From Nereocystis luetkeana (lineage: Eukaryota; Sar; Phaeophyceae; Laminariales; Laminariaceae), in NCBI GenBank assembly GCA_031213475.1, contig JARUPZ010000035.1, positions 3,090,953-3,154,952 of the forward strand: DNA of 64,000 nucleotides, read 5' to 3'. Below the pieces are notes generated by a model that made no database searches, was not told the DNA's origin, and was given only the letters and a program-made list of their open reading frames with translations. Position 1 is the stretch's first letter, and each line of letters begins with the position of its first letter. Positions 1 through 64,000 of the stretch are shown here, piece after piece. Position numbers and translations under genes: made by a program.

Positions 1-520
1 AGAAACAAATACTTGGTACGTACGGCGTACAGAAAAAAAGTACGGTATAGAAAAGCACATACCTGGTACTCGTAGAGTACTCAAAATAGTGACCGCACGG
101 TTCAGGGTTTTCATAGAGCAGTGAGGCATTAACACAGGTTAGGGTTAAACTTCACCCTGAGCACAGTAAGAAGTACTACCAGATACGATATATACTTATT
201 TTCTTCTATGACAAATTAAACTAAACGCACAAGAAAATAGAGAGGAAAACGCAGAAATCAGAAACACGTACTCGTACGCTGCTGGGGATAAACAAAAAAC
301 TGCCGACGGCCACCCCACCCCCCCCCTCCCAAAATAACCCCACGGCTCACATTGCTGTCAGCTTTAACCTGCGCTCTTTGAGGTTGCTCGCTCTACCCAC
401 GTGTCCGTAGGGGGACTGCCTTCCAGGCCACGGCAGCACCCCTCGATTCACCGCCGTCATCACCATCAGAGACACTCCGCCTGGCTCAAAAACAAAAAAC
501 AAAAAAACATGCGTGCGTGC
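1..520. other. Non-coding stretch, no gene recognised
   Basis: I see no convincing exon here. The sequence has scattered TACGTACGG and TACCTGGTA motifs and a C-rich run near 310-330. The region up to the first mobile element at 964 contains only short ORFs that overlap in several frames. Confidence 0.5.
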
Positions 521-697
521 AGTTCCCGGAGGTTGCGTGGAAATTTCCGTACGGGGGTGGGGGTGTGGGGGTCAGTGCATGTTTCCCCGGGATGTTTCGT
601 CCAAGTTTCCGCACGGGGGTGGGGGTGGGGGTAAGTGAATGTTTTTCCCGGAAATTTCGTGGAAATTTACGCACGGGGGGTTGGGTTTGGGTGGGCG
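521..697. repeat. G-rich tandem repeat, three ~60-bp units
   Basis: Three consecutive units begin near 521, 581 and 641. Each has a TTTCCCGG-like start, a GGAAATTTCCG-like middle, then CACGGGGGTGGGGGTG, and ends in AGTGMATG. The units are diverged by a few bases each. Runs of G separated by single T residues could form G-quadruplexes on the plus strand; that is inference. The short ORFs over it are products of the repeat. Confidence 0.75.
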
Positions 698-963
698 TCG
701 GCAGTATTTATCGAAATGAGGAGTTGGTGTCGACCATCGTATCAACCATTTTGTCGTATCGTATAAGCTGGGTCGAGCCGTGAACACTCTCGCCATCGAC
801 GATGATTTCGGCCCCGGCAATCCCCATGCATTTGTGTAGGATGGGTGGCGATCGCGGTCAGGGATCTCCACGGTCAGGGGTCCATTCTTTTTCTCTCCTT
901 TTTTTATGTTTCCCTCCCTCCGCATTCGTTATATTCGCCCTTCTTTCTCCTGCTCCCTTTCTA

Positions 964-1068
964 TTGCGGGGGGCCGTAGCAAATAGGACCTACGGTACGC
1001 ACAAAAACCTGTATATTTACCTATTTTTACGAACAATATTTGGTCCTATTAACTATGGTCCTCCGCAA
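964..1068. mobile_element. TA-flanked MITE (TTACGGGGGACC family)
   Basis: A 105-bp element whose terminal inverted repeats start TTGCGGGGGGCC and end in the complement. It is flanked on both sides by TA. The internal sequence (GGACCTACGGTACGCACAAAA and ACAATATTTGGTCCTATTAA) matches copies at 52,310, 55,485, 57,926 and 59,162. There is no coding capacity, so it is non-autonomous. The TA duplication and short TIR suggest mobilisation by a Tc1/mariner-type transposase. Confidence 0.8.
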
Positions 1069-1079
1069 TAGTGGTAAGT

Positions 1080-1402
1080 CAGATCCGGTGTCGCATACTC
1101 TTGATGGGGTCTTCTCTCTCTCTCTTCCCCCCCCCCCCACGTGAAAAATAAATCATCTCATTGACGCTGTCATCCATATGCAAGAAAATCCGCCTCAAAA
1201 GCGGTTCTTAGTAGGATGCAGCTCACCCTTCGTGGTACTCGCTCAACACCTCACGGCGCTTCGCTCTTGGTGCGAGCAATGCCTGCCTGGTCGGTGGAAA
1301 CCCGACGTGCTCCGTCCCGGCATTGTAGGGATGCAAGGGTCTACGGTCATACGACTACGGCCACGCACGACAATGAGTGCACCCCCCCCCCCCCCCCCGC
1401 CG
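1080..1402 (+). repeat. Poly-C-tailed dispersed repeat
   Basis: Two modules seen elsewhere in the window. The first (about 1,080-1,137) is the AACTCAGATCCGGGGTCACA-like module also found at 48,285, 62,870 and, inverted, at 10,085. The second (about 1,295-1,402) carries GTAGGGATGCAAGGGTCTA, then CATACGACTACGGCCA, and ends in GAGTGCA followed by a long C run. Other copies of the second module lie at 37,523, 57,219, 62,020, 62,375 and 62,940. All are in plus orientation and end in poly-C. Confidence 0.7.
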
Positions 1403-1447
1403 CCAGGCCAAACGGTGAATGAATTTATGAAGTAGGGGGGAAAACGA

Positions 1448-3360
1448 ATGCTTACCATGATGGTTACGTTATATTACTGGATACGGGAAAACGAGTACGC
1501 ACCTAGGAGTTGGAGAGAAGGAGTAGCAGCAAACTTATTCAAGAAAGGAGATAAGGCTGACCCGGGGAACTATATAGGGATAACGCTACTGAGCACAGTA
1601 GGCAAAACATTTCGCAAGATTTTGAACGATAGAATGGGAACGATGGTGGAGAACAAAGACAACATGAGCGAAGGGCAAGCAGGGTTTAGGCCATACCGTA
1701 GCTGCGTAGACCACGTGTACACCTTAGGGAAGAAAATCCAAGGTAGGAAAGACAGGGGACTAACAACGTACTGTTTCTTTCTAGGTGTACCGAAGGCGTA
1801 CGACACATTATGAGGAAATGGATTGTGGGGTTACATATGGGAAACAGGAATCAGAGGAAACATGTGGAGAATGATGAAAAAAATGACGAATATGCGAGAA
1901 ATGCTCTGAAGCTGGACGGGGAAATATTGAAGTATGTTGGTATTTTACAAGGAGTTGCACAGGGATGTACGTTGCCACCCAACCTATGAAAGATATATAT
2001 ATTAACGGCCTGATAGTAGCAGTCGAAGCAGCAAGGCAGGGAATCACGGTAGGGGAAGATACGGTGTCGGGATTGATGTTTGCGGACAACTTCGTGGGGA
2101 TATCAGAAACACCCGAAGGATTGCAGAAACAAATAGAGAAGGCGCCATTAATAGTATACACTAGGAAATGGAGGGTGGCGGCGAACGTCAAGAAATGCGC
2201 AGTAGTTGTTTGTAACGAAGATAAGGTGAACCCGCTAAATTCCAGTTGGAAGTGACGAGAGGATGAATTGCCGATTGAGATCAGTATACGTACCTTGGCG
2301 TAGACATCTCAAAAGACTGCTTTTGGGATACGCATATACCAAAACTAATAGGAAAGGGTAAATGACACGTAGGCAAGATGAACGCGATCCTAACAGACTC
2401 GGACCTTGACACCAGGATTAAGAGATGTATCCTGATGAATGTGATAGTACCAAAGCCAGAACATGCAGAAGAAGCATGGGAAGGAAACGCGAAACTCGTA
2501 CAACAGTTGGAAACAGTACACATGACAGGAGCTAAGAAAATCTTGAGATGCTCAAGTACGACTAGTAATACAGTATTTAAAGCAGAACTGGGAATGCACC
2601 CACTCAAGACAAACAGGGATATGAGAAAGTTGAAATTGCAATACCTGGTATGAAGTAAAGAACATGCCAAAAAAGAGGTTGCCAGCCACAGCAGTTGATA
2701 GAGCTGTATGGGAGAAAGTAACAAAAGGGCGAACTGGAATAAGGTGGGAGATCATAGTAGAGAAAGTATGGCAGGGTATAGGGGGAAACCAAGAAGAGGT
2801 GATGTCCGCCCGGAAGTTTGGGAAGTACGAGGCAGAAGTAGAAGAAAGGATAAAAAGAAGGGAAAGGCTAGCGCTACGAAACAAGGTGGAATCGGAAGAA
2901 CACTTGGAGATATACGGGGGATTGAGGGAAGGAATAGGAATGAAAACGATTTTTGCACGGCCCAATGGACTTCGCAAAAACGCTGAAACTGCGCCTCCGT
3001 GTAGGTGACCTGGACCTGCCAGAAAGATGAAAACCGTATACCAGTAGCCGGGAGGAGGAGGAAATAGATGCTCAGATGTGAAAACCGTATACAGTACCAG
3101 TAGCCGGGAGGAGGAGGAAATAGATGCTCAGATGTGCCCGCGTGGCAAAGCAATACGTACAGAGTAGAAATGACATTGTAGGAGAATGTGAAACATTCAA
3201 GGAGGAACGGGATGTGTTAGAAGAGAAGTTGAGGGAAGTAGACGAATATGACATGGAGGAGTTTAATAAATTAGATAGCAGCGAGAGAACGATCGCTATC
3301 CTAGGAGAAAGATGGTGGCCACAGGCGGCGAAACAGGAAAGGGAGAAGACCCGTAGAAGG
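1448..3360 (+). pseudogene. Degenerate LINE (non-LTR) reverse transcriptase
   Basis: A broken non-LTR retrotransposon ORF is readable in pieces across frames. About 1,460-1,810 gives FKKGDKADPGNYIGITLLS, then an EGQAGFRP block, typical of the fingers region of LINE reverse transcriptases. About 1,850-2,255 gives QGVAQGC and a FADN version of the catalytic FADD box, so a catalytic Asp is lost. About 2,378-2,650 is the thumb-like region. About 3,120-3,350 is the C-terminal Cys/His segment (CPRGKA...GECETF) and an Arg-rich tail. In-frame stops at 1,811, 1,987 and 2,253 and frameshifts make it non-functional. No endonuclease domain is visible upstream; poly-C repeats lie there instead. A ~52-bp internal tandem duplication sits at about 3,029-3,135. 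The clade is not assigned. Partial copies of the same element lie at 17.5-17.9, 27.1, 60.3 and 62.1 kb. Confidence 0.85.
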
Positions 3361-3539
3361 CGCGATCGAATTCTCCCTATTTTTAATATTATCCCACCAA
3401 GCTCGCAAAATATTAGTCTGGATTCATTTTTCGATCTCACAGCTTCGTTTTTTCCCCCCCCCCCCAATATATCACCCAGCAGTCTCCGATCGGAGGGCCG
3501 AGGAGAGGACAGGGAAATTATTTTTCTGTGACGAAAAAA

Positions 3540-4060
3540 AAAGCAAAAAAGACTGAAAACAAGCGGTTTGTTGAAGAAGAAATAAAGTTCACCAATATAT
3601 TCGAACCTATGGTTGAGGTACACTGCTGTGAACAAGACAAAGGGCCTATTTTAATGCTAACGAATGGTTATTTGGGTGTGATTTGGCATAGGGGCTATGG
3701 CTACAAGTTGGTGTACTCAATTTCAAGACTATCCGCCATACCTAATGGAGATAAGAGCGGGCAAAAATCGACTTGTCACGAGTAAAACGACTTGGAACTA
3801 CAGCAGTCGTATGCGATAACTTTCTATTCAATGCTTGAAAACCGGGGATGGCTCGCAAACGTCCCCGTATTCGTGATTTAAACCTCGCCTGCGCAGTCGT
3901 GATTATCAGTTTCCGATTTTTTCAGAAGGTAAAAGATGATGTGCATATTATTAGAAACGAGGCCAAGTGTTCGGCTTTGTGACGGAGTGGTCTTACAGCG
4001 GGTATAATGGGTACACCCATACGAACTTGTAGTTATATTCTTATGGTACACAGCAAGAGA
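3540..4060. other. Unassigned sequence between LINE remnant and tandem repeat
   Basis: A short ORF runs over part of this stretch, but I see no motif, splice pattern or repeat match that supports a gene. Confidence 0.4.
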
Positions 4061-4061
4061 C

Positions 4062-4206
4062 CCTTAACCCTCGTGTCGAATAAGCGGTGAACCTCCCTCA
4101 TTCGTGGAACACTCCGACCCGCGTCCTCGTCGTGACCCTCAACCATCGTGTCGAAAAAGCGGTGAACTCCCCTCATTCGTGGAACACTCCGACCCGCGTC
4201 CTCGTC
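4062..4206. repeat. Two-copy tandem duplication, ~71-bp unit
   Basis: The block CGTGTCGAATAAGCGGTGAA followed by CTCATTCGTGGAACACTCCG and ACCCGCGTCCTCGTCG is present twice in a row, with few differences. No coding function is evident. Confidence 0.8.
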
Positions 4207-4222
4207 GACGCCAGCGTGAAGC

Positions 4223-4319
4223 TTAACCCTTTTAGAACTGCAGTCCCGTTTTGGGGACAAACCACTCAAACTTCAAGTAGTTTGTCCCCAAAACGGGACT
4301 GCGGTTCTAAAGGGGTTAA
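4223..4319. mobile_element. TTAA-flanked palindromic MITE (piggyBac-like)
   Basis: A 97-bp near-perfect palindrome bounded by TTAA on both sides. The left arm is CCCTTTTAGAACTGCAGTCC then CGTTTTGGGGACAAACCACT; the right arm is its complement. This is one of the best-preserved copies in the window and represents the family consensus. It has no ORF. The TTAA target and TIR starting CCC are hallmarks of piggyBac-type elements. Confidence 0.88.
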
Positions 4320-4407
4320 CGTCATCCCTTTCGGGTACTGCATCGCTATACTTGAACCTTAATCTTACTACAATTCCAAGTGTTTCGTCCCCATTACGGG
4401 AATGCAG

Positions 4408-4505
4408 CCCGTAACCCTTTCAGAGCTGCAGCCCCTTTTCAGGGACAAACCAGTCAATTTCCAAGTAGTTTGCCCCCAAAACGGGGCTGCGGTTCCAACA
4501 GGGCC
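4408..4505. mobile_element. Diverged TTAA-type MITE copy
   Basis: Reads GTAACCCTTTCAGAGCTGCA ... CAAAACGGGGCTGCGGTTCC. Both arms are recognisable but the terminal TTAA tetranucleotides are eroded. A further half copy (CAATTCCAAGTGTTTCGTCC) lies just upstream at about 4,368-4,407. Confidence 0.7.
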
Positions 4506-4610
4506 AAGGCCTAAACGTTACCTGGTATAAAATAAGCCCACTGGAGGGACTGGCTGCGCCCAAAGCTTCGGGGGGCAAACTGACTACTCGGAACTAACGA
4601 CTACTGTAGC

Positions 4611-5210
4611 CGGCGACTTATGGTCAGCCGCCTCACAGCGCCAACGATATCATATCGATACTATTAATAGTGTTGGATATCATATCGAAATTTCGATATA
4701 TCTTTCGATAACAAAACGACATCATCCTACCTAACAAAAATTGTCCAACAATTTGTCGGCGACTTACGGTCAGCCACCTCACAGCCCCAACGATATCATA
4801 TCGATACTATTAATAGTGTTGGATATCATATCGAAATTTCGATCTATCGTCCGATGACAAAACGACATCATCCTACCTAACAAAAATTGTCCAACAATTT
4901 GTCGGCGACTTACGGTCAGCCACCTCACAGCTCCAACGATATCATATCGATACTATTAATAGTGTTGGATATCATATCGAAATTTCAATCTATCGTCCGA
5001 TAACAAAACGACATCATCCTACCTAACAAAAATTTGTCCAACAATTTGTCGGCGACTTACGGTCAGCCACCTCACAGCCCCAACGATATCATATCGATGC
5101 TATTAAGAGTGCTGGATATCATATCGAAATTTTCGGTCTATCGTGCGAAAACAAAACGACATTATCGTGCCGAGAAATTGCCTGACAAATCTGTCGGCGA
5201 CTTGTGCTTG
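4611..5210. repeat. 146-bp tandem satellite, four units
   Basis: Units begin with CGGCGACTTA at 4,611, 4,757, 4,903, 5,050 and 5,195, so the periods are 146, 146, 147 and 145 bp. Each unit contains GATATCATATCGATACTATT and its inverted partner GTTGGATATCATATCGAAAT, so each has an internal dyad. The first three units are nearly identical; the fourth has diverged. There is no ORF. The unit length is close to a nucleosome core; whether that matters is inference. Confidence 0.9.
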
Positions 5211-5229
5211 TAGTCAGTCCGGATTATTT

Positions 5230-5363
5230 TTTAATCTCACGGATCGGGTCGGGTCGGGTCGGGTCAGGAGGTCTTCAAATTCTCACGGGTTGGATCGGGT
5301 CTCATCCTTTTAACCGACCCGACCCGACCTGCGAGGTATGACCCGACGCGTGAACAACCCTGG
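5230..5363. mobile_element. Fragment of the GACCCG-repeat hAT element
   Basis: Contains GGGTCGGGTCGGGTCGGGTC and GACCCGACCCGACC blocks and ends with a diverged form (CGCGTGAACAACCCTG) of the right terminus of the element at 43,197-44,055. The left terminus is not recognisable, so this is a truncated copy. Confidence 0.6.
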
Positions 5364-5372
5364 AAACCAGTA

Positions 5373-5593
5373 CTGCGGGGGGGCATAGTAAATAGGACCA
5401 AATATTTGCTGTTACGGGGGACCATAGTTAACAGGACCTTTGGTATACATGAAAAATATATATTTTAACCAAATTTACTAACAATATTTGTTCCTATTAA
5501 CTATGGTCCCCCGTAATAGTAAAAACAGCGAAATATATACCAGGTAGGTTTTTTGTGTGTACCGTAGGTCCTATTTTATACGGTCCCCCGTAA
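5373..5593. mobile_element. TA-type MITE carrying a nested copy of its own family
   Basis: The outer copy starts CTGCGGGGGGGCATAGTAAA at 5,373 and ends CCGTAA at 5,593. It is interrupted by a complete inner copy at about 5,412-5,516 (TTACGGGGGACCATAG ... CTATGGTCCCCCGTAA). After the inner copy the outer element resumes with AAAAACAGCGAAATATATA, which matches the uninterrupted copy at 16,830. The TA at the left border of the inner copy is not preserved. Confidence 0.8.
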
Positions 5594-5609
5594 AATACCA
5601 GGTAGCCTG

Positions 5610-5706
5610 TCAACCCTTTCAGGACCGCAGTCTTGTTTTGGGGGACAAACTACTTAGAAAGAGAGTGATTTGTCCCCAAAACGGGGCTGAAGTCCTTAAA
5701 GAGTGA
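5610..5706. mobile_element. TTAA-type MITE copy
   Basis: CAACCCTTTCAGGACCGCAG ... GGCTGAAGTCCTTAAAGAG. Palindromic arms are intact; the TTAA borders are degraded (GTCAA at the left, GAGTGA at the right). Confidence 0.75.
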
Positions 5707-6947
5707 CTCCAGCCAGCTCACGGCCCTACCAATTACCCCACCCAGGGTAAATCTCCGTGCCCCGAGCTTGCTCTCGGCGATCGGTGGTCGCGTGGAGGCG
5801 GTACGGCATTGTTTGAGGCTGGACCCACCATCAAGGCGCGATACCTTCTTGGCAATGACCCTGCTTACAGCATAGATAGACAGGGTTCGTGGTATAGAGT
5901 TGGGGGGGTCAATGGTGGTGCGGTGCGTCAAACACGAACAAAACGCTTTTTGAAAAAAAATAAATGATTCCGCGGGCCTCGCAATACGAAGTGCCTTCGG
6001 CCTCGTCTGGATGTGGTGTGTGCGGAGGAGGCAACGCGGACCGACATCATCGTCGCGGAAATATGATGAGGTGCCACCTGGATAGCGGAGGCGGCGCCCG
6101 GCCCGGGGGGTAAAGCTCCATTCGGCAGAGAGGAAGGAGTGGACAGAGATGGTCGACGAGCGCGGGGATGGGCTTGGCTGCACCCCTTTCCCGCGCAAGT
6201 TTTTTTTTTTTGCAGCCAGAACACGGAAAAGGAGGCGTTTTGACGGAGGCTACAGCAGTTTGGCTTTGCACGCAAGAACAAAAAGAGGAAAAAGAACAAG
6301 CAGAAAAAGACGAAGAAGAAAAAGAAGAACAGGGGAAACCACCGGTAAACGCGCGGCAGCTACTTCAAGCGTGCGAGGGCGTGGGCAGGGTGGAGCGAGG
6401 CTGGAGGCTGGAGGACGCCCGGAGGCAGCACCACCAGCGCCAAAATATGGCATATCAGCCTCGCGCAGGAGAGCAGAAGCTCTACGTGCCGAGTGTACGA
6501 GGCGTACGAGATGGTTGTATGTAACCGTGTGGAATACGTAAGAGAAAACAGGCATGTTTCTCCCGGGGACACATCATTGTTCGCCCACCACTTTTCTACA
6601 CTACGCCTCCATCCCCGGCGGCTTTACAGGCAGCTACTACCGACCTTCGATAGTATACGTCAGTGCGGTAGGACGAGATTTGCGGCAGTTTGTGCACGCA
6701 AATAAAATAGTCGGGGGCGAAAACGGGGGTGCATATATACCACCATCGCCTTCTTGCCGAGGCGAGACGACAGGCTCGATCGATGTTGACTAATCAAGCA
6801 TTTTACAGCTCCTACGTTTTTCTGATAACGGGGAAACATAATAACCAGGACCTGATATGCTGAGTGAAAGTACTGAACTATAGAAGTGACATGCAGAAGC
6901 AAGTGCAGGCGCGGGGCTCGTTGTCGGATGTAGCTTGTGTAGTACTG
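5707..6947. other. Stretch without a recognised gene
   Basis: Several overlapping ORFs of 70-180 codons exist. The longest is minus strand, 5,650-6,198, but it runs into the MITE at 5,610-5,706. None has a family motif I recognise or a supported splice structure. A short purine-rich Lys/Glu tract lies at 6,280-6,340. Confidence 0.4.
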
Positions 6948-7696
6948 TAGATGTACGACCCTGATTTCATTTACCCGGGTACCCGGACGGGTGCTCCCCG
7001 TTTGGCGGGTAGGGTCCCTCATTGAAATCCGCAGACTTTCGGGAGCCTGCGGGTAATGACGTCACGGGTACCCGAGTACCCGGGTACCCTCGGGGTATTT
7101 GGTATCCCGGTTCATTGTCCCTCCATACGTAATATCTCTAGAAGCCCATCTAAATCACATACTCGAGCATACCAAACGCACGAACACTCAACGGCGAGTC
7201 CATCGTTACGAAAGTGTGTGACGTTTTCAGAGTCTGCGGGTGACGGCGTCACGGGTACCTGGGTACTCGGGGGTATTCAGTTTCCCCGGGTCATTGTCCC
7301 GCCACAATATCTCTAGGAAATAATTATAAAATCACAATCTCGTACTCTCGTACACACCATTACTCAACGGCGAAGGCTTTCGATGTATAACTGTGCTTTT
7401 GAGAGCCCGTCTATCTAGCCGGGGGTTCAGCGATGCTGGCCCTGGGCCTCTGCTGAGTGGAGCTCAGCCGTATAGTCACCGTTCGTGTACGTCGTTTCGG
7501 CATCGAAGAGCAGCAGTACGCACTATCCTCGACACTACCTTGATCCTTCGAGCCACTGAAATACGCAGATACAACGTCGAAACATTGTCGGCTACCCGGT
7601 CGTCAGCATGGCATTAGCCCGCGGGTAGGACCGGGTCCGGGCTCCAAAATATGGCGGGCACCCGTTGCGGTGGGCACCAGCAGGGTCCTGGGCACA
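6948..7696. mobile_element. Degenerate hAT-type element (GGGTACCC family)
   Basis: The left end TAGATGTACGACCCTG (6,948-6,963) differs at two positions from the TIR of the intact element at 22,170. Subterminal CCCGGGTACCC motifs follow. The right end (GGTCCGGGCTCCAAAATATG ... CAGGGTCCTGG) matches the right end of the 22-kb copy. The middle also aligns in part (GCACACTATCCTC-like block at about 7,515). The outermost right TIR bases and a target duplication are no longer visible. Confidence 0.75.
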
Positions 7697-8740
7697 TACG
7701 GTATCAAGAGCATCAACAACAACTGTTTGTATGCGTTACGACAGCCGACTGCTGTCGTAGGCCCAACAGTAAGCCCTACTGTTCTAGGCCTTGCACTGCT
7801 CTGACAGTAGGCACAGAACCTACAGCAATACAGAACCTGCAGCAATACATGCACCGGCCCGCTCACAATAAAGTATCAGGTAACCCGAAAAAGTCAGCCT
7901 GAAAAATTGAAAACATGAAGGAAGCTCCCAGCCTAATCAGTGCATAAGATTTTGAGAGAGTAGACCCCTTCCTGTGGCTGGCCTGGGCCCAAGGTATTAT
8001 TCATTGTGCACTACTTCGGCAAGAAAATGTATTTTCGGGTACCAAAATAAGAAAGCGCAGCATAAGAAAGTGTGCTTTCGGGCGCGCCCAGAATAAAAAA
8101 GTCAGCCTGAGCCCGATTTCAGGTTTCATGTGAGAGGCCCGGTACCGCTGTAATAGGTGTTCTACATGTCGGTACACCAATCGTATTTCATATCATCGGT
8201 CCCCATCCGCACACTACAGAGTACCTGGTGCTACAGTAGGCACAGCAGTGGCTCCTACTGCTGTCAGTGCTGTTGTTCTAGGCACATCACTGCGGTACGT
8301 CTGATTGTTATCGTACTACTGCTGTAGGGACAGCACGTCCTGCCGGTCCTGGACAAGGTACCGGATGGAGCTGGGTTGCCTGGGAGCTTGGGAGACGTTG
8401 AAAGCAAACAGCACACTGGTGCTGCTCGTGTTGTGCAGGCAACTACTGTGCACCGGTAAAAGCACTAAGTTTGTCGCCACGCTGTCGCCCACCGTTGCAC
8501 TGCTGTGAAAATCGTCCGCCCGGCAGGCTAAGAAACGAACAGCCATCGTTCCTCCCAACAGACGCGAGAAAATAACCGTCAAGAATGCATACCGCGGTAC
8601 TACCGAATATTGCTAACTGGTATTTGGTTCGGCTGTGTAACGACCCGATTGATGTTGTCGTGATCTGATGTTGCTGTTTTGTTGCTGTTGCCACTTTGCC
8701 TTGAAGCCGTACGGCGTTGTACCTATATTACAGCAGCGGC
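7697..8740. other. Unassigned sequence rich in ACTGCTGTA motifs
   Basis: No gene recognised. The octamer ACTGCTGT or its complement recurs at short intervals (for example near 8,260 and 8,323), as in many other parts of the window. Confidence 0.4.
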
Positions 8741-9060
8741 CCCTCACGTGCCGGTTGGGTCGTAGTGCCGGCTGCCAAGTGCCGGTTGGGTCGTAATGCC
8801 GGCTGCCCGCTATAGTGCCTGTGGAATCGCTTGGCATAGATGGGAGTAATCCCTTTAGAACCGCGGTCCCGTTTTGGGGGCAAACTGCTTGAAATTAGAG
8901 TGGTTTGTCCCTAAAACGGGACTGCGGTTCTAAAAGGGTTAACCAGTGTGGCAGTGCACTACTAATAGTGCCGGTTGCCGCTGTATATAGTGCCGGTATC
9001 GTTGGATGGCGCATACCGGCATTATAGAGGGACCATTACTGCTGTCGTACTGCACAGAAG
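8741..9060. repeat. Dispersed repeat (GTGCCGGTTG family) interrupted by a MITE
   Basis: Starts with a short tandem repeat (GTGCCGGTTGGGTCGTA twice). It then runs through CTGCCCGCTATAGTGCCTGT, ATCGCTTGGCATAGATGGG, the MITE at 8,847, and AACCAGTGTGGCAG to GGCGCATACCGGCATTATAG. The same order without the MITE is found at 30,510-30,665, so this is a duplicated sequence with one occupied and one empty site. Confidence 0.8.
8847..8942. mobile_element. TTAA-type MITE with a matching empty site
   Basis: TAATCCCTTTAGAACCGCGG ... ACGGGACTGCGGTTCTAAAA then GGGTTAA. The related sequence at 30,560-30,585 reads GATGGGGTTAACCAGCGTGG where this copy has GATGGGAG, the element, then TTAACCAGTGTGG. This indicates insertion at one TTAA and duplication of it (the left duplicate has decayed to TAAT). 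Confidence 0.88.
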
Positions 9061-10080
9061 CCCAAAAGGGATCTGTGCACGACGCCTGACGCCCCGCGGG
9101 CGTCCTCTCGGATCTCCAACTGGCGACCTGACCCGGGGTAACCGCGTTTGCGTTACTACTGCTGCTGGTGCACAGCAGAATCCCGATTGCGGCTTCCGTA
9201 CTGCTGTACGATAACATAATATCTTGGGGTCTGCGCTATGTGCGTACAGCAAGGTTCGTAGTCTATGGCATACAACCACACACAAGGATGTGGGCGTATC
9301 GGCACTGGATTTCGACTAACCTCCATGCAGGCGGAACATATTGCCGAACAATTGAAATTGTACTGTTGAGGTGGCTAGCAGTAGTGCAGCAGTACTGACC
9401 GACAGACCTCAGAACTCCAGGTACCCGTCCGTACAGCAGAACAATACCTTTTGACTATTACAATACGAGCACACCCGGACCCTGTACGTACGGGCCGCGT
9501 AAGAAATGGTAGCCAATACGCTGTGCACTACTCGTATTGCTGCTCCTGTTACTGTTGTTGTTGCTGTTCTGGCTGTTCTCGCGTTGACTCTCAAAAAAAT
9601 ATATGAATCAAGGAGTCCGTGGTCACACAGAGGTGCCGGAGCCCTATGCTCGAGCCCTACACAGGAAGATCCGAAAAAAACATCCAAAAACAAAATTCGG
9701 CAGGGAGGCACGACGCTTTCCACTATTAATACTAAAAACAAACGAGACACGAGACGAAGGTGCACACATGAAACAAAATCGATGCGCAACCTGAACTGCA
9801 GCAGCAACATGGCCGCGGGTATCCACAGCACGGAGTTTCCCCCGTCCCCGCAACTAACCAACTCGTGGCTACTGGCTTCTAGCGGTTGCTGTCTGGAGTG
9901 CTGCCTGCACCGTACGAAACGTACGGTAATTGTGAGCACAGAGAGGAACAAGCCTGCTGCCTGGGGTGCTGACAGAGACGACTCGCCGACGTGAGAAAAA
10001 AGAGAAATCGAATCAAGAACCACCTACACAATGTACAAATATGAACAATCGCCATGTCTTCCCAGGCTAAAAATGAAGGC
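9061..10080. other. Unassigned sequence, no gene recognised
   Basis: A 162-codon ORF on the plus strand (9,506-9,994) would start with a hydrophobic N-terminus. It has no recognisable domain, no repeat of its codon pattern elsewhere and a long overlapping minus-strand ORF, so I do not call it a gene. Confidence 0.35.
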
Positions 10081-10084
10081 ACGT

Positions 10085-10200
10085 ACCGTAGCGGGAAGGG
10101 GGGAGAAGAGCCTGCTATGTGACCCCGGATCTGAGTTACGAGTTGGAAGGAGAGAGAGAAGAAGATGTGCGAAGATACTAAATGGGATGAAAAAAAAAGA
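10085..10200 (-). repeat. Inverted copy of the AACTCAGATCCGG repeat
   Basis: The reverse complement of this stretch reads CTCTCTCTCCTTCCAACTCG, TAACTCAGATCCGGGGTCAC, then ATAGCAGGCTCTTCTCCCCC. It matches 48,240-48,345 almost base for base and 62,845-62,935 less closely. Confidence 0.8.
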
Positions 10201-12790
10201 AGAAAAAAAAAGACTCGGGCAAAGGGTTCAGCACCGATAATACCACATCCCTGATAATTGCGGGGGGCATTCCCCATCAAGGGTATACAACTCGCCAATT
10301 CTGCAAAGCAGTGAGTAATGTGCGCTGTGTAAAACAGCGAGTAAGTGAACACACGAGAGAGTCGAATGTCGGTTGCTTTAAATATATACTATTGAACACT
10401 ACTACTGCTGTAGAGTGTGGAGTGGGAGTTCCACTTCAAATAACAGCTCAGACACTCAGACAGCAAAATATGGGTGTGTGCAGTGCGGAGACTTCATCAG
10501 AGAGGGGAGAGGGAAGAAGGGGAAACGTGACCAATAAAATAAAAAATAGTACGAGTACCGTACCAATAAATCGGTCACACACCGCAACAGCACGCGCTGC
10601 CGATTTTGGCGATGGTTTATCACTAAATGTACTGCTTGGTACGACACCTGGACACCAGTACGATGCTGCTGCTGATACAGCTCGTTAGGCAGCGCGGTTG
10701 ACATAGCCAACGACGTGCTCTTTTCCGGTTCACCCGTGAACGTCCCAAGCGCTGATACACGGCGGTTGTACGCCCAAACAGCAGTACGTGCCAGTTTCAC
10801 GTTCAGCTGTGTGCGTACTTACTACTGCCGCACTACTGCGGTTGATGTTGCACTGATACGCCCACCACTACCATATACTAGGCTATCGCACTGCGTACAA
10901 GTGTACCAGTACTGCTGTTCGTTGTGTCAAAGGCCCCCCCCCCCGGCCACACAAACAGGGTAAAACGGCCTGGGGAAACAGGCAGGCCCAGGCACAGCCG
11001 GGGACATTCGCGGACAAACGCGAGCAGCACCAGGACCAGAAAAAGGACACTTTGAGGACATATTGATTTTAAACTGCAACCAGGGCCGCATCTCCGACGG
11101 GACTCGTCGGGAAGTTGCCAGTTTCCCTCAGAGCTTGAGCGAAGCAGCGGGCAACATCAGCACATATGGTATGTATACCGTCGACATACTGCCGCTATAC
11201 TCATAGCTGTACAAGTGCATAGAAGAGCGCCCGAGAAACGGGGGGGTCTATCACCAAGCCATGGGCAGTGCCCGTGCGAGCAGGCTATGCTATCAAGCCG
11301 GGGACGAGTATTACTAGCAATTTGAGTGGGTTCGTGCTTCTTGCTTGCCAACTGCTGCTGCTGCTGCTGTGCTGCTAGCTACCTTGCTGCTGAAAGCTAC
11401 AGGTACATACCTGCGATGCAACCTGCCCTGAACCAGAAAGAACGCGTGTAAGCGATTAACCTCTTCTTGCCCTCTCCTCTGCGGGAAGCGGCCCGCCCTA
11501 CTCGGAGCATAGCTACGGCATCGCCACCCTCGGCCGGATCGGAGCCGAAGGGGGGGCCTGTGGCAGACGACAGAAGATTTTTGCTATCGGCGCTTTCATT
11601 TTCGAAAGGCGAGTGGTTGGCCATCTTCACCGACGACGAGGACCTGCCGGCCACAATCCTCCGCTTGGTTGTCATCGCATAGGCACGGGGGTCCGTCTCA
11701 GTCTTTCCTGCTATCAAGATGTATGGCAGGCCGACAGATTTGGCCAGAGCTTTCTCCTCTTTTCTATGTACGATATCAATTGTGCCTCTGGTGTTCCATG
11801 TGCCCATTTTGGTTCGCGGGAAGAGTAGAATATCGGATATATCCCCGGGAGTTCGTAAATAGTTGCTTTTGCAAGGCTCTTCTCCGCCCCTGAAAATTAG
11901 CAGAGTGTGGGCTTTGAGGGGGAAGCAAACAGGCGCATCGACGGAAGCTGCTCGCGCGGGTCAGAGAGGAGGCTCTCGGCTGTCGGAAAACGAAGGGAAT
12001 GCGGACCCCGCCGGGCAAGGCTTGGAATTGACATCTAGGAGGCCGCTCCCAAAAGCAAGTGGGCGCACCCGAAAGGCGACCAGAACAAGGAAGGATTGCA
12101 CGTGTGCTGTGCCCAGGCAGGACAAATGAACAGGCGGCAGAACCAGGGCGTGCCCAAGGGAGGATACGGATCTCTGGCCTGTGCTCCCGCCAGGTGATTG
12201 CGCCGTCCCCGTGCGTGTACGCGTCGGTGCCGGGTATCTATTGCTGCGCGGGAATCTAAATTCCCACTCTTTCCCTTTTTTCTCGCGTGTTTTAGAAAAT
12301 CTCCCGAGGAACTAACTGAGCGATAGAACTACGATGTTTTGCGAAAGGAATGGAGTCTTCCCCCTCTCCCCTCTTTCTCTCCCTCTCTCCTTCTCTCTCT
12401 CTCTGTAGGGTCTCCAGGGGGCGCCTCTCGCTAATAGTTTGTCTGGTGCTAGACAGGCCTGAACGAAATGCATGACCCTACATGTTTATTGCCGGAACGA
12501 GCCGCCGTACGCTGGCCGGGAATCCGGGATTGCTCGCTCGTTTTTTTTTTTGCTCGGGGTGTGGGAGAGCGGCGGTTTTTTCGAAACGAGTCGTCCGAAG
12601 CCAACCCACCCACACACCCACCCACCCACTACGAGTCTAAAAATATACCAGGTACATACACCAGAGGGTAGAAACCATACCCTATTTTTTACCAGGTATA
12701 GTGTTTTTGATTTGATTCGATAACAAAGACTACGCCCAGACTGCCAAACACGTAGCACACCTTTCGGCTCGTATACTTACATTATGCCTA
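10201..12790. other. Unassigned sequence, no gene recognised
   Basis: Nothing here passes as a gene. A minus-strand ORF at 11,397-11,807 (136 codons) begins MGTWNTRG, faintly like the start of a LINE endonuclease, but the similarity does not continue. Short C-rich and CACCCACC-type repeats lie near 12,605-12,630. Confidence 0.35.
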
Positions 12791-12796
12791 CCTCTA

Positions 12797-12862
12797 GGTC
12801 CGGAAATGTAAGAACCGTATCGGCATTCATCTTGATGGTCGAATTGTCCTTATATTTTCGGA
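12797..12862. repeat. Small palindromic repeat (GGAAATGTAAGGACCGT family)
   Basis: Left arm GGAAATGTAAGAACCGTATC and right arm AATTGTCCTTATATTTTCGG face each other across a short spacer. Relatives lie at 21,298, 25,843, 27,463, 28,087 and 57,045. Confidence 0.55.
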
Positions 12863-14170
12863 GAGATTCGGGTATGATACTACTGTATTGTATCCCAACC
12901 CATCTGCACAGGCATCACATTGGTCCTCGTAGAACTAAGTATGCACAAGCCAGGAGAGGGCTTTCCCTCGATGGCCCTGACCTCTCTGGTGTCCCGACAC
13001 TCTCGAGAAAACCGTGTTTGCCCTCGGCACACGAGAACACTACGTCCCCCGTGCTTTTCGATCTGAATTGCTCGAAGTGAATCAAAGTCCTTGCTTGGCG
13101 CAAGCGCGATCTCGCGATGTTGCGATCTCCCCCGCAAACCCTGCATAGGGTTGCCCTGCCCTGTTCGAGTTTTTCGAGCCGATAGGTACAACGATGGTGC
13201 CATACTTTGCTCCCTATCATGGAGATAAGAGATGGAGATAGATAAATCGCCAGTGTATATACAGGTATAGACTAAGTAGACAGCACGAGCCGATGTTGTT
13301 CAGCTTCGATACATGCCTCGGGTATATAAGAGGATGACACCTGTACCAGTGCGAGATACTCTCTCATGTGGCAACCTCGTGGGCTTGCCGAAGGTCTGAC
13401 AATTGTTGTACCAAGCGGTGCTTTAGAATAAATCGCTTGGGGAATGTCAGCGCGTTTACAGTAGACACCGGGCGATGCCGCGCGAGCATGGTACATCGGA
13501 AACCGGCGGTGCTGGACCATGAGTACAGACGGCAATAACAGGCTTTGCCAGGACAATAAACGTGGGGTGGCTTCTGGATCGTCAACCCCTTGATATTGAT
13601 TGCTCTAATTGCTTCAGCACACGCATTGCACCCTCAGATGCGCCACACGCGTTGCGTGCTACGTATGATATGATGCGTGTATTACGCCAGAGAGCTTTGC
13701 GTCGTACCAAACATAGCAGCAGAGTATATACTAACATCACAGGACTATCGTCGCTTTCACCATCGTCGTCAAACATCATCGCTTTCGTCATCATCGTCCT
13801 CACCATTTTCATCAGCATCATTGTGCTTCCCCTCCCAAAGCATCATGACCATGACGGTTGTCTCCTTGTTTCTGGCATCCATATCACACCAGGTGTGATG
13901 TTATATGCACTCTATGTAGGTACCGGTGTACTAATATTATTTCTACTGGTCATATTTCGGGCTGTATCATATGGGCTGAGGTCTTGGTGGTTCGAGAGAC
14001 CCGGGTATCACACACAATTACGGCCCCCGAGTTTGTTTGCGGCGGGGCTTTAACGTAACTCGAACTCAGCAACAGCATGGAGCAGTGTACCCCGGTATAC
14101 CCCCCTGTTATTTATAGTATTAATAGTAACCCCCCCTGTGGGTGTTAGAAGGGTCAAGGAGGGTTCAAGA
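12863..14170. other. Unassigned sequence; 163-codon ORF at 13,562-14,053
   Basis: The plus-strand ORF has two hydrophobic stretches, one coded by ATC-rich DNA (13,765-13,830). It could be a small membrane protein, but no family match, start context or splice evidence supports it. I treat it as a probable chance ORF. Confidence 0.3.
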
Positions 14171-15290
14171 GGGCAAACAGAGTGTCGGAAAACATGTGAA
14201 GATTACAGCATCGATCACACGTGGAGCAGCCTGCGCTGCTGAGAAGCACAGAGGGATGCACCCGAGCTGCAGCGATGTGGTACCATTTACTGTAGAGTAA
14301 AGTTCGTTGAGCTCGCACGGGGGTGTAGTCGTTGTTCGGCGCTCGATTTTGCCAGGACGGGAAGTTTTGCCAATAATACCGAATAGCAAGATGCGTTCGG
14401 GAAAAATTCGGTCGAGAGAAAGCCTTCCGAATGTGTAGTGTTCGAACTTTGTCACCTCACCGGCGTCGAGAAAACGAGCACTGAAAAATTATCGCATTTT
14501 GTGCGAGCTCAACCGTCTTTACGGTAATAGAGAGGCAACTGAGGCAAGGCTGCCTGATATACCGGTAGGCGGTGTGCGTTCGCAGGAAAAAAAAAGGGAT
14601 TTCCGCCGCACTCAAAACACACCACCAAAACCACAGCAGCCCGGCGACCGCAGCCCGGCGACCGCAACCACCTCGAGAAAGCGGGGTCACGAAACAAGCC
14701 CCATGCACGCGTTAGCTCTGGCTCGCTGTAGACACAGGATGTGTTAAAGTCGGCCACGTACTTCTCTTGCAATCAATGAATCATGCGAAAATACCTCTAT
14801 AGACAGATAGTACAGGCAGACTATTTAAGAATGGAAGCCTGTACGCTGCCCCGGATATATATGTTTGGCCTGCAGGCGAAATAAAAGGCCTCGGTCGCTC
14901 CGCTCCCTCAGTCTCGCCTCTTGACGATACCAGGAGAAGTCTCTGACACGCACGCAGCATGATGAACAAGTCGTACCTGCTGCACGTTCCACGACACACG
15001 GTAGAGTTACGTAGGATAAGACCGCACCCGACATACGGCAAAGAGCGCCGAGTCGCACACCTCGATTTTTCCAGAACGGGAAGGTTAAGGTTGCCAATAC
15101 TACCGAACAAGGAAAGTGTTTTCGGAAACATCCGGTCGAGAGCGTTCCGAAGAAGTAATGTTCGGCTATAGAACCCTTACCGGTCCGACTTCAGAATCCT
15201 TACCGTTGTCGAGAGAAAGACGAGCGCTGAAAAACGATGGCGCCCTCTCCTGTGCGTAGTCAACGCTATTTACGGCAGCTTCGGTCGCTT
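14170..15290. repeat. Old ~720-bp segmental tandem duplication
   Basis: The stretch 14,200-14,530 is similar in order and content to 14,930-15,280. Shared landmarks are a CTCGATTTTKCCAGRACGGG block (14,343 and 15,061), GCCAATAMTACCGAA, TTCGGTCGAGAG-like and GTCGAGARAAMGAGCRCTGA. Many indels separate the copies, so the duplication is old. The function is unknown. Confidence 0.65.
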
Positions 15291-15450
15291 CGCCTGGGCG
15301 TCCCTAAATAAACCGCTCAAGAAACGTCACTTCGGCGCCGTCGAGGCTCAACGCCTTCTTTTGTGTTCGCACACGAGCTGTATTTCATGAAGAACATTTT
15401 CTTATTTCTTGGGCTTTCGTCCACCGCTGCATTTCTTCTCATTGGGAAGT

Positions 15451-15547
15451 TTAACCCTTTCAGGAACGCAGTCCCGTTTTGGGGACATACCACCTAGAAT
15501 TTTAGTGGATTGCCCCCTAAACGGGACTGCAGTCCTAAAAGGGTTAA
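15451..15547. mobile_element. TTAA-flanked MITE copy
   Basis: TTAACCCTTTCAGGAACGCA ... GGGACTGCAGTCCTAAAAGG then GTTAA. Both TTAA borders are intact, and the arms are complementary over about 40 bp. Confidence 0.85.
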
Positions 15548-16208
15548 GGTCTCCCTGGACTCCCAACCGTTTTTCTGTGTCCCTCGGTGTATTCTGGCAT
15601 GCTCCGCGAGCTTTACGCACGTAGTAGCGTGTCTTATCTCGGGTGGGTGTCGGTCGCCGCTGTATTTCCTACCGGTATAGACCTTGTTTCGAGACAGTTT
15701 CAGCTAGTATATTCGTGCCAGCGAAACGTCTTGTTTTCGTGAGTGAGCGAGTCTCTACCTGGTGTTTTATTAACAATATATCTGCGTCAACCCCTTTGTG
15801 ACGACGCCGTGACAGCGACCAAAACAATGATAACTTTAGCGTTGTTTATCAAAAAGATGCCAGAAGACAGCACTTTCACCCCTGGACGGATCAGACAGCA
15901 ACTTGGCCTTGACTGGCACCAAACCACTAGGTTTTGGTTTGGAACACTCGGCCCTACACCCTCGACAGCGCACGTTTTGCATTGCTTCACATGTTTCCTG
16001 ACGTCCTTGTTGTTTACCGTCTTACGAGCAGCGTGAGAGCCCTGAAGTACGGGTGGGATCATGGTACGCCTGCGCCGTACCTGGTACGACTGTTTCCATT
16101 GAAAGATCAATTTGTATTCCCCCCAGTCACGCGGTGGCCGTCGCTGTAATCGCCACTTTTTGCCGCGATTTTTCCCCTCTGGAATGAGTCCCAAGAGGGT
16201 CAAGTGCC
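15548..16208. other. Unassigned sequence, no gene recognised
   Basis: Short ORFs only; no repeat family recognised apart from a GTACCTGGTACG motif at about 16,078. Confidence 0.35.
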
Positions 16209-16330
16209 TTAACCCGTTTAGTACTGCAGTCCCGCGACGGTCAACACCATTTTTTGGCAAATGCGGGCCTTAACTTAGCCCCTTTAGAACTGCACCCACC
16301 GTTTCGGGGACGAAGTACTTGAAATTTTGT
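16209..16330. mobile_element. Rearranged TTAA-type MITE halves
   Basis: A left half (CTTAACCCGTTTAGTACTGC AGTCCCG) is followed after about 50 bp by a second left half (TTAGCCCCTTTAGAACTGCA). Neither has its right arm. Confidence 0.55.
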
Positions 16331-16829
16331 ATGAGATGATGTTTCCAGTAGTGTAAGCATGTGCCTACGGATGATCATCGTGGTGTGTACAGGCATTGGG
16401 TTTGGGCGTGTGTCGAGGTCGAGATGATGGCCCCCGCTGGTGACTCGTCTGCGCTTATCTGCTTTGCTTTGCTGGTATATGTTGAGTTCTCAACATACCA
16501 GTAGAAACGGGCACCGGATAGGAGGCGTTATTCTCAAAAACGAAAAAAACGTGTGACTGGTTTTCGTTCGGCAGGTACCAAAGCGTCGAAAACGGTGAAA
16601 ACCACGGGTGGATTTCGATTTTTCCTCGGTGTGCACCTTGCTGTGTACTCCCAAGTGTGTACCTGGTAGGCGCCTGGTTCTCTTGGTTTCCATGTTTTCG
16701 CCCAACTTTCACGCTGTCATGTTCATGTTCACGTCGTCCATTGCTGCGGATTGATTTCAGTGTGGATGTGGGTGCTCGAGAATAAACTGCTGTAAAATGA
16801 AATAGACATAGGAAAAATCACTCTGTTTA

Positions 16830-16926
16830 TTACGGGGGGCCATAGTTAATAGGACCAAATATCGATAGCAAAAATAGCGAAATATATAGGTTTTTGTGTG
16901 TAACGTAGGTCCTATTAACTATGGTT
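16830..16926. mobile_element. TA-type MITE, right end truncated
   Basis: Left end TTACGGGGGGCCATAGTTAA preceded by TA. The interior AATAGCGAAATATATAGG matches the outer copy at 5,373-5,593. The right end stops at CTATGGTTCG, so the last TIR bases are lost. Confidence 0.75.
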
Positions 16927-16974
16927 CGAAATCCGACTGAATGTTAACGCCTGCCGGGTTTCCAAAATCGCGGT

Positions 16975-17073
16975 TTAACCCTTGTGAGACTGCAGTCCCG
17001 TTTTTTGGGACAACCCACGCAAATTATAGGCAAGGCTGTCCCCCAAACGGGACTGCAGTCTTAACAGGGTTAA
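16975..17073. mobile_element. TTAA-flanked MITE copy
   Basis: TTAACCCTTGTGAGACTGCA ... GGGACTGCAGTCTTAACAGG then GTTAA. Both borders are TTAA. Confidence 0.85.
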
Positions 17074-17449
17074 CCGCCGTTTTTCTTTATCCGGTGCCCA
17101 TCTCTAATCGCCAGGCGTGAAGGATGCCTTGTTTTTTGTTGGCGTAGCCCCACGACAGGATCCAGCAGTACCGTACTCGTATACCGTACATGCAAGTGTT
17201 TTTTCTTCACTTTTCGTCATATAGTGAAAAACGCCTACCAGGTACTACAATACACCCCCTTGGAAGTTTTCCATGCCGATTTCGCGATAGCGGGGAGAGT
17301 GCAAACGCCGAGCGATTCGTCCATGGAAAGTCGTCGTCGAGACGTTCGTACAGCCACCGTTTTCGTGGTGCTGCTCGTGGCTGTCGTCCCCCCTTGTTGC
17401 GGAGAAAATCGACTCGAGAGACCAATCCCAGGAAATCGATCCCAGGGGG

Positions 17450-17870
17450 GGGGGGGGGGGGCGGGGCGAACTCATTTGTTGCTTGCCTTAGTCGTTTGAC
17501 CATTGACCACGCATCCCTTTCGAGACGGAGCACCGTTCCCACTCCTAATAGAGACACCTCCAACAATTGGGCGCTCATTACGTTGTTTCCATATATTACA
17601 TACCTGGTAGAAACTTTTAGCTAATCTTATCCCCTTCCTGTTTCGCCGCCTGTTGCCACCATCTATCTCCTAGGATAGCGATCGTTGGTTCCTCGCTGCT
17701 ATATAGTGTGTCAAACTCCTCCATGTCACATTCGTCTATTTCCCTCATCTCCTCTTCTAACTCATCCCGTTCCTCCTTGTATATTTCACATTCTCCTACT
17801 ATGTGAGTTCTACTCTCTATTGCTTTGCCACATGGGCACATCTGTGCATCTATTTCCTCCTCCAGGGGGG
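17450..17870 (-). mobile_element. LINE 3' end, minus strand
   Basis: The reverse complement encodes the C-terminus of the same LINE as at 1.45 kb. A Cys/His segment (CPCGKAIESRTHIVGECEIY) is followed by an acidic stretch and AILGDRWWQQAAKQ, and ends at a stop near 17,617. About 150 bp of 3' untranslated sequence follow (ACAACGTAATGAGCGCCCAA ... GTCAATGGTCAAACGACTAA) and end in a run of C residues (G run on plus, 17,447-17,461). The copy is 5'-truncated, the usual outcome of LINE insertion. Confidence 0.8.
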
Positions 17871-17879
17871 TGTTATCTT

Positions 17880-20400
17880 GCGTGCTCTACGTACGTACGG
17901 TGTGTTGGGAGGGCAGTACGGTATCCTCCTCCTGCCTCCGTGTGTATGACAATGTTTATGGTGTATACATATCATTAGGGCTTGGCACCGGCGCAAGTTG
18001 CAACAGGGAGTAATCTACTGATTGACCGGGCCAGTATATTCGCCAGTAGATTTTTCATGTGTATGTTCAAGAAACACGCCGTGTTATAGTACGGAAACCC
18101 ACCAAATGCTTTTCGGGAGGAGACCAGGAGGTATATGCCACTTCCCGGATGTTGGATTTTTTTAAGCGTTCCTTCCTTCCGCATTTTTCATGTTTCGTCT
18201 CTTTCTCTGCGTCGAGTACCTGATACCTTCGCTCGGCGCCACTCGCTTTGCTAGGCCAGTATACTATTAATACTGCAATCCGGTATACTGATTGATGTTG
18301 ACGACAATATAATCGCTACTGACCGAGTCAGCTAGTGCTCAGCCCCACGTATCATGAAAACTTTTACCGTCAATTGCGTACGCGGTATTTGTACGAACCG
18401 TGTACGACATATACGGTGGTAGTATCATGAGTCCCCGTTGCGAGGATTTTGTTTCTGCGGAAAGGAGATTAGACACGCACACACGCGTCTTAGTATAAAG
18501 CCTCTGTCTTCTCTTTCTGTCTTTGGCGCCGCAATGAACACTGAGCACTGAGCGCTCCAGACCTCACTACTACTGTGTTCTCATCGTCTTTTGGGATCGT
18601 GCAGACATCAGCAAGCAACGAAGCATCGAAAGTAGGAGCGTAAATGTTGATGTTGATGTTGTTCGACTTGGTTCGACTCATCGCCATATGACCTACTACT
18701 ACGTCAGTCCGTAATCACAACACAGGCACCAAGAGTTCTGCCAAGAGTTTCGGAGTGGAGTGGGAGAAAAGTACGAGTACGTACGTATATTATAATATTA
18801 ATATTAATAGTATTAGTATTATACTCGTACCAAGAACAAACAACAAAAGCGAAGCTGGTGAGATCGAACATATTACTCTGACCTCATTTTTGCAAGCTTG
18901 GTGTGATGATTCGATCGCGCGTCCTACGTGGTGTGTAGGTTTTCAGAGTTGCCTACAAATCATTACAGGTCAGAAAGCAACAAATTCGCGACCTACCTTG
19001 TATGCCCCCTGTTGGTGTTGCAGTAGGGCCAGCTTAGGTCCAGCCCAGGCCGGGTGCTCGGGTTCGTGCTACTAAAGTCTGGATGCACGGGCGGTGACAG
19101 AAAAATCGTACATACCTCACAGAACGTGTGCTCTTCGTGATGTGACCAAAATCCACCGCCGAATTCACACCTGTGTTGGGAAAACGATTGCGCAGAACGA
19201 GTCGGTCTTGCTACGTCAGGGTGACGAGCGGTGCGTGTGATCCTTCAAGCTGATTGGACTTCTTATCCCAGACACCACCAGAGGGTTTACAAAAACAAGG
19301 GCCGGGTCCACATAGCCTGCTTCCTGAACGCTCGAGGATATAAGAAGCTCAAGCTCGACCAAAAATGATCATGTCTATGGACCACCCCCCTTGCCACCCT
19401 GGTCTATGCTACACGTCGTACTTTATGACAAGGATAGGGTACTCGTACTCGTACACGTTCCTATCATGATAAGCTCCCTCTAGCTCCCTAGGAACTCGCT
19501 ACCAGGTGGATATTTGTAGCGCCCGTAACTCTGTGTGCTGTGGTTGGGGGGCATACAAGCATAATCTTTTTTTCGGAGATTTTCGGTCGGACGACGCAAA
19601 TCTCCGGTTTGGCGACACTTGAAAGCGGCCCCTTGATTTCAGGAGGCGAGTGCAAGTTAGCAACTCTCTGCTATTGATAGTAGCATCGCCGCAGCAGCCT
19701 ACAGTACAAGAGACAAGCGAGGCTTGGTTGTTTCCCCCCGTGCTGTTTCTGTATGCTGATCATCCTGACCGAGCTTTTTTGCATGATGCCTGGTATTTGT
19801 CTATGCTGGAACATGATGTCACTTTGTTCGGAACTGTAAAATACCGTCTGTTTATTGAGGAAGACAGTCGTGCCAACAGCGGCAGCAGTGTGCCCGGCCC
19901 GCACCGTAGCGTTATTGACTCCAGACAATGACCCTCGCAGTCTACGCGTAAACTACATATCATAGTTTTCGTATTCTACTAATGGTATCATTCGTTATTC
20001 ATTTTCAGCATTGTGTACGTTGCTGATGGTGTGGACACTCTGTCTGCTCAGGACAAGTTAAAGTACGAGTACAGCACGCGCGCAGGGAAGACAAGCATGG
20101 CGGCAGCAAATGCATCGCACACTGCTGTATCGCCATCTACCAGGCATCATGTTAACACCCTGCTGATCCTGGGGACGCGGTACTCGGCACACCAAAGCAC
20201 GCAGGGAGACAAGCGGACAGCAGTGGACCCCGCACCGTGCAGCTCTTAACTACTACTGTAATGACAACTATATTACACGTAGTTCAGTTCACAAAGTGAA
20301 GTAAGAAACAGGAAAGCTGGTCCAGTCTGGGTTCCCCTCGCTTGAGAGCATGTGCGTTCTACGCAAACCTCAGTGTAAAACGACTCCCGGATTCATTGTT
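17880..20400. other. Unassigned sequence, no gene recognised
   Basis: Only short ORFs. An AT-rich palindrome (ATTATAATATTAATATTAAT) lies at about 18,789-18,830, flanked by GTACGAGTACG and ACTCGTAC. No RNA gene recognised. Confidence 0.35.
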
Positions 20401-20429
20401 TTCGTTCAAATCTCGAGCTGCTTGCCTTT

Positions 20430-20545
20430 CTCAGTGCTCGTGTTCTTAGCGCGCGTTCTTTTAGTTCTCGTGGTTTTCGTGCTCGTTTTCTCGGTGTTCG
20501 TGTTCTTAATGCCCTTGTTCTCGGTGCTCACGTTCTTAGTCTCTT
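20430..20545. repeat. Degenerate short tandem repeat (CTCGTGTTCTTA)
   Basis: Six or so imperfect units of about 18 bp, each resembling CTCGGTGTTCGTGTTCTTA. The ORF over it is a product of the repeat. Confidence 0.55.
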
Positions 20546-20974
20546 GCTTGTAGGGCTCGTTCCGTAGTAGGTGTTACGTAATACCAGGAACGTGCCGGTA
20601 CCACCTGGTGTCACACACACTCTTCGGCGGAGCATCCATTCGACAATGTTTTCGTATCGTATTTTCATAAGTTTTGAGCGCTTTTGGTGATTTGGCGGAG
20701 CCCTCGGCGGAGGCATTGCGACACCACGTTCACGTGTATGTGTGCACGGATGGATGCGTGTATATGTAATGCGAGCAGGCGGTACGCGCGAAGCGATACT
20801 GCTCTTAGCTTTTGCCTTTTCGGGGCAATTCATCCCCCTTGGGACCCCCGAGACAGTGCCCAAAACAACGATAACTTTATTGGTGTCATTAACCCCCTAG
20901 GTAGAGCGTGAGCGCCCAGCAGTGCAGGTGGGATAACGTTGCGCCCGTGCCGTACTGTCCGACTCCTTGCGTTC

Positions 20975-21045
20975 TAAATCGGACGACACCGATTTTGTTG
21001 TAAATCGGAATCGCACACCGATTTATTGTAAATCGGACACTGATA
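20975..21045. repeat. Triplicated AAATCGGA motif
   Basis: TAAATCGGAC, TAAATCGGAATCGCACACCG and TAAATCGGACACTGATAC follow one another at intervals of about 25-30 bp. A very short local array. Confidence 0.5.
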
Positions 21046-21297
21046 CATATATCATCCCCCAATCACGCAGTGGCCATTGCTGTAATAAGCTTTTTTTTTG
21101 TCGTCGAGTTACCTCTCTGAGGCCCCCAAGAGGGGTTTAGACCGGCAATGTGTTGAACACATGCATGGCTATTATTGAGCGCCGGCCACTCGAAGCGGCC
21201 TGAGCACTGCTGGGCAGGACATTGTGTGTCCGAACTACAGTAGGTACGTACCACCCCGAGCGGAAGTATCAAGACCGCTCGGTCTCGATATTAATGT

Positions 21298-21376
21298 GTA
21301 AATGGTCCTTATATTTCCGGCCCGAGTGGTCCGTATTATTCTGGGTGGAAATGTAAGGACCGTTTATGTTGTTTGT
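21298..21376. repeat. Palindromic repeat (GGAAATGTAAGGACCGT family)
   Basis: AAATGGTCCTTATATTTCC faces GGAAATGTAAGGACCGTTT across about 30 bp. The inverted arms are about 19 bp with two mismatches. Confidence 0.65.
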
Positions 21377-22169
21377 GTATCGCCCACAACGGGGCTTACG
21401 TTTCCGCCCAAGGTGGTGCAGCAGTGCAAGAACATTCCGAGCGACCCGCGCGCAACAGCGTCATCAACCCACTACTGCTGTAGCACGGGCGGCCATACAC
21501 CATCGGACTCAGGACCCGCGATGGACCCCAAAAGTCACAGTATCCCCTCATGCTTGTGAACCGTATTTGGTTCTGATTATTAATCCCCCCCGTTTAGTGG
21601 AGCCTATGCGCGCTGCTCGTGCACCAGCCGGTTGAGCGAGACCGCACTTGGCGTTTCGTTGTCCCTTCTGGGACAAAGGTATGCCTGGGCTGTGCACTAG
21701 CGAACTCGGTCAACAGCGATGCTACTGTGTTCAAAATCAAGCAGTATGCTGGATTGCAGCAGTAAGCTGTCTCTCCTTTCTACTCTCTCCTCACGAAACG
21801 CGTTTGGTGGTTTTTCGTACGATAATGTGGCGTGTTTTTTGGGCGTACGTACGGCAAAAAACTACTGGGGAATATAATGGCCAGGTCAATCGGTAGACTA
21901 CTACCAGTATATGCCGTGCCAATGCAGCGTCCGGTATACAGAGTGGGCCCGCCGACAACAAACACCTACTTACAGTATGAGCAAGTTTTTGAACCTTACT
22001 GTGACACACCATCCTTGGACAACCCGAGCATACCCTGGTAGGCTATTATGTACCAGGTACCTGGTAAGGTTTGGTGTAGCGCTCGTCGCGGAGCGCAATT
22101 TCCAATTTTCTTCGCGTCCCCCAAAAAGTGAAGCCTCGTGTTCTTATTGGGTTATTTCTTACTCCTGGG

Positions 22170-23438
22170 TAGAGGTAGGACCCTGATTTCAATTACCCGG
22201 GTACCCGGCGGGTATACCCGTCAGGGTCCTACCCGTTTGGCGGGTAGGGTCCGAGCTCCTTACCCGCGGGTAGTCGGAGCCTGAAGGGTAATTGGGTCGT
22301 CGGGTACCGGGTACCCGGGTACCTGCGGGTTTTCGGGTACCCGCGGGTAATTGGTATTCCCGGTTCATTATGCCTGTACAATCTCTGTAGGAAACCCTTT
22401 CAAAACACGCACTCTCACAAGCCAGGCACACAAACCATCAACTAGCTACATTCAACGCTCAAGGGAACGCCCACCGCACACGGCAATATCGTCACACGGC
22501 ACCAGCTGTGCACAATGAGCCAAGAGGCGAGCGATGCTTACGCGGTCTCTCAGGAAACTGAATTGCTGGCGGGGGGCGATCTTTTCTGAGATTCCTGCCG
22601 AAAGTTCCAAGCCGCCTGTCTGTGCAAAGTGCAAAGCACCCTCGAAAGCGATGCAGACAGCAGCACAGCGACGGCTCTGCAGGCCCCGGCTCTGACAGCA
22701 GCAGCAGTGGAGAGTCGTATCGGAGTGTGCTTTTGTGATGCTTGCCCCTGGCCCCTCCTGAGTTCAGGGGTGTAGGTGTGGGTAGCCGCTTCTTCGCGAG
22801 CAACCATGTACTCGTTTTTTTTATGCTATTTGTTTTCTATCCGTCCGCGATTCCTTCGATTTTCGAGCGCAGGCGGTCGTTGATATGTTATCGACGGTAC
22901 AGGTAGTTCGGCATTACTATGCTACGATACAACGGATTGTCAGTCAGCGTTACACGATCAATTATCTTGCTGACATAGTAGTGCTACTTTCCGATGCCTG
23001 CCACGTAGCAGTGGGTCGAAAAATGAAAAATGGCCACAGCAGTCTTATAAGCGGGAGACCGTCAACCATCTCGATCGTACATATTCTCACACTTTCCGCG
23101 GATTCAAACCCAAAATATCACGCCAGCGCAATGAAGTAATACACGACACGGCAACTTTAGGCGGCTTGTGTATCGAATCAATCATACAAACTGTTCGTAC
23201 TCCTCGTTTCGGCAAGAACACAGTACTGCACACTATCCTCCACTTAAATTTCATTCTTTGGGCACTGAAATTATTTGAAAAAATCAAAAATTTGGCCGGG
23301 TACCCGGTACCCGGCAAAAAACGGGTACCCGGGTACCCGGTCGTCAAAAAGGCATTACCCGGCGGGTAGGGTAGGGTCCGGGCTCCAAAATTTGGCGGGT
23401 ACCCGTTTTTGGCGGGTACCCGCAGGGTCCTACCTCTA
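22170..23438. mobile_element. Complete non-autonomous hAT element (GGGTACCC family)
   Basis: A 1,269-bp element with perfect 16-bp terminal inverted repeats (TAGAGGTAGGACCCTG at 22,170-22,185; its complement at 23,423-23,438). It is flanked by a perfect 8-bp direct repeat CTCCTGGG (22,162-22,169 and 23,439-23,446). An 8-bp duplication and a TIR beginning YARNG are the signature of the hAT superfamily. Both subterminal regions are packed with GGGTACCCG motifs, plausible transposase-binding sites. The interior has no transposase-like ORF, so it needs a transposase from elsewhere. A degenerate relative is at 6,948-7,696. Confidence 0.9.
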
Positions 23439-23521
23439 CTCCTGGGCCTATACTGCTGCAGCGACCTACTGTACCCACCGGGTACAAAGCGAAAAGTGCA
23501 GTACAAAGTGTACACAGCTGG

Positions 23522-23766
23522 GGCAGATCATGATCTGAAGATGATCTAGTTCCTCATCTACTGTTGTGAGATATTGTGCAGGATCTGCATAGCAGTACAG
23601 ACCCAACCCCGGAAATATGTGCTATATACCATGCAGATTGTATCGTTCCCACCCGGCAGCATGAGGCAGACAGATCCTACAGATCAGGAATAGATGATAT
23701 ATCTGCCCTGACAGGTCTAGATCATGAACTGTAGATGATCTGTAGATGACCTGTTCGAGGTGTGCA
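23522..23766. mobile_element. GATCTA-rich MITE copy
   Basis: CAGATCATGATCTGAAGATG ... GTTGTGAGATATTGTGCAGG ... CACCCGGCAGCATGAG ... CTGTTCGAGGTGTGC. The same order of landmarks recurs at 26,104, 28,306, 48,805, 52,682 and 56,116. There is no ORF. Confidence 0.75.
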
Positions 23767-23924
23767 CCGAGTGTCATCATGCTGCGCGCGTGCCGTGCAT
23801 CTGCCTCTGTCGCACGTCGGAGACATCCCCGACCCAGCAAAACCGGGTCTACGTGGTGTGGCCGATTCTGTAGTCGTCCTTCACCTTTGACACTTTTGTT
23901 TATTTTTTCCCCCCTCTGAAGTCC

Positions 23925-24190
23925 GAAGGGGGTCACATATACGGTATAACACACTGGGTGATAAGATAACACACCGCCTCGGACGATTTTCACAAAAGCT
24001 GGGTTTCTCGACAAAGCGGAGGGCGTACTGAATACGACGAGCGATGCGTCCAGAGATGCAACCTTCTCGACGAAATATTTCCAAAGCCACCATTTTTCGT
24101 TGTGTTTGCGTGCTCCCCATGTTTTTGGAGGAAACCGGGTCGAAGTTCGTCCCAGGGTGTGTGTTACCGTGATTATAGTGCACGGTACAC
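23925..24190 (-). mobile_element. GATAACACA-TIR element, inverted copy
   Basis: Homologous in reverse orientation to 28,963-29,205. Shared landmarks include CACTATAATCA, GATAACACACC near one end, TCCTCCAAAAACATGGG-like sequence and ATTTCGTCGAGAAGGTTGCA. Both ends carry related GATAACACA inverted repeats. No full ORF. Confidence 0.7.
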
Positions 24191-24360
24191 TGCTAGGAGG
24201 CTGCTGTTGGAGAGAAAAACAGCATTAGGAGTGGTAGTGGTGATAATGGAGGAGCTCGAGATAGGAAGGGGGTGGTTATGCTTGTGCATCGAGACTGCCG
24301 GAAGACTACTGCCGAGGACAAAAGGACGTTCAAGAGGGGTGTGCGAAAGTTGGAAGTTGA

Positions 24361-24564
24361 GATGCGAGGTTCGCTACGTAGGTTAGCGGTGGTGACTTGG
24401 TTCTTTGGGCTGTGACGCTTTCATATCTTTTACACCATAGGCTTGGTTCGGAGGGACAGGGAAAAATGGCTCCGCTGTTCCTCCAAACCAAGCCCATGGT
24501 CGAAAGTCTCGCGCCCAAAAGAATCAAGCCGCCTCAGCCAACTTATGTAGGAAACCTCGCATCC
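24361..24564. other. Long imperfect hairpin, arms ~95 nt
   Basis: The left arm starts GATGCGAGGTTCGCTACGTA (24,361) and continues to CTTGGTTCGGAGGGACAGGG. The right arm is its imperfect complement and ends AACCTCGCATC (24,564). The loop is only about 10 nt around 24,468. Mismatches and small bulges are spread through the stem, as in microRNA-like precursors, but a dead palindromic transposon is equally possible. Confidence 0.6.
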
Positions 24565-24763
24565 TTACGATAGCTCTACTGTAAAGCGTTATCCGGTGGT
24601 TGGTGTCAGTTAAGTACAGGACACCTAATCCTTGTCATAATGCATTGCTGCAGGTTCAGCGAGCGAACACACCTCATGTAAGACTTACGCCAATGGAAAC
24701 GCGAAGGATCCTTAGTTTGACTTCCGAAGATACCCGTCAAAAAAAAATCAGGTATAGCTTGCG

Positions 24764-24952
24764 ATGAGCGCGATTATTAAAACAGAAAGTTCCAAACTTT
24801 TGGAAAAGCCCGTAAAAAATAATTCTGGGGCCGATGTTAGGTCAAGATCGGCTTCAGAAAAACTCAGACGGATGTTCAGCTCGAAGCGGCGAGATTCCGA
24901 GTCCTCGACAGTCGTCGATCGACAAAACCAGCGACTGTTTAATGATTTCTGA
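24764..24952 (+). CDS. Possible small ORF, 62 codons, unknown
   Basis: The ORF encodes a polar, basic peptide with RSRSASEKLRRMF near residue 26 and a Ser-rich middle, starting at ATG 24,764 in GCGATGAGC and ending TGA at 24,950. It lies in a stretch with no recognised repeat, and its composition is less skewed than the chance ORFs around it. I find no family match, splice sites or promoter. It could be a short gene, an exon, or chance. Confidence 0.2.
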   Translation: MSAIIKTESSKLLEKPVKNNSGADVRSRSASEKLRRMFSSKRRDSESSTVVDRQNQRLFNDF

Positions 24953-26103
24953 ACGGTATGCGCTCGTTAGGGGCTCCGACCCACCCTAGCGTCACCGTAT
25001 TCACACAATGGCGGGTGACATGTGGCCGGAGCCCGGCGTATGATAAAAAATGATTGGCCGCTGGTGCGTACAAAACGGATGAGGAAAATTTTCGATCCGT
25101 CTCGAATGGCAAAAAATAGATGTTTTTTTGTTCGGGAGGATACCGTAGGACGCCGCCGACAAGCTCTCGCCCCCTAGACCATGGATCCACCTGATATCTT
25201 CGAGGCCGTCATCTGTACTCGTTGGCCTTGCCCGACACCAAGCGGGTTGACCGTGGGCTGAGTCTTATGTCGAGATCGAGCGTCTATCGTCGCACGAGCT
25301 GATTTTTATCAACGTGCTGACACTTTGCAACGAGGAAAACAAATTTCGCCGTCTGCAGCCGTTAGAAAAATAGGGGAAAAAAACCGACATGTTTTCCCTT
25401 TTTCCCCACACAGCGGCGGTACAAGGATGTCTTCGGCTGTTCTATACAAAAGCACTGTTTTGAAAGAAAACTTTGGCCGGGTGTTCCCATTGTCATAAGT
25501 CTAAGGTACTGCTGTTGTATTAAGAGTTACCACGTATCTCATAACATCAGCCACCGAAGTTAAGTTGTCCATCTGAATGTTTTCAGTCGCTCGGCCCGAA
25601 GTAAAATTACCACCAGACACCGAAGTCAGTGTAGTAAGCAGCCTCCCTTGGATCTAATCTAGGGTCAGCAGCAGGATACAGGGAAAACTATCCCTTCATC
25701 CCGTGTGCTACCACTGAAGTACCGCTCTCGAGAGAGCGATTAACTACCTGATGTGAATGAACCCTTACGGGGCCCAACCAGGTACAGCGACCTACAACTG
25801 GAAAAGTACGGTCGTATTTCCCTTCTACCTCTGTGGACGGACACGTAAGGACCGTATGGTCTTGATCTTAATATCGAAACGGTCCTTACTTTTCCGGGCA
25901 GAATGGTGTATACGAGGAAGAACGTGCAGCAATACGAGTACAGCATCGTCAGAATTCCGGCGCGGGTGTCGTGCAATCCTCCTTCCTTTTCGCTTCGGAT
26001 ATACACCCCCTAACCACTACCGCCTCTTACCTCCGGCAGCCCGGGCTGCTCGGTGTGGCCAATGCGCTTATCGTCATTTTTGTTTTCAATTGACACTTTG
26101 CCA
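24953..26103. other. Unassigned sequence, no gene recognised
   Basis: No gene is supported. A small palindrome of the GGAAATGTAAGGACC family lies at 25,843-25,907 (CACGTAAGGACCGTATGG facing CGGTCCTTACTTTTCC). Confidence 0.4.
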
Positions 26104-26381
26104 CGCCTCGAACAGATCAGGCAGATCAGATAGATCACCTATCTATCTATCTACAGTAGGTCATTTAGGTCCTCGTCTGCCCTTGTGAGAGGTTGTGCGG
26201 GATCGACATGGTACAGATAAGCTCGGGAAAACACGTGCTACTACGGTAGGTCATGTGGACTATATGGCTTGCCATCTGGCAACATGAGCTATTAATAAAT
26301 AGATCATACGAATCAGAGATGCATCTACCCTGAATGATCTAGATCATCAAGTGGGAATCGATTATCTGTTCGAGGTGTGCA
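26104..26381. mobile_element. GATCTA-rich MITE copy
   Basis: Ends CACGCCTCGAACAGATC and CTGTTCGAGGTGTG form an inverted pair. The interior holds GTTGTGCGGGATCGACATGG and GCCATCTGGCAACATGAGC, as in the other copies. Confidence 0.75.
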
Positions 26382-27060
26382 CGCTTCCACTCCTTGTGAC
26401 CGACGCTGTAATCGTAATTTTCTTGGTCGTTTTCCCTCCCCCGCATCCCCGAAGGGTTAATGCTGCTCGTACTACTTTGTAGCAGCAGGCGTTTTTCCTT
26501 CCTCCTCCCCGCATCCCCTCTTGTTTACCGCCTCTACCGCTTCATTCGCCTTGCGTTTGTGTACAAGTTGGATTGGTGTCATTGGTCTCTGCAGGCGTTT
26601 CTGTTGTAGCGTTCTACGCGAAGGCCTGATGTTTTGTGCTTTCTTGTTTCTGGTGATCGAGAAGCGTGCTGGAAGACTCTCCTAGGAAGGCTTTTTATCT
26701 CCCCCCCCCCTGCCTTTCTAGGCGCCGCGTTGTGGTGTTTTGGAGGCATTTTCTCCTGCTTGACAAGCATGTCACTGCATGGTTTTGCGTTGAATGCCCT
26801 GAAAGGCTGTCTTGTCGTTGTGAGTCCATAAGCACAGGGATTGCTCTTCCTGAAGGCTCCACCACCATCATCACCACTACATACAACCACCTACCACTAC
26901 CACCATTATCACTTCATACCACCACCCCCACAATCACTACCTCTACCGCCACCATCGAAACCATCACCCTACCCCACCGTCACCACTACCGCCATCACTA
27001 CCACCACCACTATTCCTACCCCGACCACGGCGACATACGAAAGGGATAAGATGAACAAAA

Positions 27061-27315
27061 ATGTTTCTACTAGTACCAGGTATGTAATGTATGGAAACAA
27101 CATGGAAACAACGTAGTGAGCGCCCAAAGGAGGTCTCTATTAACCCTTTTAGAACCCCAGTCCCATTTTGGGGACAAACCACTCAAATTTCAAGTAGTTT
27201 GTCCCCTAAACTGGACTCCGGTTCTAAAAGGGTTAAGAGTAGAAACGGTCCGTCCCGAAAGGTATGCGTGGTCGTTGGTGAAATTAAGGCAAGCAACAAA
27301 TGAGTACGCCCCCCT
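27061..27315 (+). mobile_element. LINE 3' end interrupted by a TTAA MITE
   Basis: The LINE 3' untranslated sequence (ACCAGGTATGTAATGTATGG, ACAACGTAGTGAGCGCCCAA, then GGTATGCGTGGTCGTTGGTG and GCAACAAATGAGTACGCCCC) is split after CTCTA by the MITE at 27,140-27,235. The minus-strand copy at 17.5 kb and the copy at 62.1 kb are not interrupted there. Confidence 0.8.
27140..27235. mobile_element. TTAA-flanked MITE inserted in a LINE tail
   Basis: TTAACCCTTTTAGAACCCCA ... GGACTCCGGTTCTAAAAGGG then TTAA. The LINE reads CTCTATTAGGAGTGGGAACGG at 17.54 kb (complement strand). Here the corresponding CTCTATTAA and TTAAGAGTAGAAACGG flank the element, so a TTAA-like target was duplicated. Confidence 0.88.
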
Positions 27316-27462
27316 TACAGTTTTTTCCTAATGCTGTACGACTCTTTTCTCCCCAAGCGTCTTCATGTTTATGGTGTATGGAGGCGTTCTCGCGTGGATA
27401 GCGTTCCACTCGTGTTCTCCTGAAATGTCCATACCAATATGCGTGATATACCGCACCACTCT

Positions 27463-27840
27463 GTCCGGAAATGTAAGGACCATTTGGGTGTTCATGGTAT
27501 ACAACCCCTTTGGGCCGCGAGATAGCGACCTACACAATGGTTGGTTCTATCAATTGTCCACGAGCAGCGTGAACGCCCAGCACTACAGGTGGATCGTATC
27601 GCGACCGTGCCATACGACTCCTTGCATTGTTGTATCTCGAACATCAAATCGCGTAATCCCCCAGTTACTGTTCACGCAAGTAACCGTAGCTGTGATCGTC
27701 AAAAAAAATGTTTCGTCAAGTTTCTCTCTCTGATTGAAGTCCCCAGAGGGTTTATAGGGCCTGTCTAATGGAAAGACATGTTTTCCAGATTTTTCAGATT
27801 TGTGAAATCTGTATCAAGATACGGAGGGCGGCTTTCTGTC
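27463..27840. other. Unassigned sequence with half of a GGAAATGTAAGGACC palindrome
   Basis: Begins with CCGGAAATGTAAGGACCATT, one arm of the palindromic family. The rest has no recognised gene or repeat. Confidence 0.4.
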
Positions 27841-28016
27841 ACAAGCGTGGATATGTAGCAGAGGGTGAAATATCAGGAACGCTTACGTAGCAGTTCAACA
27901 CTTGGAAAATAAGAAATGAAAAGGAAAATCTGGAGCATGAAAAAAAATGCAGCGCAAAAAATGTTGAAATTCTGAAAAGTCCGGGGAGGGGGAAAGCTGT
28001 CCGATTCGAACGGCCC

Positions 28017-28158
28017 TTAACCCGTTTAGGACCGCAGTCCCGTTTTGGGCGCAAACTACTTGGAATTTGAGTGGATTGTCCCCAAACGGTGCTTATATTT
28101 ACGGACAAATGGTTACTACTCTGGGTGGGAATATAAGGAGCGTTTATACCTAAATATG
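28017..28158. repeat. Fusion of a MITE half with another palindromic repeat
   Basis: The left two thirds of a TTAA-type MITE (TTAACCCGTTTAGGACCGCA ... GATTGTCCCCAAACGG) runs directly into the GCTTATATTTACGGAC ... GGGAATATAAGGAGCG palindrome of the 21,298 family. The MITE's right arm is missing. Confidence 0.6.
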
Positions 28159-28305
28159 AAGACCCAACGGTCTTTAAATTGGCAGGCACCCAGAGTGGTA
28201 CCTGGTATGTATTAACCCCTGTATGATAGCACTGCTGCACCCACGCTTTCGGGGGATAAGCAATTTGGCTTTTGACTGGGACATTATTTGTAGCAGTATG
28301 TTCTC

Positions 28306-28571
28306 ACACCTCGGACAGACCAGATATATTATTCCCACGGTTCATGATCTAGGTCTTTTCGGGTAGATGTATTCTTTATCTGTATGATCTGTATGATCTG
28401 GCTTACGTTACCGGGTGGGGACCGTAAATATGCTCGATACTACCCTGTAGCACATGTTTTCCTGGGCTGAGTCTGTACTCCGCAGATCCTGCACAACCTC
28501 TCACAACGGCAGGTGAGGAGCTAGATCGTCTACAGATAGATCATGATCTATCTGATCCATCTGAGGTGTGA
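28306..28571. mobile_element. GATCTA-rich MITE copy, inverted
   Basis: Bounded by CACACCTCGGACAG and CTGAGGTGTG. Internal landmarks (CACATGTTTTCCTGGGCTGA, CTGCACAACCTCTCACAACG) are the reverse complement of those in the 23.5-kb copy. Confidence 0.75.
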
Positions 28572-28649
28572 AAGGTTCACGTAACTACAGCAACAGTATG
28601 AAAGTCGTATGTAGAAACCCGCATCATGCGTCTACGAAGGTTCTTCATG

Positions 28650-29425
28650 CACACCCATTGGGTTATCTGCATCTGCTGTGTACATCCATCGCGTTATTTA
28701 CATTGACGTCAACCGCGTTGTTGTACATTTACTATTAATGATACATCGCATTACTTCCGTGTACGCCCATCTGGGTGCAGCTACGTCTACTTTTATCGCG
28801 CTATCTACTCATGCATCCGTTGGGTTTTCAACGTCTATAACCATCTTGTTGTCTGCTTCGTCATCCATCGCGTTACCTACATACTTGTATAGTCTTTCAT
28901 CGCGTTACCTTCAACTACGTAGTACAGCCATCACGTTATCTACATCTACTACTATACACTATAATCAAGATAACACAACCCCTTGGACGAATTTCAGGCC
29001 CGAAGTTCCTCCAAAACATGGGAGGCTTGCACACACAACGAAAATAGTGGCTTCTGGAAATATTTCGTCGAGAAGGTTGCATCTGTAGACGCATCGTTCG
29101 TCGTATTCAGTATGCCCCCCCCCCCCCCGTTGTCGAGGAACCCAGCTTTGAAAGTCATCCGAGGGGGTGTGTTATCTTATCACCCAGTGTGTTACAGTAG
29201 TATGTACATTTATCGCGTTGTTTACGTCAATCGCGTTATCTTATAATATACACCCATGACGCTATCTGCAGTAGATCTACGTTTATTCCATTTTCTGCGT
29301 CTACATCCTCCGCGTGGTGTACACCCGCTGATACATCCGTCTACACCTACTGATACACCCGTCGCTCTATCTATACACCTGCTGATACATACATATGTCG
29401 CGATATCTACACCTAGCACGAAAGC
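28650..29425. repeat. Degenerate CATCGCGTTATCTACAT array
   Basis: A long run of imperfect units resembling CATCGCGTTATCTACAT with variable spacers, interrupted at 28,963-29,205 by a GATAACACA-TIR element. The 136-codon ORF over it is a product of the repeat. Confidence 0.65.
28963..29205 (+). mobile_element. GATAACACA-TIR element, plus copy
   Basis: The left end AGATAACACAACCCCTTGGA and the right end TCCGAGGGGGTGTGTTATCT form inverted repeats of about 20 bp. A C run lies at 29,117-29,128. The inverted relative is at 23,925-24,190. Confidence 0.7.
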
Positions 29426-29937
29426 GGTTGTTGTGCGCATGCATGTGCAAGCATCGTGTTTGCCGTTGGGCGGCACCTCTCCTGGCCGCGTGTACGAGCA
29501 CGTCACTCCGCTTTAGTCACAAGGCACGCGTTTGACGAGCACGTCACTCCTCCTTACTCGCAAGGCGCGCGTTTGAACCGCAGCAATGGTTCCTAGCCTC
29601 CAGGCCTATCATCACCAACAGCAGGCGATGTCGTGCCCTCCGCTCGTGCGCTTTTTTTTCACTCTCGAAGCTGCCTGCGCACCTGAAGCTGATAACGCAG
29701 GAACGAACACTACGCTTGCTTCCCGTATTGATAATGCTATACAGTGATCCCCACATGGGAACTCGGGGATGTACCTCGAGTGTCCCCTGACGGCACGTGT
29801 TGCCGGAAATCGGCGCCTTCCGTCGCTGCGAGGTTCATGAGTAAATTCCGTCGGTCACAATCGAAGTTGCAATTTTAGTGCTTCGTACTGATTATGTCAC
29901 ACTTTTTTACTGCTTTTGTCCGTCCTGTGTTATGAAG

Positions 29938-30027
29938 GCGGCGATCGAGGAGCAGGTCCAGAAGTCCCCCCAGCAGCGCCAGCAGCAGTAGCGGACGCAG
30001 CCGGAGCCGGAGCACTCGCAGCAGCAG
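29938..30027 (+). CDS. SR-like gene, exon A (RS domain)
   Basis: Follows a pyrimidine-rich tract and ATGAAG acceptor; in this frame a TGA at 29,933-29,935 precedes it, so splicing is required. Encodes RRSRSRSRSPPSSASSSSGR and RSRSTRSSR. Donor CAG|GTGAGG, phase 2. An upstream exon is required. A weak candidate is 29,586-29,743 (starts ATGGTTCCT, phase 2, poor donor ACA|GTGATC). Confidence 0.65.
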
Positions 30028-33000
30028 GTGAGGTCGTCCCTTACGAAGTATATGAGTTACTGTACACACCTCGGACGGACCACCGACCCCCACGTCATGA
30101 AGCATGATCTACTGGAGATTTTTTTTAATCAGACAGATTCCTGGTCTGCATTAAGATGTATGTATACAGTTGTAGCTCATTTTGCCGAGTGGAAGCTGTG
30201 TCGTCTGGACGATCTAGCGCGTGCTACCTGGGTTCGATCTGTACTCAAACAGATCATGCGCGGTAAGTGTTGACGGCAGGTTAGGACCTAGATGGCTTAG
30301 ATCGTGATCTGGCCCAAATGTGTCACCAATATCATAGTAGTACGTACCCTGGTGGGCGCTTTCGTCGAATGCTAGTTTTTGTGAGGCAAAGTCCTTACGC
30401 TCTCCCACCCCCTCATCACCCGGTTTGTGCTTCCTCTTTGTGTTTCGGCGTTCCTGGACCCTCATGCCACTACAACAACAGTGGACCCTCTGTAGTGTCG
30501 GTTGAGGAGTGGTGCCTGCTGCCCGCTATACGTGGTGCCTGTGGCATCGCTTGGCACAGATGGGGTTAACCAGCGTGGCAGCGTTTGCGGATTAGTGCCG
30601 GTTGCCGCAATACTGCAGGTTTTGTTGGCTGGCGCATACCGGCACTATAGAAATTACCATTGCTGTATTTAACCTCTTTCGTTTGGTTGATAGTCGGCAG
30701 GATTTCACGACTAATAACTACCCTGGTACCAGGTATTCGGTAGGTGCCGCTATGAATGTAGCCAACCAGTTGACTTTAGTCGGCAGCTCGGCTGGCGAAG
30801 CCAGCTGATGGCCAGCCGACTTGAGTCAGACGACCGAAGCGAGCTTCCCGGCCGAGGGGGGGGCGCCCAAACAACACAAAATGTATCCCGTATTCAGCAA
30901 TCCTTCCTACAAGTGTGGAAACCCAATAAGTCGGTTTAGTCGGCACCTCCGGGAACCGACTAACTATTAGTCCGAGTGATATATGGACCAGTTGGCCTCG
31001 AATCAACCCCAAGAAAAAAAAAACTGCGTTTCCCAATTTACATGATTTGTATTCCTCGCTATATGATTTTGATCCATCCATCCACCCGTTTATACCTTGG
31101 TCAAGTGTTTTAGCTTGTTTGCCCTTTCACGACTGGAAAGATGATACCACTTGTATTCCGAGTAGATTTTGTCCTCCGAAACGTAGCTGGAGTCCTAAAA
31201 GAGTCAAGGACGACGATAATGATCTTTCTTCTCTCTGTTTCCCCCTCGCCGTCTCCCCCTGTCGCCTTCTTCCATCTCCCTACTGCCCCCTCTCCCCTGC
31301 CCCCCCCCCCTCCGCCCTATCCTCTCTCTCTCCCCGCCACCCGGGTCGCACGCCCATATTTGTTGAAACCCTTCCATCTCCTCCTCTCCTCCTTTCCCCG
31401 TTTTCTCCTCACCTTCTCCCCCCTCTTCCCCTATCCCCCCCCCCCGCGGCCGCTACGAACGATCCCATTTACTGGTGAAACCTTGCATAAACAAAAAGTA
31501 GGGAGCGCGCAAGGCGAAGGCGACGACGCAGGCGGAGACGAAGCCGGTCGTTATCAAGCTCTTCCTCGGACTCTAGCTCCAGGTATATTGCACGTTGCGT
31601 AGCGGTCGGGTGTACCGTTCGCTTTTTATCGTTCGTTTGTATTTGGGGGCTATCCTGCGGGTGGGACGTTCGGGAGCAACTTTCGTTTGTAAACGTTCGT
31701 TGGTAAATTCAGGGTGTATCGTTCGGGAATAGCGTGCGTTTGTATCGTTTGGGTGTAATGTTTCCGGTGTAGCGTTCGGGTATTGGGTGTTACGCTCCGG
31801 TGGTGCATTCGGGTGTAGCATGGTTTTGGTGTGGTGTGTAACGCCCGTGTGTAGCGAACGTCCCATGGGTCCCGCTTGTTTTGTGGCGTTTGGGTGTAGT
31901 GGTCGTCTGGTTGGTTTTCGTGTGGTGTGTAACGCCCGTATGTAGCGAACGTCCCATGGGTACCGCTTGTTTTGTGGCTTTGGGTGTAGTGCTCGTCTGT
32001 AACGCTCGTGTGTAGCTCTTGTGTATAACGCTTGTGTGTAGCGCAAATGTGTGTCTCACACGTGTGTAACTCTTACGTGTGTAACACTTGTGTGTTACGC
32101 TCGTGTATATGCATGTGTGTAGCGCTCTTGTGCAACCTTAGGGTGTACGTTAGGGTGCAGTATTCAAGTGTAACGCTTGTGTGTAACGCTGCGCGTAGGG
32201 TGTAGCGCTCGTAACGTCGTGTGTAACGTTCGTGTGGCGTGTAACGTTCGTGTGTGACGTTCTTGTGGCGTGTAACGTTTGTATGTAGCGTTTGTGTGTA
32301 ACGCTCGTGTGTAACGCTCGAGTGTATCATTTGTGTGTAGTGTTCGTGTGTAACGCCCGTGTGTAGCGTTGACGTGTGTATCGCGTGTGTGTATCACATC
32401 GCATGTTTGTAGCTCTCATGTGTCACGCTCGTGTGTAGCGCTCGTGCGTAAAACTCGTGGGTGACGCTCGTGTGTAACGCTCGTATGTCACGCTCGTGTT
32501 GTACGAGCTGGGCCAGCCATGAAACGGGCAATCAATCATGGAGTGGTATCTCGTGAACCGCTGCCAATTAGGACTTGAAAATTGGAGGCACTGGCCCTGA
32601 CATATCAGTGCATGCGCAAACAGAAAGGTATATTAAAATTATGACATATTTATGATTCGATTCGAACTCGACGAGATTGCGGCGAAAACTCGAAAACACC
32701 AACTTTTTGCACTAAATTCCAACCAAATTCAGTAATCAGTCGTCGTTCGCGATCAAGGCGAAATTTGGTGGAGACGTTACTGGGGGTACAAGAAGAACAT
32801 CGATATCAGTTTCATTGCCCAAATCGTTGCCCATCACGAGACCAAAAACAGTATTCCATACTTGAATCAAGTGTATCGAGAAAAATGTATTTACCGCGAT
32901 GCAGCGCTCAATTTTGCGATTTTCGGTCTGAAATTTCAACACCGTATTTGTGACGCCCGTGCAAAATTAACTCGTTCCTGGCTTTTTTATTTTTCGTTTT

Positions 33001-35198
33001 TTTAGAGGAGTTTTCAGGCTTTTCTATTTTTTGGGGGTTATTTCGGTCATATCTCTCGAACAAAACAAAAATAAAATGCCCTGCATGACACGTCTCGGTT
33101 GGTGCATGGACACCACCGTGTCAAAGTTTCAAGTCCAACTGCGTAAAATTGGGCGCTTGTTTGGCCGACCTCCTGAATAGATGGGTTCTTGGCTAGCCCA
33201 GCTCGTAGCGCTCTCGGATAACGTGTGTGTTAAGCGCTCAAGCGCAGTACTCGTGTGCAGCGTTCGTGTGTACAACTCGTTGTAATGCTCGTGTGTCAAG
33301 GTCGTGGGTATCGCTCGTCTGTAGTGTATGTGCGTAACGTACGTGTGTGACACTTTTGTGTGATGCTCGTATGGTAACGTTCTTGTGAGGCACTCTTGTG
33401 TGAGGTCGGGTTCAAGGCTCGAGCTTGAAGCTCGTGTTGTAGCGCTCGTGTGTAAAGCTTGTGTGTAGCGCCCGTGGGTATCGCTCGTGTGTAAAACTCG
33501 TGTTTTGGTAACTTTCGCGGTCGTGTTGCCGTCACGATCGTGTCGTATCGCTCGTGCTGTAGTGCTGGAGTTTTGACGTTCGTGCTGTGACGTTGCGTGT
33601 TGGGATGTAGGTGTGTGACGTTTAGTAATTTTGAACCGATACTATTTGATCTCGAATACCGCGCGCGCGCTCCTCCGAGTCTTAACATTCCTCCGCCGCT
33701 CTCCTTTCTGCGCTCTCGACGACTGCTGCGCGATTGGACGTTTCTCGCCCATTTTTTGCGTTTCTACGCCCACAACAGTAGCAGCTCCGGCTCACGAGGA
33801 AGCAGCCGCCGACGCAGCTCGAACCACAGCGGGTCCCGTCCTTCTCGTGGAGTCTCCGCAGGGGGTTCTTCTTTCGGCAAGCACGGTGGCATGGTCGGGG
33901 GAGGGGGTAACGGCCTGATGGGGATGGGGATGGGCGTGGGCATGGGGATGCCCATGGGTATGGGAATGATGGGCGTCGTTAGCGGTGGTGGCGGCGGCGG
34001 TGGTGTTGTTGGTGGCGGTGCTGGCGGTGGAGGGGGAGGCGGTGGTGGCGGTGGCGGTGGAAAAGACTACGCGTCGATGGCGTCCGTATCGCAGTCGACG
34101 AATAGTAACGCTTTTCCGTTACGAACTCCTGTGGTCGCGGGGAGGAGGTTCATGGCATCCCCCCCCCCCCCCCACGCCAACGGGTCGAGCGCAAGGGTGA
34201 TGCCCGCCACCGCTGCCGGCAAGGACTACGCCAGCATGGCCAGCGCTATCCCTACCGGGGCACGCGGTGGTGGTGGTGGAGGGGGCGCGGGGGGGGCTGG
34301 CGGGGGAGGGGGGGGAGGGGTCGGCGGAGTGGACAGACGAGGGGGGGGGTCTTCTTCTTCGTATGCAGATCAGGCCAGGGACGTGCGGAACGCGGGGAGG
34401 GCGCTTGGCGCGGCGATTAGCGGGGGGCGACAGTCGGAGTCGTCAGTAAGAAGCGGCGGTAGCGGTGGCGGTGGCGGTGGCGGTGGCGGTGGCGGTGGCG
34501 GTGGCGGTGGCGGTGGCGGTGGTAGCATCGGCGGGGGTAGCATCGGTAGCGGCGGTGGTAGTGGTGTAGGCGGTAGTGGTGGTGGCGGTAGCGGCGGCGG
34601 TGGGGGGCGGTTCGATCGCGTGGGTAAGACGCCACCGTCTCCCCCCGGACGGGACCAGTTCGGGCGCGAGCGGGACTGGCGGGGCAACGCGTCGAACGGG
34701 AGGCGTGCGGCCGCTTCTCCGCCCAACGGTCAGGTGAGCGAGTATACCGCTGTGCGTAGTGTAGTGTTTTTCGTGTTTTTGTGAGGTATTCTTCCACTCC
34801 AAAGTTGCTGGAGCCTCGTCATGGTGCCCACGGATTATGACGATGTGAGTTAATGTGAGAACAGTGACGACGACCACGACAAGAGCAAACGACGCGCGAG
34901 GCGGAAATGCAGAAGAACGTTCATGACTCTGCGACAAAACTGCACTAACCACAACTAATTGTTGCATCCGCAAAACAAAAAAATGGAGCAATAGGTTCCA
35001 CGATGGCGTCCCCCAGGCGAAGATGTCAGGAGACTGTTTTTTCGTCCCTTGACAATCACAGTCTTGACAGCCGAAAAGCGGGGACGCGAAGTAAAACTCC
35101 CCGTTTGGGGGAAACGCTTGGCCATACTGTTGAAAACGTTGTTTCGTCCCTGTTTTTTCCCCCCCCGATATTTTGCTACCTTCCCGCATTCCATCTAC

Positions 35199-35246
<48 letters not shown>

Positions 35247-38200
35247 CAGTATTATTATTAGTGCAGCAACAGTAGTAAGCAATTAAAGCACGTATTTTCG
35301 ATGATGAAGAATAAACTCACGTAAAACAAGTAAACCAGGCTCGGACTCAGGCTTGAACGCGGAGGACTGGGGCTCGTCGAGCACGGAAGGCTCGGGTTCA
35401 AGGGGGGAGGGCTCGGGCTTAAACCCGAGCGCAGAGGGCTGGGGCTCGCTCGACCGCGAAAGGATCGGGCTCGAGCACGAACGGCTCGGGCATTCGCAAT
35501 GATGCCTGGTACATGGTGTATATATACTATACCTGCTTCCTGGTGTAAATAAAACACCACTGTCGTTGAATGTTGTAGGTGCCGTCTGCATGTTATTATG
35601 TAATATAAGTTACTCTTTCGTTTGGAGATAAGAGTGGACGAAACCATACCTACCAGGTACATACAGTAAGTATATCATACTGCTGATGTACGCAGCATCA
35701 GGACACAGAATAGAGACGGCACCATTCACGCGCCAATACCTGTCGCCCCTTCCACGCCCCGCCGCTTTTTGGATGGTGTCGGCACCGGTCCTAGCCTCAT
35801 ATGAGCGTTTGCAGTTCGCCGGGAGGCCGTTTTTTTTCCCTCGGCCCGTGCCAAGCCTTCTTTTTTCTTTTGTTGCCCATATTTTGGTTTCTGACGACTC
35901 CTGGGGACAAAGTATGATACACCCAAATGGTACGTACGCAAAGAAGTCCGATATTTGCCTATTTGCGATAGTAGCAGTCAGTTTGTCTTCCCAGCTGAGC
36001 CAAATCAAGTGCGGTTTGCTTTAGCAGATGCCATAGAACTGCTGGCGAGGTTTTTGTGCAATATGTGCATACTGCTGTAGTATGACTCGGAGACTTAACG
36101 GTTTAATATAGAAATGACACACAAGAAGAGGCGGTTTTTGGACGATTTTACCTCCTTTCTTATTTCCATTGTAACCCAAAACCTCACCAGCATTTACTGT
36201 AGTAGACGTATTGGGTCTGGAGAGGTACCTAAACGGCCAGGAGAAGACTCACCCGCAATCTAGCGTTTGGGAACTTTGTACACTGTAATCGAGTAGTTCT
36301 ACGGTGGGTGGAGTCGTCGCCTTTTGGCGTTTTTTTTTTTTGCTGGTTGTCGCTTTTTTTTGGTCGGGTACGTATATACACAATCCCATCCAGTACGTGA
36401 GAAAAAAACTTACAATCTTTTTCCATGATCATAAGATGTAAACAAAATGTACTGTAGGCAAAAATATGGGTAATTTTATTTTCCCGTAAAAAACTTGAAA
36501 AAAAAATGGACTTGGTATGGAAACCCAAAATAAGTAAGAAAAAAAAAGCTCCCCAATTTGTCAAGGTGGAAGGAAAACTTCACTTATTTTTTCCGCGTTT
36601 TTTTTTTTGTCAACTAAAAAAAAGGCGCAAGCCGCGGTTTTCAAACTGCCTTTTTATTCCGACCACCACGTACCTCTCCGATTTCTCGTGGCTTTATCCG
36701 TGCTCTGCTCGATTGTCGGCATCATTTACTGTTGTGCATTCTCCATAGCGGTTCCCATTCCCCATGGAGGCAAACTTACTTGATTTGGTATGGAAACTAA
36801 AACAAAATTCACCCGCGAGCTTTTTTTTTGTTAATGCACACAATAAAGTGGTTGATCTGAGTGTGCCAAAAAAGCTGTGTGCACTCATATTAAAACAGCT
36901 CTCGAATATGGTTATAGAGTCGAAGGCGAAAATACCTTATTTTATCATTTTTTTTTTGTTCAAACTGAAGAAAAAGGCTTAAAGCAGCAGTTTTTTTCTT
37001 CCTTTTCCCACTCCTTTTCGTCCTGGCCATCACCTCCCTCTCCATTTTGTCGTGGCTCTTTTCGTGCCCTGCTTGATCCTTGGCATCATCTGGTATGCCC
37101 TATATACGAGTAGCGGTTGCGTTCCCCGTCGAGGCGAGCAAGGTGCCACACACGCCAAGCATCTCGCCCGATTGGCTGGTGCATGTGCACTGGGCGTGCT
37201 TGCGCCCTGCTGTGCCGTGGGTGTTTTTTGTGCTGTGTCTCCTGGTCTACGATACGTTTGGGTTGGGTGGGTCGTTTATGGGCGTAGCTAGTGGCAGCCA
37301 CAGCTGTCCCCGCTTCCCCCTGGCAAGCATGCGGCAACTTACCGGCTATCGGTATTCGGATGCTCATCGGCAACCGGGACACTGCATTTTTCGATACGAT
37401 TTCCGATTTATCGTGACTCCCGATACGATACGAAACACTATTAATTGGTGGAACGTCTGTGTTACTGCCAACCGCAACCCCAGCCGCAACCCAAACCCCG
37501 ACCCCGACGCCTACCCCCCCCGTTTTACGACCACGGCAATGCATGATATCGAGTGTACCCCCCCCCGCCTCTCCTTCCCCTCCGCCGCTGCCGCCGTCAG
37601 TCACAGATGGTTCACGGCTCTGGGTTCGGAACGTTCTCTATGGCTCCGTCCATGGCGCTGGGCGGTGGCAGCGCCACCAGCGGATCGTTGCAGGGTTCAC
37701 CTCGCGCCTCCTCGAAGCCGCCCACGCCCACCTCCGTGTCGGTGTCGTCCCTCCCGTCTAACCGGAATAGTAGTCGGAGTCCGGCCGGGGGGGGGGCGCG
37801 GGGGGTGGTGGCGGCGGCGGCACCGCTCACCCGAGCCGATCTGGTGAGGGAGCACTCCCGTCGAGAACTGAGGCAGAGGCAGCAGCGCCTGGAGTCGCCC
37901 CTGGAGGAGGGCGAGGGCGAGGGCGAGGAGAAGCAACGACACAAAAACGGGGAGAGGCAGCAGGTCAGTTGTAGTTTTGCTTTGTTTTTTGGTGTTCCAG
38001 TAGATTTTGGTTGGTTTTGGTGCTGTTAAGGCTTGGTTGATGTTGAGGTTTGGGTTTATTTTTTTTTCGTGATTTTGTGCTTAGTTTGGTCTTGGTTTTT
38101 GAGAATGGTATTGCGTTGTTTTTTTAGGCTGGTTGTGGGTTGGGTTTCACGTTTGGTGTGAATTTTGACTTGATATTTTGTTTTTTCCGTCGCGATTTTC

Positions 38201-40630
38201 TTTGTGTTGCTTCGGTTGTGCTCTGTTTTTCACTCTGTTTTCGGTTTAGTATGGATAATTATTTCCCATTTGAAATAGACGGTGCTTCTGTTTTTCTCGG
38301 CTGCGTGCGAGTGGGTTTTTCCCATAGGATCTGTGGGTCAGCTCTCGTCGTAATTCCTTGCTCCTATTTTGTTGCGCACGGGGGCGGAAGGGGTCGGGGC
38401 TTTGGTCCCGATCAATGTTGACGCGCCCGGCTTTTCGTGGGGTTTTTGTCTTTTTCCTTTTAGTAATAGGACCAGTTTTCGCGCGGTGGAGTTCCCACCG
38501 GGGGAGGGTGGAGTTTGAGGGGGGGTTGGTCCGGTTATTTGACTCGCCCGGCTCTTCGTGGAGTTTTTTGGGGGGGGGGGCCGATTTTCACTTGGCGGGG
38601 TCCTCACGAAGAAATGAACAGAGGTGTTACGAAGAGACGTCTCGCACGGGTGTTCAGCTTTTCTTTGTCCAACAAGTCGAGGGCGTTGTGGGGTTTGTAA
38701 GAGGCCGCCAACGTGTTGATGAGCTGTGGTTGTGGTGGCGATGTTTTTCCTTGTCGGGAGCGAATACTAGGCTTGTTTGGGGGCTGGCTGATCTGTACGG
38801 GGGTAAAGTTTTTGTCCATTAGCTTGGGGGCTGGTTGATTTATACCGGAGTAAGCCTCTTGTCCATGAGCTTGAGGGCTGTCGGAGTTGTATTGGGGTAG
38901 ATTTTTTTTCCGTGAGCTTGGGGGCTGTCATATTTGTACGGGGGCAGCCTTTTGCCCATAAGCAGTGGTTGTGGTAGTGACGGCGTTGGTCGGGGGCTAA
39001 CACCGCCACTCACTCGCGGGGCCCTTTTCGCGCGCGCTCTTATAACGGTTTCGTCGGCGGCGGTTGACCCTAGCGCCAAACCGCGCCTCACGCTGCGTCG
39101 TCTGTTTTGACAGGAGTAGTGGTGGTGGTAGTGGTGGAGGTGGTGAGGATTGCTAGTAGTGGTGGTGGTAATGGTGGAGGTGGTGATGGTGGTAGTGGTA
39201 GTGACAGTAGTCGTAGTAGCGGTATTGGTGGTGGTAGTAGTGGTTGTTGTAGTGGTGGTGGTAGTGCTAGAGTGCTATTGGTTGTAGTGTTGGTGGTGGT
39301 AATGATGGTGGTTATGGTTGTGGTACCAGGTACATAGTAGTTGTGGTGTTTGTATGGGGTATTGGTAGTAGTAGAACGCAGCTACATTGTTGCAGTAGGA
39401 TTACATACCAGGTACAGTAATATACACCTGGTGCATCGTGCTGGTGGTTCTAAACACTAAGAGCATATCGTAGTAGTATTGCTTCGTACGTAGTGGTAAG
39501 CCGTGGTGTACTATTGGTGTTCAGATGCATGTCCATAGAGCAATAGTTGTGGTTAGCAGTAGTGCCAGAGGGAGAACCATTAGCGTAGTAGTATTGATAG
39601 CGCAAATAGTCAGTGGTAGCGGAGCTAACACCTATTACAGCGCGGACATTAATCTCTAGCCTCCCTCGCTATCTCAACCGAACCGGCAGGGAAACGGGGA
39701 CAAGCGGCAGACGAATTCGTCGGAGAGGCGAGACGAACCAGAACCAAAACCAGACAGCGAACAACGACACGGCGACGCAACCGCCGCCGCCGCCGCCGCC
39801 GCCGCTGCACCGAAAGAAGACCGGAACTCTGCTGCTGCTGCTGCTGCTGCTCCTGCTGCTGCTGCTTCTGCTGCTGCTTCAGCCGCGAGAAAAAACGCGC
39901 CCGATCGCCCAAAATCACCTTTCGATGCCGCCACGGCCGTCACCACCGCCACAGCTGATGGAAACGGTGTCTCGCTATCTAGCCAGCCACCCTATTCTTC
40001 GACTGCTTCTTCTTCCTCCTCCTCCCGACACGCGTCCGCTAACGGCGTCATCAGCGGCCCTGTGACGGCCGTGGGCAGCGGTAACGGCGGCAGTGGCGGA
40101 ACAGGAAAGCTCGCTGTCCCGGCCCACGCCCACACCGGGGACCACCACCGTTCGCGAGGGAAAGACGAGTCGGGCGGTGAGAGTCCCACTCGTCGAGAGA
40201 CCGCAAACGGAGGCGTCGGGGGCGGTGGTGGTGGTGGTGGCGGGAGTGGTGGTGGCGGCGGCAGCGGTGGAGTGTCAAACGGTGGCCCTCCCGCCGAGCG
40301 CGAGCGCGATCGGCCACCGCGGTCATTCCCACGGTTGGGGCTGGGCCAGGGCCTCCACGCGAGAACCAACAGCACTGCGGTGGCGGCGGCGGCGGCGGCG
40401 GCGGCGACGGCGGCGCGAGGCAGCCAGAACGGAGGTGAGGCTATTGGCGGTGGTAGTGGTGGCGGTGGCGGCGGCGGGGCGAGGTCGGGTGCCGAGAGCG
40501 GGGTGGGATCGTCGGGAGGAAGGCTGTCCGCCGAAGAACAGCAGGAGCGAGATTCAGACGGGCGCGGGTGGAAGCGGGATGTGTATCGAGGGGGTGACTA
40601 TCATCGGCCTTTACCCGGTGGTGACCGTGG

Positions 40631-40666
<36 letters not shown>

Positions 40667-41539
40667 CGGTGGCTCTGCCGGTGCTTACCGAGGAAATGGG
40701 AATGGCGCTGGAGTCGCCGGCGGGAGTTTGCTTCCTGGCGGGCGCGGCGTTGTACGGGAAAGAGATCGGCCTGATTCTCCCAGGGATCGTGGCAGGTGAG
40801 AGGAGAGGAGGGGAGGCGGGGGGGGGTGAGGTTATCCAGTTTTGGGCCGTCGTCTCGCGCGCAGACTCAAGTGTGTGTGGGGATGTGTGTTTGTGTGTAT
40901 GCGTTTGTGGGTATCGTTGTCGGGTTGATATCACATTACCTCGATGCCATGTTCTAGACTGGGGTCACGAAGAAGGTGTATGTGTGTTTTGTGGGCGTAT
41001 TTACGCCCCTGAAAGGGAGACGGGTCATGGGTTAATTGACGAGACAACGAAGCAGCAGGGCGCGTGTGTATAAGCTCGGCGCGGCGCCGCACGGGAGGTA
41101 GGTAGGTAGGTCTGTTTGCTGGCGGGGGGAAACCAAACCAGCGCACTGCGTTCATTTTTTCGGCGCGGCGAAAACGCGGAAAGGCGCGGCACGGCACGGC
41201 ACCGCACGGCGTATGTTTCTCCTCGAGTGTGACGGCGCAAATGGCGGTCTCCGTTTCGGCGAAGGAAGCCGTCCTCGCCTCCTGCAGATGAATTGTGACG
41301 GGTCTGGCAGCAGTCGGGGTTGATGAACTGGGTGGGCTCCCCTCCCCGTTTCCCGCGGGGTCCCTCCTCGGCCCTTCAGTTTTGTTTTGGGTTCTACTTT
41401 TACTAGCTGGGCGGCAATTCTGGGCGAGTAGGGCATACGCTGCGGTGCGGGGCTCGGACGTGGTCAAACCGCCTGTTGTAGTTTGCTTTGCGAATTGGGC
41501 GTTCGGTGTAACTGATGCTGCTGCCGCTGCTGCTGCTGC

Positions 41540-41632
<93 letters not shown>

Positions 41633-44600
41633 CGTCGCTTAGCCCGACCCGAGGAAGACCTCGGACGTACCGTGCCGTATGTTGCGTTGTCGACAGGAAA
41701 CGGACAAGTGTTTTGTTGTTTTCTCCTCATTTCAAGTAACCATGCGGACGCTTGTACGCGCGCGTATGACGCGTGTTGTTGGTGATGTTGGTGTGGTATT
41801 GATGGTTTGGGTGTAGTCGGCGGTGGAGTGATGTTGGTGGTTGGTGTGGTTATGGGTGGTTTTGGTGGCGTTGTCGGTGGCGATGGCGTTGTTAGGGTAT
41901 TGTGCTGATTCTAGTGCTGGTAAACCGCTCGACCGATGTGTGCGGATGGGCAAATGCTCGGGCGGACATGGTCGAGGGGATGGTGTTAGGCGGGAGGGGG
42001 GAAGGAGGGAAGAGGGAGGGGCAGAGGCAACAGCTCGAGCGCATCTCACACTTGTCTTGTATGACTCGCTCACAAAACAAAAAAAGACAAAACCGAGACG
42101 TGAAAAAGTAGGTAGGGTCCAAGGTCTCGACCGAGAAATACCACGAAAAGCTCGCTGATCAAGCAGCGGTCACCCTTTTTCCGCCCTGGCCAGTTAGTGC
42201 TCTCCCTTTTGGTACGGCTTGGCCAATCAGAGATTTTTCCGGCTTGATCATTCGGCGATCATGTTATCTACTCCCGCCGTGCCCAATCACCAGTCACATT
42301 TTCCCCCCCTATAGAGCAAAGTCGGCGATCATGCGAACGCCGTTTTGCCGCCGGGACTATAACCAGATTTCCATCTCTTTTCCGCCCTCTTTTTTGTTTT
42401 TTTGCCAAATCGGTGATCACCACTCCTCCCCCCCCCCCGCTGACCAATCGATGTCCCATTTCCTTCTTCATCTCCTCTCCTTTTTGTTTTGTTCGCTTGC
42501 CTCTTGTCGCGTGAAACAAAACGCGGCTGTCAAACGGTGACGAATGATTCCCGCCAGATATAACCCGACGCCGCCGCAACCGCCGCCCCTCGCGGCTGCC
42601 GGCGGGGAGCGGGAGTACGGGTCCGGCACCCTGAGCATGTCGGCAAGGCGGGCGTCTTTAGGCTATCACCACCTTGGGGGGAGGGGTGGTGGTGCCGGAG
42701 GTCGCGGTGGCGGTGGTGGCGGTGGCCGTGGCGGTGACTGGCCGGATATCGGAACAAGTTCAGGCGTCTCTTCTATGGGAGGGGGAGGGGGGGGGTACAA
42801 GCGTCCCCGCAGTCCCGAGGCCGTGGAGATGGAACTGGACGAGGGCTCGCCCAGCCCTCCGAGAACGAGAGAGCAGGACTTGCAGAAGAAGCAGCAGATG
42901 CAAATGCAAATGCAGAAGCAGCAGCAGATGCAGATGCACATGCAGAAGCAGGACTCTCGTGGTATTGGTGAGCGTCGCACGCTGCGGTTGTGGTACCTCT
43001 TTTTTTTTGTTTCCGTCATTTTTTGTTTTAGCTGGCCCGTTGGCTCGTTTGTAACCCTTTTGCTACTTCAAAAATGATACCATACTACATCCAAGTAGCT
43101 CTTACCCAGAAACGTGGGTGCAGTTTTATGATGATGAATCGGGGCTTCGTATCTGCTGTGTGGGGGGCTGCTTCCGACCTCAACAACCAAAATAAGCAGG
43201 GCTTTTCGCGGGTCAGGTCAAACCTCACGGGTCGGGTCGCGAAAATTTTTGGGTATGTTGCCTTGACCCGACCCGACCCGCGAGATTTTGAAAGCCTCTT
43301 GACCCGACCCGACCCGACCCGTGAGATTTGAAAATGTCTTGACCCGACCCGAACCGACCCGCGAGATTTCGAAACCTCCTGACCCGACCCGACCCGACCC
43401 GCCACTTTCCGACTGACCCGTGAGACACGGGTTTCATGCGGGTCGGGTCACCTTGACCCGCGAGACCATTTATCTTGACCCGAAGGTTCGACCCGCGGAT
43501 CTGGCCCGTGGGTGGGCACTTCAAAAACAATTTAAGGTTCATTTTAGTGCCCCGAAGCGATATATGACCTGGCTGTAGAGGGTATGAATGGATGCGGGCA
43601 TGCGTATATGAATTTGGCGGTGTTTTAATATCTGAATATGATACCAAAGGGGTGTTCTGGAGTATTGGTACGAGATAAGCCTTTGGGTAAGAGAGCGGGA
43701 AGTTATTCAAGTGTCGGGTCCGCGAGCCGAATGCGCGGGTCCGACCCGCGGGTCAGCAAAAAACAACTCGCGGGTCAGGCCCCGCTTCTCGCGGGTCATG
43801 ACCTGACCCGACCCGTAAGCTTTTCATCACCTCTTGACCCGACCCGACCCGACGCGTGAGATTTGAAAAACTCTTGACCCGACCTGACCAGACCCGCGAG
43901 CTTTGAAAAATTCTTGACCCGACCCGACCCGCGAGCTTTGAAAAATTCTTGACCCGACCCGACCCGACCCGTGAGATTTTGAACACTTCCTGACCCAACC
44001 CGACCCGACCCGACCCGTGACATTTTGAACATCAAGTGACCCGCGAAAAGCCCTGAAAATAAGCCACAAGCCTCTCTGTCCATACCCGCGGCAACCTTTT
44101 TTTTTCAGTAGACGTGGATCAAGAGTTTCCCCGCGTCGTCGCGGAAGCGTTTTTTTAGTCGCCGCCTTTGTTTGTCATTGTTCGGTGCGTTTTTGTTTCC
44201 AGCAGTGTGTACGACCTGGCCCAGCTTGGACATAATGGTTTACAGCAGTGCGCACTAGCTCCTCGTTATATCTTGTTATAGGGCTGGTCCCAGCTTGCGA
44301 CCTTATCTTTGAAGCGCCCACGGTGTAATATCCCTTCATGATAAGTTGTGTACGAGTATGAGCCTCGGCGCTGCTTCGACAGCATGGTTGATGGTGCACA
44401 CAAAACTCCTCGCTACAGATTCATTCGGAGAATTTTCCTCGGCGGTGGGGGTTAACCCATTTAGAACCGCAGCCCCGTTTTGGGGACAAACTACTTAGAT
44501 TTTGAGTAGTTTATCCCCAAAAGGGGACTGCAGTTCTAAAAGGGTTGAGGGTTAGGGCGTTGGGTTGTATAGCGTCAACAATAAAATGGTCAAAGTGTTC

Positions 44601-46722
44601 ACACTATACTATATCCCCTCACAACATTTTGCGTACGAGACTTGACCCTGCTTCCACCAGTTTCGACAGAATGGTTGAAAGTGCACGCAAACTCCATTGC
44701 AGACTCATTCCAGAGAATTTTCCTCGCGGTCGGGGTTAGGGTTTGTTATACGTTGCTCCGACGATAAAAGGGTCAATAGCGCACACTGACTCCGTGTACA
44801 GGACGTGTCCCAGCTTGCGACGAAATGGTTGAAAGCGTCCACACTGCTGTAACATCTCCTCGTTACCGTACCGTGTATAAGTATGAGACTTTGGCCCTTC
44901 TTCCACAGCATGGTTGATAGTGCACACAAATTCCTCATTGCAGATTATTCCAGAGGAATTCCCCGAGAAGTTTCCAGGCGGTCGGAGGAATTTTCCCAGG
45001 CGGTCGGGGCTTAGATTAGGACTAAAATGTACGAGGGGTATACCACTTTGGCCGGGAATATATCCCTCGTTTAGTATTCATGCCAGAGTCCAAAGGGTGA
45101 TTGTATTGCCGGCCCGAGGAGTATACGGTATTCCTAGTGTGGGTTTGGAGTCGAAAGTATTGTCCTGGTTGGTGCATGTCGACCATTTTGTCAAGCTGGG
45201 ACCAAGTGAGGCCGTTGAATGGGCTCATCGTTTCCACCGACGTCGGCGATTGGGCGAGAGGTGTCTCCAGCTTCTCCGTCTCAAAAGACTTCAATTTGCG
45301 TCTTGACGGACAACCAACAACCCCCACACTTGAGAGTGGTGTATCAAGTCTAGAAAACCGTGACGGGTCAAGGGTATAGTAGACCGTCAACCGAGCCGTC
45401 AAAGGAATCCCCAGACTAAAATGGGTATATTAATGTTCAGTCTACGGACGTCTCGACGGGTCAAAGCTACTGTTGACCGTCAGCCGATATCGTTGTTTCC
45501 GCCTGCTTCGGAGGCAAGCCAACCGACCGACCGACCGACTGGCTCCTTATTCGGCAGGGTGTGCTATCTTTTTGAACGCGCTTTTGCGATATTGAATTCA
45601 AAAGTTTTTGGGGGGGGAAAACTTGGAATTAGTAGTGTGGGGTCATTTTTGCAATAGTAAAAACGTCAACATCCTCGCGGATCTAGGCGTATTTCACGCA
45701 CGCTAAGTTTTGGGGACAAACTGCTTGGAGTTGTCCTCGATTTTCTTTTTCACAAGCGGTCATATATAGGGGGGACGAATAAACCCACAATTTGCTTGTT
45801 TTCGCTTTTTTTTCTGTTTCCGTTTTGTGCGTAAATCTCGCAGGCCCTTACCAAGGCGACCCGAACCGGTCCAACAACCACGCTTCGCATCGCCCAGGCT
45901 GGGACGGCGGCCGTTCCTCCTCTCCGGGAGAGCCTCGGCACGCCACGGAGGGTGGCAAGCACCGCCACCAGGCGATGCCGCAGCCCTCCCCGGCGTCGAA
46001 CGGGCCGGGCGGGGGGGGGGGGGGGCGACAACAGAACCACCCCCGCCACGGGTACCGCCACAACCAACACCAAAACCCAAGCTCAAACCAACACCTGAAC
46101 CTAAACCACAGCCAGAATCATCCCCCAGGCGCGGCGTTGACCCCCAACGAAAGAAGACTCGGCCGGTCGATGAGCCACCCCGCGATGATCGAACGGGGTA
46201 ACTCCCGATTGGGCCCGAACTCCCGAGGTTCCCCCGTTGCCCCGATGGGGTCGGGGTCGGGGCCGGGGCAGGGGACGCCCTCTCGAGCCCTCCCCCTCAC
46301 GCGTAGGGGGTCTCCTATGCCGCACGCGCTCGGGGCGGGCTCGGGGCAGCCCCTCTCTGCGCCGTCGCACTCTTCTCCTCTGCCGCGAGGCTCGCACGGA
46401 TCGAAAGCTTCGCCTGGGGGGGCTACGCGCAAAGGGGAAGGCGGGTGGGCGGGTGGTTATGGGGAGGCGGGAGAAGGGGCGGCAACGACGGCTACGGTGA
46501 GCGCGGAGAGCAACGGGTGGAGCGGGCACAGGAGGCAGCGAGGCCCCGTGGTGACGGACCGACTGGTGGCGCTGAAGGCGGAATTCTTGGAGCTGCACGA
46601 CATGCTCCTGGAGAGTGACTTCCAGTGGGAGGAGAGTCAGCGGTTCTGCGAGGTGCTCAAGCTGCAGCTCGACCAGCTGATGCTCTTGCCTCACAGGCAC
46701 CGCGACTCGTCCGCGCCCCCGA

Positions 46723-46727
<5 letters not shown>
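29938..46727 (+). CDS. Arg/Ser- and Gly-rich SR-like protein, 5' partial
   Basis: Multi-exon gene; the protein family is not recognised. Exons: 29,938-30,027; 31,502-31,582; 33,779-34,733; 37,607-37,963; 39,660-40,795; 42,558-42,967; 45,844-46,727 (stop TGA). All introns are GT-AG, and intron phases at the six junctions (2, 2, 0, 0, 2, 1) all agree. The total is 1,304 codons including the stop after the first split codon. Order of the protein: RS domain with RSRSRSP and a run of ten Arg; Gly/Ser stretches with GKDYASMAS twice; SP-rich segment; poly-Ala and poly-Gly; a KRPRSPEAVEMELDEGSPSP segment; Gln/Met-rich stretch; C-terminal amphipathic helix (VALKAEFLELHDMLLES ... EVLKLQLDQLMLL) likely to form a coiled coil. 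RS domains are known from splicing factors and their partners, so a nuclear RNA-related role is plausible but is inference. No RRM or kinase domain is visible. The start codon lies upstream of 29,938 and was not identified. Confidence 0.75.
30061..30322. mobile_element. Degenerate GATCTA-rich MITE in SR-like gene intron
   Basis: Starts CACACCTCGGACGGACC and contains AGCATGATCTACTGGAG, AAACAGATCATGCGCGG and AGATGGCTTAGATCGTGATC. More diverged than the other copies. Confidence 0.5.
30510..30665. repeat. GTGCCGGTTG-family repeat without MITE (empty site)
   Basis: CTGCCCGCTATACGTGGTGC, ATCGCTTGGCACAGATGGGG, TTAACCAGCGTGGCAG and GGCGCATACCGGCACTATAG align with 8,806-9,035 but lack the 96-bp MITE present there. 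Confidence 0.8.
31250..31450 (+). repeat. Pyrimidine/poly-C tract upstream of SR-like exon B
   Basis: Almost pure C/T for 200 nt. It includes CTCTCTCTCCCCGCCACCC, which resembles the poly-C-tailed repeat at 61,980. It lies 50 nt upstream of the exon at 31,502 and probably serves as its polypyrimidine tract. Confidence 0.6.
31502..31582 (+). CDS. SR-like gene, exon B (poly-Arg, Ser run)
   Basis: Acceptor AAAAAGTAG|G; one base completes the AG-G Arg codon left by exon A. Encodes ERA, then ten consecutive Arg codons of mixed type, then SRSLSSSSSDSSS. Donor TCCAG|GTATAT, phase 2. Confidence 0.72.
31595..32500. repeat. GTGTAACGCTCGT minisatellite, left block
   Basis: About 900 bp of imperfect 10-13-bp units such as GTGTAACGCTCGT and GTGTAGCGCTCGT. 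It lies in the intron after exon B. ORFs on the minus strand (ERYTRALHTS-like) are products of the repeat and not genes. Confidence 0.85.
32504..33205. mobile_element. 702-bp TIR transposon inserted in the minisatellite
   Basis: The left end CGAGCTGGGCCAGCCATGAA and the complement of the right end CGAGCTGGGCTAGCCAAGAA match at 18 of 20 positions. Similarity of the two ends continues inward (GGACTTGAAA at about 110-130 bp from each end). Each end is flanked by TA. The undisturbed array sequence GCTCGTGTTGTAGCGCTCGT at 33,431-33,450 shows the probable target. The interior is AT-richer than its surroundings. A 68-codon minus-strand ORF (32,736-32,942) has no recognised motif. TA duplication suggests a Tc1/mariner-type element. 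Confidence 0.8.
33215..33610. repeat. GTGTAACGCTCGT minisatellite, right block
   Basis: Continuation of the array beyond the inserted transposon, with units such as CTCGTGTGTAGCGCTCGT. It ends about 170 nt before the exon at 33,779. Confidence 0.85.
33779..34733 (+). CDS. SR-like gene, exon C (Gly-rich)
   Basis: Acceptor CCACAACAG|T completes AGT Ser from exon B. Begins SSSGSRGSSRRRSSNHSGSR, then Gly/Met-rich and long poly-Gly stretches. Two GKDYASMAS repeats (coded at about 34,060 and 34,219) and an SSYADQARD variant form a recurring tyrosine motif. Poly-Gly is coded by (GGTGGC)n at 34,454-34,520. Donor CAG|GTGAGC, phase 0. Confidence 0.78.
34734..37520. other. Intron of the SR-like gene, largely unassigned
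   Basis: Apart from the ATT microsatellite I see a GGCTCGGGCTTAAACCCGAG-type palindromic stretch at about 35,410-35,430 and several T runs (36,330-36,970). No other exon is supported. Confidence 0.45.
35196..35262. repeat. (ATT)n microsatellite
   Basis: About twenty ATT units with one CAG interruption near 35,247, in the intron between exons C and D of the SR-like gene. Confidence 0.9.
37523..37600 (+). repeat. Poly-C-tailed repeat forming the 3' splice region of exon D
   Basis: TTACGACCACGGCAATGCAT, GATATCGAGTGTA, then a C run and CT-rich sequence to GCCGTCAG. It matches the conserved end of the poly-C-tailed repeats at 1,360, 62,440 and 63,010. It provides the entire pyrimidine tract of the acceptor at 37,600/37,606. 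Confidence 0.75.
37607..37963 (+). CDS. SR-like gene, exon D (SP-rich, charged)
   Basis: Acceptor TCACAG|ATG (a second AG at 37,599-37,600 would add Ser-Gln in the same frame). Encodes GSPRASSKPPTPTSVSVSSL, then Arg/Gln/Glu-rich sequence. Donor CAG|GTCAGT, phase 0. Confidence 0.72.
39105..39330. repeat. (GTGGTGGTA)n degenerate microsatellite
   Basis: About 200 bp of GTGGTGGTAGTGGT-type units in the intron before exon E. ORFs over it are artefacts. Confidence 0.8.
39660..40795 (+). CDS. SR-like gene, exon E (poly-Ala, poly-Gly)
   Basis: Acceptor AATCTCTAG|CCT; the TAG of the acceptor is itself an in-frame stop, so the exon must start here for phase 0. Encodes an Arg/Gln/Glu start, poly-Ala from a GCC run (39,780-39,806) and from a GCT run (39,828-39,882), a Ser-rich stretch, then poly-Gly and RERDRPDSPRDRG. 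Donor GGCAG|GTGAGA, phase 2. Other frames are also open because of the repeats; phase agreement with both neighbours selects this one. Confidence 0.72.
41514..41636. repeat. (CTG)n trinucleotide tract
   Basis: About 37 CTG-type units, with about 28 uninterrupted between 41,541 and 41,625. It lies in the intron between exons E and F of the SR-like gene. Long poly-Leu, poly-Ala and poly-Gln ORFs over it are artefacts. Confidence 0.92.
42558..42967 (+). CDS. SR-like gene, exon F (Gly-rich, Gln/Met-rich)
   Basis: Acceptor CCCGCCAG|A completes AGA Arg. Encodes YNPTPPQPPPLAAAGG, a Gly-rich stretch, KRPRSPEAVEMELDEGSPSP and a run of Gln/Met/Lys (QMQMQMQKQQQMQMHMQKQ). Donor ATTG|GTGAGC, phase 1. Confidence 0.75.
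43197..44055. mobile_element. Complete non-autonomous hAT element with GACCCG repeats
   Basis: An 859-bp element. Left TIR CAGGGCTTTTCGCGGGTCA (from 43,197) and its perfect complement at 44,037-44,055. Perfect 8-bp target duplication AAAATAAG at 43,189-43,196 and 44,056-44,063. The interior holds two arrays (about 43,215-43,500 and 43,730-44,040) of ~35-bp units of the form TTGACCCGACCCGACC plus CGCGAGATTTTGAAAA, separated by about 200 bp of unique DNA. There is no transposase ORF. Truncated relatives are at 5,230 and 51,868. It sits in the last intron of the SR-like gene. Confidence 0.92.
44170..45012. repeat. Three-copy ~250-bp tandem repeat with a MITE in it
   Basis: Each copy contains CAGCATGGTTGATRGTGCAC, AAACTCCTCRYTRCAGATTC and AGAGAATTTTCCTCGGCGGT (about 44,380, 44,670 and 44,910). 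The first copy is followed at once by the MITE at 44,452. Confidence 0.7.
44452..44547. mobile_element. TTAA-type MITE copy
   Basis: TTAACCCATTTAGAACCGCA ... GGGACTGCAGTTCTAAAAGG then GTTGA. The left TTAA is intact, the right one has one substitution. Confidence 0.83.
45844..46727 (+). CDS. SR-like gene, last exon (coiled-coil C-terminus)
   Basis: Acceptor TCTCGCAG|GC completes GGC Gly. Encodes PYQGDPNRSNNHASHRPG, His/Asn/Gln-rich and Pro/Gly/Ser-rich segments, then a C-terminal helix (VTDRLVALKAEFLELHDML, ending about 15 residues before TGA at 46,725-46,727). The C-terminal 60 residues are the only part with normal, non-repetitive composition, so they are the best query for homologues. Confidence 0.78.

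Positions 46728-46768
<41 letters not shown>
46723..46768. repeat. (ATG)n microsatellite at the stop codon
   Basis: About fourteen GAT units begin at the codon before the stop of the SR-like gene and run into the 3' untranslated region. Confidence 0.9.
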
Positions 46769-48230
46769 GTTGTGCGCTCAACGAAAGTGGCTGAGGTGGC
46801 GGCGGTGTCGCTGGTGGCGACAGCGGTAGACGCGGCGGCGGCGGCGGCAGCAGCAGCAGAAGCAGGAGCAAAGCGTTTGAAGAGAGAAGGGAGAAAGAGT
46901 TGGACCGAGCGCGAGCGCCGCAGCCGCAGCTGAGGCGGCAGCGGCAGCGGCAGCCGCTTGGGGTAAACGTGGGAGATTGGAATGAAGGAAACGGCGGTGA
47001 GGTCTATGGGCACCACGCTGAGCGAGCTAGCGAGCCGGCGCGCAGGAGGAAAGGGGAGACGGGGAGGCATAGCGGTACTGCTTCACGGCGTGTCTCGGGG
47101 GGCGGTGTGGGGGCATGATGTGGCTTTGACTCAGCGATTGGGGTGCAATTTTTTATCTGGAACGAAGGGATGCTTCTGCTCTTGACGGTGCTGTTGTGAG
47201 TAATGCGCGTGATCTGGTGAGAGACCAGATTTTTTTACCAGGGTTAGGGCCGCACCCCCCCACCCCCCGATCACCTTACCTCTCCCGTCTTCTGAAGACC
47301 AGAGGGGTGTGATTGCGCTTTCCGGAGTTGGTTAATGCTTGGAAGGTTGAGGCTGCGGGGGTCGGGGACGGGATGAGGCGGGGGGGGGGGGGGAGGACGG
47401 GTGGCGGTGGTCGTGGTCGTGTCATGTGTAGTCTTGCGCCTGTTCGGGTGATGACGACTGGTTGTCTTGTCTGTCTGTGCAGGCTGTGTGTGTAGCAAAA
47501 CCCGCCGGCGGGATCTTCTGCTCCGGGCTGTTGAAGAGTAGAAATGTAAAAGGTTGCGATCACGACCCGTAGACAAACGAAAACGAAGATTTATTTTGAA
47601 GAGAAAGCACACACGGCGATAGGGAGAGAGAGGGGGAAAGAAGTAACGGGATGACAGGCAGACACGCACGCACGCGCGCCTGTTGCCTCTCCCCTTCTCC
47701 TCTCCTCGAGAAGAGAAGCGCACACGGTGCGGAGAGAGGGATAAAAGGGACGGCAGACTGGCAGGCGCGCATGCGGGCGCGTTTGTTGCCCTCCCCCCCC
47801 CCCCCTCCCCTACGCTCCCCTTATTTTCCGGATTTCCTCGCTCACGGGTTGCGCCTTCGCTGTTATTTGTGCGTGTGTGGTCGAACTCCTCCTTGGGTTT
47901 GCTACCAACGGTGGCGATCAGTATTGTCGTTGCTTTTCATTCGGTGAACGTGAATGGATGTGGATGTGACCGTTCATATTCACAGCGACAGACTCTCCAC
48001 TCTGCTTACCGCTGCTTGTTGGAGTCGTTTATCTACCCCGCCCTTTCGTCGTGCTTTCTTTTGACGAAGGGGGACATCTATATGTCAGGTACCCGGCATG
48101 ACGGTGGGTCGCGCTTGTTATACCTCGTCGACTTTTCGCCCCGTTGCATGGAAAATGCACGGAAGTTTCCAAAAAGGAGCTCATCCGACCCCCCCCTCGC
48201 GCGCCTTGATGTTTTTTTTTTTTTTTTTTT
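46769..48230. other. 3' flank of the SR-like gene, no further gene
   Basis: Contains poly-C/G tracts (47,255-47,275; 47,380-47,394; 47,792-47,806). No second gene is supported. A 313-codon ORF across 47,683-48,624 runs through a T run and a tandem duplication and is rejected. Confidence 0.45.
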
Positions 48231-48234
48231 TTTT

Positions 48235-48350
48235 TCCATCCCATTCATTATCTTCGCACATCTTCTTCTCTCTCTCCTTCCAACTCGTAACTCAGATCCG
48301 GGGTCACATAGCAGGCTCTTCTCCCCCCTTCCCGCTACGGTACGTGTACC
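48235..48350 (+). repeat. AACTCAGATCCGG dispersed repeat, plus copy
   Basis: Nearly identical over about 110 bp to the reverse complement of 10,085-10,200. A T run of about 24 precedes it at 48,210-48,234. Confidence 0.8.
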
Positions 48351-48381
48351 AATACCAAGCGGGCGCTGCAATCGCCACGCT

Positions 48382-48659
48382 GGGCAGAAAGTAAGTGCAG
48401 AGGTTTGGGAACAAATTTTCCTGGAGAGGGGCGCAGCCCCAGAAAAGGTATTTTCCAGATTGTTCCGAAGCGTGTCAATTGTTAATTCTCTCGTTCGGGT
48501 CCGCTTAGTTCACTCGCTGGGGGCAGAAAGTAAGTGCAGAGGTTTGGGAACAAATTTTCCTGGAGAGGGGCGCAGCCCCAGAAAAGGTATTTTCCAGATT
48601 GTTCCGAAGCGTGTCAATTGTTAATTCTCTCGTTCGGGTCCGCTTAGTTCACTCGCTGG
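48382..48659. repeat. Perfect 139-bp tandem duplication
   Basis: The block starting GGGCAGAAAGTAAGTGCAGA (48,382) is repeated at once from 48,521 with no difference I can see over 139 bp. The identity means a recent event. It has no recognised gene. Confidence 0.92.
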
Positions 48660-48804
48660 GGAACCCCCCTCGATTTTTTGATTATCGAGCTTCGGGTGTC
48701 GGTCCTGGCCACAATGCGACGCAAAGATCCGCTCTTCCTCCGTTGGGCATATTTTATCAGCCTCTTACTGGCCGATCCTCAGGAAGCGCTCGAGCAAATT
48801 TCTC

Positions 48805-49092
48805 ACATCGATCAGATCACGATCTAGATCGTCTACGAACGTTTTCGTAATTTAATGTTGTGCACGACCTGTACAAATTTCAATCATAATACAAGTACAG
48901 ATAGATCCAGTCCAGGGAACATGCTGTAGATCATGCAGATTACACGGCTCCCAGCCGGCAACATGAACTGTTAGATAATAACTACCTTGGTACCTGGTAC
49001 AGCATTAGTGCAGATCGGGAAGGCATCTTCCCTGAAATATCTAAATGACCATGAACGGAAGCGGGGAGCGATGATCTGTCCGATCTGTGCAA
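48805..49092. mobile_element. GATCTA-rich MITE copy
   Basis: CAGATCACGATCTAGATCGT ... CAGCCGGCAACATGAACTG ... GATGATCTGTCCGATCTGTG. A GGTACCTGGTAC motif interrupts it near 48,984. Confidence 0.7.
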
Positions 49093-50523
49093 ATTTTCAG
49101 CTCTTTAGGCGCCGTCTGTGTCTCTGCGATAACTGCAATTGAGTCGGCAGGGCGTGAACCCTCTCTGCAAGTCGACCAAGGCGCCTACGTACCCCGCTCC
49201 GGGGTAAAGAACGAAGAAGACGAGCTACGAGTATGCTTCGTTTTCGAGTCTGTCTGTGGTCACGGAAACGCTTTAACATAACTCCACGGCCTAAACTGCT
49301 GGCCACCCCCTCCCCCTCCTTATGCCCCCCCGCCCCCCCCTCGGCTCCCAGGACCGCTTGAACCACTCGTGCCTTCACTGATGCATGCAGTCTGTCCTCG
49401 TTCGTGCTTTCTCGCCAGGCTGCTGCTTGCTGCGAATCTCGCTTATAATTAATTCGTTCTATGCGTCCTTGCAATAAGATAGGAGCATTTTTCTCCCCTG
49501 TATCCAGTGCTCCTTACGAACATGGCAACCGAAAAGCTGGAGAAAGCTTCCGGGAAGAGGATGGGCCCGTGTATGTTTTCTCATTACATTTGCCCATCCT
49601 GTTAGAAGCATATAATATGGAGCAAGGAAAAGAGCTCTTATATTAATAATGTGAAACCAACACTGAGTGATCAAGAGTGATGAGTAAGACAATCCGCACA
49701 GCAGAGTAGTCGGACCCGTCCCATACCGCCTCGTCGCATTCTCAGAGTAAGCGTTTTCTGGCGCGAACAATGAGGTCTACGTAATGGTATTAGGCCAGGT
49801 GCGACTATTTATTATGGGTCTTACGTCTTGCTTCTCGGCTGTCAACCGCGAGTTGCAGCAGAGCAGGACCAGGTACGAGTATGATCGTACAAGTACAGCA
49901 GACCGAGTAGAAGGTTCGCTTAAAAAGGAAATACTAGACTCAAGATGTGAAATACGCAACAATTTCACGCTGGACTTGTTTGAAACCCAGCGGTGTGCCC
50001 CTGCCCGTTCCCTGATAGTCGGCAAGAGTTTCGACTCCTTCATATGTACCGGCTACGTCCTGTTGAAGTAATTGTGTCGTCGTGTCGTCGTCACCTCGTC
50101 ACCTGTGATTCGATCAAGAATCAAGCTATTCGATTCCGCCGCGTTTTTGAAACGTGTTTTTCGTGTTTGGAGTTTTGACTCTCCCCTGTCCCCTGTGTAC
50201 TTTTTCGGTGTCCCTTCCTCTACCGCTGCTACTGTCTCAGCTTCTTGGCCTTCGATCCGCAAAGTCTCCCCTTAGCTTTGGGGTATCATCGGGTGCTCCC
50301 CTCTCCTATTCCCCTGTCTGTCTTACCCAGAGAGGCCACATCGAATCATGAAAAACCTCTTGTCAGGGAGTTCGATGTTAAGAGCATGTTTACGGGACGT
50401 ACGTGAATTGGTGGGGCAGCTCGTGAGGGCGATCCTTCCCTCAACAGACTTCAACCAACCCCGCCTGCCTCCCCCGCTCTCTCCTGGTCAACCTTGTGGC
50501 TACGCTGACCTCCGAGCCGAACC
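49093..50523. other. Upstream region of PGK
   Basis: No gene recognised. The last 120 nt before the PGK start are C/T-rich with no TATA box. The promoter cannot be placed from sequence alone. Confidence 0.4.
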
Positions 50524-50583
50524 ATGATGTTTCGTGTTTGCTGCCTCACGCTCGGCGCGCTCGCCGCCGCGGATGCCTTTGTG
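50524..50583 (+). CDS. PGK: PGK exon 1: signal peptide
   Basis: Encodes [21 protein letters not shown] basic residue is followed by a hydrophobic core and Ala-Asp-Ala before the Phe that marks the plastid-import motif. Donor TTTGTG|GTGAGA, phase 0. The intron falls two codons after the predicted cleavage site. Confidence 0.85.
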
Positions 50584-53500
50584 GTGAGAGCTCTATGCAT
50601 GTTTTCGGACTGGCATATCTTCTTATGTACGTACAGCAGTGGTGCCGCAGTCAAACGGGATTAAAAACTCCACCAGGGGGGGCGCGAGTGTGCTTCGTCT
50701 CTGCTTTGCTGTCGACATAGGAGGGCTGGCATGCGGTTTGCGAAGGGTGGGGCGTCTTGTATAGCCGAGGCCGTGCTTTTGAGCTTCGAGTGCAGTTCTT
50801 GTGTGTTCACTAATTGAGCAAAGGTCCGCGTGCTGTGCTGCTGCTGCTGCTGCTGCTGCTATGCATTTACTTGAACGTGATAATTATCTTCCCTCGAACA
50901 ACAGGATCTAATGTAGAACTGGCTCTCTCGTACGAGTACCACTGGACCAGGTCTGTCTGTCGCACGGCTGCTGCGCAGTGCAGGCAGGGCCACTGCACTT
51001 TCGGCGAGGGTGCGATACGTCCCCAGGGATGCCGGCTAAACACGCAAGGGCAGCCCTTATCCGCCAATACATAAGAACATTACGAAACGAAACATGTGTC
51101 ATGTGTTCAGGGTTGCTGCGCACTGGGTCTGGTATTTGAAACAAGGAACCAGAAACAGGAGCTCGGGATTACGGACAAGGGCCAGCAGGACAAGCAGAGT
51201 TCAGTCACCATCGATCAGTCCAGCTACCCTCCATCCGCCAACCACTCTCCTGAACAATTTCCTGTTCCCTCGTATAGAAGACACCATACCATGCCGGTAC
51301 GAGCACATCCCACCCGCCAGCCCTCTCAACACTCGGCATCCGATCAAAGAACACGCTCAACATGGTATGTTCTAAATAATGGTATACAGGCGGTCTACGC
51401 GTATATGTACCAGGTATTGATATACCAGAGGTAGAGCACACCCAGTCTATGTTTCGCAGTGACGTGCTTCTGTTTGCTCTACGGCGGCACAGTAAGCACC
51501 ACTGCCGCTGTATACGGACTGTATACCCTGGACGAGGCCATATAACAGCCGTATTATCAATAGTGCGCGCGATCAAAAGTACCACACACAGTTTGCAAAG
51601 ATGGGTTTCGGCGAAATCCTCGAGCTCATCACAACGGTTGATTTTATAAATAGAGGTGTGTTGAGCAACTTTTTGTCCGTCACAGCAGTAGTAGCGGTCC
51701 ACGGAAACGAGAGATAACACTTGTGACAAGATGATAAAAATAACAACCCTTCCCCCACCGGACGAAATTATCCAAGCTTAAGTTCTCGACAACAGGGAGA
51801 GTGCAGATGCCGAGCGGTTCGTCTGTCTGTCCATGGAAAGATCTTGAGTTTTTTTTTTCAAGTTTGTTGTTCACGGGTCATGACCCGACCCGCGGGTGGG
51901 GTAACGAGGTCTTCAATAACTCACGGGTCGGGTCGGGTCGGGTCGGGTCGGGTCGGGCCGGGTGACCCTATTCGACCCGATCCGCGAGTGTTGACCCGAC
52001 CCGTAAATAGGCCTGGGATTTTTCCAATGCCGCCGTTATGCATACCACGCTGTCCCGAAATATAGTGACTATTTGTGTCAAAATATTCAATGTAAACTGT
52101 ACTTCGATTTAGGGACAGAGTGGTACAGCAGTGTCATAGCCTACAGAGTAGCCATCGAGAAAACCCCGTTCTTGCAGCCCCACCCCCGTTTCTGGGGACA
52201 AAGCGCTCGAAGTTATTTGACCAGCATAATTTGCAGTAATATTTATAGTAACCAATCGATGCACTTGGAGGCGTTTCGTCGGCGGCGGATGCTTCGTCGC
52301 TGTGTACTATTACGGGGGACCATAGTTAATAGGACCAAATATTGTTCGTTAAACTGGTTGAATATATAGGTGTTTATGTATACCATAGGTCCTATTAACT
52401 ATGGTCCCCCGTATCAACAGTAACTGCTGTGTGATCGATCAAACCGTGAATTCTAAAACAGGCGCCGCTTGCCTTGAAGTCCGGAGCCTGCTCGGCGAAC
52501 AGCAGCCCAGCGGCAGCCTCGTCTTGCTCGAGCAGGGCGAGGGGGAAGGGGAAGGGCGCCATGGCCATGGCGGCGCAGGAAGAGCCGTGGTTCGACGAGG
52601 CCAAGGCTGGGGTCCTCATGGACCTGGACGACCTCGAGTGAGTAAGCAATACCGGCGCCCCATGTTTTTGGGGCAAAGTGAGCTGACACATCAGACAGAT
52701 CATGATCTATCTGTAGGTGATCTAGTTCCCCGCCTGCCGTTGTGAGAGGTTGTGCAGGATCTACATAGTACACAGGTCCAACCCAGGAAACATGTGCTCC
52801 AAGTAGATAATAGATCATAATAGGTTCAGAGGGGAGGCGGGTCCCACCCGGCAACATGAGCTTCACCAGCAGATCATACAGTGTCGGGAATAGGTCTGCC
52901 TTGAAAGATCTACCTGGAAGATCGTGAACTGTGGGGATCGATGATCTGCCCGAGTTGCGTCTGCTTGAAATAGGGTGCTGCCGTCAACTTGTGTGCGTTA
53001 GGATGAGAATTGGGCAATACACGACGATAGATGATCTCGATCGTCGGACGTAGATTAGGCTTCAGGCAACTCGAAAGGGTATCCCTATTTTTTGCCGGCG
53101 TCAAAATTGCAGTAGTATGAATAACTCACATTTTATAGTTTTTGCGGTGTTAGCTGCTGTGTAGCGCTAACATGCGAAAAGGGGTTTACTCGTTACGACT
53201 GCTCGTATTTACTTACGAATGGTAAGAACTGCAGTAGAGCAGCTGTTGGGCTACGTACTTTGAGTCACGTTAACTCCTGTTTGTAAGCAGGTATGTTTGT
53301 TTGTTTTCTTGAGTCACGTTGACTGTTGTTTGTGAGCAAGCATGCAGGCGTGTTTAGTGTGCTCTTGCTCGTGACTCGTGGCACGAGGGGCATATTAAAA
53401 TGGCAAATGTCGAGATCCAAGACACGCCCGGGCAAACGAACACCCCCTCCCCAGTCAGAGTCGATGGGGGGGGGGTATGCACGAGCTCGTGGCGCCATTC

Positions 53501-56500
53501 TCCATAGGTTTTGCTAAACGCTTTTAGGACTGCAGTGCCGTTTTGGGGTCAAACTACTTAGAATTCGAGTGCTTTGTCCCCAAAACGGGACTGCAATTGT
53601 AGCAAAAGGGTTAAGCTGCCTTGTGCTCTTCCGCTCGAATTAAAACATCTATAAGGGTACCAGTATTAAACTATACCGCCAGGTGTTTGATACCGTATGT
53701 ATACTATCTGGTATGCACCGGGTGTATATGGTCAACACACCTTCTTGCGGAATTTGTGTTATGTTTCGTTTCGATAAAAAAGGACGTTTTTTTTTGGCTT
53801 TTCGTTCTGATTTTCCGGTCTGGATTGTGTCGTTCTGTTCTCGTACCCGGTACGTTTTCATTTCGCTTGCTTTTACCATGATGCGTTAGCGATTATTTTT
53901 TTGGTTTTCTCTGTCTCACGGTCTGTGACCACATAACTAGTATATATCTAGCATTAAGAATAAGGACGGACACCGGGTGTACTGATGTAGTTAGGGAGAA
54001 AGAACGGTTCAATGTGAAGACAACACACACCTTGCATTTCCCCCCCCCCCCTCCTCAGCCGGCCCTCGTGGTGTTAAAACTCCAGTAACTCTTGGTTTAT
54101 CATATGTTAGCGACTGCTGTTACGCTTATTCCGTAATGAGCGCAGTGAAAAAAATACACGAATGAAATGGGTGCTTCAGACGTCGCACGCCGTCGTCGGG
54201 AAGTTTGGTAGTCCCGCCCGCTTACTGCAGAGGTATACACCCGCCTGCCGTTTTGGATACCTTCCTTGGGGACCGTTTATTTATACTCGTGCTGTATCTT
54301 TATGTCTGCCGCTTTTTTCGCCTCCCATAGCCGCGCCTCGGACAACACGATCAACTGCGACAAGCCTAAGAAGAGCGTGGGCGACCTCGCCGACGCGGAG
54401 CTCAAGGGCAAGAGGTGGGTTTTCCGCAGAGGCGTTACTGCCGTGAGAATATAAGCTACAAATAGTAAACCGTGGTGCGACCCTTTGACCGCCCCCCTAC
54501 TACATTAAAAGGTGGGTTTCCCACAGAGGCGTTACTGCCGTGAGATTATATGCTACTAGTGGTAGACCGCGGTGTCACCGCTTGACTGACCGCCCCCCTA
54601 CGCACTTTTGTTTTTTTAAGATCTTCCAGGAGACCGTGTTTTTGTTTTGACCCCGTGGCTGACCGTTCCCTATACTAAACTCAGTATATCAAGGCCCAAA
54701 GAGACCTTGACGTTTGACCTGCCCGAACTGGCCGGCCTCCGATTATATCTAACATCCTTGGCGGCAAGTCGCGGCCACTGGTGCCCCGCGGCGGACTTAT
54801 GTACAGGGCAGGCCACGGCGCATCGCGTAAGTGGTCTGGGCCGACTCTCCTATGATTTTTGTGTTCCCGCCGGGTGGCAAGTACTGCTGTGGTTCTCACG
54901 CCTCGGGCGGATGTTCGATTCCCACTTGATGGTCAAGATATTCCAGGGCGGGTGGATTTCTGATCGGTAGGGTCTGTTAGCCCTTTCGCAGTAGCACTGC
55001 AGTCCCGTTTTGGGGACAAACTACTTGGAAAATGAGTAGGTTTGTCCCCCAAATGGGACTGCAGTACTAAAAGGGTTGGTAGCTCATGTGCCGGGGTGGG
55101 AGCCGTATAATCTGCGTGATATTTCATGTTTTCCCGGGTTGGGTCTGTACTGTACAGACCCTGCACAGCTTGTCATGACGGCAGGTTGTGATATGATCTA
55201 GATGATCTGCACGATGCCCGACATGTGAACTACAGTAGTCCAACGGGCTCAGGTGTCACCTCTGCTGGCAAGGAGGCCGTGGTTCGATCCTCAGCGGGTT
55301 CAACTATCAAACAAACGTTTTCATGGCCTCTCGGGCCCCAGAGCTTTTACTATGAGCAAAAATCGATGCAGATCGACGAGAAGCGGGACTGCTGAACCCT
55401 ACTAGCATGAGCGATAGTAGCAATCAAGGCGTGTTATGTACCTGGGGGTAAGGGAGACATCTACCTGTAAAGCCACTATTAATATTACGGGGGGCCTAGA
55501 GTAAATAGGACGTACGGTACACACAAAAATATCTATGTACACCTATTTTTACCAACAAAATTGGCCCTATTGGCTATGGCCCCCCGTGATACTAGAGCTG
55601 TTAGTTGGTTGGCTTGCAGTCGCCGACTATATTAGGTAGTACATAAGTGGGGTACCCGAGTTAAGAGAGCCCCTTGAAACAGGCCAGTTATACCGCTCTT
55701 CTCTCAGGTTGTGTAGCTTACAGGTTTTATTATAGTATACGCGTCATAGTCACATACCTGGTACATAGGTTTTATTATAGGCGTCACACGTCGTGACAAG
55801 GCGATCAAACCTTTAAGGACAGCAGTCCCGTTTTGGGGGCAAACTGGTTAGAATTTGAGTGGATTGTGCCCAAAACGGGGCTGCAGTCCTACAAGGACTG
55901 AACCGCTCTGAGCTCCGTGCAGGTGATCTCTTGAACCGGATGCTCTCTGATCGGGTACCCCAATGTAGTTGGCTGGGTATCGAAGTTAGTTGGGCGCGGT
56001 TGTTTTAGAGTTCCTACTGCTGTACAGTAGTTCTGCTGCTCTCTATCTGGCTGGCGTGCTTGCCGCTCGAATTGTGTGTCCTCTTAGTCAAGCCTCGAAG
56101 CAATGTATGAAATAGCTCAACACCTCGGACAGAGCATGATCTACAGGTAGATCCTAACCTACCGGTGTTAGATGTCGCGAAGGATCTGTACAATTATTCA
56201 TGGCACAGATCCAACTAGGGAAACATGCCCTAGGATCAAGCACGTTGTATGGCTCCCACCCGTATGGTTCCCACCCGTCAACATGAGCTACGGTAGATCC
56301 TACAAGATCGGGAATAGATCTGCCTAGAAAGATCTACGGTAGGTCATGATCTATCTGTAGATGATCTGTCGGATTTGTGAAATAGTTGGCTTGCTTGGCC
56401 ACCCGACTAACAACTAGCGAGTCATGTCCAGCTGACTCACATCCCCAGTCACCACGGCTTGTTCGGGAGGCCGTCAGGTGTAAAAATCCCCAACGAGTTG

Positions 56501-59500
56501 GAAATTCCGGAGAGGTTTTCCCAAAGTGCGATGAAAAGCTTAAGCGTGGGAGGGACGGAGTCGTTCAACTTCGAGACTTGCGGTAATATCGCGACGCATG
56601 CTACAGTGTCAGTAGAGGTGTACCCATTTTTTTTCTCAGGCTCCCCGGTTGAGGATCTCTCTAACCCCTCTCAAAACCTGACTTTTTTTTAGAAAGTCAA
56701 AGTGCAATGGTTGACGAATATTCTCAATGGCCTAGGTAGACAAAAAGATAATTTTGCAAACACAAAAAATATTTGGAATTCCGACGATTTTGGGTGAAAT
56801 AAGGAGCCCCATCGTTCAGAAAACATTTTAGCCAAAAAGTGCTACCTCTACCACGCGTCTCACCCACTATTTATTTCTTACAAGCGGCAACGGAGTCGTG
56901 CTATATAAACAAGAGATTGGAGCTAGGATTCGCACCAGCGAATATAATTTGAAGATTTCTGGACGTTGCTCGTTGAGTTACTGTCGTCTGTACCAGGCAC
57001 AACTCTCGATGGGCATATATGGAAGGTTTAAGCTTTAATATGATGACGCAACGGTCCTTACATTTCCGTCTAGAGTAGTATAGTTTGTTTATATTAATAC
57101 CAGTACGTTTTTGTCCGAATTTCTACTCGCTTGTTTTTTCGCGTGTAACGCATGCCTTGTGCTCGTCTTCGACCCGGTCTTCAACGGACTCAACCAATGG
57201 AATGCCCCCCCCCCCCCCCTATGGTCATACGACTACAGCCATGATGCATGAGATCGAGTACATAGAACTACTTATATCTCCTATCGAGTACACCCCCCCT
57301 CCGAACCCCTCCAAACCCTTCCAAACCCTGACAACGACTAAACTGTTTTTAGGGTGCTGGTGCGCTGCGACCTGAACGTTCCGCTGGACGGGTCGACCAT
57401 CACGGACGACACGCGCATCCGCGCTTCGCTACCGACGATCAAATACCTCGCCGACAAGGGGGCCAAGGTCAGGCCTCTACCGACGGATAGACGAGCAGAT
57501 AGGTGGATAAATAGATGGATCGCCGACAAGGGGGCCAAAGCCAGGCCTACCGACGGATAGGCGGGCAGAAAATTAGGTACCTGGTAGATGGGCAGGCCCA
57601 AGGGTAGAAGGATGGACGGAATTGCTGACAGATATATGTGGCTGGGGCGACGCAGCGGCCCCCTTTGTCTAAAGCGTACGTATATCAGACTAGCCTTTGC
57701 TCCTACCAGGTACGCTACTAGCTAGGGTTCCTGGATAAGCATAATCTGTAGCCTGTAGCCCAGAAGAATGACCCCGCATGCACGGAACCGACGTTGCTGT
57801 AGGGTTTGGTTTCCAGCAGAGACGGGATCATGCGTTTATTGTATAGAATGTCAAAAGATAGATAGACGGGCAGGTGGACAGAGAGGTCGATGGATATATA
57901 CACGGGTAGACGGGATAGATAGATATTACGGGGGACCATAGTTAATAGGACCTATGGTGTAGATAAAAACCTATATATTTAACCATTTTTACTAACAATA
58001 TTTGGTCCTATTAATAGGACCTATGGTGTGCATAAAAACCTATATATTTAACCATTTTTACTAACAATATTTGGTCCTATTAACTATGGTCCCCCGTAAT
58101 AGATAGATAGATACTTCGTAGATAGATAGATAGATAGATAAATAGATAGACAGGTACTTATTTGTAGTACAGGTATATAGGTAGCCAGTAGAAGGGCGGA
58201 CGGAAATAGTGATATATTTATAGATAAACGAGTATACTTCGAAGTATATAGGTACACGGATCGATAGACAGGTGGACAGTCAGGTCGATCAATATACACA
58301 CGGGTAGACGGGATAGATAGGGAGATAGATAGATAGAAAGGTGGACAGATAAATGGATAAATAAATCGACAGACAAACAAACAGACATGCAGACGGTTAG
58401 ATGGATACATCAGCACACAAGTAAACAGACAGGCAGGCAGACACAAGACACGAACGGAACCGGCGATGTTGTACGATTTCTTGCCTTGATGCCTTACTCT
58501 AGCCACACGGACGGATCTGTCCCAAGATCCGTTGGACCAAATAGGTCCATCGGGCTCTGATTGATGTTACCAGGTATGTTTTTATGTTTTTGCAAGTTTG
58601 ATGACAAATCTGTCCAAAGGTCGAACGGGCCATATGTCTAAAGATCGCTACGGTAGAATCAATGTCATCGAACGATCAACACTCTAAAAAAAAACTACTT
58701 CATATAAATATTATTCCTGTTTTTGTATGTTTGGTGACGGGTCTATCTATGGCCCAACGATCCATATTTCGAAAGAAATCGATTGGATCCATACATAAAT
58801 GGATCCATCGAATGATCCCGACACTGGTTGATGTGTATTTTTGAGATGACGGGACTGTCCAACGATCAAAAAGATCCATCGGATCCATCGGGACCTTTAG
58901 ATGGATCCACCCGACGATCGACACTGATTTACTGCACTGCTCTAAATGTACCCGAAAAATCGACTCTAATTCCAAGTGTTTTTGTTGTTTCCCCACAACG
59001 GCAGTGCAGTCGTTAACGGGTTGACCCTTTTAGGACTGCAGTCCCGTTTCGGGGGCAAATCATTCATATTCCAAGTGCTTTTGTCCCAAAACGGGGCTGC
59101 GGTCCTTGAAGGGTTAAGAACACTACAACCCTTTGGGTGGGGAACGTGCCACTCGGAACTATTACGGGGGGCCATAGTTAACAGGACCAAATATTGTTAG
59201 TAAAAATGGTTAAACATATAGGTTTTTATGTATACCATAGGTCCTGTTAACTATGGTCCCCCGTAATATTAATTTTATTATTTGTGTCAAGAGTGTGCGA
59301 CACCTTTTTCTTTTTTCAGCAGGACGATGATTTATTAATATTAATGTAGTTTGTGTATTTTCGTCTTTGGCGTCGGCGATGGTTTTCGGGGGGGACGGGG
59401 GTCGATAAATCTGTCGACAGGTGCTTCTCTCGTCCCACCTTGGGCGGCCCAAGGACGGACCGGAGGACAAGTTCTCCCTGACCCCGGTGTCCGAACGCCT

Positions 59501-62500
59501 TACCAAGCTTCTCGGCAAGAAGGTCACCATGGCGCCGGACTGCATCGGCCCCGAGGTACAACACCACGGTTTGTGTTGTCAATATATATTACCTTTTTCG
59601 TATACGAGTATGTAGCCGTTCATTGCGGGGAAGAAAAAATCATCCGTCCCAAAAGGTACCGTTACGTTGTTGTATAGCCGTTGCGGTGTATCCGTTCATC
59701 GCGCCGAATAATTTTCTTTTTGCGCCCCCAAAATATTATTATACCGTTGTTGTGTTTAATAATGCTTTGTCTTTATTTCTTGTACCCGTCTCCTCGTCCT
59801 TGTCGTTCATTATCCTGTGCTCGTTTTTGTTGATGGTTGTTTCTGAAAAATAAAATCCGAGTTTTTTTTCCGTATCGCATCGATGGCTGAAAAAGGTGGC
59901 GGGCCTGGTGGGCGACATGAAGAACGGCGACGTCCTCCTCCTCGAAAACGGTGAGAGAGAGAGAGCAATCTATATATCTAGTAGATCTGTCTATCTAATA
60001 GATCTATCTATCTAATAGATCTATCTATCTAATAGATCTATCTATCTAATAGATCTATCCATCTAATAGATCTATCTATTTAATACATCTATCTATATAA
60101 TAGATATATCTATATAATAGATATATCTATATAATAGATATATCTATATAGTAGATGTATCTATCTAATAGATGTATCTATCTAATAGATGTATCTATCT
60201 AATAGATATATCTGACTCTATCAACACCTGCCGAATGTGGCGCGCATGCATACCGCATCGGCCGGTCCAAATTATTCGAGCGCCCCCGTTTCGAGCGCCC
60301 ACTAATCTCTATTGCGAGTAGGAACGGTGCTCCGTCTCAAAAGGGATGCGTGGTCAATGGTCAAATGACTACGGCGATCAACAAATGAAGACGTTCCTCC
60401 CCACCCCCCTCCCGCCTCCGCGTCTTTCTCTACAACTCCCTACTAAAACTGCACCCAGATTTTCGGGGACGAAACAGTCAGTCTCTAAGTAGTTTGTCGC
60501 CAAAACGGGCCTGCAGCCCTAAAAGGGTCAAGCCAAACAAATCCCTTTATGACCGGCCTATCTCCCGTTTCGGGAACAAATCACTTGGAATTTGACTTGG
60601 ATCTACGTTTGTTTACATTACGGTTCGGTTGTAAAAAGGTTAAGCTGAAGTTATGAGAGTTGAATTTTGTGTCAAAGAAAGAAAATTGGAAAGTGAGCGC
60701 TGTATGCATAAACACGTCTATTATGCTGGTTTCTGCAGTACGGAGTCGGAACGAGGCTGGTGCCGTCGATTTCTATTTCGCTTTCGGCGACATTGTATGC
60801 CGTTTTTGGCCTCGCGTTCGTTTGTTCGCCTCTGGTGATCCCCTACCCCCCCCCCCGCCCTCTTTCCCGTATCGCCCCCCCGCGTGTGTATTTGCTGTCT
60901 GTTTTGTTTCCCGTCGGTCGGTCGGTCGGTCGGTCGGTCGATCGGTCTCGTCGCCAAGTCCGGTTCTACAAGGAGGAGACGAAGAACGACAGCGAGTTTG
61001 CCCAAAAGGTAGGCGGGGTATTATTGTATTGGTGTACTGTTGTATTGTTGTATTGTTGTGAAATAAGTGGTGGAGGTACTCATCAGGGAGGGGGGTACGT
61101 TTTCGGTCTGCTGCTGTAGTTTCGTTAGGCATTGCGGTCTGATTGGTAACATCTACCGGCATGTCTGACGTTTTTGTATTCTGGAGTCCCTTTTATATGT
61201 GGATGGTGTGATTGGAAGCACTGTACGTATGATAGCGCCATACACCATCAGATCGCAAATACAAAGAGAAAAACTGTGGGATATATACCGTGAGTCGATG
61301 TCGACCAAATTACTTGCAAACTGATTGGTAAGTCGAAAATCGGTCGGATTTTCGATACATGGTACTCCTTTTTTCATTTTCTCGAAACAAAAAACGGCCT
61401 CAACAAAAAAATAACAACCATGGCTGACCGGGGATGAAAAAAAAAGAACAAGGAAGAAGAAAAACGAAGGATATTTGTTTTTCTAAATCAGGCAGGCGTA
61501 ATTATTTATTTTCTGAATTCGGGGAGACGAAATATCGATAATCATCTTAATATTTCGTAGTAGTAAGAGTAATATTAGCAATAATGATAAAGTGAATAAT
61601 AGTCATTATCATAATATTATTAGTGGTAGTAATACCAGCCCTCGCGTGGAGAACACGTCCCCAAAACAGAATCCAGGGTCAACAGGCGAAATCTACTTAC
61701 CTGGTAGGAGAATACCCAGTGTGACTGGCGGGCCAGCTTAACCCAGTTAGTACTGCACTGTACATACACAAATACCTGGTATTTGATATATAATTCCAAG
61801 TAATTTGGCCCTAAAACGGGAGTGCAGTCCTAAAAGATGTTACTAATAATTTTCTTAGTAACTGTCTATTTCCTTTGGTCAATTTATTGGAAATGCCTAT
61901 TATTAATAATAGCCTATGTCATTGTCCGTCCCATTCCTTTCCCCCCTCCCCCTCCCCCTCCCCCTCCCCCTCCCCCTCCCCTCTCTCTACCCGCCACCCC
62001 CCAACCCTCCCCTATGGCCATAAGACTACGACCATGTATGACATGAGCACCCCCCCCTTTCCTCCCCCCCATCCCCCATCCCCCCTTACGACTATGGCCA
62101 TGCATGGCATGAGTGCCCCCCCCGCGCCTTCGCTATCCTAGGAGATAGACGGTGGCCACAGTACGGTGAAACAGAAAGGGGACAAGACTAGCAAACATTT
62201 TCTATGTAATATACATACATAGAAGCAACGTAATGAGCGCCCAGCTGTTGGAGATGTCTCTATAAGGAGCGTAGCAACGGTCCTCCGTCTCGCAGGGGAT
62301 GCGTGGTCAATGGTTCAATGACTAAGGCAGACAACAAACGAGTACGCCCCCCCCCCCCCCCTCCCGCCCCGTGAAAACCCGACGTGCTCCGTCTTGGCAT
62401 TTGTAGGGATACGAGGGTCTATCTATGGCCATACGACTACAGCCATGCATGATAATGACTACACCCTCCCCCCCCCCCCCCCCAACACCCCCCACGCCCC

Positions 62501-63657
62501 TCTCCTTCGGGTACCCTTGGGTTGGTGGCTGTAGCTGGCGGCCAACGCCGACCTTTTCGTCAACGACGCGTTCGGAACGGCGCACCGCGCTCACGGGTCT
62601 ACCGAGGGAGTGACCAAGTGAGACCAGCACACACTCGCACACACCGCCGTGCGTGGATGCATGGAAGCAGCAGGGGGTACACTCGTAGTACGTAGATGGG
62701 TAGAGGGGTGTTGAAACGTGTTAGATGCTGGCTGTAGGTAGATGAAGGGATGTGTGGGTGGGTGGGTGGGTGGATGGATGGATGGATCGGTGGGTGGGTG
62801 GGTGGATTTTGTTCTTTCCCGATGACGTTGAGTTTATTTTCCGTTTTTTTCTCTCTCTCCCTCCTGTTAGTCGTAACTCAGGTGCGGCGCCACAGATCAG
62901 GCTCTTCTCCTCCCCCCCACTCGCGTTTGTATCTGGTCGGTGAAAACCCGATGTGCTTTGCCCCGGTGTTGTCGTAGGGATGCGTGGGTCTATGGTCATA
63001 CGACTACAGCCATGCAGGATATCGAGTACACCCTCCTTCGCCTCCCCCCCCCCCCCCCCCACACGCCACGGCCCGTGCTTTCCATTTTTATACCACGATA
63101 ATTTTTTATCTCTTTCTTCCATGGGATGGATGGTGGATGGATGAAGGTAGACAAGACAGATAGTCAGACAGAGAGTGACAGAACAGTGCCCTGGAGGTTG
63201 GTTGCATTGCGCGGTATAAACGGTAACACCCCGAGGGGCAGAGTGGGAGCGAGCAGAGGTGAAGCTTGACCCAAACAACTGGATGACCGTGGACAACAAT
63301 TATTGTACAGTGGGAGATTACGGTACTTACGTACTACATTCCAGCGGTTTTCCCTGAAGGCGTTAATCGAGGCCGTCCCCCCTCTCGCCTCCCTCCCCTC
63401 ACCTCCCCTCTCCTCCCCTTATCTCCCCTCTCCTCCCCTCCCTCCTACCCTCCCCTCTCCTACCCTCCCTCCTTCCCTCCCCTTCCCTCCCCTCCCCTCG
63501 CCCCGCCTCGCCTCGCCTCGCCTCACCTCCCCTCACCCTCCCTCCCCTCCCCCCCCCCTCTCTCTCCTCCGGCACCGCCGCTGCCTTGATTTTCGGTAGG
63601 TATCTTTCCCCGGCAGTGGGTGGCTTCTTGCTTCAGAAGGAGCTCGACTACCTGCAG
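50524..63657 (+). CDS. PGK: Plastid phosphoglycerate kinase, 3' partial
   Basis: Catalyses ATP + 3-phosphoglycerate to ADP + 1,3-bisphosphoglycerate in the chloroplast (Calvin cycle direction). Nine exons give 272 codons: 50,524-50,583; 52,462-52,637; 54,331-54,414; 57,353-57,467; 59,421-59,555; 59,896-59,950; 60,959-61,008; 62,535-62,617; 63,600-63,657. Intron phases (0, 2, 2, 0, 0, 1, 0, 2) all agree. Residues 1-20 are a signal peptide, followed by [13 protein letters not shown] and a Ser/Ala/Arg/Lys-rich transit peptide. The PGK core starts near residue 92 ([19 protein letters not shown]). Visible family motifs: [73 protein letters not shown] and KELDYL. These make up most of the N-terminal, 3-phosphoglycerate-binding domain. 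The hinge and nucleotide-binding domain (about 230 residues) lie beyond the window. The first in-frame ATG of a tandem pair was taken as start. Plastid location is inferred from the presequence. Confidence 0.93.
51868..52008. mobile_element. GACCCG-repeat hAT fragment in PGK intron 1
   Basis: GGGTCATGACCCGACCCGCG, then GGGTCGGGTCGGGTCGGGTC and GACCCGACCCGTAAATAGG. Subterminal repeats of the 43,197 element without its TIRs. Confidence 0.65.
52310..52413. mobile_element. TA-type MITE beside PGK exon 2
   Basis: TTACGGGGGACCATAGTTAA ... CTATGGTCCCCCGTA. TA precedes the left end; the right border has lost the last base of the TIR. Arms are otherwise nearly perfect. Confidence 0.85.
52462..52637 (+). 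CDS. PGK: PGK exon 2: transit peptide
   Basis: Acceptor TTCTAAAACAG|GCG, phase 0. Encodes [38 protein letters not shown], then [19 protein letters not shown]. The first part has the Ser/Ala-rich, positively charged composition of plastid transit peptides. The acidic second part is not typical of PGK and may be mature N-terminal extension. Donor CTCGA|GTGAGT, phase 2. Confidence 0.75.
52682..52965. mobile_element. GATCTA-rich MITE in PGK intron 2
   Basis: Starts 44 nt after the exon 2 donor: CACATCAGACAGATCATGAT ... GTTGTGAGAGGTTGTGCAGG ... CACCCGGCAACATGAGCTTC ... GATGATCTGCCCGAG. Confidence 0.75.
53513..53614. mobile_element. TTAA-type MITE in PGK intron 2
   Basis: CTAAACGCTTTTAGGACTGC ... 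GGGACTGCAATTGTAGCAAA then AGGGTTAA. The left TTAA has mutated. Confidence 0.8.
54331..54414 (+). CDS. PGK: PGK exon 3: start of the kinase core
   Basis: Acceptor CTCCCATAG|C completes GAC Asp. Encodes [12 protein letters not shown] and then [15 protein letters not shown], the conserved N-terminus of PGK. Donor AAGAG|GTGGGT, phase 2. Confidence 0.9.
54412..54606. repeat. 97-bp tandem duplication across the exon 3 donor
   Basis: The segment starting AGGTGGGTTTTCCGCAGAGG at 54,413 recurs from 54,510 (AGGTGGGTTTCCCACAGAGG). The similarity continues through GCGTTACTGCCGTGAGA and GACCGCCCCCCTAC. The 5' splice site GTGGGT is therefore present twice, 97 bp apart. Confidence 0.85.
54976..55077. mobile_element. 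TTAA-type MITE in PGK intron 3
   Basis: TTAGCCCTTTCGCAGTAGCA ... GGGACTGCAGTACTAAAAGG then GTTGG. A 6-bp insertion lies in the left arm; the borders are mutated. Confidence 0.78.
55085..55230. mobile_element. Half of a GATCTA-rich MITE in PGK intron 3
   Basis: Reverse-oriented fragment: GCCGGGGTGGGAGCCGTATA, GTTTTCCCGGGTTGGGTCTG, CCCTGCACAGCTTGTCATGA, then GATCTAGATGATCTGCACG. Confidence 0.6.
55238..55310 (+). pseudogene. tRNA-like sequence (tRNA pseudogene or SINE head)
   Basis: GGGCTCAGGTG resembles the internal A box and GGTTCGATCCT the B box of a tRNA gene, about 30 nt apart, with GCTGGCAAGGAGG between. The T stem does not pair (CGTGG against CTCAG), so it is not a functional tRNA. It may be a decayed tRNA or a tRNA-derived SINE. 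Confidence 0.35.
55485..55589. mobile_element. TA-type MITE in PGK intron 3
   Basis: TTACGGGGGGCCTAGAGTAA ... CTATGGCCCCCCGTGA, with TA on both sides (55,483-55,484 and 55,590-55,591). The interior matches the family. Confidence 0.85.
55807..55900. mobile_element. TTAA-type MITE in PGK intron 3
   Basis: CAAACCTTTAAGGACAGCAG ... GGGGCTGCAGTCCTACAAGG. Palindromic arms are clear; the TTAA borders are lost. Confidence 0.72.
56116..56377. mobile_element. GATCTA-rich MITE with 8-bp flanking repeat
   Basis: CAACACCTCGGACAGAGCAT ... GATGATCTGTCGGATTTG. It is flanked by the 8-bp direct repeat TGAAATAG (56,108-56,115 and 56,378-56,385). If this is the target duplication the family is hAT-like. Confidence 0.72.
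57219..57320 (+). repeat. Poly-C-tailed repeat upstream of PGK exon 4
   Basis: After a C run at 57,206-57,218: GGTCATACGACTACAGCCAT, ATCGAGTACATAG, and a second CTATCGAGTACA followed by CCCCCC. The pyrimidine-rich end leads to the exon 4 acceptor at 57,352. Confidence 0.72.
57353..57467 (+). CDS. PGK: PGK exon 4
   Basis: Acceptor CTGTTTTTAG|G completes AGG Arg. Encodes [20 protein letters not shown] and [25 protein letters not shown] contains the conserved Asp and Asn that contact 3-phosphoglycerate in PGKs. Donor GCCAAG|GTCAGG, phase 0. Confidence 0.95.
57448..57565. repeat. ~69-bp tandem duplication across the exon 4 donor
   Basis: TCGCCGACAAGGGGGCCAAG and GTCAGGCCTCTACCGACGGA (57,448-57,490) recur at 57,517 as TCGCCGACAAGGGGGCCAAA and GCCAGGCCTACCGACGGA. 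The second copy repeats the last exon codons (ADKGAK) but has lost the donor GT. Confidence 0.88.
57926..58099. mobile_element. TA-type MITE inserted in a GATA microsatellite
   Basis: TTACGGGGGACCATAGTTAA ... CTATGGTCCCCCGTAA, flanked by GATAGATAGATA on the left and TAGATAGATAG on the right, so TA was duplicated. The interior is longer than usual because about 70 bp (TAATAGGACCTATGGTG ... ATATTTGGTCCTAT) is tandemly duplicated. Confidence 0.92.
58100..58345. repeat. GATA microsatellite region
   Basis: GATAGATAGATA runs at 58,100-58,150 and shorter ones up to about 58,345, with imperfect flanks. The ORF reading as Tyr/Leu/Ser/Ile repeats on the minus strand is an artefact. Confidence 0.8.
59022..59117. 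mobile_element. TTAA-type MITE in PGK intron 4
   Basis: TTGACCCTTTTAGGACTGCA ... GGGGCTGCGGTCCTTGAAGG then GTTAA. A half copy (AATTCCAAGTGTTTTTGTTG) lies just upstream at 58,968-59,018. Confidence 0.82.
59162..59266. mobile_element. TA-type MITE in PGK intron 4
   Basis: TTACGGGGGGCCATAGTTAA ... CTATGGTCCCCCGTAA with TA on both sides. It is the least diverged 105-bp copy and gives the family consensus. Confidence 0.92.
59421..59555 (+). CDS. PGK: PGK exon 5
   Basis: Acceptor CTGTCGACAG|GTG. Encodes [40 protein letters not shown] and CIGPE. HLGRP is the PGK substrate-binding motif. Donor CCCGAG|GTACAA, phase 0. Confidence 0.95.
59896..59950 (+). CDS. PGK: PGK exon 6
   Basis: Acceptor GCTGAAAAAG|GTG. 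Encodes [18 protein letters not shown]. The join with exon 5 gives [16 protein letters not shown], equal in length to GPEV...KNGDV in plastid PGKs, which supports this unusual purine-rich acceptor. Donor AACG|GTGAGA, phase 1. Confidence 0.88.
59975..60215. repeat. Tandem repeat TAATAGATCTATCTATC
   Basis: About thirteen units of ~17 bp with gradual changes (TAATAGATCTATCTATC to TAATAGATATATCTATA), right after PGK exon 6. Confidence 0.9.
60296..60412 (+). mobile_element. LINE 3' end fragment
   Basis: CTCTATTGCGAGTAGGAACG, GTGCTCCGTCTCAAAAGGGA, TGCGTGGTCAATGGTCAAAT, then ATCAACAAATGAAGACG and a C-rich tail. Matches the LINE tail at 17.5 kb. Confidence 0.72.
60447..60645. mobile_element. Two diverged TTAA-type MITEs in tandem
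   Basis: First: CTAAAACTGCACCCAGATTT ... GGGCCTGCAGCCCTAAAAGG (60,447-60,530). Second: ATCCCTTTATGACCGGCCTA ... GTTGTAAAAAGGTTAAG (60,540-60,645). Both have decayed borders. Confidence 0.6.
60916..60948. repeat. (GTCG)n microsatellite before PGK exon 7
   Basis: GTCGGTCGGTCGGTCGGTCG and GTCGATCGGTC, ending about 10 nt before the exon 7 acceptor. Confidence 0.85.
60959..61008 (+). CDS. PGK: PGK exon 7
   Basis: Acceptor TCGCCAAG|TC completes GTC Val. Encodes (V)[16 protein letters not shown], joining exon 6 as LLLENVRFYKEE, a strongly conserved PGK segment. Donor CAAAAG|GTAGGC, phase 0. The acceptor has no clear pyrimidine tract; the GTCG repeat lies in its place. Confidence 0.93.
61737..61837. 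mobile_element. Diverged TTAA-type MITE in PGK intron 7
   Basis: TTAACCCAGTTAGTACTGCA ... GGGAGTGCAGTCCTAAAAGA then TGTTA. The centre contains a TACCTGGTA motif. Confidence 0.6.
61936..62125 (+). repeat. Two poly-C-tailed repeat ends in tandem
   Basis: (CCCCCT)n at 61,938-61,982, then ATGGCCATAAGACTACGACC, ATGACATGAGCA and a C run. A second TTACGACTATGGCCATGCAT, GGCATGAGTGC and C run follow at 62,085-62,123. Confidence 0.75.
62131..62361 (+). mobile_element. LINE 3' end fragment in PGK intron 7
   Basis: Encodes the end of the LINE ORF (CTATCCTAGGAGATAGACGG, then TGGCCACAGTACGGTGAAAC) and continues through CAACGTAATGAGCGCCCAGC, GTCTCGCAGGGGATGCGTGG and CAAACGAGTACG to a C run. 5'-truncated. 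Confidence 0.8.
62375..62490 (+). repeat. Poly-C-tailed repeat upstream of PGK exon 8
   Basis: GTGAAAACCCGACGTGCTCC, GTAGGGATACGAGGGTCTAT, CATACGACTACAGCCATGCA, GATAATGACTACACCCTC and a C run. It ends about 45 nt before the exon 8 acceptor. Confidence 0.82.
62535..62617 (+). CDS. PGK: PGK exon 8
   Basis: Acceptor GGCTGTAG|CTG. Encodes [20 protein letters not shown] and GSTEGVTK (last codon split). [11 protein letters not shown] is diagnostic of PGK. Donor ACCAA|GTGAGA, phase 2. Confidence 0.95.
62752..62808. repeat. GTGGGTGGATGG microsatellite
   Basis: Runs of GGTG and GGAT tetranucleotides in PGK intron 8. Confidence 0.85.
62845..63062 (+). repeat. Full-length poly-C-tailed repeat
   Basis: Both modules are contiguous here: CTCTCTCCCTCCTGTTAGTC, GTAACTCAGGTGCGGCGCCA, CAGGCTCTTCTCCTCC, then GGTGAAAACCCGATGTGCTT, GTAGGGATGCGTGGGTCTAT, CATACGACTACAGCCATGCA, GATATCGAGTACACCCTC and a C run to 63,060. 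This copy shows that the two modules found separately elsewhere belong to one element. Confidence 0.82.
63375..63590 (+). repeat. CCCTCC pyrimidine tract before PGK exon 9
   Basis: About 200 nt almost purely C and T, in imperfect CTCCCCTCCC and CCTCGCCTCG units. It ends about 20 nt before the exon 9 acceptor. Confidence 0.9.
63600..63657 (+). CDS. PGK: PGK exon 9, last exon in the window
   Basis: Acceptor TTTCGGTAG|G completes AAG Lys. Encodes [19 protein letters not shown], the end of the N-terminal domain. After CTGCAG the next bases are GCAAGC, so the donor appears to be of the GC class (CAG|GCAAGC). Reading on past it gives sequence unlike PGK. The next exon is not in the window; CTGACAG|GTCTCG at 63,977 encodes VSSIEELS, which does not fit the next PGK segment. 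Confidence 0.88.
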
Positions 63658-64000
63658 GCAAGCAAGCGCATCGCAAAGCTTTATACTCTCGCACCCTTCT
63701 CTCAGAAACCCAAAATGGCGAGATGCCGTCGAGGCACACAACAGTCACACATAAGAGGAGGCTTTCCACCGACTTGTATGCGTTTGTTAGTCGTGAGAGG
63801 GGAGGGGTGGGGGTGTACTCGATATAAAAAAAAGGAGCTCTTGTTGACCAAACTGAAAATGCCGAATTAAATGCGATGGGCGGTGTGGCGGTGGTGTGTG
63901 TGATGTGTGGTGTGTATCGTTTGCGTGATGGGGGCGGGGGTCGCAGGTTTGAGCCCCGGATATTTTTCGCTGACAGGTCTCGTCAATTGAGGAGCTATCC
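63658..64000 (+). other. Start of PGK intron 9
   Basis: Contains no recognised exon or repeat. GGTTTGAGCCCCGG near 63,943 looks like a tRNA B box, but no partner A box was seen. Confidence 0.5.

Follow-up and report, generated by a model that had tools for sequence, protein, structure and literature searches.

The window analysed here, a contiguous stretch of 64,000 nucleotides, carries a dense family of short palindromic elements that probably represents a family of non-autonomous, fully palindromic MITEs of the piggyBac type. Both the statistics of the borders and one clean empty site lend good support to the existence of a TTAA-bordered, CCC-tipped family of palindromic MITEs. The class that fits it best is the piggyBac-like one, since CCC(T) tips and a 4-bp TTAA target, in elements of about 100 bp that carry no gene, point to a piggyBac-like MITE rather than to a Kolobok one. 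An earlier note on this DNA had arrived at the same reading; the borders, the CCC tips and one empty site uphold it, whereas a second empty site, at 27,140, is a weaker case, and the description of the repeat around it as a LINE is unconfirmed.

Copies of the element in the window

BLAST searches with the copies at 8,846-8,942 and 27,140 as queries identified 17 recognisable copies, 12 of them with both ends, so that the estimate in the earlier note of at least a dozen in 64 kb is borne out; the other five are either fragmentary or degenerate at one end, and two short matches (45,706-45,727 and 60,563-60,595) were excluded from the count. Together the copies occupy 1,470 bp, approximately 2.3% of the window. 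The consensus, about 97 bp with its borders, has the layout TTAA-CCCTTTTAGRACYGCAGTCCCGTTTTGGGGACAAAC...GGG-TTAA, with ends that read CCCTTTTAGRACYGCAGTCCC, and the two-ended copies measure 95-103 bp including borders, being short, similar in size and without coding capacity. The core 17-mer GCAGTCCCGTTTTGGGG, with up to three mismatches, occurs 28 times in the window, compared with 0.25 occurrences expected from shuffles. Exact element patterns gave no match in viral (two patterns) or prokaryotic (one pattern) contig collections, a result of little weight because the source genome may be absent from them.

The copies differ in the state of their borders. TTAA is present at both ends at 4,223-4,319, a copy that lies 5.2% from the consensus and whose arms are 93% alike, as well as at 15,451-15,547, 16,975-17,073 and 27,140-27,236, the last within a dispersed repeat. 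The first-noted copy, 8,846-8,942, is bordered by TTAA on its right side and on its left by GTAA, which differs from it by a single change; the borders are TTAA and TTGA at 44,452-44,548, TAAA and TTAA at 53,515-53,614, GTAA and CCAA at 4,411-4,507, and TTAG and TTGG at 54,977-55,079, a copy that also lies within a dispersed repeat. Left borders of TCAA accompany decayed right ends at 5,610-5,705 and 55,805-55,899. Partial copies include 26 bp of an outer arm with a TTAA border (16,209-16,234), a single arm with a TTAG border (16,275-16,327), and a truncated copy with TTAA on its left (28,017-28,086).

Three further copies lie between exons of a phosphoglycerate kinase (PGK) gene, as had been claimed: 59,021-59,117 (borders TTGA and TTAA), 60,438-60,531 (degenerate left end, TCAA on the right) and the half copy 61,791-61,836, whose right border has decayed. 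The gene was located with a human PGK1 query, which matched at 57,351-57,467, 59,412-59,561 and 62,535-62,612, and weakly (E 0.30) at 63,577-63,654; Pfam reports a PGK match in the window at 8.2e-32, and the best match of the PGK fragments is the PGK chain 7zy7, which points to no particular lineage.

Borders and tips

Of the 29 ends, 14 have an exact TTAA directly outside the CCC/GGG tip, 7 of them among the 15 left ends and 7 among the 14 right ones; at each of 20 other offsets between -12 and +8, either a single end per side carries it or none does. The earlier note had proposed such a tally for the whole genome, and the one given here covers the copies of the window. A looser count, of at least three of the four TTAA letters, includes 23 of 29 ends (14 of 15 left, 9 of 14 right), and one of its six misses, before 54,981, in fact reads TTAG followed by CCC, the end having been placed one base off; at offset +8, however, the loose count still yields 13 left and 8 right ends, and since the arm itself reads TTAG at that offset, the exact count is preferred. 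Left borders other than TTAA are all one change away from it (GTAA, TCAA, TTAG, TAAA, TTGA); on the right, the ends at 5,610, 55,805 and 61,791 are unrecognisable, and CCAA and TTGG are two changes away.

The tips read C, C, C and T at positions 1 to 4 in 21, 22, 24 and 21 of 24 arms. They correspond to the tip rule for piggyBac-like elements given in a report on coral MITEs, CC[C/T]T with TTAA (PMC2872659), and TTAA is indeed found at both borders of the element, although most relatives of the insertions other than the one at 8,847 carry TTAG, TAAG, TTGC or no such site.

The tips also bear on the alternative that fares best, namely that the family belongs to another TTAA-targeting superfamily, Kolobok or Sola3, and that its tips have converged on those of piggyBac. 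Sola3 shares the use of TTAA, which counts for this alternative. Kolobok likewise targets TTAA, as described in a report on T2-MITEs, but its tips are given there as AG/RR, or AGGRR in the T2-MITEs themselves (PMC6004289). The tips found here are CCC, with C at each of positions 1-3 in 21 to 24 of 24 arms, which speaks against Kolobok. An origin in Kolobok or Sola3 is considered unlikely.

Unoccupied related sites

The insertion at 8,847 can be compared with a related repeat on the forward strand at 30,552-30,585 (GATGGGGTTAACCAG), which contains a single TTAA and no insert. The earlier note had described this relationship, with the empty site at 30,566, and it was found as described; the repeat is the sole clean empty site among the comparisons, every one of which involves diverged paralogous repeats and not alleles.

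The 27,140 copy had been put forward as a second such case. The insert does have TTAA at both ends, but the three relatives of its host repeat read otherwise at the insertion point: TTAG at 17.5 kb (17,530-17,570, reverse strand, CTCTATTAGGAG, no insert), TAAG at 62.2 kb and TTGC at 60.3 kb. The host repeat itself is a dispersed sequence about 190 bp long, rich in C at one end and without a match in Pfam, present at 27,050-27,320, 17,430-17,660, 60,240-60,440 and 62,150-62,370; besides containing the 27,140 insertion, it adjoins the 60,438 copy. Its identification as a LINE 3' tail is unconfirmed, since a reverse transcriptase was not detected by Pfam (E 0.01) in any of 30 six-frame chunks, which together span the window except for about 100 bp near 51,000-51,100.

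Among the relatives of the 54,977 host repeat, a sister without insert on the reverse strand at 26,281-26,330 (TTTATTAATAGCTCATG) contains TTAA plus four further bases. TTAA is present only in this one of the five relatives that could be aligned across the junction, and is absent from those near 23.6, 28.4, 53 and 56 kb; a sixth relative, a weak match at 44.0 kb, was set aside as it sits in a GGGTC-rich array. The absence of TTAA from four of five relatives makes the piggyBac-like reading slightly less likely. The 44,452 copy has a sister near 44,735 that reads TTAG within a GGGTTA-rich stretch, and constitutes weak evidence.

These comparisons also address the idea that TTAA is part of the inverted repeat of the element itself and not a duplicated target. 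TTAA is palindromic and stands at both ends, and its exact form is missing from most relatives of the other insertions, all of which speaks for such an arrangement; the sister at 30,566, however, retains one TTAA in the absence of the insert, and TTAA is also present in the 26.3 kb sister, so that this explanation is quite improbable.

Palindromic structure, folding and age

The consensus is palindromic at 86 of 97 positions, and the near-palindrome at 8,846-8,942, folded alone as 96 nt, has a predicted energy of -71.7 kcal/mol, whereas its shuffles average -25.2 (z -13.1). Each of eight copies folded alone was more stable than all 200 of its own shuffles, with energies that range from -52.6 to -74.1 kcal/mol, in agreement with the suggestion that a transcript of the element would fold into a hairpin. 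The wording of the earlier note, a near-perfect palindrome of about 96 bp, suits the 8,846-8,942 copy but is too strong for most others, since identity between the arms of a copy ranges from 0.68 to 0.93 (mean 0.80) among the 12 two-ended copies. The mean divergence of these same copies is 12.6% from the consensus (range 5.2-17.0%) and 21.8% from one another, which suggests that they are old and moved long ago.

The two arms of a copy carry little sign of having changed in concert. Identity is 79.7% between the two arms of a copy, as opposed to 78.3% for left and right arms taken across copies, and a within-copy value this high arises in 1,653 of 20,000 permutations (8%). There are 12 copy-by-column cases in which a minority base is common to both arms: five fall at tip position 10 and the remaining seven over five other columns. 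At tip position 10, where G replaces A, 10 of 12 copies have the same base on both arms. Symmetric source elements would leave such agreement, and the pattern points to two source lineages of this kind. As the arms show no clear covariation, the hairpin looks like a product of inherited symmetry; this symmetry appears to have been inherited and then eroded without a clear pairing constraint, although with only 12 copies a weak constraint is possible.

Two candidate signs of selection were considered and set aside. Selection on the hairpin is unsupported by the arm permutation test, to which 12 copies give little power. Extra conservation of the CCC tip and of bp 17-32, a segment that in each consensus arm holds a GTCCC-6-GGGAC inverted repeat, seemed apparent from 39 of 456 changes as compared with 82 of 504 (Fisher 0.0003), but the value becomes 0.31 once three lineage-variable columns are removed.

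It is very improbable that the copies were retained as RNA hairpins, such as small-RNA or miRNA precursors acting in cis, for example in the PGK introns: the very stable predicted folds of all eight copies folded, the three copies between PGK exons and the shared minority bases would fit such a role, but arms are barely more alike within a copy than between copies (0.797 and 0.783, leaving room for a weak excess), five of the 12 double changes sit in one lineage-diagnostic column with the other seven spread across five, four copies are clear fragments, and Rfam, at gathering scores, matches nothing in the window.

Other repeats and signals in the window

The first-ranked dispersed 9-mer in the window is the near-palindromic TACCAGGTA (TACCTGGTA on the other strand), with 27 copies where 0.49 are expected and where the maximum of 100 shuffles is 4; its sites include 12,646, 12,690, 22,051, 22,058, 39,324, 57,578 and 61,773, and none lies inside a MITE copy. 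The flanks of these sites carry almost no information, and each of the other single-base variants of the 9-mer occurs just 0-4 times, which indicates that the majority of sites did not arise by decay of one longer repeat; the exceptions are 17,601 and 27,074, which share a repeat, 30,727 and 48,991, which share another, and two sites that overlap. Spacing is uneven, with six of 26 gaps below 150 bp as opposed to 1.6 expected, a number reached by 32 of 10,000 random sets. The 9-mer resembles either a short signal that has been maintained or the scar of a precise insertion; in the literature, the matches listed for it all look unrelated.

Another family of palindromes, about 110 bp long and of the form TATTACGGGGGACCATAGTTAAYAGGACC...GGTCCCCCGTAATA, is present at 962-1,072, 5,405-5,523, 5,549-5,596, 16,828-16,925, 52,297-52,419, 55,478-55,591, 57,923-58,102 and 59,158-59,272, the stretch at 57,923 including an internal 69-bp duplication. 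Its ends are TA, which we take to suggest a MITE of the Tc1/mariner type. Tandem repeats consist of a perfect duplication of a 139-bp unit at 48,382-48,661 (100% match, 2.0 copies), either very recent or an assembly effect in view of the perfect match, and of arrays at 4,611-5,166 (146-bp unit, 3.8 copies), 43,265-44,042 (GACCCG-rich units of 35-75 bp) and 59,968-60,213 (the 17-bp ATCTATCTATCTAATAG). ARAGORN identified no tRNA genes in the window.

A candidate mechanism of movement

For a piggyBac-like family of this kind, movement would depend on a transposase whose gene lies elsewhere; this enzyme would recognise the two CCCTTTTAGRAC... arms, which are nearly identical, and cut at the CCC tips, and the element of about 89 bp would come to be inserted between two copies of the 4-bp TTAA target. 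We infer that the enzyme was a piggyBac transposase and that movement was of the cut-and-paste type. A Pfam search (E 0.01) of 30 six-frame chunks with stops written as X, spanning the window apart from about 100 bp near 51,000-51,100, detected no piggyBac transposase, its only hits being PGK and one New_glue match.

A palindromic consensus present in 17 copies within 64 kb would imply, if the family was mobilised by piggyBac, that some natural transposase tolerates identical ends. More specifically, it is tentatively proposed that a piggyBac-class transposase mobilised the family by synapsing two identical ends of about 45 bp. If so, asymmetric ends would not be a rule of the superfamily, and a palindrome that spans the whole element could be an efficient substrate; the transposase, if found, would show whether a natural enzyme of the piggyBac class works with two identical ends. 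Apart from the question of identical ends, what is recorded here is a dense palindromic TTAA MITE family of an otherwise ordinary kind, in an apparently photosynthetic eukaryote.

Comparison with known systems

Among the papers listed by searches of PMC, which includes few subscription papers, none is by its title or abstract opening about a fully palindromic piggyBac MITE in an alga, and passages of PMC4513859, PMC11707139 and PMC4421812 contain nothing decisive on the element. Elements of the piggyBac class are already on record in brown algae: a table of transposable elements in Ectocarpus lists DNA/PiggyBac with four families and, as its columns read, 1,588 copies, and the same report counts non-autonomous DNA transposons among the short elements of which intronic TEs consist (PMC12477816). 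The likeness to the Ectocarpus elements is one of class and of high copy number (PMC12477816).

The closest parallels in form are the CMITE families I-VI of Acropora corals, which are also about 100 bp long, with TTAA duplications and, in most families, CCCTTT... tips; for these elements an allele free of the insert was seen, one copy lies in a presumed intron, and a link to the piggyBac-like AmiPB elements is drawn (PMC2872659). They differ in that their inverted repeats, of 13-14 bp and shorter in families IV-VI, surround a conserved interior of 75 bp, whereas here the palindrome spans nearly the whole element (PMC2872659). Kolobok T2-MITEs are likewise short and flanked by TTAA, differing in their AGGRR tips (PMC6004289).

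With the type member, piggyBac of T. ni, the TTAA target is shared, but the native enzyme is reported to need asymmetric ends (LE35/RE63) in cells, with LE/LE inactive and RE/RE excising without integration, while the element described here consists of two near-identical arms and carries no gene (PMC7351741). A fully symmetric element is thus not what the type member would predict, given the inactivity of LE/LE in cells; the hyperactive variant hyPBase is, however, less strict about asymmetry, which places tolerance of symmetric ends within reach of a known enzyme (PMC7351741). In addition, the left end of T. ni piggyBac includes a palindrome at bp 17-33 that is bound by the CRD, a position close to that of the GTCCC-6-GGGAC repeat (bp 17-32) in each arm of the present consensus; this correspondence may be due to chance and is suggestive only (PMC7351741).
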